Shown: piece after piece, positions 1 through 42,194 of the stretch | How the letters are laid out: the number at the start of each line of letters is the position of its first letter | How positions within the stretch are numbered: position 1 is the stretch's first letter | From: Mycobacteriales bacterium | Lineage (GTDB): Bacteria; Actinomycetota; Actinomycetes; JAFAQI01 | Reading direction: 5' to 3' | Length of the DNA: 42,194 nt | Assembly (NCBI GenBank): GCA_035550055.1 | Contig: DASZRO010000028.1 | Coordinates: forward strand, 1-42,194 | Notes under the pieces: model-generated | The model's database searches: none | What the model saw: the letters and a program-made list of their open reading frames with translations, nothing else | What the model was told of the DNA's origin: nothing | Position numbers and translations under genes: made by a program

Positions 1-126
1 CTACTGCGCGTCGCCCGGATCGACGGCTGGACCGCGTTGTCGTCGTCGGCGGTAGCGCTGCTACCGCGCTCCTCCTCCGCCTTGCCAGCCGCCGCCCGGA
101 TCGCCGCTCGCGACGGACGGCATTGA
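1..126 (+). CDS. C-terminal fragment of an unidentified protein (partial, runs off left edge)
   Basis: Frame 1 is open from the first base to a TGA at 124-126 and encodes about 41 residues rich in Ala, Ser, Leu and Arg. Most codons end in G or C (about 34 of 41), as in the neighbouring genes, while another plus frame and the opposite strand hit stops in this stretch. The stop lies 11 bases from the convergent stop of the next gene at 138, the tight convergent spacing seen elsewhere in the window. I do not recognise the family from so short a piece, and it may be non-coding. Confidence 0.35.
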   Translation, partial: LLRVARIDGWTALSSSAVALLPRSSSALPAAARIAARDGRH

Positions 127-137
127 TCAGTGATTCC

Positions 138-2249
138 CTAGCTCAGGAAGTCCGCCAGCTCGTCGAGCATCGTGTTGTCGAAGCGACGGATGCGGCAGGC
201 ATGCGGCGTGATGTCCGACAGGTGGGTGACGTTGCCGTCGCATCGGTCGTCCTCGACCGTGCCGGCGACGTAGATCACCGCGAGCCGTCGCCGCGACCCG
301 GAAGGCCCGCTGCCGGTGAGCCGCCCGAGCCGCTCCGCCATCTCCCGCTTGCTGCCGCTCGCGCTCAGCGCGATCGCGAAGTCCGAGCCGGACTTGGAGC
401 CGACGAGGTCGGCCCGGCCGACGGTGGCCGAGGAGAAGACCAGCGCGTGGGCGGCGCCGGGGAAGTGGATCAGGGTGCGCGCGACGACGTCCTTGGCGGC
501 GCACCGCGACATGACCTCTGCGCGGCTCGCGACGGCGGAGAGGTAGCTGCGCGCCGTCGATCGCGCCCGGCCGCTCCAGGCCGCGGCGCGCGCCTCGACC
601 TCGGCGGCGAAGTCGTCGACGGGCACCCCGAAGTTGCTCACCAAGCGGTCCGCGAGCTCGCGCACCTGCCGGTCGGCCTCCTCGTAGGCGGCCCGCTCGT
701 CGTCGGTGAACGACACCTCGATGAGCGCGATGTCGAAGCCGGCGAGGGCGTCCTCCGCGACCGCGCGGTCGTGGTCGAGCCGGAAGACGACGTCGCCGAA
801 GTAAGCGGCGAGGTACGCCGAAGCGTCGCTGTCGGTGCCGTCGTACTCCGAGCTCAGCGCCAACCGCCGCTCGAAGGAGTCGTCGAGGGCCGCCGCCAGC
901 TCCGCAGCAGTGACGTCGTGGAGGTCGTCGGCAAGCACCAGCAGGTGGCCCGTGCCTTCGAAGACGCGCTCCTTGGCGGCGGCGTCGGCGGTGGCGACGA
1001 CGACGTCGAACTCCGCTGAGCGCAGCCGGCCGATGTACATGCCGACCCGGTGACCCGGCAGCGCCTCCCGCAGCTCGTCGTAGCGGCGTTCGGCCCGGTC
1101 GGCGCTCGACACGAGGACCATCGCCTTGCCGCCGTCGTCGAGAGCGCGGGCGATCGCCCACTGGGCGAGCCGCTGCCGGTCGACCCCGGTCACCGTCTCG
1201 ACGACCCCGCGGTGGTTCGCTGACAGCCACGCGTCGAGCGCGTCGCGCTGCCAGCCGTGCAGGTCGCGGCCGGGGACGAGGGCAGCCGGGTAGTTGCCGG
1301 CGAGGTCCGGCTGAACGTCGGCCTGTGCGTACGCAGCCTCTTCGTACGCAGCCTCTTCGTACGCAGGCTCGGCGTCGGCCGCCTCGGGCAGCTCCGGCTG
1401 GACGTAGTCGCTGTCGACGTCCTCGGGCTCGACCAGCTCTGCGGGCGTGGGCTGGGTCAGCAACCGGTTCAGCTCGGCTTCGAGCTCGATGCATTCCAGC
1501 CGCGCCCGGTCGCGCTCGGCGGCGACGTCGGTCAGCTCGTCGCGAAGCTGCGCGATCGTGTCGTGCAGCGGTACGACGACCGCGTCGAGCTCGGCGCGCA
1601 GGGTGTCCACCGTCTGGCGGAGCTCCTCAGCCGCGCGTCGGTGGGTCGTGACCTCGCCGGACAGCTCGGCGCACCGCGCGTCAGCTTGTGCCTTGTGGCG
1701 GGCGGCCGCCTCGGCCGCCTCGCGCGCTTCGTGCTCGGCGAGCGCGACCCGGGTGGCGGCGGCCTGCTGCGCGCGCTGCACTTCCGCGGCGGCGGCCTGC
1801 TGGCGGCGCTGGCCGTCGGCGACGAGCGCCTCTACCCGGGAGGCGAGCTCCTGGAGCTGATCGTGCTGGTGGCGATTCTGCTGCTGCGACTCGCCGAGTG
1901 CCCGCTCGAGCCATCGCACCCGGCCGAGCAGCTCGGCGGCTTCGTTGCGCTGGCGCACGATCTCGGCGTCCGCGGCCGCCCGGTTGCGTGCTTCGGCGTC
2001 GCGCGCCGCCTCCACCTCGCGCAGGCGTCGCCGAGCCTCGTCGAGCGCCTGATGCACGATCTCGATTTCGGCCTCGAGCTCGCGGGCGTGGTCACGAGGG
2101 GCTTCGCCGGGCCGCGGCGGGTAGGGCGCCTCGGGTGAGCCCACCGGGGGCATCTGACGCCAGGGCGCCGGCGGGAGCGGACGCCTCGTGGGCTGCTGCG
2201 CCGCCAGCACGGCGGTCGCGCCCGCCGCTGCGTTTCCCGCCGAATCCAT
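138..2249 (-). CDS. Coiled-coil protein with a degenerate SF2 (XPB-like) helicase domain
   Basis: About 703 residues. An Ala/Pro-rich head (1-55) precedes a long Glu/Arg/Ala-rich coiled coil (about 55-265), an acidic linker with AYEEA repeats (about 270-315) and an SF2-like region (about 330-703). Recognisable helicase positions are a pre-motif GWQRDALDAWL, a wrecked Walker A (TGVDRQ, about 354-359, no Lys-Thr), a DExH-like DDLH (about 441-444), SSEYDG where TAT is expected, and a motif-VI-like ERLGR (about 639-643). It resembles the helicase part of the gene starting at 5951 through its whole length, including the C-terminal end. An upstream ATG at 2354 would overlap the preceding gene by 50 bases. 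I prefer the ATG at 2249 because the 11-mer TTCCGAGAATT lies 5 nt before it, just as it lies 6 nt before the paralogue's start. ATP hydrolysis seems unlikely. The role is unknown. Confidence 0.85.
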   Translation of the reverse strand: MDSAGNAAAGATAVLAAQQPTRRPLPPAPWRQMPPVGSPEAPYPPRPGEAPRDHARELEAEIEIVHQALDEARRRLREVEAARDAEARNRAAADAEIVRQRNEAAELLGRVRWLERALGESQQQNRHQHDQLQELASRVEALVADGQRRQQAAAAEVQRAQQAAATRVALAEHEAREAAEAAARHKAQADARCAELSGEVTTHRRAAEELRQTVDTLRAELDAVVVPLHDTIAQLRDELTDVAAERDRARLECIELEAELNRLLTQPTPAELVEPEDVDSDYVQPELPEAADAEPAYEEAAYEEAAYAQADVQPDLAGNYPAALVPGRDLHGWQRDALDAWLSANHRGVVETVTGVDRQRLAQWAIARALDDGGKAMVLVSSADRAERRYDELREALPGHRVGMYIGRLRSAEFDVVVATADAAAKERVFEGTGHLLVLADDLHDVTAAELAAALDDSFERRLALSSEYDGTDSDASAYLAAYFGDVVFRLDHDRAVAEDALAGFDIALIEVSFTDDERAAYEEADRQVRELADRLVSNFGVPVDDFAAEVEARAAAWSGRARSTARSYLSAVASRAEVMSRCAAKDVVARTLIHFPGAAHALVFSSATVGRADLVGSKSGSDFAIALSASGSKREMAERLGRLTGSGPSGSRRRLAVIYVAGTVEDDRCDGNVTHLSDITPHACRIRRFDNTMLDELADFLS
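1328..1372 (-). repeat. 15-bp in-frame tandem repeat, about 2.7 copies
   Basis: Units at 1328-1342 and 1343-1357 are identical (CGTACGCAGCCTCTT on the plus strand). A third, diverging copy starts at 1358. They encode the AYEEA repeats of the acidic linker between coiled coil and helicase-like domain. The period is a multiple of three, so copy number can change without breaking the gene. Confidence 0.85.
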
Positions 2250-2254
2250 GATCC

Positions 2255-2265
2255 AATTCTCGGAA
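2255..2265 (-). promoter_or_regulatory. 11-mer element shared with the upstream paralogue (TTCCGAGAATT)
   Basis: Read on the minus strand, TTCCGAGAATT ends 5 nt before the ATG at 2249. The same 11-mer sits at 5958-5968, 6 nt before the ATG at 5951, and similarity extends further upstream (TTCnAG 5 or so bases before it). Its GAGAAT core is about where a -10 box would lie for a leaderless transcript. This suggests an internal promoter for the third gene, or a common regulator site. It could also be left over from gene duplication. Confidence 0.5.
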
Positions 2266-2304
2266 GCGCTGGAAAACTCTTGAGCCGCAGCAGCCCCAGC
2301 CGGA

Positions 2305-3009
2305 TCAGGCGTGGCTTGCCCAGTACGTGTCGCGCGGCGGCGGTGCGGCTGCACCGAGCTGCAGGTGCTGCTCGGCGACGGTGGCCCGGAGCTCGGCGAG
2401 CTGGCGCTGCGCTTCGTCGCGCTCGGCCGTCAGTCGCTGACGGTCCTCGCGCTGCTCGGCAATCGTCTGCCGCAGCTGGGCGTTGGCCGCTTCATGAGCG
2501 GCCGACTGCTCGGTGAGCCAGGCTGCGCGTTGTGCCGCGGCGTCGTGTCGGCTCGTGAGGTCGGCCAGCCGGTCGGCCGCGGCGTTGCCGGCGGCGGCGA
2601 GCTCAGCGCGCGCCGACTCGAGCTCGGTCTCGGCGATCAGCCGTGCCTGATGTTCGCGCTGCAGCTCGGGGAGCGCTTCGGCCAGCTGCGCCCGGACCTG
2701 TTCGAGGCTTCGCTGGAGCGCGGTGACCTCCGCTCGGTGCTGCTGCTCGCGTTGGGCGAGCTCCAGGGAGTGCGCGGCGTGCAGCGACTCGATCTCCGCA
2801 CGGCGGCGGGTCTGCTCCTTCAGAGCTTCGGCTTCGGCTGCCTGCCGGGCGCGAATCGCCTCCGGCGTCGGGGGCCTCGGGCGTTGTTCCTGCGAGGCGG
2901 TGGCGGGCCCCGGCGCCGGCATCGAGACGGGTGCCGCCGTGGCCACCGGCACCGGCATCGGGATCGGCGGCGAGGGTTGCGGCGCGGCGGTGGGCGCGGG
3001 CGACTGCAT
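2305..3009 (-). CDS. Stand-alone coiled-coil protein, helicase-less paralogue of its neighbours
   Basis: 234 residues with a Pro/Ala/Met-rich disordered head (1-45), then almost continuous heptad-like Glu/Arg/Gln/Ala sequence to about 220. It carries one copy of the HRAEV-x-ALQ unit that is repeated in the 979-aa protein and one copy of the block AAHEA-x(n)-LRQT-x-AEQR-x(4)-R-x-T-x-ERDEA, which occurs twice in the 979-aa protein. It therefore corresponds to the 979-aa coiled coil without a helicase domain. The ATG at 3009 lies 2 nt after the upstream TAG, so translation is probably coupled. No enzymatic motif is visible. An assembly or oligomerisation partner for the two helicase-like proteins is the simplest inference. 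Confidence 0.85.
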   Translation of the reverse strand: MQSPAPTAAPQPSPPIPMPVPVATAAPVSMPAPGPATASQEQRPRPPTPEAIRARQAAEAEALKEQTRRRAEIESLHAAHSLELAQREQQHRAEVTALQRSLEQVRAQLAEALPELQREHQARLIAETELESARAELAAAGNAAADRLADLTSRHDAAAQRAAWLTEQSAAHEAANAQLRQTIAEQREDRQRLTAERDEAQRQLAELRATVAEQHLQLGAAAPPPRDTYWASHA

Positions 3010-3011
3010 GG

Positions 3012-5951
3012 CTAGCCGGCGGCTGGGTTGAGGAACTCCACCAGGGCGCCGCTTTCGGCACCGGTCAGCTCACGAGAGCTCGCGGCGTACGGCGTGATCG
3101 TCGCGATCGCGGACGCGTCGTCGGAGTAGTCGTCCTCGTCGGTGCCGTGGACGTAGACCGCGACGAGCCGCGAGTGACGGTCGTCGGACTTGGGCCGGAT
3201 CACCTGACCGAGCCGGTGCATCACCTGGCGGCTGCCGCCGCTGGCGCCGATGACGATCGCGAGGTCGACGTCGGAGAGGTTGACGTTCTCGTCGGCGCCG
3301 CGCGGCGCGGCGACCAGGCAGATGTCGTCACCGTCGCGGCCGCTGTCGCCGCGCCGAGCCCGGCGGCCGAGCTCGATGCCGGTGAGCGCTCGCGTCGAGC
3401 AGCTCTCGGCGGCGAACAGCTTCGTCACGTGCGACGCGGACGGCTCGTCCTGGGCGAACACCAGCGCCCGCTCGCCGTCGCGCACCCGCGCCGCGAGCGC
3501 CTTCAAGACGGGCGACTTGCCGGACGCGCCGGCGACGAGCTCGTTCCGCTTCGCGAGGGCCTTCTGGTAGCTGCGCGCAGCGTTGCGCGCAGGCCCGAGC
3601 CGGCCGCCGGCGAGGGTGGTGACCGCCTCGGTGAAGCGGTCGGTCGGCGGCACGCCGAACTCGGCCACCAACGTTGCGGCGAGGTCCTTGATCTGATTGC
3701 CCAGTGCGTCGTACTCCGCCTGTTCGGCGTTGGTGAGCCGGACAGAGACGACCGCGATGTCGAACGGCGCGATGACCGCGCTCTCCAGCGCCTGCTCGTA
3801 GCCGAGCCGCATGCTGACGCCGCCGAAGTACGGGTCGAGATAGGTCGAGATGCCGTTGTCGTCACGCTCGTAGGTGGCGGTCAGCCCGAGCCGCCACGTG
3901 AACAGCGGGTCGAGGGCGGGAGAGTGCTCACGGGTGCCGTACAGGTGCACCTGGTCGGCGACGATCAGCCCCTCGAAGCTGGTCCCGAAGGCGCTCTCGT
4001 GGACCGCGTCCTGGATCGTGCAGACGATGACGTCCGCAGCGCCGTGGCGCGCCGTGATCTTCCCGACGCGGTTGATGGGCAGCGCGCTGCGCAGGCCGTC
4101 GTACCACTGGTCGACCCGCTCTGCGGTCGGCGTGACGACGAGCACCTTCATGCGCTGGTCGAGGGCTTCGGCGATCGCCCAGTACGCGACGGGGGTCTTG
4201 TCGGTTCCGCTGACCGCTTCGATCACGCCGCGATGGCCCTTGGCGGCCCAGGCGGCGAGCGCCTCGCGCTGCCACGGGACGATCTCGATCTCCTCGGCGA
4301 GCGAGAGCGGCCGGTCGTCGACGAGGTCGGTCGACGCCGACCCGTCGGTCACGTCCGCGCTCGGTTCGGCGCTCGGCTCGGTGGCGGCGACCGGCTTGTC
4401 GTCGGTCACCGCGGCCGCCGGGTCGGCGGGTTTGTCGTCGCGTACGACGGTCTCGAGCTTGCGCTGGAGCCGGGCGACCTCGGCTTCGAGCTCGGCGGCG
4501 CGGCGCTGCGCGCTGTCGCGGTCGGCCTTCGCCTCGCGCGCCTCGACCTGCTGCTCGGACAGCGCCTGACGGAGCTCGTCGATGGTCGCCTCGTGGACGG
4601 CGGACTGCCCGCCGACGCGCGCGGAGCGCTCCTCGGCCGCCTGGATCAGCTCAGTCGCCTCGTTGAGCTTGCGGGCCGCTTCGTCGGCCGCTTGCTCGGC
4701 GTCGAACTCGATCGTGCGGACCTGTGCCTCGAGCTCGATCGTGCGCTGCCGCGCCTCGTCGCGCTCCTCGGTGATCCGCTCGCGCTCGGATCGCTGCTCG
4801 GCGACGGTCTGGCGCAGCTGCTGTGCCGCTGCCTCGTGCGCGGCGGCGGTCTCGACGAGCCGGGCGGCGCGCTCCTCGCTGGTCTCGAGCCGACGCGTCG
4901 TCTCGGCGAGCTGCCGTGACGTGTCGTCGAGCTGGGAGGTCTTCGCGTCGAGCTGCCGGGCGGCGACCGCTGCCGCCTTCTCGGCGTCGGCGCGGGCCTT
5001 GGCGAGGTCGGCTTCCAGCCGCTGCGCCTGCGCGGTCCACTTGTCGGTCTGCTGTCGGGACTCGGCGAGGGAGACGGTCAGGTCGTCGGTCTGGGTGTTG
5101 AGCCGCCCGATCTCGCCTCGGTGCGATTCGAGCTCCTTGCGCAGCCGCTGGACCTCGGCGTCGGCGGCGATGCGCGCCTCGGTCTCGCGGTCGCGTGCCG
5201 CCGATGCGTCGGAGAGCTGGGCGCGGGTGTTGTCCAGCGACTGCTGTAGCTCGCCGATCTCGTTGCGGTGCCGCTCGTCGCGCGCCGCGTTGTCGGCGGT
5301 GGCCCGCTGGTGAAGGGCCTGCACCTCGGCGCGGTGGCGGTCCTCGCGAGCGTTGACGTCGGCCATGAAGGACTGCTGCATCGCGCGCACCTCGGCGCGG
5401 TGACGGTCCTCGCGCTCGGCGATGTCGATGGCGAAGGCTTCCTGCAACGCACGGACCCCGGCGCCGCCGTCGTCCGGCGTAGTCGTCGATGGCACGGGTG
5501 GCGCGGCTGGGGTGACGGCGGCAGGCGGCGCCGCCTCGGGGGGTGACGCCGGCGGCTCCTGCGGGGTCTGCGCAGCGGGGGTCTGGGTCGCGGGGGTCTG
5601 CGCAGCGGGGGTCGGTGTCGCGGGGGTCTGGGTCGCGAGGGTCGGTGCCGCTGGCGCGACGGCCGGCGGGGCGACGGCCGGCGGGGCGACGGCAGGTGCG
5701 GCGGCGGGCGTCGCGGCCGCGGCGGCTGCCTGCTGCGAGGGCGGATACACCGCCGGTGTCGCGGGCGCCTCCGACGGGGCGGGGGTCTCGGCCGCGGGTG
5801 GCGTCGCCAGCTCGGCAGGCGCGCGGCCGGACACGGGCAGCTCCGGTGCGGCGTCGCCGATCGCGCGCGGCTTGCGGGTCCGTCGTGCCGGTGGTGTCTC
5901 GGGCAGGACGTCCATGCTTCGCGAAGGTACGCCGGTGTCAGGCCCGTCCAT
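3012..5951 (-). CDS. Large coiled-coil protein with an XPB-like SF2 helicase domain (partly degenerate)
   Basis: 979 residues. A Pro/Ala/Thr-rich disordered region (about 30-165) contains PAVAP and TPAAQ repeats. Three 22-residue units with D/E-RHRAEV follow (about 176-241), then a long coiled coil to about 500 that includes two copies of an LRQT/ERDEA block. An acidic linker (500-555) leads to an SF2 helicase domain (about 556-979). Helicase motifs are VPWQREAL, Walker A as SGTDKT (581-586, Asp where Gly is normal), DQVH (666-669), TAT (691-693) and motif VI as HRLGQ-x-IRPK (912-921, against the usual QRxGRxxRPK). The RPK ending and overall order suggest the XPB/Ssl2 branch. It heads a minus-strand three-gene unit. 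An alternative Met at residue 13 exists, but the shared upstream 11-mer favours 5951. Function is unknown. Confidence 0.92.
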   Translation of the reverse strand: MDGPDTGVPSRSMDVLPETPPARRTRKPRAIGDAAPELPVSGRAPAELATPPAAETPAPSEAPATPAVYPPSQQAAAAAATPAAAPAVAPPAVAPPAVAPAAPTLATQTPATPTPAAQTPATQTPAAQTPQEPPASPPEAAPPAAVTPAAPPVPSTTTPDDGGAGVRALQEAFAIDIAEREDRHRAEVRAMQQSFMADVNAREDRHRAEVQALHQRATADNAARDERHRNEIGELQQSLDNTRAQLSDASAARDRETEARIAADAEVQRLRKELESHRGEIGRLNTQTDDLTVSLAESRQQTDKWTAQAQRLEADLAKARADAEKAAAVAARQLDAKTSQLDDTSRQLAETTRRLETSEERAARLVETAAAHEAAAQQLRQTVAEQRSERERITEERDEARQRTIELEAQVRTIEFDAEQAADEAARKLNEATELIQAAEERSARVGGQSAVHEATIDELRQALSEQQVEAREAKADRDSAQRRAAELEAEVARLQRKLETVVRDDKPADPAAAVTDDKPVAATEPSAEPSADVTDGSASTDLVDDRPLSLAEEIEIVPWQREALAAWAAKGHRGVIEAVSGTDKTPVAYWAIAEALDQRMKVLVVTPTAERVDQWYDGLRSALPINRVGKITARHGAADVIVCTIQDAVHESAFGTSFEGLIVADQVHLYGTREHSPALDPLFTWRLGLTATYERDDNGISTYLDPYFGGVSMRLGYEQALESAVIAPFDIAVVSVRLTNAEQAEYDALGNQIKDLAATLVAEFGVPPTDRFTEAVTTLAGGRLGPARNAARSYQKALAKRNELVAGASGKSPVLKALAARVRDGERALVFAQDEPSASHVTKLFAAESCSTRALTGIELGRRARRGDSGRDGDDICLVAAPRGADENVNLSDVDLAIVIGASGGSRQVMHRLGQVIRPKSDDRHSRLVAVYVHGTDEDDYSDDASAIATITPYAASSRELTGAESGALVEFLNPAAG
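5575..5700 (-). repeat. Two runs of 15-bp in-frame repeats coding the Pro/Ala linker
   Basis: Five 15-bp units starting GCGGGGGTC or close to it run from 5575 to 5649. After a 6-bp break, two identical GCGACGGCCGGCGGG units (5656-5670, 5671-5685) and a diverged third (5686-5700) follow. On the minus strand they encode TPATQ/TPAAQ and PAVAP repeats of the disordered head of the 979-aa protein. Expansion by slippage is likely. They have no spacers and are not a CRISPR array. Confidence 0.9.
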
Positions 5952-5957
5952 ACGTCG

Positions 5958-5968
5958 AATTCTCGGAA
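5958..5968 (-). promoter_or_regulatory. TTCCGAGAATT element before the 979-aa gene
   Basis: The 11-mer reads TTCCGAGAATT on the minus strand and ends 6 nt before the ATG at 5951. GAGAAT would sit at the -10 distance if transcription started at the ATG. An identical 11-mer precedes the third gene of the locus at 2255-2265. No Shine-Dalgarno sequence is visible between it and the ATG. Confidence 0.5.
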
Positions 5969-5986
5969 CATCTCGAAGATTCCGAT

Positions 5987-6006
5987 TAACCCGAACGGGT
6001 TACCCG
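5987..6006. promoter_or_regulatory. Overlapping palindromes upstream of the coiled-coil/helicase locus
   Basis: TAACCCG-AA-CGGGTTA (5987-6002) is a perfect inverted repeat. Its right arm is reused in a second perfect palindrome, CGGGT-T-ACCCG (5996-6006). The pair lies 36-55 bases upstream of the ATG at 5951, in the only intergenic space before the locus. It is a plausible dimeric repressor site. I cannot name the regulator. Confidence 0.5.
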
Positions 6007-6055
6007 GCTGCGGCCGTTTCCGCGTGATGCGCCGCCCCACGGCGGGGCCGGCAGG

Positions 6056-8491
6056 TCAGCTGGCGAACACCTCGACCGCGACGTCGGCGGCGACGCCGTA
6101 CGCGGTCACCGTCCGCGGCTGCCCGGCGTGCAGGTCGAAGTAGTTGTCGTCGAAGCTCGCTTCGCCGGCCCGAACGGTCACCATCAGCGCGAGCGCGTCC
6201 GCGCTGACCGTGACGTCCAGGCGGTCGCCGTCGCGGGCCTGCCGCACGTCGAGCGTCGGCACGGCGCGGTCCATCTCGACGACGTCGGTGAAGAAGTGCC
6301 GGTTGGCCGTTGTCGCGCTGGTCGCGGTCAGGTACGCCGACGGGCTCGCCTGGATCTCCGCGAGACTCCAGCCGGCGACGGCGGCACTCTCGCCGGGCTC
6401 AGCCCGCCCGCTCACCTCGGCGGCCCACAGCAGGTCGCCGCGAAACGTCGTCGTCCGCACCTCGAAGGTCTCGGCGAAGGCGTCGTGACCGTTGTTGGTC
6501 AGCCACAGCTCGACGCCGCCGTCGACCGGTTTCACCGACGCGAGCATCGGTGCGTAGAACCGGCGGGTGTAGTACCAAGCCGGTTTGGGCCGCAGCTCGG
6601 TGTCCACCAGCGACCAGCTGATCGAGGGCCAGCAGTCGTGCAGCTGCCAGAGCAGCTCGCCGCTACAGATCGGCCACAACCGCCGGAAGTGCTCGGTGCC
6701 GAGCTTGATGCCCTCCGCCTGCATCAGCTGCGTGGCGCGCACGTAGTCCGGGAGGTTGTCAGGGATCCCGACGGTTGCGTCGAGGAAGATCTCCACCTTG
6801 TTGTACGGCCCGAACCGGCCCGGCCGCGACCGCTCGAGCAGCTGCGGGTGGTTGATCTGCAACGCCTGCGGGTCGAGCCACTTCTGCAGGGTCTCGAAAT
6901 GCGAGTAGGAGCACAGGCCGTACTCGCTGGCGAAGCGGGTCACGTCGTCGAGGTAGCGCCGCGGGTGCGCGACGGCGACGTAGGCCTTCGTGCCCGGGTC
7001 GTCGAGCGCGGGCCAGGTCGCCGTCGGATACCACTCCATCGAGGCGCGCGTCGCCGGCTCGGGGTTGGCGTCGACGCCGTGCCAGACCTGCCAGTTGTGG
7101 CGGTCGCCCTTGTCGTGCGCGTTGAACTCGCACGGGCTCGACCCGACGTACGGCAGGTCGCTGTAGGTCGCCACTGCCTGCGGCAGCACGTCGTAGAACA
7201 CCTTCGGCGAGACGCGCGGCTCGGGCCAGTCGTAGATCGCGGCGATCGCTTCGATCTCGTTGTTGCCGCACCACAGCGCCATGCACGGATGCGAGACGAG
7301 ACGTCGCACCTGATGGCGCGCCTCGGCTTCGATCTCGGCGAGGTAGGCGTCGTCCTGCGGGTACTCGCGGTTGGCGAACATGAAGTCGTGCCAGATCAGC
7401 AGGCCGAGCCGGTCGCAGGCGTCATAGAACGCGTCGGTCTCGTAGTAGCCGCCGCCCCAGATCCGCAGCATGCTCATGCCGGCGTCGCGGGCCAGCGTCA
7501 GGAACGTCACGCTACGTGCGTCGTCGGGTGCGGCCGTCGACATCCCGCACGGCACCCAGTTGGCGCCCAGTGAGGCGACCGGCTCGTCGTTGAGGACGAA
7601 GCGGAAGTACTCGCCACCGGTCGGGTCCGCGGAGCGGTCGAGGGCGATGGTGCGGATGCCGATCTTGCGGACGTCGGTGTCCACGACTTCGCCGTCGGCG
7701 AGCAGCTGCGTGGTCAGCGTGTAGCGGTTCGGCTCGCCTCGGTCGGCCGTCCACCACAACCGTGGCGCGGGCACCTCGAGCGGGATCACCGCGCCGTCCG
7801 TTCCCTCGGCGGTCGTGACCGGCGAGCCGTCGGGGTCGGTCAGCAGCAGGCGGATGCGGGTGGCCGCGTCGGCGGTGCGCGAGCAGTCGACGCGCACTGT
7901 CAGCCGCGCCGGGTCGGCGACCGACATCGTCCGCACGTCTACGTAGTCGATGGCCGCTCGGTCGCGTCGTACGACGGTGACCGAGCCCAGGCCGATCGAT
8001 GGCCGCACCGGCGCGAAGTCCCAGCCGTATCCGTACGCCGGCTTGCGCAGCCGGTCGCGGGCCGCGTCGTACTCGCCGTTGTCGTCGCGAGCCGGCGGGT
8101 CGATCCGGACGATCAGCGACGCGCCGTCGAGACGCGCCGGCAGCGCGAAGGTCGCGGGCCGGAACGCGCTGGCGTGCGACCCGAGCAGGACGTCGTCGAG
8201 CCAGACGGTGGCCTGGGTGTCGACCCGATCGAGGACGACGGCCAGGTCAGCGCCCGGCCCGGCGTCGAGGTCGGGCAGCGCAAACCGGAACCACCACGCG
8301 CGCTCCTGCACCCAGGTGCAGGCGTGGTTGGCGTCGCCGTGATCGGGGTCGGCGATCCGGCCGTCCGCGACGAGCTGTCGATGGACGTCGACCGGAAGGC
8401 TGATCGCCGCCCAGCCGTCGTCCGGCAGTTGTTGCGCTGGGTCCGCGTCGAGGTAGTGGCCGGCGGTGATCGTGATGCGTTGCGTCGTCAT
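6056..8491 (-). CDS. Glycoside hydrolase family 2 beta-mannosidase
   Basis: 811 residues, the usual length for GH2 beta-mannosidases, which release mannose from the non-reducing end of beta-1,4-manno-oligosaccharides. An N-terminal jelly-roll (about 1-180) includes WWFRF and the VWLDDVLLG stretch. An Ig-like domain (about 185-280) and a TIM barrel (about 290-640) follow. Within the barrel are LRIWGGGYYE, LIWHDFMFAN, the acid/base Glu in WCGNNE (about E412) and the nucleophile Glu in ASEYG (about E523). C-terminal beta domains end the protein. There is no signal peptide, so it is probably cytoplasmic and acts on imported oligosaccharides. It follows the alpha/beta hydrolase stop by 3 nt, with GAGAGAAG upstream as a possible ribosome site. 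The secreted GH26 protein at 32231-34411 is a plausible partner. Confidence 0.93.
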   Translation of the reverse strand: MTTQRITITAGHYLDADPAQQLPDDGWAAISLPVDVHRQLVADGRIADPDHGDANHACTWVQERAWWFRFALPDLDAGPGADLAVVLDRVDTQATVWLDDVLLGSHASAFRPATFALPARLDGASLIVRIDPPARDDNGEYDAARDRLRKPAYGYGWDFAPVRPSIGLGSVTVVRRDRAAIDYVDVRTMSVADPARLTVRVDCSRTADAATRIRLLLTDPDGSPVTTAEGTDGAVIPLEVPAPRLWWTADRGEPNRYTLTTQLLADGEVVDTDVRKIGIRTIALDRSADPTGGEYFRFVLNDEPVASLGANWVPCGMSTAAPDDARSVTFLTLARDAGMSMLRIWGGGYYETDAFYDACDRLGLLIWHDFMFANREYPQDDAYLAEIEAEARHQVRRLVSHPCMALWCGNNEIEAIAAIYDWPEPRVSPKVFYDVLPQAVATYSDLPYVGSSPCEFNAHDKGDRHNWQVWHGVDANPEPATRASMEWYPTATWPALDDPGTKAYVAVAHPRRYLDDVTRFASEYGLCSYSHFETLQKWLDPQALQINHPQLLERSRPGRFGPYNKVEIFLDATVGIPDNLPDYVRATQLMQAEGIKLGTEHFRRLWPICSGELLWQLHDCWPSISWSLVDTELRPKPAWYYTRRFYAPMLASVKPVDGGVELWLTNNGHDAFAETFEVRTTTFRGDLLWAAEVSGRAEPGESAAVAGWSLAEIQASPSAYLTATSATTANRHFFTDVVEMDRAVPTLDVRQARDGDRLDVTVSADALALMVTVRAGEASFDDNYFDLHAGQPRTVTAYGVAADVAVEVFAS

Positions 8492-8494
8492 TCG

Positions 8495-9358
8495 CTAGTC
8501 GAGCTTCTCTCTCGCCCATTCGTCGAGCTGCGGCGCCAAGGCGGGCCAGCCGCTGAAGAGGTTAGGGCCGGTCGCCATGCGCTCGTTCCACTCCGTGTCC
8601 CCCCACGGCGGCTCGACCAGCAGCGCGTTGGGCAGCACCTCGGCCACTCGTTCGGAGGTCGCGCGGGTGTGGTGGGCGTCGCTCGCGCCGCTTCGGAACA
8701 CCAGAGCCGGGATGGTGAGTCGTCCGGCGTCGGCGACGGTGAGGCCCGGCACGAGCTCTTCGTCGTTCGGGCAGTACGCCGCCATCCAGCGTTCCATCGT
8801 GGCGATGAACTCGGCGCGGTCCTGGTCGAGGATGCGTTGCCGGTTACCGGGGTTTCGCTGTTGCACTTCCGCCCACTCGGCGAGGTCCGCGACCTTGTGC
8901 ATGCCGTCGGTCCAGGCGGCGGCCAGCGACCCGCCGCAGTAGTGCACGCCCAGCGACATCAGCCCGTACACACCGCCGCTCATGTTCAGCATCGCGACGC
9001 CGGAAGCGCGCTGCGGGTGACGGACCGCCGCGATCAGCGAGATGCGCGCTCCGCCCGACCCGCCCATGATCACCGCGGGCGTCATGTCGAGCTGGTCGAG
9101 CAGCGCCATCAGCACGTCGGCCTGCATCTCGGACTCGGATTCGCCGGTGAAGCAGACGTCGGACTCGCCGCAGTTCGGCCGGTCCCAGATCAGGACGCGA
9201 TGGCCGCGGTCGGCGAGTGCCTGCGCGAGCTCGCGGATGCCGGGGATGTCCTTGCTGAACCGGCCGCCGGGGGTGATCGACCACTGCCGCCCGCCGTCCC
9301 CGACGTCGCCGATCACCTCGTAGGAGATGTTGAGGCCCTGAACCATTGCCGTTGCCAT
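8495..9358 (-). CDS. Alpha/beta hydrolase
   Basis: 287 residues with an alpha/beta hydrolase fold. The oxyanion region GGRFSKD is near residue 31, the WDRPNCGESD segment follows strand 4, the nucleophile elbow is GGSGGA (Ser near 99), and a late histidine candidate lies in the C-terminal third. The family includes esterases and C-C bond hydrolases, and the substrate cannot be read from sequence. It is first in a two-gene minus-strand unit with the beta-mannosidase. A second Met at residue 5 (9346) is a possible start. Only 23 bases separate its ATG from the divergent amidohydrolase start, so both transcripts are probably nearly leaderless. Confidence 0.88.
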   Translation of the reverse strand: MATAMVQGLNISYEVIGDVGDGGRQWSITPGGRFSKDIPGIRELAQALADRGHRVLIWDRPNCGESDVCFTGESESEMQADVLMALLDQLDMTPAVIMGGSGGARISLIAAVRHPQRASGVAMLNMSGGVYGLMSLGVHYCGGSLAAAWTDGMHKVADLAEWAEVQQRNPGNRQRILDQDRAEFIATMERWMAAYCPNDEELVPGLTVADAGRLTIPALVFRSGASDAHHTRATSERVAEVLPNALLVEPPWGDTEWNERMATGPNLFSGWPALAPQLDEWAREKLD

Positions 9359-9381
9359 GGCGCGACACTAACGTCAGGTTC

Positions 9382-10548
9382 GTGTCAGACCTGAGACAGC
9401 AATTCGTCGTCGACGCGGACTCGCACTTCTCCGAGCCGGAGGACTTCTTCACTGCGCTCGCACCCGCGAAGTACAAGGAGCGGGTGCCGCACGTCGAGGT
9501 GGTCGACGGCCAGCGGATGTGGGTGTTCGACGGGACGCCGATGGGCCGTTACAGCGCCGGCGGCGTGATCGGCCGCGACGGGTCCAAGGAAGAGGCGCAG
9601 ACAGCGCTCTTCGAGTGGGAACACGAGATGATCCACGTCGGGGCGTACGACCCGAAGGTGCGCATCGGCGTCCTCGACGAGTGCGGCATCGACCACCAGG
9701 TGATCTTCCCGAACACGATCGGCCTCGGCGGCCAGGACATCGGCCTCGGCAGCGACGAGACGCTTCGCCATCTGACCATCGAGATCTACAACGACCAGAT
9801 GGCGAAGATCCAGGAGGAGTCGGGCAACCGGCTGCTGCCGATGCCGGTGATGCCGGCGTGGGACATCGCCGCCTGCGTCCGCGAGGCGGAGCGCGTCGCG
9901 GCGATGGGCGCGCGTGGCGTCAACATGACCTCCGACCCGCAGGACCTCGGTGCGCCGGATCTGGCGAGCAAGGAGTGGGATCCGTTCTGGGAGGTGTGCG
10001 CCGGGCTGAAGCTGCCCGTGCACTTCCACATCGGCGCGAGCGTCACCGGCATGAACTTCTACGGCAAGTACTTCTGGGAGTCCCACCCGGACAACGTGAA
10101 GCTCGCCATCGGGGGCTCGTTGCTGTTCATCGGCAACTCGCGGGTGGTCGTCAACACGATCCTGTCGCGCGTGTTCGACCGCCACCCCGAGCTGAAGCTG
10201 GTCTCGGTCGAGAGCGGAATCGGCTGGATCCCGTTCATCCTCGAGACCCTCGACTACGAGATGGCCGAAAACGCGCCGCGCGAGCTGGCCCAGATGGACA
10301 AGGCGCCGTCGGAGTACTTCCGCAGCAACATCTACGCGACGTTCTGGTTCGAGAACAACCGGAACAAGCTGCCCGACCTGATCGATGCGGTGGGCGAGGA
10401 CAACATCCTGTTCGAGACCGACTTCCCGCACCCGACGTGCATGTACCCGTCGCCGCTGGAGACGGTCGAGCAGAAGATGGCGACGCTGTCGGAGGCCGCG
10501 CGCAACAAGATCCTGGGCGAGAACGCCCGCGCCCTCTACCGGCTCTAG
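9382..10548 (+). CDS. Amidohydrolase-2 family metal-dependent hydrolase/decarboxylase
   Basis: 388 residues of the TIM-barrel amidohydrolase-2 family (PF04909), which includes ACMSD-like decarboxylases and hydrolases. Visible signatures are the N-terminal DADSHFSEPEDFF, a mid-protein VHFHIGAS histidine pair and the C-terminal ETDFPHP with the metal or base Asp. I chose GTG at 9382 because translation then begins just before the conserved strand. The in-frame ATG at 9346 would overlap the divergent gene. The next gene, an aldehyde dehydrogenase, starts 5 nt downstream, so the two are co-transcribed. Substrate is unknown. Related proteins occur in actinobacterial ring and terpenoid catabolic clusters. 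Confidence 0.88.
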   Translation: MSDLRQQFVVDADSHFSEPEDFFTALAPAKYKERVPHVEVVDGQRMWVFDGTPMGRYSAGGVIGRDGSKEEAQTALFEWEHEMIHVGAYDPKVRIGVLDECGIDHQVIFPNTIGLGGQDIGLGSDETLRHLTIEIYNDQMAKIQEESGNRLLPMPVMPAWDIAACVREAERVAAMGARGVNMTSDPQDLGAPDLASKEWDPFWEVCAGLKLPVHFHIGASVTGMNFYGKYFWESHPDNVKLAIGGSLLFIGNSRVVVNTILSRVFDRHPELKLVSVESGIGWIPFILETLDYEMAENAPRELAQMDKAPSEYFRSNIYATFWFENNRNKLPDLIDAVGEDNILFETDFPHPTCMYPSPLETVEQKMATLSEAARNKILGENARALYRL

Positions 10549-10553
10549 TCGTC

Positions 10554-12041
10554 TTGGCGGCGATCGAGCACTGGGTGGGCGGTCGGGTCGTTTCCGGCGC
10601 GTCCGGTCGAGTCGGCGCCGTCTACGACCCGGCGCGGGGCGTGCAGACCGGCGAGGTCGCGCTCGCGTCGGCCGACGAGGTCGCCGACGTCGTCAAGGTC
10701 GCTCGCGACGCGGCGCGCGAGTGGGCGCTGTCGTCGCTGTCGCGTCGTACCTCGGCGTTGTTCAAGCTCCGGGAGCTGATCGACGCACACCGCGACGACC
10801 TGGCCGACGCGATCACCCGCGAGCACGGCAAGGTGCGCTCCGACGCGCTCGGCGAGGTCGCGCGTGGGCTGGACTGCGTCGAGTTCGCCTGCGGCATCCC
10901 GCAGCTGCTGAAGGGCGCGCACAGCTCGGAGGTGTCGACCGGGATCGACGTACACACCGTGCTGCACCCGGTCGGAGTGGTTGCGGGGATCACGCCGTTC
11001 AACTTCCCGGTGATGGTGCCGCTGTGGATGGCGGCCAACGCGCTGGCGTGTGGCAACGCGTTCGTGCTCAAACCCTCTGAGCGGGACCCGTCCGCGTCGA
11101 TGGTGCTGGCTCGGTTGGTCGACGATGCCGGATTCCCCGACGGCGTCTTCAACGTGGTGCACGGCGACGCCGTGGCGGTCAACGCGTTGGTCGAGCATCC
11201 CGACGTCGATGCGATCTCGTTCGTCGGCTCCACGCCGATCGCCCGGCACGTCTACGAGTCCGGGACCGCGCACGGCAAACGGGTGCAGGCACTCGGTGGC
11301 GCGAAGAACCACATGGTGGTGCTGCCCGACGCAGACCTCGACGGGGCCGCCGACGCGGCGGTGTCGGCGGCCTACGGGTCGGCCGGCGAACGCTGCATGG
11401 CGATCTCGGTGGTGGTCGCGGTCGGCTCGGCGGCGGACCCGCTGGTCGCGGCGATCACGTCGAAGATCGGTGACGTCGTGATCGGTCCGGGCGACCAGGC
11501 CGGCTCGATGATGGGTCCGGTCATCACGGCCGCCCATCGCGACCGGGTGCGTTCCTACGTCGCGGGCGCGGCGGATGAGGGCGCGAGGGTCGTCGTCGAC
11601 GGGTCGGCGCCGCCGGTCGACGGTGACGGGTTCTTCCTCGGCTGCTCGCTGCTCGACGGTGTCGAGCCGGGGATGAAGGTGTACGACGACGAGATCTTCG
11701 GCCCGGTGCTCTGCGTCGTACGTGTGCCGTCTCTGGACGACGCGATCGGCCTGGTCAACGCGAACCCGTACGGCAACGGGGTGGCGCTGTTCACCCGCGA
11801 CGGTGGCGCGGCGCGGCGGTTCCAGCGGGAGATCGAGGTCGGGATGGTGGGCATCAACGTGCCGATCCCGGTGCCGGTCGCGTGGCACTCCTTCGGCGGC
11901 TGGAAGGCCTCGATCTTCGGCGACACCGCCATCTACGGCCCGGAAGGTGTGCGCTTCTACACCAAGCAGCAGGTGGTGAGCACCCGCTGGCCCGACCCGG
12001 CGCCGAGCCGCCTGGACCTCGGCTTCCCCACCACCCGCTAG
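10554..12041 (+). CDS. mmsA: Methylmalonate-semialdehyde dehydrogenase-type CoA-acylating aldehyde dehydrogenase
   Basis: 495 residues from a TTG start 5 nt after the amidohydrolase stop. No ATG or GTG lies closer to the homologous N-terminus. It is a member of the aldehyde dehydrogenase superfamily with the VVAGITPFNFPVM segment, the GGAKNHMVVLPDADLDGA block typical of MmsA, the catalytic Cys in GERCMA, and DDEIFGPVL. In MmsA enzymes, (methyl)malonate semialdehyde is oxidised with NAD and CoA to propionyl- or acetyl-CoA, in valine, inositol and beta-alanine pathways. No other genes of those pathways are here, so pairing with the amidohydrolase suggests another catabolic route that yields a semialdehyde. 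Confidence 0.9.
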   Translation: MAAIEHWVGGRVVSGASGRVGAVYDPARGVQTGEVALASADEVADVVKVARDAAREWALSSLSRRTSALFKLRELIDAHRDDLADAITREHGKVRSDALGEVARGLDCVEFACGIPQLLKGAHSSEVSTGIDVHTVLHPVGVVAGITPFNFPVMVPLWMAANALACGNAFVLKPSERDPSASMVLARLVDDAGFPDGVFNVVHGDAVAVNALVEHPDVDAISFVGSTPIARHVYESGTAHGKRVQALGGAKNHMVVLPDADLDGAADAAVSAAYGSAGERCMAISVVVAVGSAADPLVAAITSKIGDVVIGPGDQAGSMMGPVITAAHRDRVRSYVAGAADEGARVVVDGSAPPVDGDGFFLGCSLLDGVEPGMKVYDDEIFGPVLCVVRVPSLDDAIGLVNANPYGNGVALFTRDGGAARRFQREIEVGMVGINVPIPVPVAWHSFGGWKASIFGDTAIYGPEGVRFYTKQQVVSTRWPDPAPSRLDLGFPTTR

Positions 12042-12062
12042 GGCGGATGGCACCTGCGAACA

Positions 12063-12095
12063 CATAGGTCGACAACAGCTATAGCAATACCTATG
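12063..12095. promoter_or_regulatory. 7-bp perfect inverted repeat before the 2TM gene
   Basis: CATAGGT (12063-12069) and ACCTATG (12089-12095) are perfect inverted repeats with 19 bases between, in an AT-richer pocket (TATAGCAATA) unlike the surrounding GC-rich DNA. The repeat ends 4 bases before the ATG at 12100. It could be an operator over the promoter of the 2TM gene. No regulator gene is adjacent. Confidence 0.4.
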
Positions 12096-12099
12096 CGCC

Positions 12100-12414
12100 A
12101 TGCGCTCCAATGAGGGCATGAAGGATGACGTCGCTGGGCTGGATGAGTCCGAGCTTCGCAAGCAGGCCGTGTGGCGGCTGCGCAAGCAGCGTGGCTTCCG
12201 CACGCACCTGCTCGTCTACGTGCTGGTCAACGCGTTCCTCGTGCTGATGTGGGCGCTCACCGACCGTCACGGATTCTTCTGGCCGGTGTGGCCGATCGCG
12301 GTGTGGGCGATCTTCGTCGTGGTCAACGGGGTGAACTCGTTCCGGCCGCAGAGCTTCTCGGAGACCGAGATCCGCCGGCAGATGGACCGCATGACCGGCG
12401 CCCGCGGCACGTAG
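12100..12414 (+). CDS. Small 2TM-domain membrane protein
   Basis: 104 residues with the 2TM-domain layout: an amphipathic N-terminal helix (ELRKQAVWRLRKQRGF), two membrane segments (about 36-54 and 63-79) split by a short HGFFWP loop, and a charged C-terminal tail with RRQMDRM. The 2TM domain is common in bacteria, often beside histidine kinases, and its function is poorly known. The alternative ATG at 12118 has a GAGGG only 1 base before it, too close for good initiation. Neither start has a clear ribosome site. It converges on the next gene with 17 bases between stops. Confidence 0.8.
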   Translation: MRSNEGMKDDVAGLDESELRKQAVWRLRKQRGFRTHLLVYVLVNAFLVLMWALTDRHGFFWPVWPIAVWAIFVVVNGVNSFRPQSFSETEIRRQMDRMTGARGT

Positions 12415-12448
12415 CCGTCCGCCGTACGTCGCTACCGAGAGCGGACGG
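12415..12448. terminator. Hairpin between convergent genes
   Basis: CCGTCCGC (12415-12422) pairs perfectly with GCGGACGG (12441-12448), leaving an 18-base loop that holds the stop codon of the minus-strand gene. It starts directly after the stop of the plus-strand gene. No T tract follows. A bidirectional actinobacterial-type terminator is likely. Confidence 0.5.
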
Positions 12449-13409
12449 TGTACGTCGTCGGCGCGTCGATCCGGTTCATCTCCTCGGTGAGCCGCCTGAT
12501 CAGCTCCTCGCCCTGGGCGTTGAGCTGCTCGCCGTTGCCGGCCAGGACCGGGAACTCCGAAGCGAGTGAGTAGCTCGGTCGTTCGGCCCCGAGGACCCGT
12601 CCGGCGGCGAGGGCGACCCACGACTGCGGATGCGACATCAGCCGCAGCGTGCCGAGGGTCGGCGCCTCGATGGAGAACCCGCCGTCCGGGGTGCGCTTGT
12701 TGCTGGTCGCGCTGGGCGCCACCGTGATGCAGTAGCCGCCGACGTCGAGGGTCTGTGCGATGTCGGCCCGGACGATCGCGTTCTGCTCGGTGATCCGCTC
12801 GCCGGAGACGAGCCCGACGTACGCCGACTCCTTGACCCGGCTGGTACGCGGCGTGACGTACCAGACCTTCGCGCAGGCCCAGTCGAGAGCATCTGCCAGG
12901 CACACGATCTCGTCGCCGAACCGCTTGCCGCGTCCGGCGACGCCGTGGCTGATGACGATCCCCATCTTCGGGGCATAGCCCAGCCGCGACAGGGCGATGT
13001 ACGCCGTCGCGTGCAGCAGTCCGATGTCGAGCAGCGGACCGTGCGGCACCGTGTTGAAGACGTTGCCGCCCGCCTCGAGGTGCTCGCCGAGCTTGTGGAA
13101 CGACGCGACGGTGGCGTCGTCGTCGAGCACGCGGTCGAGCAGGCCCTCGAAGCGAGGGTCGATCACGCATGCCATCGACTGGACGAAGTCCGCCGACTGC
13201 GCGGTCCCCGTCGAGAAGAACGCGTCTTGCGCGGCGTAGGTCTCCGGGTCGACCTTGAGGTCTTCGACGTCGCCGTCGCTGTGATGCGCGGAGAGCTGGA
13301 TCGAGGCCTCGATGCGGTCCTCGTTGGGGTAGTCCAGCGGATAGGCGTAGCGCCGCCCGTTGCGTTCGGCCTCCAGCACGGTGAAGCCGGCGACCGCTCG
13401 CTCGATCAT
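12432..13409 (-). CDS. Conserved protein with an HX4D acyltransferase-like motif
   Basis: 325 residues, no signal peptide and no clear membrane segment. I do not firmly recognise the family. The centre contains NTVPHGPLLDIGLLH, where His-Gly-Pro-Leu-Leu-Asp fits the HX4D motif of glycerolipid (PlsB/PlsC-type) acyltransferases, followed by KMGIVISHGVAGRGKRFGD and later VAPSATSNK in the position of the usual PEGT motif. Acyl transfer is therefore a hypothesis, not an assignment. A TATCCT box lies 7 nt before the ATG with no Shine-Dalgarno, which fits a leaderless transcript. Two operator-like palindromes lie just upstream. Confidence 0.8.
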   Translation of the reverse strand: MIERAVAGFTVLEAERNGRRYAYPLDYPNEDRIEASIQLSAHHSDGDVEDLKVDPETYAAQDAFFSTGTAQSADFVQSMACVIDPRFEGLLDRVLDDDATVASFHKLGEHLEAGGNVFNTVPHGPLLDIGLLHATAYIALSRLGYAPKMGIVISHGVAGRGKRFGDEIVCLADALDWACAKVWYVTPRTSRVKESAYVGLVSGERITEQNAIVRADIAQTLDVGGYCITVAPSATSNKRTPDGGFSIEAPTLGTLRLMSHPQSWVALAAGRVLGAERPSYSLASEFPVLAGNGEQLNAQGEELIRRLTEEMNRIDAPTTYTVRSR

Positions 13410-13448
13410 CAGTCAGAGGATAGGGACCAAAGATGAGGCCCGTTCAGT

Positions 13449-13482
13449 TACTCACCAGTTCGCTTCGGGTTACTCGCGAGTA
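13449..13482. promoter_or_regulatory. Two operator-like sites 22 bp apart
   Basis: TACTCGCGAGTA (13471-13482) is a perfect 12-bp palindrome. TACTCACCAGTT (13449-13460) matches it at 9 of 12 positions. The start-to-start distance is 22 bp, two helical turns, so two dimers would sit on the same face. The proximal site is 40 bases upstream of the ATG at 13409, beside a CTGAAC -35-like hexamer on the minus strand. TetR- or FadR-type regulators often use such sites. None is encoded next to it. Confidence 0.55.
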
Positions 13483-13510
13483 GCACCCGATTACGCGGCG
13501 ACTGGCAGTG

Positions 13511-13555
13511 GTCTGCCACACCGGCACGACAGCGGTCCGTGCCGATGTGGCAGAC
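13511..13555 (-). terminator. 18-bp stem hairpin after the CAP-like gene
   Basis: GTCTGCCACACCGGCACG (13511-13528) and CGTGCCGATGTGGCAGAC (13538-13555) are inverted repeats with one mismatch and a 9-base loop. In minus-strand RNA the mismatch becomes a G-U pair, so the stem is fully paired on the strand of the gene that stops at 13586. No U tract follows. TGGCAG/CTGCCA (13503-13518) could form a competing short hairpin. Confidence 0.65.
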
Positions 13556-13585
13556 GTCAGTACAACGTGCCCGAGGGGTGAGGCG

Positions 13586-14422
13586 TTACGCCGCGGTCAC
13601 CTTGTGCCCGTTTGCGCCGTGTGCCAGCGCGTCCGCCCAGGTGTAGGTGAGAGCCGGCGCGTGCAGGAGCGATCCGACGAGCACCTCGGCGATGGACCCG
13701 CCGCCCGGACCGGCCGAGCCGCCGCCGGCGATCAGCGTCGGCAGCCCGCTGAACAGCCCGAGGATGGCGTGCCGGTGACCCCAGCAGCCGGACTGCCCGG
13801 GCTGCTTGCAGTCGATGTTGATGCTGCCGTTGGCGGAGTACCCGTCGTCGTACATCCAGTCGTAGTCGCTGGCCAGCGGACCGAAGTCGCCCGCCCAGAT
13901 CGAGGCGTACTCGCGGACGCCGAGCAGCGTGAGGAGGGCGCCGATCAGCGTGGGGTCGTCATGCGCGACCGCGGCTTGCCGGGCGCTCGGGTTGAGCTTG
14001 GCGGCGAGGCCGAGGAACGGCCTCATGCCCCGGTCGACCCGCTCGAGGTTGGTGACCACGAAGGTCTGCTCGGGGATCGTCAGTTCTTTGTAGTCCGTCG
14101 GCAGGATCATGCGACGGACACCTTCGGCGACGTGGGCCTTGTTGATGGCGCCGAGCGCCTGCGCGATGCACGAGGCGTTCTGCGGACCGTCACTCGCGCA
14201 CAACGTGTGGAAGTCGGGCGAGGCGACCAGGTTGGCCCGCGGGTCCCGCAGCTTCGCGGGCTTGCTGCTCGGGTGGCTCGCGACCTGCACGACCGGGGTG
14301 GTCGCGGCCGCTGCCGACGTGGCCGTGACGGCGGTCGCGACGGGGATGCCGGAGCCGATCGAGGTGGCCGCGGACAGTGCGAGGACGACGCCTCGCAGGC
14401 TGCGGGAGAAGTGACGGTTCAT
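13586..14422 (-). CDS. Secreted CAP-like (SCP/PR1-like) protein
   Basis: 278 residues with a Sec signal peptide (RSLRGVVLALSAA..., likely cleavage within the Ala/Thr-rich stretch near 30-40). The mature part has features of bacterial CAP domains: an N-terminal helix ending NLERVDRGMRPF, a second helix with LNPSARQAA, and CWGHRHAIL, which resembles the CAP GHRxxIL signature. Cysteines in DFHTLCASDG/NASCIAQ and CKQPGQSGC could form two disulfides. A Gly-rich loop (GGGSAGPGGGS) lies near the C-terminus. Extracellular, function unknown. The CAP assignment rests on short motifs only. Confidence 0.75.
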   Translation of the reverse strand: MNRHFSRSLRGVVLALSAATSIGSGIPVATAVTATSAAAATTPVVQVASHPSSKPAKLRDPRANLVASPDFHTLCASDGPQNASCIAQALGAINKAHVAEGVRRMILPTDYKELTIPEQTFVVTNLERVDRGMRPFLGLAAKLNPSARQAAVAHDDPTLIGALLTLLGVREYASIWAGDFGPLASDYDWMYDDGYSANGSINIDCKQPGQSGCWGHRHAILGLFSGLPTLIAGGGSAGPGGGSIAEVLVGSLLHAPALTYTWADALAHGANGHKVTAA

Positions 14423-14451
14423 GAGGATCTGCCAGGGTTCGTCTGGTCTTG

Positions 14452-14533
14452 CGCTGGGTTGGCGTGCTGTGAAAACGCTTGCCCTATAGAGATCGGAAAT
14501 CCGCAGCGCGGGTTTCGATGCTCCAACCCAGCG
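14452..14533. other. Nested inverted repeats: candidate structured leader RNA or looped operator
   Basis: CGCTGGGTTGG (14452-14462) and CCAACCCAGCG (14523-14533) are perfect 11-bp inverted repeats 60 bases apart. Inside lies a hairpin, GAAATCCGC-AGC-GCGGGTTTC (14496-14516), paired over 9 bp with a U-G on the plus strand and extendable by ATC/GAT. The element sits between divergent genes, 61 bases before the GTG at 14595 and 29 bases before the ATG at 14422. I could not match it to a riboswitch class. Confidence 0.5.
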
Positions 14534-14594
14534 ACAACATTTCCGGCATACCCGGGCAAGCTCGCGCAGATCGACAGGCGGTAACGTCCGCCGG

Positions 14595-15566
14595 GTGCGA
14601 GCCGTCGAGATCTTTCAGCTGACCGGACCGTCCACCGCGACGCGAGTAGCCGACCTGCCCGACCCGACGTCAGCCGACGGTGTCGTCGTCGAGGTGAAGG
14701 CCGCGGGGGTGTCCTTCCCCGAGGTGCTGCAGACCCGCGGTGAGTACCAGTACAAGCCGGACACCCCGTTCGTGCCGGGAAGCGAGGTCGCCGGGATCGT
14801 GCGTACCGCCCCGGCAGACTCCGGCTTCGTCCCCGGCGACCGGGTGGTGGCCTTCTGCATGTCGGGCGCCTTCGCCGAGGTGGTGGTCGCGCCGGTCCAG
14901 ATGACGTTCGCGCTGCCGGACGGTCTCGACTTCGCGCAGGGCGCGGCGTTGATCCTCAACTACCACACCGCCTACTTCGCGCTGGTCACCCGAGGCCGGT
15001 TGACGGCGGGCGAGACCGTCCTGATCCACGGCGCCGCCGGCGGCGTCGGTACGGCGACGATCCAGGTGGCCAACGGCCTCGGGGCACGCACCATCGCGGT
15101 CGTGTCCAGTGACGAGAAGGCCGCCGTCGCCACGGCGGCCGGTGCGGCGGACGTCGTACGGTCCGACGGCCCGTGGAAGGACGACGTGCTCGCGCTGACC
15201 GGTGGGAAGGGTGTCGACCTCGTCATCGACCCGGTCGGCGGCGACCGCTTCACCGACAGTCTGCGCTCGCTCGCGCGCACCGGCCGGCTGGTGGTGGTCG
15301 GGTTCACCGGGGGCGCGATCCCGGAGGTCAAGGTCAACCGGCTGCTGCTGCGCAACACCGAGGTGATCGGCGCGGGGTGGGGCGAATACATCATGTCCAG
15401 CGGCCTGGCGTACGGCGCTGAGGTCGGTGTCGAGATCGCGAAGCTGGCGGCGGCCGGGCACATCAACCCGCCGATCGGCGCCCGCTTCCCGTTGGAACGT
15501 GCCGGCGAGGCACTCGCGCTGCTCGACAACCGGCAGGCCACCGGAAAGGTCGTTCTGGAGCCGTAG
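14595..15566 (+). CDS. Zinc-independent NADPH:quinone oxidoreductase-type dehydrogenase (MDR superfamily)
   Basis: 323 residues, the normal length for quinone oxidoreductases of the medium-chain dehydrogenase superfamily. The N-terminal GroES-like domain contains AAGVSFPEVLQTRGEY and VPGSEVAG and lacks the zinc-binding Cys/His sets of alcohol dehydrogenases. The Rossmann motif is HGAAGGVGTATIQ (near residue 145), and the usual DPVGGDRF and GRLVVVGF segments follow. Members reduce quinones or activated alkenes with NADPH in the cytoplasm. Start is GTG at 14595. The gene converges on the kinase gene with a 10-base gap. Confidence 0.92.
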   Translation: MRAVEIFQLTGPSTATRVADLPDPTSADGVVVEVKAAGVSFPEVLQTRGEYQYKPDTPFVPGSEVAGIVRTAPADSGFVPGDRVVAFCMSGAFAEVVVAPVQMTFALPDGLDFAQGAALILNYHTAYFALVTRGRLTAGETVLIHGAAGGVGTATIQVANGLGARTIAVVSSDEKAAVATAAGAADVVRSDGPWKDDVLALTGGKGVDLVIDPVGGDRFTDSLRSLARTGRLVVVGFTGGAIPEVKVNRLLLRNTEVIGAGWGEYIMSSGLAYGAEVGVEIAKLAAAGHINPPIGARFPLERAGEALALLDNRQATGKVVLEP

Positions 15567-15570
15567 CGAA

Positions 15571-15590
15571 GCGAGCTCAGAAGAGCTCGC
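15571..15590. terminator. Short perfect hairpin between convergent genes
   Basis: GCGAGCTC (15571-15578), loop AGAA, GAGCTCGC (15583-15590). It starts 5 bases after the oxidoreductase stop and overlaps the stop codon and last codons of the kinase gene on the other strand. It can serve as a bidirectional terminator. No T tract is present. Confidence 0.6.
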
Positions 15591-16455
15591 CGAGGCGCGG
15601 CGGGTCAGCGCCGGCGCGCTCGCACGTCTTGCCGGCGACGAACGAGGCGAACTCCAGCACGAGCTCGAGCTCGCGGCGACCGAGGCCCTCGACCCTCGCC
15701 CGGTCGAAGTCCGCGAGCTCAGAGAGCAAGGTCGCCATGAACGCGTCGCCCGCACCGATGGTGTCGACCACGTCGACCGTGGCCGTGCCGACGTGCTTCT
15801 CGGTGTGCGCGGTCCACGCCGATGCTCCGCCGGCACCCTTTGTGATGACGACGAGCGCCGGACCGAGACCGAGCAGCCGGCGGGCGAGGTCGTCGAGGTC
15901 GACGCCCGGATAGATCGCCGAAGCGTCGTCGTCGCTGAGCTTGAGCACGTCGGCGCGCGCGACGTTGTCCTCGACGATGCGTTGCGGATCACCCGCGACG
16001 AGGCCGGCGCGCCAGTTGGGGTCGTAGCTGACCAGGCACGCCTTGGCTAGCCGGTCGACGACGGCGCGGACCTCCTCGGCGCCCGGCGGGAGCGCCGAGC
16101 CGAGCGACCCGAAGTGCACCAGGTCCAGCGGCGGCCAGTCGTCGGCGAACCGCGGGTCCCACTCGAGGTCGAACTCGTACGTCGCGTGTCCGGCGGGGTC
16201 GATCGCCGCGCGCGCCACCGACGTCTTCGACGAGGTGCGGCCGGTGGTCACGGACACGCCCTCGGCGCGAAGGTGTGAGGTCAGCATCCGGCCGTGCGGG
16301 TCGTCGCCGATCGCGGTGAACAGGTGGACGTCGATGTCGAGGCGTGCCAGCGCGACGGCGACGTTGAACGGGCTGCCACCCGGCCGCTCGTGCGAGCTCC
16401 CGCCCTGGTCGGTGAAGACGTCGACCAGGGACTCGCCGATCACGCCGATCGTCAT
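15577..16455 (-). CDS. PfkB-family carbohydrate kinase, probably fructokinase
   Basis: 292 residues of the ribokinase/PfkB fold. The N-terminal substrate region is GESLVDVF...RPGGSPFNVAVALARL, and the C-terminal PfkB signature is DTIGAGDAFMATLL with the catalytic Asp. The sequence around GESLVD and GGSPFN is closest to bacterial fructokinases, which make fructose-6-phosphate. Its start codon overlaps the stop of the preceding dehydrogenase by 4 bases. A polyol dehydrogenase followed by a fructokinase fits polyol or sugar catabolism through fructose. Confidence 0.88.
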   Translation of the reverse strand: MTIGVIGESLVDVFTDQGGSSHERPGGSPFNVAVALARLDIDVHLFTAIGDDPHGRMLTSHLRAEGVSVTTGRTSSKTSVARAAIDPAGHATYEFDLEWDPRFADDWPPLDLVHFGSLGSALPPGAEEVRAVVDRLAKACLVSYDPNWRAGLVAGDPQRIVEDNVARADVLKLSDDDASAIYPGVDLDDLARRLLGLGPALVVITKGAGGASAWTAHTEKHVGTATVDVVDTIGAGDAFMATLLSELADFDRARVEGLGRRELELVLEFASFVAGKTCERAGADPPRLGELF

Positions 16456-17441
16456 GACGACGCGACGATCTCTACTTTCCCGGACCCGCCCGAGCGGAAG
16501 ACCTCCAGCGCGCTCGGGTAGTCGGCGAGCGAAACGCGGTGTGTGACCAGCGCGGCGGCGACCGTCGGCCGCTCGGAGATGGCGGTGATCGCCCGGTCGA
16601 AGCTGCGATGCACGGCCATGCTGCCCACGATGGTGATCTCGCGACGGTAGACGTCGTACGGCGAGAGGTCGACGACGGCGTTCGGCGACGCGACACCGAA
16701 CAGCAGCATCGCGCCGCCGGTCGCGATCCGGCCGAGCCCGTCGCCGATGGCTGCCGGCACCCCCGTGCAGTCGATCACCACATCGAACTCGGCGACCGGG
16801 AACTCGTCCGCGCTGGCAGCGGCGCGAAAACCCAGCGCGCCGGCGCGTGACCGCCGGTCGGGGTTGGGTTCGACGACACTCACCTCGTGGTCGGTCAGGG
16901 GCGCGACCGCATCGGCCATCAGCGTTCCGACGGTGCCGGCGCCGTACACCACCCAGCGCGCCGAACGCGGTTGCGCGGGCACCCGGTCCACGCCGTGGAT
17001 GACGCAGGACATCGGTTCGATCAATGCGGCGGCGTCGAGCCGGAAGCCGTCCGGCAGGAGTCGGCAGACGCCGGCGGGCGCGGCGACGTACTCCGCGCAG
17101 GCGCCGTCGCGCGTCACACCGATCGCGGAGTAGTTCTCACAGAGGTTCGACCGCCCGTTGCGGCAGGGCGGGCAGGCGCCACATGGCAGGTTCGGATCGA
17201 CCGCGACGAGTGACCCGGTCGGCGGGCCGCCGTCGATGGTGTGGACCACCCGCCCGTAGAACTCGTGCCCCGGTACGAGCGGGTAGCGGGCGCCGGGCAG
17301 GACTCCTTCGACGAGGTGGACGTCGGTCCCGCAGATGCCGCAGCCGGCGACCGCGACGACGACCTCGTCTGCTGCCGGGGTCGGGTCAGGGACGTCGCGA
17401 ACCGCGACCTGGTCGGGACCTTCGATCACTGCCGCACGCAT
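16452..17441 (-). CDS. Zinc-dependent polyol/alcohol dehydrogenase (MDR family)
   Basis: 329 residues. Catalytic zinc ligands are Cys37 in GCGICGTD and His59/Glu60 in GHE. A full structural-zinc set is present at Cys87, Cys90, Cys93 and Cys101. The NAD-binding motif is GAGTVG near residue 168. Similar enzymes oxidise sorbitol, arabitol, threonine or related alcohols. The 4-base overlap with the fructokinase gene suggests a polyol oxidised to fructose. No sugar transporter is adjacent. It is divergent from the PucR regulator gene, with 114 bases between starts. Confidence 0.9.
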   Translation of the reverse strand: MRAAVIEGPDQVAVRDVPDPTPAADEVVVAVAGCGICGTDVHLVEGVLPGARYPLVPGHEFYGRVVHTIDGGPPTGSLVAVDPNLPCGACPPCRNGRSNLCENYSAIGVTRDGACAEYVAAPAGVCRLLPDGFRLDAAALIEPMSCVIHGVDRVPAQPRSARWVVYGAGTVGTLMADAVAPLTDHEVSVVEPNPDRRSRAGALGFRAAASADEFPVAEFDVVIDCTGVPAAIGDGLGRIATGGAMLLFGVASPNAVVDLSPYDVYRREITIVGSMAVHRSFDRAITAISERPTVAAALVTHRVSLADYPSALEVFRSGGSGKVEIVASS

Positions 17442-17498
17442 CGCGCGTCCATCCTCCCGTACCCGCCATCGTGCGCCGTACGTGCATTGCCTCTATGG

Positions 17499-17508
17499 AT
17501 CGGCCGAT
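17499..17508. promoter_or_regulatory. 10-bp palindrome in the dehydrogenase/PucR divergent region
   Basis: ATCGGCCGAT is a perfect palindrome near the middle of the 114-base divergent gap, 48 bases before the PucR start. It may be an operator for either direction. A chance palindrome of this length in GC-rich DNA is possible. Confidence 0.3.
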
Positions 17509-17555
17509 TTAGCGTCGAGCACCTCCACAACCCGGTGCTGGCCCAAGGAGCGCGC

Positions 17556-19499
17556 ATGCCACCGACCGCAAAGCCAGCCAACGCCGCGGCGAAGCTCACC
17601 AGCGCCGCGGGGACGGCCGGCTGGCTCGAGGTCCTCGCCGGCGGCGCGGACGTGGCGGTCATCGAGGAGCACCGGGCGCGGCTGCTCGCCGCGGCGAAGG
17701 ACGAAGCAGGGCGCGCGGATGTCGAGCGCGCCGCCAACCAGGCGCTGCGGCTGCACGCCCAGCTGCGTGAGCACCGGCAGCGCCTCGCCGAGCTGGGCGC
17801 GCTGCACGAGCTGACGCTGCGGCTGGCGGGGGTGCGCAACCTCGACGCGCTCCTGCAGGACATCGTCACCGAGGCCCGCCGGCTGCTCGACGTCGACGTT
17901 GCCTATCTCGCGCTGCGCGAGCCCGACGACTCGCTGCCCATCAGGGTCACCGATGGGTCGCTCGGCCCGCACCTGCGGGGCGTCGTGATCCCGCCGCACG
18001 TCGGCGTCGCCGGTCGCGTCGTCGACAGCGGCGAACCGGTCAGCAGCATCGACTACCTCGGTGACGCCGAGCTGCACCACCGTGACGACGTCGATCGCAT
18101 CGCGCGCACCGAAGAGCTGCGAACCATCGCGGGCGTCCCGATGCGGCTGCGCGGCGACATCATCGGCGTGCTGATGATCGCGCAGCGAGACGTCCGGCCG
18201 CCGTCGCCGAACGAGATGTCGATGCTCGGGTCGCTCGCCTCGTTTGCGGCGATCGCCATCGACTCGGCGCGACAGCTCGAGGACCACGTCCGGGCGGCGG
18301 CCGAGACCGCCGCGGCGCACGAGGCGTTGCGGGTCCAGGCGGAGGGCACCGCTCGCGCGGCAACCCTGCACGAGCGGCTCATGGACGTCGCGTTGTCCGG
18401 TGGCGGGGTCGGCAAGGTGATCGAAGCGCTCTCCGAAGTGGTGCAAGGCGTCGTCGCCTTTGCGGATGAGTCCGACGTCGTCGTTGCTGCGGCGCAGGAC
18501 GGCAAGCCGGTGGCGGGCGTCACGGTGCGCGAGGTCGACGGCGCTGCGCCGTCGACGACGTTCCGGCCCCTCGCCCAACGCCACACCTATCTTGCCGACG
18601 GTCTGACCACGGTCCCGGTCGCTTCCGCCGACTCCTACTTCGGTGCCCTTCAGGTGGCGACCGACGACGGCCTCGACGACGTGGCGCGTCGGCTGCTGGA
18701 GCGTTCGGCGTTGACGATCGCGTTGGTGGTCGCCTCAGAGCGGGCGGTCAGCGACGCGGAGCGGCGCACCAGCGCGGAGGTCCTCGAGCAGCTGCTCACC
18801 CGGCGGATCGAGGACCTGCCCGGTTTCACCCGGCGGGCGCGCAGCCTCGGACTCGACGTGACGGCGCGCCACGTGGTCGCCGTCGCCGCCGTCGAGGCGA
18901 ACCGCGCCCTGCCGGTCCTTGTCGGCTTGGAACGCCACGCCCAGGACCACGGCGGGCTGGCTGCTCGGCTCGGCGGCCAGGTCGTCGCCGTCGTACGTTC
19001 GGACGACCTCGACGAGGCGCGCGCGGCGATCGCCGCGATCGCGCCCCGGACGACGATCGGCGTTGCCGGCCCGGTCGCCGGACCCGACGCTCTCAAGCAG
19101 TCCTACGACGACGCCGCCGCGTGCGCATCCGTGCTGACCGCGCTCGGTCGCGACGGCGAGTGCGCCGGACCGGAGGACTTCGGGCCCTACCGGTTCCTGT
19201 TGGCGCGCGCGGGCCGCCAGGACGTCGGCCGGTTCATCGAGCGCACCATCGGTCCGCTCATCGAGCACGACGCCAACCGGGGCGCCGAACTTGTGAAGAC
19301 CGCAGACATCTTCCTGGCGGCAGGGCGCCAGCACGCGGCCGCTTCCGCGGAGCTCAACATCCATCCGAACACGCTCTACCAGCGGCTGCAGCGCATCAGC
19401 CGTCTGCTCGGCGAGGGGTGGCGATTCGGTGACCGTGCTCTCGACATGCAGATGGCGCTGCGCCTGCACCGACTGCTCGCCGGAGATTCTCCCTACTGA
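17556..19499 (+). CDS. GAF-domain PucR-family transcriptional regulator
   Basis: 647 residues. An N-terminal helical region (1-85) ends in a coiled stretch LREHRQRLAELGALHELT. A GAF sensor domain follows (about 88-245, with VGVAGRVVDSGEP and IAGVPMRLRGDIIGVLMIAQ), then a helical linker, a degenerate GGDEF/CdaR-like region (about 415-530) and a PucR helix-turn-helix (about 580-640, with ASAELNIHPNTLYQRLQRISRLLG). I chose ATG at 17556 because AAGGAG lies 5 bases before it, the clearest ribosome site in the area. PucR/CdaR proteins usually activate adjacent catabolic or uptake genes. Here the nine-gene transporter operon begins 64 bases downstream, so it is the likely target. Confidence 0.92.
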   Translation: MPPTAKPANAAAKLTSAAGTAGWLEVLAGGADVAVIEEHRARLLAAAKDEAGRADVERAANQALRLHAQLREHRQRLAELGALHELTLRLAGVRNLDALLQDIVTEARRLLDVDVAYLALREPDDSLPIRVTDGSLGPHLRGVVIPPHVGVAGRVVDSGEPVSSIDYLGDAELHHRDDVDRIARTEELRTIAGVPMRLRGDIIGVLMIAQRDVRPPSPNEMSMLGSLASFAAIAIDSARQLEDHVRAAAETAAAHEALRVQAEGTARAATLHERLMDVALSGGGVGKVIEALSEVVQGVVAFADESDVVVAAAQDGKPVAGVTVREVDGAAPSTTFRPLAQRHTYLADGLTTVPVASADSYFGALQVATDDGLDDVARRLLERSALTIALVVASERAVSDAERRTSAEVLEQLLTRRIEDLPGFTRRARSLGLDVTARHVVAVAAVEANRALPVLVGLERHAQDHGGLAARLGGQVVAVVRSDDLDEARAAIAAIAPRTTIGVAGPVAGPDALKQSYDDAAACASVLTALGRDGECAGPEDFGPYRFLLARAGRQDVGRFIERTIGPLIEHDANRGAELVKTADIFLAAGRQHAAASAELNIHPNTLYQRLQRISRLLGEGWRFGDRALDMQMALRLHRLLAGDSPY

Positions 19500-19508
19500 T
19501 CGCGCGAA

Positions 19509-19556
19509 CCCATGTGGGAAACCCACCTGTTGTGGCGTCCGAGCCGCTCGTAGCGT
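19509..19556 (+). promoter_or_regulatory. Putative operator and -10 box of the transporter operon
   Basis: Two overlapping inverted repeats, CCCA-TG-TGGG (19509-19518) and GTGGG-AAA-CCCAC (19514-19526), lie in the 64-base gap after the PucR gene. A TAGCGT box (19551-19556, TANNNT type) sits 7 nt before the ATG at 19564, which fits a leaderless start, with TTGTGG (19530-19535) upstream as a weak -35. This position suits an activator such as the PucR protein encoded just before. Confidence 0.5.
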
Positions 19557-19563
19557 CCATGAC

Positions 19564-20448
19564 ATGACGATCGACATCCGCGGCGAGGTGCGCACAACCA
19601 CCGTTGGTGCCCGGACCGTGGCCTGGACGACGTACGGCGACCCCACCGGGACGCCGGTCGTCTACTTCCATGGCGCCGGCGGTTCGCGGCTGGAGGCGAG
19701 CTATCTCGACTCCGACGCCGCGGCCGCCGGGCTGCGGGTGATCTCGGTCGACCGGGCGGGCTGTGGCCGTACCGACCCGATGCCGTCACGCACCCTGCTC
19801 AGAACTGTCCGCGACCTCGACGCCGTGCTCGCGGTGGAGGACGTGGAGCGGTTCTCGGTGTGCGGACTGTCGGCGGGCGCCATGTACACATGGGCGAGCG
19901 CCGAGGTCTATCGCGACCGGGTCGACCGCGCAGTGCCGATCAGCCCGCCGGCGAACGGCGAGCCTCACCGGGATGTGCGGGCCGCGTTCGGGTTCCAGTT
20001 CAAACTGACCGCCTTCCTGTCCTTGCACGCGGCGGGCGTGCTGGCCGCGATGCAGCGCAAGCAGTCGAGGGGCTTCGACCGTCCGGACGGTCAGGCGCGG
20101 TTCGTCAAGGCGATGCGCAAGATCTCCCCGGACGACGCGACGCTGCTAGAGGACAAGACGATGTACGACACGTTCCGGGCCATCAGCACCGAAGGGCGTC
20201 GGCAAGGACATCTGGGTGGTGAGGAGTTCGGCCTCGCATGGCGGCCGTGGGGATTCGACCCGGCGACGCAGACCGTGCCGTGCACCGTCGTCTACGGCGC
20301 TACCGATCCGCTGACGCCGGCGATTCGTGCGTGGTTGCGCCACGCCCCTGACGTAGTGGGGGTGGAGGTCCCGGGCGGTCATCTCCAGATCGCGATGCCC
20401 ACCGGCCGTGCCGCGGTGATCGCGGCGCTGACCTCGCGCGCCGCGTGA
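19564..20448 (+). CDS. Alpha/beta hydrolase, first gene of the transporter operon
   Basis: 294 residues. The HGAGGSR oxyanion turn is near residue 39, VDRAGCGRTD follows, the nucleophile is Ser in CGLSAGA (near 103), acid Asp lies in YGATDPLTP and the base His in PGGHLQIA. The upstream in-frame ATG at 19429 lies inside the PucR gene and was rejected. Its TGA overlaps the GTG of the lipoprotein gene by 4 bases. In this operon it probably cleaves an ester or amide in the imported compound. The substrate is not readable. Confidence 0.9.
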   Translation: MTIDIRGEVRTTTVGARTVAWTTYGDPTGTPVVYFHGAGGSRLEASYLDSDAAAAGLRVISVDRAGCGRTDPMPSRTLLRTVRDLDAVLAVEDVERFSVCGLSAGAMYTWASAEVYRDRVDRAVPISPPANGEPHRDVRAAFGFQFKLTAFLSLHAAGVLAAMQRKQSRGFDRPDGQARFVKAMRKISPDDATLLEDKTMYDTFRAISTEGRRQGHLGGEEFGLAWRPWGFDPATQTVPCTVVYGATDPLTPAIRAWLRHAPDVVGVEVPGGHLQIAMPTGRAAVIAALTSRAA

Positions 20449-22094
20449 GTCACCACCGGCGAGCCGCGCGCGCCGCGTTGCCGGCGGCGCTCGCACTCGC
20501 GGCCGCGCTGCTCGCAGGCTGCGGGACGACCGTCCCGTTGCAGACGCAGCAGTACGTCTACGGCGGCGGCACCGCAGCCACGGGCGGCAGCCTCAGCGAC
20601 GGACTCGGTGACAACGGTCTCGGGGGCACCGGCGACGAGCCGGGCGGGCAGTCGTCGGCGCCGCTGCCGGGCCAGAGCACCGCGCCGGGCCAGACGACGC
20701 TGCCTGGCACAGGCGTGACCTCCGGCGGCAACCCGGGTGCTGAGACGGGTTCGACAGGCGCGCCGTCGTCCGGCGGCAAGCCCGGCAAGCCCGTCGTCAC
20801 GCCCGCGAAGCCCGGCAAGGTCGACACCGGCTACGACGCGATCCCCAAGACCGGCCCCGGGTGGGACGCGCACAACGTGTACATCGGCGTCACCACGGTC
20901 AACGACATCGCCACTGTCGCAACCGCACTCGGCCTGAAGTCGGCCAACCCGGGCAACCAGGTCAAGGACGGCCAGGCCATGATCGCCGAGCTGAACCGTG
21001 AGGGCGGCTTGTTCGGCCGCAAGGTGGTGCTCGCCGCCGACAACGAGTCGACCGCGTCGCTGCTCGTCGACCCCGACCAGGACGCCTCCCAGGCGTGCAC
21101 CCACTTCACGCAGGACCGCCCGGTCATCGCGGTCTGGAACACCCTCACCCCGCTGGACACGCCCACGTTCCGCTCCTGCTTCGCGCAGGCGCACATCCCG
21201 TTGCTCAGCGGATCGATTGCACCGACCGACACCGCCGCGCTCAACGACCTGCACGGCTACGCGATCTCGGTGATCTCGCCGAGCTTCACCGACCTCGCGC
21301 CCACCCTCGTCGCCAGGCTGAAGGCCGAAGGCTTCTTCACCGGCTGGAACACGACGACCGGCGCGCCGGGCAGCGCGCCGATCAAGGTCGGGATCATCGC
21401 GAAGAACGACCCGACCGGGGCGCGGGCGGCGGCGTTGCTGTCGGCCGCGCTTGCGCGGGCGGGCTACGCACCGACGGCGCAGTTCAACTACACCGTCGGT
21501 GCCAGCGGTACGACGTCGAACCTGAGCAGTGCCGTCCTTCAGTTCCGGGCGCGCGGGATCACGCACATCTTCTCGACCGACAACGGGTACGCGTCGTTCC
21601 TCGAGAGCGCGAACAGCCAGCACTACTACCCGCGGTCGGCGATCTCGTCGTTCCAGACCCCGGAGCTGCTGCAGGCCAACGCCCCGAAGAAGGAGCTGGT
21701 CGGCGCGCTGGGGATCGGCGCCGACCCGAGCATCGACGTCGCGCAGGCGCAGGACCCCGGCTACATCACGCCCGCGGAGAAGACGTGCCTGCTCTCGCAG
21801 CAGAAGCTCCAGTCGTACTCCGGACTGCGCTTCGCGGAGGCGATCGGTCTCGAATACTGCGACGCGTTCCGGCTGATCCGCGCGGCCGCGCTGGCGGCGG
21901 GCGGGCTGACCGGTCCGGATCTCGTGAAGGGTCTGCAGCTCGCCGGCCCGACGTACGTCCCGTCGATCTCGTTCGCGAGCGGGCTGCACACCAACGACTT
22001 CGCGCTCCCCGGCGCCGGGCGCGACCTCGCTTTCGAGACCAAGTGTCAGTGCTTCGCCTACACGTCGACGACCAACTACCGCTTCGGGGACTGA
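20445..22094 (+). CDS. LivK-type ABC substrate-binding lipoprotein
   Basis: 549 residues from GTG at 20445. A short basic N-terminus and hydrophobic stretch end in a lipobox LLAGC (Cys near 25). A 100-residue Gly/Ser/Thr/Pro linker follows, then a type I periplasmic-binding fold of the Leu/Ile/Val family (about 135-540; blocks include AMIAELNREGGLFGRKV, a Ser/Thr-rich ligand loop and a C-terminal CQCF). The long linker would hold the receptor away from the membrane. Liv-family receptors bind amino acids, amides, aromatic acids and other small ligands. It overlaps the hydrolase gene by 4 bases and is the only substrate receptor in the operon. Confidence 0.92.
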   Translation: MSHHRRAARAALPAALALAAALLAGCGTTVPLQTQQYVYGGGTAATGGSLSDGLGDNGLGGTGDEPGGQSSAPLPGQSTAPGQTTLPGTGVTSGGNPGAETGSTGAPSSGGKPGKPVVTPAKPGKVDTGYDAIPKTGPGWDAHNVYIGVTTVNDIATVATALGLKSANPGNQVKDGQAMIAELNREGGLFGRKVVLAADNESTASLLVDPDQDASQACTHFTQDRPVIAVWNTLTPLDTPTFRSCFAQAHIPLLSGSIAPTDTAALNDLHGYAISVISPSFTDLAPTLVARLKAEGFFTGWNTTTGAPGSAPIKVGIIAKNDPTGARAAALLSAALARAGYAPTAQFNYTVGASGTTSNLSSAVLQFRARGITHIFSTDNGYASFLESANSQHYYPRSAISSFQTPELLQANAPKKELVGALGIGADPSIDVAQAQDPGYITPAEKTCLLSQQKLQSYSGLRFAEAIGLEYCDAFRLIRAAALAAGGLTGPDLVKGLQLAGPTYVPSISFASGLHTNDFALPGAGRDLAFETKCQCFAYTSTTNYRFGD

Positions 22095-22095
22095 G

Positions 22096-22983
22096 ATGAC
22101 GGAGTCGAGATACAGCCGCAAGGGCGTGAAGGTCGACGGCGGCTTGCTGATGGTCGGGGAGTGGGCGGCCGACAGTCCGCCGGTCGTCGCGATCCACGGC
22201 GTGTCGAGCACGCATCTGCTCTGGCAGTGGACCGCGGCGGCGGCGCCCGGCGTGCGACTGGTCGCGCCGGACCTGCGCGGGCGGGGCAGCAGCGTCGACG
22301 TCGCGGGACCGTACGGCCTGACGCGACACCGTGACGACGTGCTCACGGTGATGGACTCGATGGGGATCGACAAGGCGGTCGTCGCCGGCATGTCGATGGG
22401 TGGATTCGTCGCGACGGCGCTGGCTGACTTCGCCCCCGACCGGGTCAGTGAGCTGTTGCTGGTCGACGGCGGCCCGCCGATGACCCCGCCGACGGCGCCT
22501 GCCGCGGCCGAGACCTCCAGCGAGGAGCCCCTTGCCGACCGGCTCGAGCGCACCGACCGGACCTACGCCCGAGTCGAGGACTACAAGCGCACCTTCCTCG
22601 GCGGCGTCGGTGCCTCCCTCGACCCCGACGACGCGCTGCTGACCGACTACCTGCGCTACGACCTGGTCGGGCAGGCGCCCGAGCTCGAAGTGCGGCTTGC
22701 GCCGGACGCTGTCCGGCAGGACGCCGCAGACGTGTTCTTCGGCTGCCCGGTTGAGGAGTGGATGGCGGGGCTCACCATGCCCGTCACCCTGCTCTACGCC
22801 GAGTGGTCGATCGGTGCCGGCTCCGATCCGGCGTACCCCGAAGACGTCGTCGACGGGTGGCGGGCGCGGCTGCCCCAGCTGCAGGCGAGGCTCGTGCCCG
22901 GCGTCGACCACGCGGGCAGCGCGATGTCGGCGACCGGGGCCAAGGAGATCGCGGTCGAGCTCCAGCGAGCCGTCGGGCGATGA
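22096..22983 (+). CDS. Alpha/beta hydrolase (second in operon)
   Basis: 295 residues. IHGVSSTHLLW forms the oxyanion region, followed by PDLRGRGSS. The nucleophile Ser lies in AGMSMGGF (near 98) and the base His in VPGVDHAGS near the C-terminus. It starts 1 base after the receptor stop and overlaps the next gene by 4 bases. It is only distantly like the operon's first hydrolase, so two separate hydrolytic steps, or two ester positions in one substrate, are likely. Confidence 0.9.
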   Translation: MTESRYSRKGVKVDGGLLMVGEWAADSPPVVAIHGVSSTHLLWQWTAAAAPGVRLVAPDLRGRGSSVDVAGPYGLTRHRDDVLTVMDSMGIDKAVVAGMSMGGFVATALADFAPDRVSELLLVDGGPPMTPPTAPAAAETSSEEPLADRLERTDRTYARVEDYKRTFLGGVGASLDPDDALLTDYLRYDLVGQAPELEVRLAPDAVRQDAADVFFGCPVEEWMAGLTMPVTLLYAEWSIGAGSDPAYPEDVVDGWRARLPQLQARLVPGVDHAGSAMSATGAKEIAVELQRAVGR

Positions 22984-24410
22984 CCGCCGTCGAGGCAGGG
23001 CCGCCGGCGGTGTCGGCGGCACAACTCGTGGAGCTGCTCGGCCGCGAGTTGCCTGCCGACCGCGTGGTCGTCGACGCCGACGTCCTCGACAGCCTCTCTC
23101 GCGACCAGGCGGCGTGGGCGCCGGTCGGCGCGGCCGTCGCCGCAATCCGTGCCCGCACCACCGCCGAGGTGGCTGCTGTGGTGGCGACCTGCGCGACGCT
23201 CGGCGCGCCGGTGGTGGCTCGTGGCGCCGGGACCGGCTTGTCGGGCGGCGCGAACGCCGTCGACGGCTGCGTGGTCCTCGACCTGTCGAAGATGGACGCG
23301 ATCGTCGAGATCGATCGCGACAACTTGGTGGCGGTGGTCGAGCCGGGCGTCGTCAACGACGACCTCAAGGCCGCCGTCAAGGAGCTCGGGCTGTGGTACC
23401 CGCCGGATCCGGCCAGCTCGCCGTGGTCGACGATCGGCGGCAACGTCGCGACCAACGCCGGCGGGTTGTGTTGCCTCAAGTACGGCGTCACCCGCGACTA
23501 CGTGATCGGCCTCGAGGCAGTGGTCGGCGGCTCATCGGGTTACGGCACCGTCGCGCGCCTCGGCCGGCGTACGACGAAGGGCGTCGCGGGCTACGACCTG
23601 GTCGGACTGATGACCGGGTCGGAAGGCACGCTGGGCATCGTCACGCAGGCGACCGTCAGACTGCGCCCGCAAGTCACGGGGGTGCCGCGCACGGTGGTCG
23701 GCAGCTTCGACAAGCTCGTCCAGGCCGGCGAGGCCGTCGCGCTGATCACCCGTCGGGGGCTGGTACCGGTCGCGTTGGAGCTGCTCGACCGCTACTGCAT
23801 GCAAGCTGTCGAGGACTGGAAGCATCTCGGGCTCAGCCTCGACGCCGAGGCGCTGTTGCTGGCCCGGGTGGACACCCCCGGGGAGTCGGGCGCGACCGAG
23901 GCGCAGGCGATCGTCGACGCGTTCACGGAGTGCGGCGCCAACTGGGCGGAGCAGTCGACCGACGACGCCGAAGCCGAGGCACTGTTCGCCGCGCGCCGCC
24001 TCGCCTATCCCGCACTCGAACGGCTCGGCCCGGTGCTGACCGAGGACGTGTGCGTGCCGCGTTCGGAGGTTCCCGGCATGCTCGCCGCCATCGAGGAGAT
24101 CGCGCGACGGTACGACGTGAAGATCGCGAGCATCGCGCACGCCGGCGACGGCAACCTCCACCCGCTGATCATCGGCGCCGCCGGCGACGGCGCTCCGCCG
24201 CCCGCGGCGCTGGCAGCCTTCGAGGAGATCCTCGACGCCGCGATCGCGCGGCGCGGCACGGTCACCGGAGAGCACGGCGTCGGCGTCCTGAAAGCAGGGG
24301 GCATGCAGCGCGAGCTCGCTCCAGCCGCCGAGTCACTGATGCACGACGTCAAGGCGGCGCTCGACCCGCGCAACCTGTTCAATCCCGGCAAGGTGCTCGC
24401 CGCCCGATGA
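22980..24410 (+). CDS. FAD-linked oxidase of the GlcD / D-lactate dehydrogenase type
   Basis: 476 residues. The PCMH-type FAD domain (about 40-220) has RGAGTGLSGGAN and the stretch STIGGNVATNAGGLCCLKYG. The C-terminal FAD-oxidase domain has HAGDGNLHPL and GEHGVG, conserved in 2-hydroxyacid oxidases such as glycolate oxidase subunit GlcD and D-lactate or D-2-hydroxyglutarate dehydrogenases. No GlcE or GlcF partner follows. It overlaps both neighbours by 4 bases. A 2-hydroxy acid released by the operon's hydrolases would be a fitting substrate. That is inference from context. Confidence 0.92.
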   Translation: MTAVEAGPPAVSAAQLVELLGRELPADRVVVDADVLDSLSRDQAAWAPVGAAVAAIRARTTAEVAAVVATCATLGAPVVARGAGTGLSGGANAVDGCVVLDLSKMDAIVEIDRDNLVAVVEPGVVNDDLKAAVKELGLWYPPDPASSPWSTIGGNVATNAGGLCCLKYGVTRDYVIGLEAVVGGSSGYGTVARLGRRTTKGVAGYDLVGLMTGSEGTLGIVTQATVRLRPQVTGVPRTVVGSFDKLVQAGEAVALITRRGLVPVALELLDRYCMQAVEDWKHLGLSLDAEALLLARVDTPGESGATEAQAIVDAFTECGANWAEQSTDDAEAEALFAARRLAYPALERLGPVLTEDVCVPRSEVPGMLAAIEEIARRYDVKIASIAHAGDGNLHPLIIGAAGDGAPPPAALAAFEEILDAAIARRGTVTGEHGVGVLKAGGMQRELAPAAESLMHDVKAALDPRNLFNPGKVLAAR

Positions 24411-26416
24411 GCAGCCCCGGACGGCGCGGACTGTGGACGCTCGTCGCGCTCGGCCTGCTCGCCGGTGTCGCCGACCTCCAGCCTTACGGCGTCTCGCTGT
24501 TCATGCCGCAGCTCGCAACCAGCCTCAAGGTGACGGCGCTGTCGCTGATCAGCGTGCGGGGACCGGCGATCGGCGTCGCCTACCTGCTGCCCTTCGCCGT
24601 GCCGATGCTCACCGAGCGCCGGGCCGTCGCGGTGCGTACCTGGACGACCCGGGTCAGCGCGATCGCGTGCGCGCCGGTGTTGGCGCTCACCGGCGAGGTG
24701 CATGGGGTGTGGGCGCTGGTGGGCGTGTTGTGCCTCGGTGTCGTTGTCGCTGCGCCGGGCCAGGTGCTCCAGCGCTCGACCGCGATCGCCGAGGTATCGG
24801 ACGGCCGACGGATCCGAGCGCTCGCCGTGCTGCAGGCGGGTGTCCTGCTGGCGCAGGTCACCCTTCCGTTCGGTGTTCTGCTCGCCGGCGGGGCGAGCTG
24901 GGACAACGCGCTGGTCGTTGCCGCGGTCGTGGCCGTCGTGGTTGCGGTGCTGGCATCGGGATTGCAGCGGGCGACCGAGCCGTTCGCCCCCGCCTTGCCG
25001 CCGGTCGCCGAGGCGCCGAACTTGCCGGAGCTGCTCCGCACCTGGCAGGCGTCACGATCGCTGCTCGGTATCGGCGCGGTGATCGTGGCGCTGGGCATGC
25101 TGTCGATGTCCTACGAGCTCGTGCTGTCGATCTACCTGCACCAGCACTGGAAGCTCGGGACGCGCGGTGTCAGCGGAGTGTTCCTCGCGATGTCCCTCGC
25201 GGGGTTGGTCCTCGTCGTGGCGACCGCGAACTACGCCGATCGGCTGCTCACGACTGCTCCGGCGCGCCTGGCCCGCCTCACGTGGGTGGCGATGGCGACG
25301 GGCTCGGCCCTGCTGCTGGTCGGTCCGGCGCTGTCCGACCGCGACGCGATGGCGGTCCTGGTCACTGCCGGCTACGCACTTGCGAGCGCAGTGCTTCCCG
25401 TCATGGTGGGTTTCGCGCTCACCCTCGTCCCTGCACAACAACGGACCTGGCTGTCGGCGGTGTCGCTGGTCCTGCTCGCGCTCGGCGGCGTGCTTGGTGT
25501 CGTCCTCGAGGTCTGCGTCGCCGATCGGTACGGCGCCCCGAACGCGCTCGTCGCCGTCGCCGGCATGGGGGTGATCGCGGCGCTGGTGTGGCGCTGGGCG
25601 AGCGCTTATGTCGAGGCCGATCGAGGCCGAAGTGAAAGGCAGAGTCTGGGCGTGCGGCCGGAGGGGGCCGCGCGGTCGGACGCGCTCCTCGACTGCCGCG
25701 ACATCGACTTCTCCTACGGATCGCTACAGGTCCTGTTCGGCGTCGACGCCCATGTCGACGAAGGCGAGATCGTCGGGCTGCTCGGCACGAACGGCGCCGG
25801 CAAGTCCACCCTGCTGCGCGTCATCTCCGGTCTCGGAATCCCGCAGCGCGGCAACGTCACCTTCGACGGGCGCGACATCACCTATCTCGACGCCGAAGCC
25901 CGGGTCCGGATCGGCATCACGCAGGTGCCCGGCGGCAAGGCCGTGTTCCGGTCGATGAACGTGGTGGAGAACCTGCAGAGCTTCGGCTACACGCTCGGCC
26001 GGGACCGGCGAGCCGTCGACGAGGCGATCGAGCGGTGCTTCGAGGCGTTCCCTCGGCTGAAGGAGCGTCGTACCTCCTCGGCCGCGATGCTCTCCGGCGG
26101 TGAGCAGCAGATGGTCGCGCTGTCGAAGGCGCTGATCCTTCGCCCGAGGGTGCTGCTGATCGACGAGCTGTCACTCGGGCTGGCGCCGGTGATCGTCACC
26201 CGGCTGCTCGACATGGTGCGCCGGATCAACGCCGACGGCACCGCGGTGGTGATCGTCGAGCAGAGCGTCACGACCGCGTTGTCGCTCGTCGACCGCGCGT
26301 ACTTCATGGAGAAGGGTGAGGTGCGCTTCGACGGGCCGGCAGCCGACCTGATCGATCGCCACGACCTGCTCCGCGCGGTCTTCCTCGAGGGCGCCGCGAA
26401 GGGCGTCGTCGCGTGA
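24407..26416 (+). CDS. Fusion: 12-TM MFS-like domain plus LivF-type ABC ATPase
   Basis: 669 residues in one uninterrupted frame. Residues 1-400 hold about 12 hydrophobic segments with MFS-like layout and a central cytoplasmic loop (about 187-215). Residues 425-669 are a complete LivF-type ATPase: Walker A GTNGAGKST (460-468), signature LSGGEQQ (562-568), Walker B VLLIDE (582-587) and the LivF-typical IVEQS switch Gln. The ATG overlaps the oxidase stop by 4 bases, and the TGA overlaps the GTG of the permease fusion. An internal GTG at 25652 could start a free ATPase, but no stop ends the MFS part and no strong ribosome site precedes it. LivF is normally a free soluble subunit. Here it is tied to a secondary-transporter-like domain of unknown purpose. 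Confidence 0.92.
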   Translation: MSSPGRRGLWTLVALGLLAGVADLQPYGVSLFMPQLATSLKVTALSLISVRGPAIGVAYLLPFAVPMLTERRAVAVRTWTTRVSAIACAPVLALTGEVHGVWALVGVLCLGVVVAAPGQVLQRSTAIAEVSDGRRIRALAVLQAGVLLAQVTLPFGVLLAGGASWDNALVVAAVVAVVVAVLASGLQRATEPFAPALPPVAEAPNLPELLRTWQASRSLLGIGAVIVALGMLSMSYELVLSIYLHQHWKLGTRGVSGVFLAMSLAGLVLVVATANYADRLLTTAPARLARLTWVAMATGSALLLVGPALSDRDAMAVLVTAGYALASAVLPVMVGFALTLVPAQQRTWLSAVSLVLLALGGVLGVVLEVCVADRYGAPNALVAVAGMGVIAALVWRWASAYVEADRGRSERQSLGVRPEGAARSDALLDCRDIDFSYGSLQVLFGVDAHVDEGEIVGLLGTNGAGKSTLLRVISGLGIPQRGNVTFDGRDITYLDAEARVRIGITQVPGGKAVFRSMNVVENLQSFGYTLGRDRRAVDEAIERCFEAFPRLKERRTSSAAMLSGGEQQMVALSKALILRPRVLLIDELSLGLAPVIVTRLLDMVRRINADGTAVVIVEQSVTTALSLVDRAYFMEKGEVRFDGPAADLIDRHDLLRAVFLEGAAKGVVA

Positions 26417-29310
26417 CGGGCCGGCTGCGGCTCGCCGCGATGTGCGCGGCTGGTCTGGTCGCGCTGTGGCTCGTGCTCGACTTCGTGCTGCCGCACGTCA
26501 TCTCGACCAGCGAAACCTCGACCGGTCACTGGCAGACGCCGTTGCCGGTGGTGGTCCTCGGGCTGATCGAGGGTGCGTCGTACGGGCTGCTCGCGGCGGG
26601 CCTGGTGTTGATCTACCGGTCCAACAAGATCATCAACTTCGCGCACGGAGAGGTGGGCGCGTTCGCCGCCTCGTTCTTCGCGATCGAGGTCACGACCTGG
26701 CACGTGCCGTTCTGGCTGGCCCTCGTCCCGGCGCTGATCGTGGCGGCGTTGATCGGCGTACTGATCGACAACACCGTCGTGCGCTGGTTGCGCAACGCGC
26801 CCGCCGTCATGAGCGTCGTCGCGACGCTGATCGCCGGGGAGAGTCTCGGCGGCTTCTCGCAGGTGATCAACAGCCACGCGGTCAACGGGATCGTCACGAT
26901 CCCGCAGCCGCCGGGCCTGCCGACCTTCAGCGTGGGTGCACTGCTCGTCACCCAGTCCTACGTCGCCATCCTGATCATCGCGCCGATCGCGGTCGCGGCG
27001 GTTGGGATGTTCCTGAAGTTCAGCCGGACCGGTCGCGGCATCCGCTCGGCTGCCGACAACCCTGACGCGGCGCGCATGGCCGGCATCCCGGTCAACCTCA
27101 TGAGCTCGATCGCATGGGCGGTCGCCGGCGGTCTTGCCGCGCTCACCGCCATCCTGACCGCGCCCTCGGTCGGGTCCAGCGGTGAAGGGTTCGGCCCGTC
27201 GCTGCTGCTCATCGCCTTGACCGGTGCGGTGCTCGCGAGGATGCGCAGCCTGCCGGGTGCGATGGCGGGTGGGCTCGGGATCGGCGTGCTCGAGCAGCTG
27301 CTGGCGTGGAACTCGCAGAACGGCGGCATCGTCGAGATGGCGCTGTTCGTGCTGATCGTGGTCGGCCTGCTGGTGCAGCGTCAGCCGATCGGACGCAGCG
27401 AGGACAAGGGCTCGTGGTCGGTCATCACGCCGAGCCGGCCGCTGCCCGCCACCGTGCGTGCCTTGCCGTCGGTGAAGGTGCTCGAACGGGCGCCGTGGGT
27501 CGTGCTGTTCGCGATCCTCGCGGCGCTCCCGTTGCTGGTCGACAACGGCACCAGCCAGTCGCTGACCGTCACCGTCGCCTTCACGATCGTCGCGCTGGCG
27601 CTCGGGATCGTGACCGGGCTCGGCGGGCAGTTGTCCCTCGGACAGTTCGCGATCTCGGCTGTCGGCGCCTACGCCTCGTGGCAGATCGCCCGACGAACCG
27701 GCAACTACGTCGAGTCCTTCGCCTATGCCGCCGGTGCCGGCGCGTTGCTCTGCGTGCTGCTCGGCCTTCCCGCCGTCAAGGCGCGCGGGCTGATGTTCGC
27801 GGTGACGACGCTCGCCTTCAGCCTCGTCGTACCGGACTTCCTGCTCGGCGAGCACTGGGTGCTCGGCACCGGTCAGATCCCGGGCCGTCCGATCATCCAC
27901 GGGCACGCCATCGCGTCTGGCCACGCGTACTACTACTTCGCGGTGTGCATTCTGGTGATCGCGCTGCTGTTCTCGCACAACGTGCGCCGCGGCGGGCTGG
28001 GACGTCGGCTGGTGGCCGTCCGGGACAACGAAGATGCGGCGCGCTCGTTCTCGATCAGCGCGACGTGGACGAAGATGCAGTGCTACGCCCTCGCCGGTGC
28101 GCTGACCGGCGTCGCCGGCGCGATGTACGGCCATTCGCTGCCGCAGATCGGCTACGACGGGTGGCCGGTCACGGCCAGCCTCGGCGTCGTCCAGATCGCT
28201 GTGGTCGGCGGGCTGGGCACCCTCGCCGGTCCGATCTTCGGGGCCGCCGTCGTCTCGGGACCGACGTACGCCACCATCGGCGCGCTCGGCAACGCGCTGC
28301 TCGGCCAGGTCTACCTCTGGACCGTGCTGTTCCTTCCGGGCGGCATCGTGCAGCTCCCGCTGGCGTTGCGCAACCGCGTCGCGGCGTGGCTCGCCGGCCG
28401 CGCCGGGATCGACTTCGCCGCCGCCGCCGCGGCCGAGCGCGGCATCACCGAGGCCGCCACCGAACCGCGGGCGATCCCGGAGTTCGCGCGCCCGGTGCAT
28501 CGTCGCGTCTCGGGGACTGGGGCGCTGCTGGAGGTCCGTGACCTGCGGGTGTCCTTCGGCGGGGTCCGCGCGGTGCGCGGGATGTCCTTCGAGGTGCGGG
28601 AGGGCGAGACGCTTGGTCTGATCGGTCCGAACGGCGCAGGGAAGACGACGACCTTCGAGCTGATCGCGGGCTTCGTCCGACCCGACGGCGGCTCGGTGTC
28701 CTTCCGCGGGGCCGACATCACGAGGCTCTCGCCCGAGGCGCGGGCCCGGCGAGGGCTGATCCGGTCGTTCCAGGACGCCGCGTTGTTCCCGACGCTCACC
28801 GTCGCCGACTGCGTCGCGCTCTCCCTCGAGCGGACCGCGCCGACCTCCGTCGCGCTCGCCTCACTCGGGATCCGGCCGGGGGAGCGACGCAAGCGGTCGG
28901 ACGCCGATGAGCTGCTGGACTGGATGGGCCTGGCGCGCTACCGGTCGAGTGTGATCGGCGAGCTGTCGACCGGCACCCGGCGGATCACCGAGATCGCCTG
29001 TCTGGTGGCGTTGCAGCCGGAGCTGCTGCTTCTCGACGAGCCGTCGTCAGGCGTGGCGCAGCGGGAGACGGAGGCGCTCGGCGAGCTACTTGCGAGGCTG
29101 CGCCGTGAGCTGTCGTTGACGATGGTCGTGATCGAGCACGACATGCCACTGATCATGGGCTTGTCGGATCGGATCGTCTGCATGGCCGACGGTGAGGAGA
29201 TCGCGATCGGTACGCCGGAACAGGTCCAGCGCCACCCTGCCGTCATCACGGCGTACCTCGGTGGCGAGGTCACCAGGGCAGCCGAAGCCCCGGTAGGAGC
29301 GTCACGATGA
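26413..29310 (+). CDS. LivH-LivM-LivG triple fusion (two permeases and one ATPase)
   Basis: 965 residues from GTG at 26413. A first TM segment (8-28) precedes a LivH permease domain (about 43-325, with IYRSNKIINFAHGEVGAF), a LivM permease domain (about 365-655, with GLGGQLSLGQFAISAVGAY and GGLGTLAGP) and a LivG ATPase (about 705-950). Walker A is GPNGAGKTT (738-746), Walker B LLLLDE (871-876) and the switch His is in IEHDM. The ABC signature reads LSTGT (851-855) against canonical LSGGQ. With the LivF half of the preceding protein and the LivK lipoprotein this makes a complete Liv/HAAT importer from three polypeptides. LivM-LivG fusions are known in actinobacteria. Having LivH too is less usual. 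Confidence 0.94.
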   Translation: MTGRLRLAAMCAAGLVALWLVLDFVLPHVISTSETSTGHWQTPLPVVVLGLIEGASYGLLAAGLVLIYRSNKIINFAHGEVGAFAASFFAIEVTTWHVPFWLALVPALIVAALIGVLIDNTVVRWLRNAPAVMSVVATLIAGESLGGFSQVINSHAVNGIVTIPQPPGLPTFSVGALLVTQSYVAILIIAPIAVAAVGMFLKFSRTGRGIRSAADNPDAARMAGIPVNLMSSIAWAVAGGLAALTAILTAPSVGSSGEGFGPSLLLIALTGAVLARMRSLPGAMAGGLGIGVLEQLLAWNSQNGGIVEMALFVLIVVGLLVQRQPIGRSEDKGSWSVITPSRPLPATVRALPSVKVLERAPWVVLFAILAALPLLVDNGTSQSLTVTVAFTIVALALGIVTGLGGQLSLGQFAISAVGAYASWQIARRTGNYVESFAYAAGAGALLCVLLGLPAVKARGLMFAVTTLAFSLVVPDFLLGEHWVLGTGQIPGRPIIHGHAIASGHAYYYFAVCILVIALLFSHNVRRGGLGRRLVAVRDNEDAARSFSISATWTKMQCYALAGALTGVAGAMYGHSLPQIGYDGWPVTASLGVVQIAVVGGLGTLAGPIFGAAVVSGPTYATIGALGNALLGQVYLWTVLFLPGGIVQLPLALRNRVAAWLAGRAGIDFAAAAAAERGITEAATEPRAIPEFARPVHRRVSGTGALLEVRDLRVSFGGVRAVRGMSFEVREGETLGLIGPNGAGKTTTFELIAGFVRPDGGSVSFRGADITRLSPEARARRGLIRSFQDAALFPTLTVADCVALSLERTAPTSVALASLGIRPGERRKRSDADELLDWMGLARYRSSVIGELSTGTRRITEIACLVALQPELLLLDEPSSGVAQRETEALGELLARLRRELSLTMVVIEHDMPLIMGLSDRIVCMADGEEIAIGTPEQVQRHPAVITAYLGGEVTRAAEAPVGASR

Positions 29311-29669
29311 TCGGACGGGTACGCGAGCTCGTGAGGTTGCCGAGGACCTGGACGTGTCTGGGCATGGCGGTCCTCGCCGCCGGATGCGTGCTGCTGGCCA
29401 TCGGGTGGAGCCTGGTGGCGGGCAAGTCGGAAGTGGCGTTGCAGATCCCCTACCTGCTCTCGGCGGCGCTACCCGGGGTCGGACTCATCGTGGTGGGGGT
29501 CGGACTGGTCGTCGTCGGAGTCCGCGAGGCCGACGCGCGAGCCCGCCGCGCCCAGCAGCAAGAGCTGGCGTCGCTGCTGACGGTGCTGCGCGACGAGCTG
29601 ACAGCGCCGTCGGCGCCGCCCGCGGCGCCGACCGCTCGTCCCCGCCGGGCCCGCAAGGAGGCCGGATGA
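29307..29669 (+). CDS. Small two-TM protein A of the transporter operon
   Basis: 120 residues with membrane segments at about 17-36 and 50-71, joined by a loop with VALQIP, then a cytoplasmic coiled segment (ARARRAQQQELASLLTVLRDEL) and an Ala/Pro/Arg tail. It overlaps the permease fusion and the next gene by 4 bases each. It shares topology and a sequence pattern (GW-x-VA-x(n)-VA-x-Q-x-P, then GLIVVGVGL) with the next protein, so the two are paralogues. I do not know the family. A transporter accessory subunit is the natural guess. Confidence 0.85.
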   Translation: MIGRVRELVRLPRTWTCLGMAVLAAGCVLLAIGWSLVAGKSEVALQIPYLLSAALPGVGLIVVGVGLVVVGVREADARARRAQQQELASLLTVLRDELTAPSAPPAAPTARPRRARKEAG

Positions 29670-29974
29670 AGCGCCCCGCCGACAACCCGGCGCTGCCGAG
29701 CCTGTTGCTGTTCGCCGGCATGGTTGTGGCCGGCTTCGTGGCGATGGGGCTGGGGTGGCGGGTCGCGGCGCGGACGCTGAACGTCGCCGTGCAGGTGCCC
29801 GCCGTCGTCAGCGGTGGGCTGGGCGGGCTCGTGCTCATCGTGATCGGCACCGGCCTGTTCGTCGCTCAGCTGGGGCGTGCAGCGGCCGCTGAAGAGCGCA
29901 CCGATCTCGACGACGTCCTCGATCGCACGTCCGAGGTCATCCAGGCGGTCCGCTCCGCCGGCGGCGAGCGATGA
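29666..29974 (+). CDS. Small two-TM protein B of the transporter operon
   Basis: 102 residues, two membrane segments (about 10-32 and 45-68) with VAVQVP in the connecting loop, then a short charged cytoplasmic helix (LDDVLDRTSEVIQAV). AAGGAGG (29655-29661) lies 4 bases before the ATG, the strongest ribosome site in the operon. It is a paralogue of the preceding protein with the same GW-R-VA and VQVP pattern. It overlaps both neighbours by 4 bases. The two may pair in the membrane, possibly with the bitopic surface protein encoded next. Confidence 0.85.
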   Translation: MKRPADNPALPSLLLFAGMVVAGFVAMGLGWRVAARTLNVAVQVPAVVSGGLGGLVLIVIGTGLFVAQLGRAAAAEERTDLDDVLDRTSEVIQAVRSAGGER

Positions 29975-30981
29975 GGGCCGGGCTGCGGCTGGCCGTCGCC
30001 GCGTTCGCGATCGGGGCCGCCGTGCTGCCGGCTGCCACGGCCAGCGGCGTCGTCGCAACCGGTGGCACGCGATCGGTGCTCGTCACCCGGCAGCCGGTCG
30101 TGCCGGACGTGCTGCATCCGAAGATCACGGCGGCCGCTTGGTTCCAACCCGATCCGCTGTGTGCCACTCCGCTCGGATGCGGGTTCATCCCGCTGCCGGC
30201 GCTCTCGCCGTACCCGAAAGGGACCTTCCACGTCGGCACCGCCGTCGGGCGGCAGATCGCTCGCGCTTTCATCGCGGTACGGCTCAGCGCCCGGGCACAG
30301 CGCGCGGACGGCGGGACGCTGACCGTCCCGCTCGACACGTCGGTGGCTGACGGCAGCATCGACCCGCAAGCCGCGAAGGTGAACGTCTGTGTCACCTATC
30401 AGGCGATCACCGACACCGAAGGCGGCTTCGACAATCCGCCTTCGGTGAACTGCCTGCCCGCCGCCCACGCGAAGTACGTCGCGAAACCGACGCCACGTCT
30501 GGTCGCCGACCTCCGCCGGCTCGGGCCGCTGGCGGGGGTGAAAGGGTTCGCGCTGCTGCCCGCCGACGCCGCGCCCACGACCGCGTGGCAGATCGCGTTC
30601 CGCCTCGCCCACGCAGCAAGTTCCGCCGGCCCGCGGCTGCGCCTGCTGACCCGGGCCGCGCACCCGGCAGCCGCGAAGACCCCGCCCACCAAAACCCCGG
30701 GTGCGCAGCATCACACCGCGGCGGGCACCTCGGAAGGCGGGCGGCGGGCAGCGGGGCCGAGCGTCGGCGGCGACGTACCCATGCCCGCGCTGCCCTCGAC
30801 CGCCGAGACCGCGCCGCCGACCGACCCGCGGCCGGTGATCGCGCGGCGGACCACGCAGCTTCGGCGGCTGGTGACAGTCGGCTACCAGTACCCGCAGGTG
30901 TGGCTGCTGCCGCTGGCGCTGATCGTGCTCATCCCGTTCACGCTGCGGGCACTGACGAAAGACCTCACCCGCCGGCGCTGA
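29971..30981 (+). CDS. Secreted, C-terminally membrane-anchored protein (last gene of operon)
   Basis: 336 residues. A signal peptide (about 1-25, ending ATASG) precedes an extracellular domain (about 30-225) with cysteines in PLCATPLGCGF, NVCVTY and VNCLPA, possibly two disulfides. A disordered Ala/Pro/Thr stretch (about 230-290) leads to a C-terminal TM helix (near 310-326, WLLPLALIVLIPF) and a basic tail (TKDLTRRR). This is the layout of a membrane-tethered surface protein. I see no enzyme motif and do not recognise the family. It overlaps the preceding gene by 4 bases, so it belongs to the transporter operon and may present ligand or brace the transporter outside the membrane. Confidence 0.85.
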   Translation: MRAGLRLAVAAFAIGAAVLPAATASGVVATGGTRSVLVTRQPVVPDVLHPKITAAAWFQPDPLCATPLGCGFIPLPALSPYPKGTFHVGTAVGRQIARAFIAVRLSARAQRADGGTLTVPLDTSVADGSIDPQAAKVNVCVTYQAITDTEGGFDNPPSVNCLPAAHAKYVAKPTPRLVADLRRLGPLAGVKGFALLPADAAPTTAWQIAFRLAHAASSAGPRLRLLTRAAHPAAAKTPPTKTPGAQHHTAAGTSEGGRRAAGPSVGGDVPMPALPSTAETAPPTDPRPVIARRTTQLRRLVTVGYQYPQVWLLPLALIVLIPFTLRALTKDLTRRR

Positions 30982-31011
30982 ACCGAACCGCTGAAGCCGG
31001 TGGCCGGATGA

Positions 31012-31452
31012 CTAGTTGTCGACGACGAGCTTGCTGACCCTCACGGTCAGGCGGAAGCGCGGGCTGGTCTTGCCGCCCTTCTCGGCGCGACGCTCCACGA
31101 CGCGGATGGCGGCCCGGCCGGGCTTGCGCGCTTCGAACGTCCACGTCTCGAACTGCTCGCCGCCGACGGCCGGCGGCTTGGCGGTGGAGGTGAGGCTGAC
31201 GTGCGTCATGTGCAGCACCGGCGTGTTGGCGGAGGTCAGCTTCAGCGAGTCGCCGCAGTCGCCGCACACCTCGAGGCGGACCTTGAACGGCTTGCCGACG
31301 AACGCGGTGACCGTGTGCCCGGAGTCCTTCTGGCGGTAGACGACCGGCGCCTTGGCGACCGGCCTTGCGTGGGCCGCCGTGGCGACGCCCAGCACCGGCG
31401 CGGCGGTGGCGAGGACGGTGGCGGCGGTGAGGGCGAGGGCGCGTGGCTTCAT
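31012..31452 (-). CDS. Secreted chagasin-like (inhibitor I42-like) protein
   Basis: 146 residues with a signal peptide (1-29, cleavage near AAHARP). The mature part looks like the Ig-like chagasin fold: VTAFVGKPFKVRLE, PVLHMTHV, AVGGEQFETWTFEARKPGRAAI, and a final FRLTVRV strand. The GG-x(4)-W-x-F-x-A pattern is typical of peptidase inhibitor family I42. The NPTTGY loop of true chagasins is replaced by CGDCGDS, and the RPW loop is not obvious, so inhibition of cysteine peptidases is uncertain. It starts 9 bases after the four-TM protein's stop and is probably co-transcribed with it. Confidence 0.75.
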   Translation of the reverse strand: MKPRALALTAATVLATAAPVLGVATAAHARPVAKAPVVYRQKDSGHTVTAFVGKPFKVRLEVCGDCGDSLKLTSANTPVLHMTHVSLTSTAKPPAVGGEQFETWTFEARKPGRAAIRVVERRAEKGGKTSPRFRLTVRVSKLVVDN

Positions 31453-31461
31453 CCGACGACG

Positions 31462-32100
31462 CTAGCTGCCGGACTCGTTGGTGGTCGTCGACGCGTGGCT
31501 GAGCCGCTCGCGCTCGGCCGCGTTGAGGTCGATGGTGTCAGCTGGATGCGTCGCCGGCTGTTCGCGGTACGCCGGTGCCTCTTCGATGCGGCGGTAGGCG
31601 TTGAGCTGCTCCCGGCCCGATGACACGTCGCGAAGCCCGACCACCATCGCGCTGCCGATCGCGATGCCGGCGAGGCAGACGCAGACCAGGCCGAGGCCGG
31701 TGAACATGCCGATCTGCTCCCACACCGCACGAGTCGTGTCGCCGCTGGGAACCCCGATGAAGCCGGCGTTCCACCACGGGCTCACCACGGTGCCGAGGGC
31801 GAACCACGCCCCGCTTGCCGCGGCGAGCCAGCCACCGAAGAGGGCGACAGCGCGATGCGCGGTGACCGTCAGCAGCAGACCGCCGAGTGCGACCCCGGCG
31901 CCGGGCAGCACCTCCAGCCAGCCGCGCGCGGCCGTCCAGGTCCAGGTGTTGTCTGGTGTGTAGCCGTAGCCGAAGGAATGCCCGAAGAAGGGAACGAGCG
32001 CACCCCAGGCTCCGAGCAGGACCAGCAACGGTCCGGCGATCGCCCCGCGTCGCCGTGACATGTGCAACCGGCTGGGCTGTGCGTGACTGCCGCGTGACAT
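31462..32100 (-). CDS. Four-TM membrane protein with a charged cytoplasmic tail
   Basis: 212 residues, with hydrophobic segments near 22-40, 62-82, 86-106 and 132-155. A Trp-rich extracellular loop (NTWTWTAARGW) follows the first. The last 55 residues are hydrophilic (SSGREQLNAYRRIEE...). The ATG at 32100 or the Met at residue 14 (32061) could be the start. Family not recognised. It is divergent from the secreted mannanase gene and upstream of the chagasin-like gene, which suggests an envelope role. Confidence 0.8.
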   Translation of the reverse strand: MSRGSHAQPSRLHMSRRRGAIAGPLLVLLGAWGALVPFFGHSFGYGYTPDNTWTWTAARGWLEVLPGAGVALGGLLLTVTAHRAVALFGGWLAAASGAWFALGTVVSPWWNAGFIGVPSGDTTRAVWEQIGMFTGLGLVCVCLAGIAIGSAMVVGLRDVSSGREQLNAYRRIEEAPAYREQPATHPADTIDLNAAERERLSHASTTTNESGS

Positions 32101-32230
32101 GACCAGATCCCTTCTCTGGAGCTCTTGTCGTCATGGCCAGATGTGCCCCGCCGACGGGGCATTACGCAACCTGTCGCCAACTCGCGGTCCAGGCACTAAC
32201 CTCACGGCAGCGGGGGAACGGGGGGTTTCT

Positions 32231-34411
32231 GTGAGCATTCGTGCTGTTCAGCGACGCCGCATCGCGCGACTCGGCGGGGTTCTCGTCGCGGTTGCGGCAG
32301 CGGTGGTCCCGGCGGTGGCGCCGAGCGCCGCCGCCCATCCGGCCGAGGCCAGGCCCGGACCTGCCGATGCTGCGACCTTCTCGGTGATCGGTCAGCCGAG
32401 TCTTGGCGGCGCCACCCTCGCCAGTCGCTGTCCCAACGCCGACGCGCAGTTCAGCAGCCATGACTTCGGCGGGTTCACCACCGACGGCCCGACCGGGATC
32501 GCGATCGGGTCGACCGGGCGGCTCTACGTCGTCGACGACGGCGGCCGACGAGTCCTCAGCTGGCCTGACGCGGACGCCATGACGGCCTGCCAGCCGGCCG
32601 ACGAGGTCATCGGTGGGACCCCGGGCGTAATGGTCGGTCCGGAGGCGATCACGGTCGACGGCGCGGGCAAGGTGTACGTCGCGGACACGCTCAACCACAC
32701 GGTCGACATCTTCGTGCCGGGAGCGGGCGGCAGCTACCCGTCGCGCCCGACGTACGTGCTGGGCACACCGGGCGTCTCGGGCAAGGGGATGAACGAGTTC
32801 AACTACCCCCGCGGCCTGGCGGTCGACGAGACCGGACGGCTCTACGTCGCGGACGACGACAACAACCGCGTGCTGATGTTCGACCCGCCGTTCGCCACCG
32901 GAATGAAGGCGGACGACAGCATCGGCGCCGGAGCCGATGGCGGCTTCGCCGGCCCGAAGGCGCTCGCCGTGTCCGGGGACTCGTTGTTCGTCGCCGACTA
33001 CTACGACAACCGCGTGCTGCGCTTCACCGGCCCTTTCGACGACCCGGCCACGACGTATGCCTCGACCGCCACCTACACCGGCGTGACGCATCCGGTCGAC
33101 CTGACAGTCGGCCCCGACGGGTCGCTCTACGTGACCCAGCAGGGTGACGGCGCTGCGGCGGCACCGAGCCTCGCGGTCTACGCCAACGCCGTCACAAGCG
33201 GGAGCCAGACCCAACCGGCAGCGACCTCGAACTTCGACGGCGCCATCACGGGCGACTCTCCGCTCGGCGTCGCCGTCGACGCGAGCTCGCGGATCTTCCT
33301 GTCCGACTACGAGGGCTACCGGGTGCTCGTGCACTACCTGCCGGCGCCGGCGCATGCGGTGGACCCCCTGGCGAGCGCCGCGACCAATGGCCTGCTGCAG
33401 ACCTTGCAGTCGCGGGCCGGCTTGTCGAAGGGCCGCGTGCTGCTCGGTCAGGAGATGCCGACGTTCGAGTCGGGGAAAGCCGAGTGGTACCGCGTGTTCA
33501 CCCGGCTGCGCCGACGCAAGCTGCCGGAGCCGGTCGTGATGGGCGCCGAGCTCGACTCGATCCGTGACGGCAAGAACGACACGGCGATCAGCACGATGAT
33601 CACGCACGCCCACGCCGGTGGGGTGCTGGAGCTCGACTGGCATCCGAACGACCCGGTCGACAACTCCTTCCCCGGTGCGCCGATCACGCCCGCTCAGATG
33701 ACGCAGCTGACCCAGCCCGGGACGACGCTGTACAACACGTGGCACGCCAACCTTGACGGTGCGGCGGCGACGCTGGCGAAGTTCCAGGCCGCGGGTGTTC
33801 CCGTGCTGTTCCGGCCGCTGGTCGAGATGAACGGTGTGAAGTTCTTCTGGTGGTCCGACGACGGGAGCACCGGTGCGCCGCACGCGGCGCGGATTCAGGC
33901 TTTCGCTGCGCTGTGGCAGGACATGGTCCACTACCTGACGGTCACGAAGGGGCTGCACAACCTGCTGTTCCTGTACTCGCCGAACGCGGTGGGGTGCGAC
34001 TGCGCTGTGCCGGCCATGACCTACTACCCGGGGTCGGCGTACGTCGACGCGGTGGGCATCGACGTCTACGACAACGACCTCGCGATCGGTCGCACCCCCG
34101 ACGACGATCGTGGTCTGACCACCTACCAGGACATGGTCGCCGCGGGGAAGCCGTTCGGGTTCTCGGAGTTCGGGCAGGGGCCGAACGCCGCAGGCAACGG
34201 CACCGGCTCGCTGGGCCGGTCGTGGGACGCGAGAACGTTGGTCGAGCGCGTCCGGGACAGCTACCCCGCGGTCGCGTTCGCCACTGCCTGGTACTCCACG
34301 TACAACAGCCGGGGCAGGGCGACGTACGTCTACGAGCTGTCTGATCTCACCGACGTGGCCCGGTTGCTACGGGACCCGCTGATCAAGACGCTGCCGACCG
34401 GTACGCCGTAG
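32231..34411 (+). CDS. Secreted NHL-repeat beta-propeller fused to a GH26 (beta-mannanase-type) domain
   Basis: 726 residues. I chose GTG at 32231 because it begins a clean Sec signal peptide (basic RRRIAR, hydrophobic LGGVLVAVAAAVV, cleavage near AAAH). An upstream ATG at 32099 adds an unlikely leader. Residues about 45-375 carry repeated NHL blades (GIAIGSTGRLYVVDDGGRRVL, AVDETGRLYVADDDNNRVL). Residues about 390-720 form a GH26 barrel with the acid/base Glu in FRPLVEMNG-x-KFFWW (about E532) and the nucleophile Glu in FSEFG (about E646). GH26 enzymes are mostly endo-beta-1,4-mannanases. The propeller may bind polysaccharide or wall. The gene could feed the GH2 beta-mannosidase at 6056-8491. 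Confidence 0.9.
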   Translation: MSIRAVQRRRIARLGGVLVAVAAAVVPAVAPSAAAHPAEARPGPADAATFSVIGQPSLGGATLASRCPNADAQFSSHDFGGFTTDGPTGIAIGSTGRLYVVDDGGRRVLSWPDADAMTACQPADEVIGGTPGVMVGPEAITVDGAGKVYVADTLNHTVDIFVPGAGGSYPSRPTYVLGTPGVSGKGMNEFNYPRGLAVDETGRLYVADDDNNRVLMFDPPFATGMKADDSIGAGADGGFAGPKALAVSGDSLFVADYYDNRVLRFTGPFDDPATTYASTATYTGVTHPVDLTVGPDGSLYVTQQGDGAAAAPSLAVYANAVTSGSQTQPAATSNFDGAITGDSPLGVAVDASSRIFLSDYEGYRVLVHYLPAPAHAVDPLASAATNGLLQTLQSRAGLSKGRVLLGQEMPTFESGKAEWYRVFTRLRRRKLPEPVVMGAELDSIRDGKNDTAISTMITHAHAGGVLELDWHPNDPVDNSFPGAPITPAQMTQLTQPGTTLYNTWHANLDGAAATLAKFQAAGVPVLFRPLVEMNGVKFFWWSDDGSTGAPHAARIQAFAALWQDMVHYLTVTKGLHNLLFLYSPNAVGCDCAVPAMTYYPGSAYVDAVGIDVYDNDLAIGRTPDDDRGLTTYQDMVAAGKPFGFSEFGQGPNAAGNGTGSLGRSWDARTLVERVRDSYPAVAFATAWYSTYNSRGRATYVYELSDLTDVARLLRDPLIKTLPTGTP

Positions 34412-34429
34412 CGACCCCGCAGGCGACGG

Positions 34430-35146
34430 TCAGCCCCAGCGCACCTTCACCTGCTGCCACCGGTCGGCAACGCCGTGGTCACCGGTGACGGACACCTCCG
34501 CCGGCCGGTTCCACAGCCAGAGGTAGACCTGGTCGGCGCGCCCGCTCACGGTTGCGTCGGCGACCGCCGGCGCAGCCGCCTCGACCGCGCTTGCCCCGTC
34601 GGGGCCGAGGGTGATGAGCCAACCGGCGCTGCCGTCCGGTGCGAGCCGGACCGTCCCCGGCACGAACTCGCGCCTCCGCTTCGCGAACCCGAACAGCATC
34701 TCCTCGATCCCGTCGAGCGAAGTCGCGTCGTCGATCGTCACCGGGATCGCTGCTGCCGCTTCGGCGTCCGCGCGGTGGATCGTCGTCTCGTGGAGCTGGC
34801 GGCGAGCCCAGAACTCCAACGGCGAGGGAGCCGGAAGGAACGCGAAGCAGCTCAGGTCGGCGGGCGCGGCCGCCAGCGTGCTGACCAAGGCTCGATGCCC
34901 GTCGGCGTACCAGCCGAGCAGCTCGCCATCGTGGGGTGGTTGCGGCGCGGCTGCGTCCGGATGATCCAAGCCATTGGCGACGATGTGCTCAGCCCACCGG
35001 TGGACGGTTCCGACATGCCCGACGAGGTCGCGAACGCGCCAGTCCGGGCAGCCCGGGACCGGGTCGTCGAGGCCGCATCGTGCGGCCGCGTCGCCGAGTC
35101 GCTCCGCCTCGGCCGCGAGGCGCTCCAAACGGGTGGTGAACTCCAC
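34430..35146 (-). CDS. Mycothiol-dependent maleylpyruvate isomerase-type (DinB-like) protein
   Basis: 238 residues from GTG at 35146, with GGAGA 10 bases upstream. The longer frame to 35242 lacks a sensible N-terminus. The N-terminal metal-binding four-helix domain (about 1-140) contains VPGCPDWRVRDLVGHVGTVHRWAE, and a later helix with QLHETTIHRADAE supplies further His/Glu ligands. The C-terminal SCP2-like domain (about 150-238) ends ADQVYLWLWNRPAE. Such proteins use mycothiol or related thiols, and most have unknown substrates. It converges on the mannanase gene with 18 bases between stops. Confidence 0.9.
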   Translation of the reverse strand: MEFTTRLERLAAEAERLGDAAARCGLDDPVPGCPDWRVRDLVGHVGTVHRWAEHIVANGLDHPDAAAPQPPHDGELLGWYADGHRALVSTLAAAPADLSCFAFLPAPSPLEFWARRQLHETTIHRADAEAAAAIPVTIDDATSLDGIEEMLFGFAKRRREFVPGTVRLAPDGSAGWLITLGPDGASAVEAAAPAVADATVSGRADQVYLWLWNRPAEVSVTGDHGVADRWQQVKVRWG

Positions 35147-35244
35147 GCGGCAAGTATCTCCGCCGTGGGAGAAACCCGTCGAAACTGTCACATGAGCGTG
35201 CCAGAGTCCGTCTGATCCGTGAACCCTCGAACGAAGGACCACCG

Positions 35245-36720
35245 ATGACTGCGCCTGCCGCGACGAGCTCCGACCCGCGCCGTTGGAAGGCCCTCGCGCT
35301 GCTGGGCGCGATCCAGTTCATGCTCGTCCTCGACGTCACGGTCGTGAACGTCGCGCTGCCGCACATCCAGCGCGATCTCGGCTTCAGTCGCCCGGGGCTC
35401 GCCTGGGTCGTCAACGGCTACGTGCTGATGGCCGGGGGCCTGCTGCTGCTCGGCGGCCGGCTCGCCGACATCGTCGGTCGGCGTCGGCTGTTCCTGCTCG
35501 GGGTGGGCCTGTTCGCGGTGGCCAGCGCCACCTGCGGAGCTGCCCAGGATCCGGGCATGCTGGTCGCGTCGCGGTTCGTGCAGGGCGCCGGCGAGGCGTT
35601 CGCCGCCCCCGCTTCGCTCGGACTGATCGCGGTCCTGTTCCCCGATCCCGCCGAGCGGGTCAAGGCGCTCGGCATCTGGGGTGGCATCGCCGGCTTGGGC
35701 GGCACGTCGGGCACCGTCATCTCCGGCGTGCTCGTCAACTACGCGTCGTGGCGCTGGATCTTCTTCGTCAACGTGCCGGTCGCCCTCGTGGCGCTGGTGT
35801 TCACGCCGCGGCTCGTGGACGAGAGCCGGATGGTGCGCGAAGGCGGTCAGCCGGACTACGTCGGTGCCGCGACGATGACCGGTGGCCTGATCGCGGTGGT
35901 GGACGGCCTGCTGCAGGCCGCGAGCCACGCGTGGGGATCCTGGCAGGTGCTGCTGCCCCTGCTCGGTGGGCTCGCGTTGCTCGCGGCGACCGGCTTCATC
36001 GAGGGCCACTCCGCGGCGCCGCTCGTCCCGCTCGAGTTCTTCCGCAACCGGACCCGGGTCGCGACGAACCTCGTCACGCTGTTCTTCTCCTCCGCGTTCT
36101 TCTCGTACTTCTTCCTGCTCACGCTGTTCGAGCAGCAGGTGCTGCACTACTCGCCGGTGCGCGGCGGGCTGTCCTATCTGCCGTTCGGCCTCACGATCGG
36201 TGCCGGCATCGGGATCGGGACGGCGATGATGCCGAAGCTGGGCGTGAAGCGACTGCTGGCGGCCGGCTTCGTGCTGTGTGCTGCCGGGATGCTGCTGACC
36301 TCCGGGATCGACATCCACAGCGGCTACTGGTCGGGCATCGTGCCGGGAATGGTGCTGCTCGGGCTCGGGTCCGGGCTGAGCTTCCCGGCGATGGGCAACG
36401 CCGCATTGCATGAGGTCACCGGTCAGGACTCCTCGCTCGCCTCCGGCGTACAGAACGCGATGCAACAGGTCGGCGGCGCGATCGGGCTGTCGGTCCTCGT
36501 GACGCTCGCCCTTCGCCACGCCGCCTCGCTGCGCCGCGGCGGCGTCGCCGCGCCGCTCGCGTCGACCCACGGGTTCGTGCTGGCGTATCACGTTGCGGTC
36601 GGCCTGCTGGTCGCCGGTGCGCTGTTCGTCGTCGCGTTCTTCGAGAGCAACATCCTGTCGGCGCCGCGCAACCCGGAGGCCGAGGTCGCGGACTCCGAGG
36701 CGGTACCGGCGGTCGCTTAG
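35245..36720 (+). CDS. DHA2-family MFS exporter (14 TM)
   Basis: 491 residues with the 14-helix layout of the EmrB/QacA drug:H+ antiporter-2 family. The motif-C region is GIWGGIAGLGGTSGTVISGVL, motif A is GGRLADIVGRRRLF, and motif D1 is LDVTVVNVALP. GAAGGA lies 6 bases before the ATG. It is divergent from the mycothiol-isomerase-type gene by 98 bases. Substrates cannot be predicted. The end overlaps the convergent NTF2-like gene by 4 bases (TTAG). Confidence 0.93.
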   Translation: MTAPAATSSDPRRWKALALLGAIQFMLVLDVTVVNVALPHIQRDLGFSRPGLAWVVNGYVLMAGGLLLLGGRLADIVGRRRLFLLGVGLFAVASATCGAAQDPGMLVASRFVQGAGEAFAAPASLGLIAVLFPDPAERVKALGIWGGIAGLGGTSGTVISGVLVNYASWRWIFFVNVPVALVALVFTPRLVDESRMVREGGQPDYVGAATMTGGLIAVVDGLLQAASHAWGSWQVLLPLLGGLALLAATGFIEGHSAAPLVPLEFFRNRTRVATNLVTLFFSSAFFSYFFLLTLFEQQVLHYSPVRGGLSYLPFGLTIGAGIGIGTAMMPKLGVKRLLAAGFVLCAAGMLLTSGIDIHSGYWSGIVPGMVLLGLGSGLSFPAMGNAALHEVTGQDSSLASGVQNAMQQVGGAIGLSVLVTLALRHAASLRRGGVAAPLASTHGFVLAYHVAVGLLVAGALFVVAFFESNILSAPRNPEAEVADSEAVPAVA

Positions 36721-37187
36721 CGGCCGATCGGACCGAGCCCGGCAGGCAGCCCGAAGATCTCGGCTTGCGGCGCGGTGCGGGCGAGGGACCGGTAGCGGCG
36801 GTCGGCGAACCACCACCGCCCGTCGAGCTTGCGGTAGCGGTCGTGGTAGACCCCGTACGCCGTCGACCAGCCGTCGTCGCCATCGACCGAACCGGCGTCG
36901 CGGTGATGCCGGATCTCACACATGAACATCCGGCTACGGCCGGTGTCGCCGTCGGCTTCCACCACCGCGTTCAACACGACGAACTGGAAGTGGTCGAACC
37001 GGTCGGTGGCGGTGCGGACGAAGTTCGCGAACTCGGCCGGTCCGATGAACGTGCGTTTCGGGCTCGTGACGGTGTCGACCTCGATCGTGGCGTCCGGCAG
37101 CAGCAGCCGTTCGAGCTCGTCCCACGCCCGGCGTGACACCACGTCGGCGTAGCCGAACTGGAGCTCGCGGATCGCGGCGGTGTCCAC
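36717..37187 (-). CDS. NTF2/SnoaL-like protein
   Basis: 156 residues of the NTF2-like alpha+beta cone: an N-terminal helix pair (IRELQFGYADVVSRRAWDELERLL), then PDATIEVDT, a middle helix (EFANFVRTA) and strands HFQFVVLNAVVEAD, SRMFMCEIRHHRD and YGVYHDRYRKLDGRWWFADRRY. The size and the W-x-F-x(2)-R-x-Y ending fit SnoaL-like polyketide-cyclase or dehydratase relatives, which are mostly uncharacterised. It lies 18 bases downstream of the DHA2 exporter gene on the same strand and may be co-transcribed with it. Confidence 0.85.
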   Translation of the reverse strand: MDTAAIRELQFGYADVVSRRAWDELERLLLPDATIEVDTVTSPKRTFIGPAEFANFVRTATDRFDHFQFVVLNAVVEADGDTGRSRMFMCEIRHHRDAGSVDGDDGWSTAYGVYHDRYRKLDGRWWFADRRYRSLARTAPQAEIFGLPAGLGPIGR

Positions 37188-37205
37188 GACGCGATCATGC
37201 CCGAG

Positions 37206-38660
37206 TCAGCTGTTGGCCGGCTGGAGCGAGGCCGGCTCCGCGGTGGCGCTGGCCGTCTCGGCGCCGGGTTCACGGGCGTACCGCGGGAGCAGGGTCGACA
37301 GCCCGACCATCGCCGCGAGTGAGCCGATCTCGACCCACAACGTCCGCTCGAAGGCGTCGTGGAAGCCGACGTGCCCGAGCGCGGCGAAGAAGATAGTGCC
37401 GAGCACGGCGACCCCGATCGCGCCGGCGAGCTGCTGCCCGGCGTTCAGCAGACCGGACGCCGACCCGGTCTCCTCGTCGGTGACCGACGCGAGCACCACG
37501 TCGAACAGCGGGGCGACCACGAGTCCCATGCCAATGCCGGCGAGGGCGAGACCTGGAATCACGTCCACCGACGAGACGTTCCCGGCGCCGTGAACCTGCT
37601 GGATCACCAGCAACCAGCCGGCGATCGTGACCAGACCGCCACCCTGAATCACCAGCCGCCCGAACTTCGGTCCGAGGATCGCGCCGGACAGCCCCGCGCC
37701 GACCGCCATCCCGGCTGACATCGGCACGAACGACAGCCCGGCGTGAATCGGGGAGAAGCCTTCGCCGAGCTGGAAGAACACGCTCGCGGTCAACAACAGT
37801 CCGCCCATGCCGGAGAAGAAGACGAGCAGGACGAGCAGGCCTGCGCTGTAGCCGCGGTGCGTGAAGATCGACGGCAGGACCAGCGGGTCCGCGTCGGCGC
37901 GGCTGCGGGCGCGCTGCTGCAGTCCGAACGCCGCGTAGAGCACGACGCTCGCGGCCATCAAGAGGTAGGTCCAGGCGGGCCAGCCCAGTTCGCGGCCCTG
38001 GATGAGCGGGTAGACCAGGCAGAGGGATGCCGCGCACGACAGCAGCGCGCCGAGCAGGTCCAGCCGCTCGTCGCGCACCGGCTTCGTCTTCGGCAGCAGC
38101 CGCCACGCCCCGATCACGGCCGCAACGCCGATCGGCGCGTTGACGAAGAACACCAGCCGCCAGCCCGAGCCGCCGAGGTTCCAGTCGACGAGCGCGCCGC
38201 CGACGATGGGCCCGAACACCGCGGCGGACCCGATGACCGGTCCGAAGATGGCGAATGCCTGGGTCGACTCGTCCCCGAACACCTCGCGGATCACCCCGAA
38301 GCCCTGCGGCAGCATGGTCGCGCCGAGCGCGCCCTGGAGCAGCCGGAAGGTGATGAGCAGTCCGGTGTTGGGCGCCACCCCGCACAGGATCGAAGACGCG
38401 GTGAACCCGGCGGCGCCGAGGATGAACATCTGCCGTCGCCCGTACACGTCGCCGAGCCGGCCGCCGGTCATCAGCCCCACGGAGATCGCCAGCGCGTAGC
38501 CGCCGACGATCCACTGCAGCCCGGTCGACGAGGTGTGCAGACTCCGGTGAATGGCAGGCGCTGCGACGTTGACGATCGTCGAGTCGAGCAGGTCCATGCA
38601 CTCGGCGGCCAGGATCACGAACAAGATCAGCCACCTGCGCTCGTATGCGGTCTTCGTCAC
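37206..38660 (-). CDS. DHA2-family MFS exporter controlled by the divergent TetR gene
   Basis: 484 residues from GTG at 38660, preceded by GAAGGGG with 5-base spacing. The ATG at 38684 falls inside an operator-like palindrome and lacks a ribosome site. It has 14 predicted helices, ECMDLLDSTIVNVAAPAIHRSL (motif D1 region, partly quoted), GGRLGDVYGRRQMF (motif A) and a GP-rich motif C (IFGPVIGSAAVFGPIVGGALVDW region). This is the EmrB/QacA type, exporting toxic organics by proton antiport. The divergent TetR gene and four palindromes between them suggest drug-inducible repression. Confidence 0.92.
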   Translation of the reverse strand: MTKTAYERRWLILFVILAAECMDLLDSTIVNVAAPAIHRSLHTSSTGLQWIVGGYALAISVGLMTGGRLGDVYGRRQMFILGAAGFTASSILCGVAPNTGLLITFRLLQGALGATMLPQGFGVIREVFGDESTQAFAIFGPVIGSAAVFGPIVGGALVDWNLGGSGWRLVFFVNAPIGVAAVIGAWRLLPKTKPVRDERLDLLGALLSCAASLCLVYPLIQGRELGWPAWTYLLMAASVVLYAAFGLQQRARSRADADPLVLPSIFTHRGYSAGLLVLLVFFSGMGGLLLTASVFFQLGEGFSPIHAGLSFVPMSAGMAVGAGLSGAILGPKFGRLVIQGGGLVTIAGWLLVIQQVHGAGNVSSVDVIPGLALAGIGMGLVVAPLFDVVLASVTDEETGSASGLLNAGQQLAGAIGVAVLGTIFFAALGHVGFHDAFERTLWVEIGSLAAMVGLSTLLPRYAREPGAETASATAEPASLQPANS

Positions 38661-38676
38661 TGCAGCCCCTTCGGTC

Positions 38677-38745
38677 ACGAACATGGTTCGAAGATCACGA
38701 ACACTGTTCCACGAACAATGTTCGTTGTCAACGTACGATGTTCGT
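38677..38745. promoter_or_regulatory. Four operator-like palindromes between exporter and TetR genes
   Basis: Fifteen-base sites at 38677-38691, 38697-38711, 38711-38725 and 38731-38745. The third, ACGAACA-A-TGTTCGT, is perfect. The others keep CGAAC-ATG-GTTCG, GAACA-C-TGTTC, and one good half-site (TGTTCGT) respectively. Start-to-start spacings are 20, 14 and 20 bases, a symmetric array. All lie in the 128-base gap between GTG 38660 and GTG 38789. Autoregulation by the TetR protein is the likely use. Confidence 0.8.
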
Positions 38746-38788
38746 GGCCAGCCGCCGGGCTGGCGCAGATCCGACGTGGAGGTGGACG

Positions 38789-39511
38789 GTGGGCGACCCG
38801 CTGCCGCTCCCGCCGAGGCGTCCCGGGGCGAAGCGGAGCCGGCAGCTCCCGGAGCGGCCGCTGTCCCGCGAGGCGATCGTCGCCGCGGCGCTTCGGGTGA
38901 TCGACGACGAGGGCGTCGACGCGGTCACGATGCGGCGGATCGGGCAGGAGCTGGGTACCGGCGGCGCTTCGCTCTACGCCCACATCGCCGGGAAGGACGA
39001 GCTGCTCGACCTGGTCTTCGACGAGGTCGCCGGCGAGATCCCGGTGATCGAGGCCGATCCGAAACGATGGCAGGAGCAGCTCAAGGAGCACCTGCGGGCG
39101 TGGTACGCCGTCCTGCTCTCGCATCGCGACCTCGCGCGGGTCGGGCTCGGGCGAGTGCCGACCGGTCCGAACTCGGTGGTCGGCATGGAGTGCATGCTCT
39201 CGATCATGCGTGCCGGCAAGCTCGACGACGCGGTGATCGGCTACGGCGCGGATCTGCTTGCGGCCTACGTCACCAGCTCGGCGTATGAGGGCAGCATCTG
39301 GCGGTCCGGGGTTGCCGCGACGCCCGAGGAGGGTGAGGCCTATCACCGAGAGCTCGAGGCCTACCTGCGCAGCTTGCCCGCCGACCGCTTCCCCACCATC
39401 GTCAGTCTCGTCCCGGCGCTGATGGGCGACGTCGGAGACGACGCAGACGCCCGCTTCGAGTTCGGCCTCGACGTGCTCGTGCGTGGCCTCGTCGCGCGTT
39501 CCAAGAAGTAG
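38789..39511 (+). CDS. TetR-family repressor with TetR_C (class B/D-like) ligand domain
   Basis: 240 residues from GTG at 38789, with GGAGG 6 bases upstream. The ATG at 38738 lies in an operator-like site. Helix-turn-helix near 25-70: SREAIVAAALRVIDDEGVDA, then MRRIGQELGTGGASLYAHIAGKDELL. The C-terminal domain (about 95-235) resembles TetR_C_1, the tetracycline-repressor type that binds a small ligand. It is divergent from the DHA2 exporter gene. Such repressors are relieved by the pump's substrate. Confidence 0.93.
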   Translation: MGDPLPLPPRRPGAKRSRQLPERPLSREAIVAAALRVIDDEGVDAVTMRRIGQELGTGGASLYAHIAGKDELLDLVFDEVAGEIPVIEADPKRWQEQLKEHLRAWYAVLLSHRDLARVGLGRVPTGPNSVVGMECMLSIMRAGKLDDAVIGYGADLLAAYVTSSAYEGSIWRSGVAATPEEGEAYHRELEAYLRSLPADRFPTIVSLVPALMGDVGDDADARFEFGLDVLVRGLVARSKK

Positions 39512-39512
39512 C

Positions 39513-40187
39513 TCAGCGCGTCGGAGCGTCACCCATGCGACCGGTCTTCGGCGCCTCGTCCGGGATGTCGACCGGGATCTCGGGTGCCAGCCGGAACCCG
39601 GCCGAGAGCTCGAGGTCGTCGCCGCTCCAGAACTTGCCCGGGTCGAACCAGCTCGCGTCGCGGGCGCGCGGCAGCAGTCCCATCTCCTGGTAGGTGATCG
39701 CGACGACCTCCGCGCAGTACGCGGTCTCCCGTCGATCCTGTCCCGGCGTCCCTCGTCTGGGCAGCCGACCGCCGAGCCAGCCCGCGGCGAGCGCCCGCGT
39801 GGTGGGGAAGGGCGTCCCGTCGAGTCGCGCGACCGCGCGCAGCAGCGCGTCCTCGGCCTGTCGCGTCACCTCGCCGTCGAGCTGGCGCAGCCACCCCTGC
39901 TGGCCGTACTTGTTCGCCCACACCAACGCCGAGTCACGCAAGTCGTGAAGCTGGACGCCCCGCTGGTACTTCCCGGTCCACATGTCGACCAGCGAGCGGC
40001 CGAGCTCGGCGTGCCACATGAGCGGCGGCAGGTCGTCGAGCACCACCGCCATGCCGACGTGGTTGACCGGAGCGTTCGTCAGCGTGCGGATCGCGCGGTC
40101 GGCTGCGCTGTGCCCCCGGAAAAGCCAGAGGTCGCCGGTGCGCGTGATCTCGACTGCGGAGTCGAGGGAGAGCGGCTCGCTGGTCAT
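39513..40187 (-). CDS. YiiX-like permuted papain-fold hydrolase
   Basis: 224 residues from ATG at 40187. The longer frame to 40361 would run antisense through the next small gene. The order of motifs is circularly permuted: GDLWLFRG near 15, the His in NHVGMAVVL (near 43), MWHAELG, then the Cys in TAYCAEVVAITYQ (near 172). This is the pattern of NlpC/P60-superfamily YiiX/YebB-like proteins, which are cysteine amidases or peptidases acting on lipids or peptides. No signal peptide. It converges on the TetR gene with 1 base between stops. Confidence 0.8.
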   Translation of the reverse strand: MTSEPLSLDSAVEITRTGDLWLFRGHSAADRAIRTLTNAPVNHVGMAVVLDDLPPLMWHAELGRSLVDMWTGKYQRGVQLHDLRDSALVWANKYGQQGWLRQLDGEVTRQAEDALLRAVARLDGTPFPTTRALAAGWLGGRLPRRGTPGQDRRETAYCAEVVAITYQEMGLLPRARDASWFDPGKFWSGDDLELSAGFRLAPEIPVDIPDEAPKTGRMGDAPTR

Positions 40188-40257
40188 GCCGCAGTCTTGC
40201 GCGTCTACGGTGAGCAGGCAGCAGTCGGTGCCGGTTGGGGTGAAGGGTGGGGGAGAC

Positions 40258-40416
40258 ATGAACTTGAAGTGGTGGAAGGTCGTGGGACTGGCGGGAGTGG
40301 TCGGGGTCGCCGCGACCGGTGTCGTGATCGCGCGACGTGAGCGCCAGCGCAGATCCTTCACGCCCGAACAGGTGCGTGACCGGCTTCAGGCGCGCTACGC
40401 CGAGATCGGGAAGTAG
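40258..40416 (+). CDS. 52-residue single-TM protein
   Basis: Starts at ATG 40258 with GGGGGAG 3 bases upstream. One membrane segment (about 7-25, VVGLAGVVGVAATGVVIA) is followed by a basic cytoplasmic tail (RRERQRRSFTPEQVRDRLQARYAEIG) that looks helical. It is divergent from the YiiX-like gene (70 bases) and ends 8 bases before the DUF1272 gene. Not recognised. Codon use (GC-rich third positions) supports it as real. Confidence 0.65.
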   Translation: MNLKWWKVVGLAGVVGVAATGVVIARRERQRRSFTPEQVRDRLQARYAEIGK

Positions 40417-40424
40417 CCTGCGCC

Positions 40425-40652
40425 GTGCTGGAGCTGCGACCGAACTGCGAGCGATGCGATCGTGACCTGCCCAACGGCGACCCGGACGCCCGGATCTGCA
40501 CCTTCGAGTGCACGTGGTGCCGGGACTGTGTCGAGAACCACCTCGACAACGTGTGTCCCAACTGCGGCGGCAACCTGGTGCTCCGCCCGACCCGGCCGGA
40601 GGCGCTGCTCGCGACGTATCCGGCATCGACGGTGAGGGTTCGGCAGACCTAG
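40425..40652 (+). CDS. DUF1272 zinc-ribbon-like protein
   Basis: 75 residues from GTG at 40425. The sequence opens MLELRPNCERCDRDLP, typical of DUF1272, and has eight cysteines arranged as C-x2-C, C-x3-C-x2-C-x2-C and C-x2-C, enough for two zinc sites. Function is unknown in the family. Its TAG and the TAG of the opposite GNAT gene share the palindrome CTAG (40649-40652). Confidence 0.92.
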   Translation: MLELRPNCERCDRDLPNGDPDARICTFECTWCRDCVENHLDNVCPNCGGNLVLRPTRPEALLATYPASTVRVRQT

Positions 40653-41191
40653 AGCGGTTTCGCCAGCCTCTCGAAGAACAGGTCGTCGCGCCGAGGCAGG
40701 CCGAAGCGTTCGTCGCCGTACGGAAACGGCTCGGTCGCGCCGGTACGCCGATACCCGCGTCGCTCGTACCACGCGATCAGGTCTTCCCGCTGCGCGATCA
40801 CGGTCATCTCCATGCGCGTCGCCTGCCATTCGCGCCGCACCACAGACTCGGCCTCGGTGAGCAACTCGCCGCCGACACCGCCACCCTGCAGAGTCGGCAC
40901 CACCGCGAACATGCCGAAGTACGCCGTCGCCTGCGGCAACCGGCGCAGCTCGCAACAGCCGACGAGCGCCTCGGCCTCGAGCGCCTCGGCCTCGAATGCG
41001 AGGAGCACTCGCCGGTCGCTCGCCGCGATCGTCGCCGCGACCGTGTCGGCGTCGGTGCGTTGGCCGTCGAGCAGGTCGGCCTCGGTGGTCCAGCCGGCCC
41101 GGCTCGCCTCGCCGCGGTACGCCGACTCGACGAGGGCGACGATCGCCTCGACGTCGGCCGCGGTCGCCGTCCGGTAGCCGCGCGTCACCAC
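40649..41191 (-). CDS. GNAT-family N-acetyltransferase
   Basis: 180 residues. The GNAT fold shows an N-terminal RTATAADVEAIVALVESAYR, the acetyl-CoA loop LQGGGVGGELLTEAE (near 102-116), which fits the Q/R-x-x-G-x-G/A pattern, and the C-terminal AWYERRGYRRTG. Substrate unknown. A 15-bp tandem duplication puts EALEAEAL in a surface strand region without breaking the frame. Confidence 0.92.
   Translation of the reverse strand: MVTRGYRTATAADVEAIVALVESAYRGEASRAGWTTEADLLDGQRTDADTVAATIAASDRRVLLAFEAEALEAEALVGCCELRRLPQATAYFGMFAVVPTLQGGGVGGELLTEAESVVRREWQATRMEMTVIAQREDLIAWYERRGYRRTGATEPFPYGDERFGLPRRDDLFFERLAKPL
40964..40993 (-). repeat. 15-bp tandem duplication inside the GNAT gene
   Basis: GAGCGCCTCGGCCTC occurs twice in direct succession (40964-40978 and 40979-40993). 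It encodes a doubled EAEAL in the protein. It looks like a recent slippage event. Confidence 0.9.
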
Positions 41192-41316
41192 GGCTGAAAA
41201 CTAGCCGGAGCGGCCAGGCCGGGAACTCCTCGCCCCGTAACGAATCCGGACGTTCCGTCGCTGTCGGGAGTGACACGCCCTCCGCCCCAGAGGAGGGCCC
41301 ACGAAGGGGATCGACG

Positions 41317-42078
41317 ATGACCGGATCTCGGATGCGCCGAGTCGGAGCGGCGGCAGCTCTCGCGTTGACCGCGTCCGGCGGCCTCACTGTCGTCACGGCG
41401 GCCGGCCCAGCGGCTGCCGTGACTCCGGCGCCGGTTGCCTCGAACGGCTATGACCTCTCCATTGCGCTCGCGGCGAAGTCGATCCAGCCGGGCGACTCCG
41501 ACGTCGTCAGCGGCGTCCTGTCCGAGGCGGGCGTCGTCCAGGCCGGTGACACGGTGATCCTGCGGGCGCGCCCGGCAGGTCGCTGGTCCGGGCATCGGGT
41601 GGCCTCGGCCGTCACAGCCAGCGACGGGAGCGTCCACTTCACCGTGCAGCCGAGCACCAGCACGCACTATCGCCTCGTGTTCCGGGTCCCGGATGCGACA
41701 CCGGCACCGGTCGCCAGCCAGAGTGCCGCACCGTCGACCACCGTCGTTGCGCGCAGCGCGATCGCGACCGTTCACGTCGTGCGACCGAGCTCGTTGTCGA
41801 TCCGAGCCAAGCAGCGCCGACGCGGCGACCGTGAGGTCGTCATGGGCCAGCTGCGTGGCGGCGGCAGGGCGCTCGCCCGACGCAAGGTGATGCTTCAGGG
41901 CCAGCCGGTCGGCGGCTCCGGGTGGACCACCCTGGCGGTCCGGCGCACGCGTCGCAACGGCGTCGTCGAGTTCCTCGCGCCGAAGGCGGCCGGTACGCAG
42001 GAGTACCAGCTCGGCTTTGCAGGCGGACCCAACTTCGCCGGCTCGACGAGCGGCGTCGTGACGGTCGACGGCTCCTGA
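41317..42078 (+). CDS. Secreted beta-rich (Ig-like) protein
   Basis: 253 residues from ATG at 41317, with GAAGGGG 6-7 bases upstream. A signal peptide (1-35, cleavage near AAAVTP) precedes two similar beta-sandwich-like halves. About 45-125 has SIQPGDSDVVSGVLSEAGVVQAGDTVILRARP and ends HYRLVFR. About 155-250 has RRRGDREVVMGQLRGGGRALARRKVMLQGQP and ends EYQLGFAGG. Each half resembles the bacterial Ig-like or carboxypeptidase-regulatory-like repeats common in actinobacterial secreted proteins. No catalytic motif is seen. An adhesin or wall-associated role is possible. Confidence 0.82.
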   Translation: MTGSRMRRVGAAAALALTASGGLTVVTAAGPAAAVTPAPVASNGYDLSIALAAKSIQPGDSDVVSGVLSEAGVVQAGDTVILRARPAGRWSGHRVASAVTASDGSVHFTVQPSTSTHYRLVFRVPDATPAPVASQSAAPSTTVVARSAIATVHVVRPSSLSIRAKQRRRGDREVVMGQLRGGGRALARRKVMLQGQPVGGSGWTTLAVRRTRRNGVVEFLAPKAAGTQEYQLGFAGGPNFAGSTSGVVTVDGS

Positions 42079-42123
42079 CCGGCTTCGGTCCCGTTCGGCC
42101 GGCGTGCCACATGAGCTTGCAGG

Positions 42124-42153
42124 GAAGGTCTCGTACATCGCAACGAGACCTTC
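42124..42153 (+). terminator. 11-bp stem hairpin after the secreted protein gene
   Basis: GAAGGTCTCGT (42124-42134) and ACGAGACCTTC (42143-42153) are perfect inverted repeats with an 8-base loop, 45 bases after the stop at 42078. No T tract follows, as is common for actinobacterial terminators. Confidence 0.75.
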
Positions 42154-42166
42154 AGCCGGCGCTCGT

Positions 42167-42194
42167 CGGCCTGACCCCCCAGCGGGGCAGGCCG
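42167..42194. other. Second hairpin touching the right edge
   Basis: CGGCCTG (42167-42173) pairs with CAGGCCG (42188-42194). Inside, after a bulged A, CCCC pairs with GGGG (42175-42178 with 42184-42187). The stem reaches the last base of the window and may extend beyond it. It may be the terminator of a convergent gene beyond the edge. Confidence 0.5.

Follow-up and report, generated by a model that had tools for sequence, protein, structure and literature searches.

Surf and 2TM protein families as candidate accessory subunits of Liv-type ABC importers in Actinomycetota

Judged by its sequence, the nine-gene operon at positions 19564–30981 of the window (the whole 42,194-nt stretch of Mycobacteriales DNA analysed here) is a Liv-type (HAAT) nutrient importer, of the type named for branched-chain amino acids, joined to interchangeable enzyme genes. 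As a transporter it is a variation on a known type; its uncharacterised part is the partnership of Liv genes with two protein families, a tethered surface protein (Surf) and a small double-transmembrane protein (2TM), which we infer to be accessory subunits of the importer. The evidence, all of it computational, comprises gene content, gene overlaps, paralogous modules, the linkage of both families to Liv genes and natural fusions.

Operon layout and the fused transporter

According to the DNA and its translations, the nine genes lie on one strand (+), downstream of a regulator gene:

17556–19499, + strand: PucR-type regulator (Pfam GAF, GGDEF_2 and HTH_30)
19564–20448, + strand: hyd1, predicted cytosolic alpha/beta hydrolase (Pfam Abhydrolase_1, E = 1e-12; GLSAG nucleophile motif)
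20445–22094, + strand: LivK-like lipoprotein, predicted solute-binding protein (lipobox LAGC; family profile A6 against PDB 4gnr, E = 5e-5)
22096–22983, + strand: hyd2, predicted cytosolic alpha/beta hydrolase (Pfam, E = 1.5e-17; GMSMGG motif)
22980–24410, + strand: GlcD-type FAD-linked 2-hydroxyacid oxidase (Pfam FAD_binding_4 and FAD-oxidase_C; PDB 9qgz, 561 bits)
24407–26416, + strand: MFS-LivF fusion (Pfam MFS_1, N-terminal, and ABC_tran)
26413–29310, + strand: LivH-LivM-LivG fusion, LivHMG (Pfam BPD_transp_2 twice, ABC_tran and BCA_ABC_TP_C)
29307–29669, + strand: 2TMa, small double-TM protein without the Ada-like tail (family comparison)
29666–29974, + strand: 2TMb, paralog of 2TMa (family comparison)
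29971–30981, + strand: Surf, putative tethered accessory protein (predicted signal peptide, beta-sandwich, linker and C-terminal TM segment)

The original prediction of a nine-gene overlapping operon matches the sequence exactly. Seven junctions are 4-nt overlaps, either GTGA (hyd1/LivK, 20445–20448; MFS-LivF/LivHMG, 26413–26416) or ATGA (hyd2/GlcD, 22980–22983; GlcD/MFS-LivF, 24407–24410; LivHMG/2TMa, 29307–29310; 2TMa/2TMb, 29666–29669; 2TMb/Surf, 29971–29974), and LivK and hyd2 are separated by a 1-nt gap (22094 to 22096). Its calls for the hydrolases, GlcD, MFS-LivF, LivHMG and PucR are likewise backed by Pfam or NCBIfam models. In sampled stretches of the source genome, 4-nt overlaps make up 34 of 116 same-strand junctions (29%), so that the run of overlaps is a weak sign of anything special; seven out of eight has P ~0.001 at this background and 0.02 at 45%. 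The run is tight, not exotic, and the stoichiometric production that had been read from the tight coupling is more than overlaps alone can show. The PucR-type regulator gene, whose start codon may lie as early as 17241, ends 64 nt upstream of the operon and likely controls it. PucR-type genes are also found upstream of related modules in loci L028, L030, L033, L034 and L035.

The two BPD_transp_2 permease stretches of LivHMG (E = 2e-51) identify a Liv/HAAT-type permease. The LivG model scores best in LivHMG (213 bits) and the LivF model in MFS-LivF (192 bits), both below their equivalog cutoffs, and Walker A and signature motifs can be read in both ATPases, as in LivG/LivF-type proteins. The window LivK, which contains a Gly/Pro-rich linker, has no Pfam match at 1e-3, Peripla_BP_6 included; its assignment as LivK-like rests on the lipobox and on the match of its family profile to 4gnr, a branched-chain amino-acid binding protein. 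The MFS-LivF architecture recurs across Actinomycetota, including Kribbella, Yinghuangia and MAGs of Frankiales and Acidimicrobiia, as revealed by a contig profile search with the MFS-LivF alignment, in which matches were dominated by ordinary LivF.

Paralogous modules and their enzyme cargo

The source assembly (3.5 Mb, 122 contigs) encodes three close paralogs of LivHMG (50–54% identity; contigs C49, C83 and C106), each adjoining an MFS-LivF fusion, a Surf and two 2TM proteins. All three modules also carry a small lipoprotein of family A2, which is missing from the window operon. The module is present in six relatives as well. Enzyme genes, hydrolase subfamilies included, differ among modules, and GlcD is found in none of the paralogous or relatives' modules. 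That one genome has four paralogous copies with different enzymes alongside shows the transporter core to be a module whose cargo can be exchanged. Furthermore, the sister genus G003 has an orthologous transporter (64% identity for LivHMG, 50% for MFS-LivF and 49% for LivK, the last on a contig other than the rest) whose neighbouring genes include neither a hydrolase nor an oxidase, and neither Surf nor 2TM, and no Surf is found genome-wide in G003, implying that both families are dispensable in at least one relative. In view of the paralogs, the relatives and the G003 ortholog, we rejected the nine genes as a single conserved system. The original prediction of an undescribed nine-gene uptake-and-catabolism unit is not supported here: in the synteny comparison that it had itself named as a possible refutation, homologous loci lack GlcD and the particular hydrolases of the window, whereas the last three genes, as families, stay with Liv genes.

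Other modules adjoin genes for M20 and M19 peptidase-like, enolase-superfamily epimerase-like, N-acyl-D-amino-acid-deacylase-like and class C beta-lactamase-like proteins and for other esterases, and the L167 module adjoins nucleoside enzymes; these assignments come from sequence reading and BLAST comparisons among the proteins themselves, not from Pfam. The peptidase-, epimerase-, deacylase- and beta-lactamase-like neighbours would suit a module that scavenges or recycles peptides or wall-derived amino compounds, in which case the window operon would be a divergent copy and its ester chemistry incidental. However, none of these enzymes is encoded in the window operon, and elsewhere the module is found next to genes for nucleoside enzymes or esterases. 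We consider such a role unlikely, albeit the best placed of the alternatives.

Inspection of the translations revealed no evident signal peptide in hyd1, hyd2 or GlcD, and these enzymes would act after import. Alpha/beta hydrolases recur adjoining related LivK and transporter genes, and a homolog of hyd2 is present in the operon of locus L165 (blastp, 5e-35), which encodes a Surf-LivK fusion. The GlcD-type enzyme matches PDB 9qgz ('Glycolate oxidase') over its full length. Against TIGR00387 it scores 391 bits, under the cutoff of 567.9 for a GlcD equivalog, and neither of the partner genes, glcE and glcF, occurs in the operon. The proximity to 9qgz suggests a 2-hydroxy acid intermediate. Moreover, the C106 module adjoins a gene that resembles those for FMN alpha-hydroxyacid oxidases and has no relation to GlcD, and genes of the same kind lie next to the paired MFS-LivF and LivHMG genes of two loci from Acidimicrobiia. 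Together with the L165 homolog of hyd2, the FMN oxidase-like genes are consistent with catabolism of an ester to a 2-hydroxy acid, the route guessed in the original prediction, which is plausible but unproven.

The Surf and 2TM families

Surf is predicted to comprise a signal peptide, a beta-sandwich (residues ~52–224), a Pro/Ala/Thr-rich linker and a C-terminal TM segment (308–332). The window protein has no Pfam match at 1e-3 and no significant DNRLRE/CBM96 match; across the family, 6 of 13 members match DNRLRE (best E = 1.2e-10) and 3 of 8 match CBM96 weakly (best E = 0.02). The best Foldseek match of its structural model, which is of low-to-moderate confidence (mean pLDDT 55), is the alginate-binding module 7vbo, with a probability of 1.00 but an E-value of 6e-3. 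On the family matches and the model, Surf is a predicted DNRLRE/CBM96-type beta-sandwich on a TM stalk, carbohydrate binding being only putative. In whole-genome searches, Liv permease or ATPase genes were present in the fetched stretch at 24 of 25 Surf loci, and at the remaining locus, on a 4.9-kb contig, Surf is flanked by genes for LivK-like lipoproteins. The first set, drawn from relatives and a phylum sample, adjoins Liv genes at all 16 loci; an independent test in two further classes yielded Liv permease or ATPase genes at eight of nine new loci. Outside the lineage of the window the Liv genes are mostly unfused, in the order Surf-LivK-LivH-LivM-LivG-LivF-2TM or variants of it.

The 2TM family is covered by no Pfam or NCBIfam model; 2TMb has no Pfam match at 1e-3, and that of 2TMa stays below threshold. 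A profile search found 2TM matches in 29 of 296 genomes of the phylum. Among 50 newly fetched sites, 44, from several classes, are at most 5 kb away from a gene for a LivH/LivM permease; a further two adjoin LivF/G close to contig ends. The other four comprise two sites on contigs that are short or truncated, the weak match L267 and one real exception, L222, a good match whose 16 kb of sequence contain no Liv gene. By our estimate, ~6% of the source-genome sequence lies no more than 5 kb from a Liv permease gene, and even at a background of 20% the binomial probability of the linkage is negligible, a value to be read loosely, as related loci are non-independent. Of the 12 copies in the source genome, every one belongs to or adjoins a Liv operon, and four of these operons are not part of the modules.

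The predicted 2TM structure is a confident helical hairpin (mean pLDDT 84) with no significant structure match in the PDB. In selected full-length relatives, the helices are connected by a loop with the motif QxPYLxSGG, and an H-x3-C ... C-x2-C pattern with Ada-like spacing is invariant in 21 selected relatives; Ada entries top the 2TM profile search of the PDB, though weakly (E = 0.025–0.086). This H-C-C-C tail is carried by most 2TM relatives and is absent from 2TMa and 2TMb of the window. Many operons have, in place of Surf, another protein alongside 2TM, 'X' (family A7), with a signal peptide, a C-terminal TM segment and no Pfam match.

Two natural fusions, each found in one genome, join these components. 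At L165, Surf (E = 8e-12), TM segments and Peripla_BP_6 (E = 2.4e-25) form a single open frame of 820 residues, and at L229, Surf, a TM segment and 2TM make up one protein of 391 residues, its Surf domain (E = 2e-12) being assigned with an expanded profile. Along with the 2TM gene located between LivM and LivG at L184, they are an argument for joint action of the binding protein, the tethered domain and the hairpin. Linkage and fusion indicate functional association, not a physical complex. The last three proteins had been placed outside the classical Liv transporter, as possible parts of a larger complex; their linkage to Liv genes is stronger and wider than was supposed. DNRLRE/CBM96 domains generally occur in binding and cell-surface proteins, and G003 manages without Surf, as would be expected if Surf and 2TM served the envelope or adhesion, had no transport role and were hitchhiking with Liv operons merely to be expressed. 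By contrast, both families recur beside Liv genes across several classes and in varying gene order, a 2TM gene is lodged between transporter genes and Surf is fused to LivK and to 2TM, which makes hitchhiking a rather improbable account, somewhat behind peptide scavenging.

Proposed mechanism and comparison with known systems

The window operon probably encodes a Liv-type (HAAT) importer with added accessory subunits, followed by cytosolic degradative enzymes. We lean, with little more than even confidence, towards a broader proposal, in which 2TM, together with a surface protein tethered to the membrane (either Surf or, at the same position in other operons, the seemingly unrelated X), would be a true subunit, as would that protein, in one major branch of the Liv-type importers across Actinomycetota. 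The importer would then be larger, with a receptor fixed outside the cell and, in most copies, a cytosolic regulatory tail that binds metal. From the sequences we infer a physical complex, the direction of transport, the roles of Surf and 2TM and the kind of substrate, which would combine as follows. LivK would capture the solute, and membrane-tethered Surf would dock with LivK or feed it outside the membrane. 2TMa and 2TMb would be membrane neighbours of LivH/LivM, with a probable role in stabilising or regulating the permease; most other 2TM copies would add an Ada-like tail that binds metal in the cytosol and that the window proteins lack. Import would be driven by LivG and the MFS-tethered LivF. 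Under the control of PucR, hyd1/hyd2 would cleave the imported compound, probably an ester (the substrate is a guess), and the GlcD-type enzyme would carry out the oxidation. The least probable reading is that hydrolases, oxidase and transporter evolved as one dedicated nine-component system for a single substrate: translational coupling is unbroken through nine genes and hydrolases do recur near related LivK and transporter genes, but GlcD is confined to the window operon among the modules compared, the hydrolase subfamilies vary and G003 has the transporter alone.

Few uptake systems of soil actinobacteria are commoner than Liv-type importers and, to our knowledge, most substrates of these importers are unknown. 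Surf and 2TM look like missing parts of this widespread transporter. Should Surf and 2TM prove to be real subunits, the five proteins of the textbook Liv system would be an incomplete set for a whole phylum, many hypothetical proteins would become testable transporter parts and neighbouring enzymes would provide clues to substrates. The Surf-LivK, Surf-2TM and MFS-LivF fusions are concrete structures to solve. We found no publication on MFS-LivF fusions, on DNRLRE domains with Liv transporters or on extra Liv subunits in the open-access literature, and one may exist elsewhere.

The operon shares permease, ATPase and putative binding-protein parts with the classical Liv/HAAT importer (LivKHMGF; BPD_transp_2, ABC_tran). 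It differs in that LivH, LivM and LivG form one chain, LivF is fused to an MFS domain, and Surf and 2TM, absent from the classical system, are added. Surf resembles DNRLRE/CBM96 proteins (NCBIfam NF033679; Pfam PF24517; PDB 7vbo) through the matches of some members of its family and a tentative fold match to 7vbo. In contrast to them, it sits with Liv genes on a TM stalk, is once fused to LivK and has no glycan cargo here. The H-x3-C ... C-x2-C pattern of 2TM relatives recalls the N-terminal zinc domain of Ada (Pfam PF02805; PDB 1adn), whereas the 2TM tail has one Cys replaced by His and is placed on a TM hairpin, and Foldseek did not recover Ada. Finally, the GlcD-type enzyme of the window is akin, over its full length, to FAD-dependent glycolate/D-2-hydroxyacid oxidases such as 9qgz, but it stands alone, without GlcE/GlcF, within a transporter operon.

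Putative nucleoside genes around one module

At the fetched locus L167, the fusion of an MFS domain with a LivF-type ATPase (MFS-LivF), the LivH-LivM-LivG fusion (LivHMG) and the tethered surface protein (Surf) are embedded among genes reading as nucleoside hydrolase, deaminase and ribokinase, and this gene context suggests that the L167 module may be a nucleoside importer.

Lipoproteins and ectodomains

In most modules, and also in Kribbella, MFS-LivF is preceded by a small lipoprotein of family A2, which is absent from the window operon. Occurrences include, among others:

L026, 14188-14655, small lipoprotein A2
L027, 7116-7649, small lipoprotein A2
L028, 13550-14089, small lipoprotein A2

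In many Liv operons without Surf, the small double-TM protein (2TM) has as its neighbour a member of another family of tethered ectodomains, X (A7), which has no Pfam match:

L254, L259, L260 (own-genome contigs C31, C108, C21), family X beside 2TM
L234, L239, L244, L246, L247, family X beside 2TM

LivK-like genes without an adjoining permease occur at L139, L140 and L162 (own-genome contigs C106 and C31), adjoined by esterase-, amidase- and hydrolase-like genes.

Genes downstream of the operon

The end of the window operon is faced by the first of the following genes:

31012-31452 (-), peptidase inhibitor of the chagasin family, matching Inhibitor_I42 at E 1.4e-7
32384-34411 (+), single-chain protein combining a GH26 domain with NHL repeats
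36717-37187 (-), SnoaL_4 protein

By eye, the SnoaL_4 protein resembles the SnoaL-like genes that adjoin MFS-LivF/LivHMG at L104 and L107.
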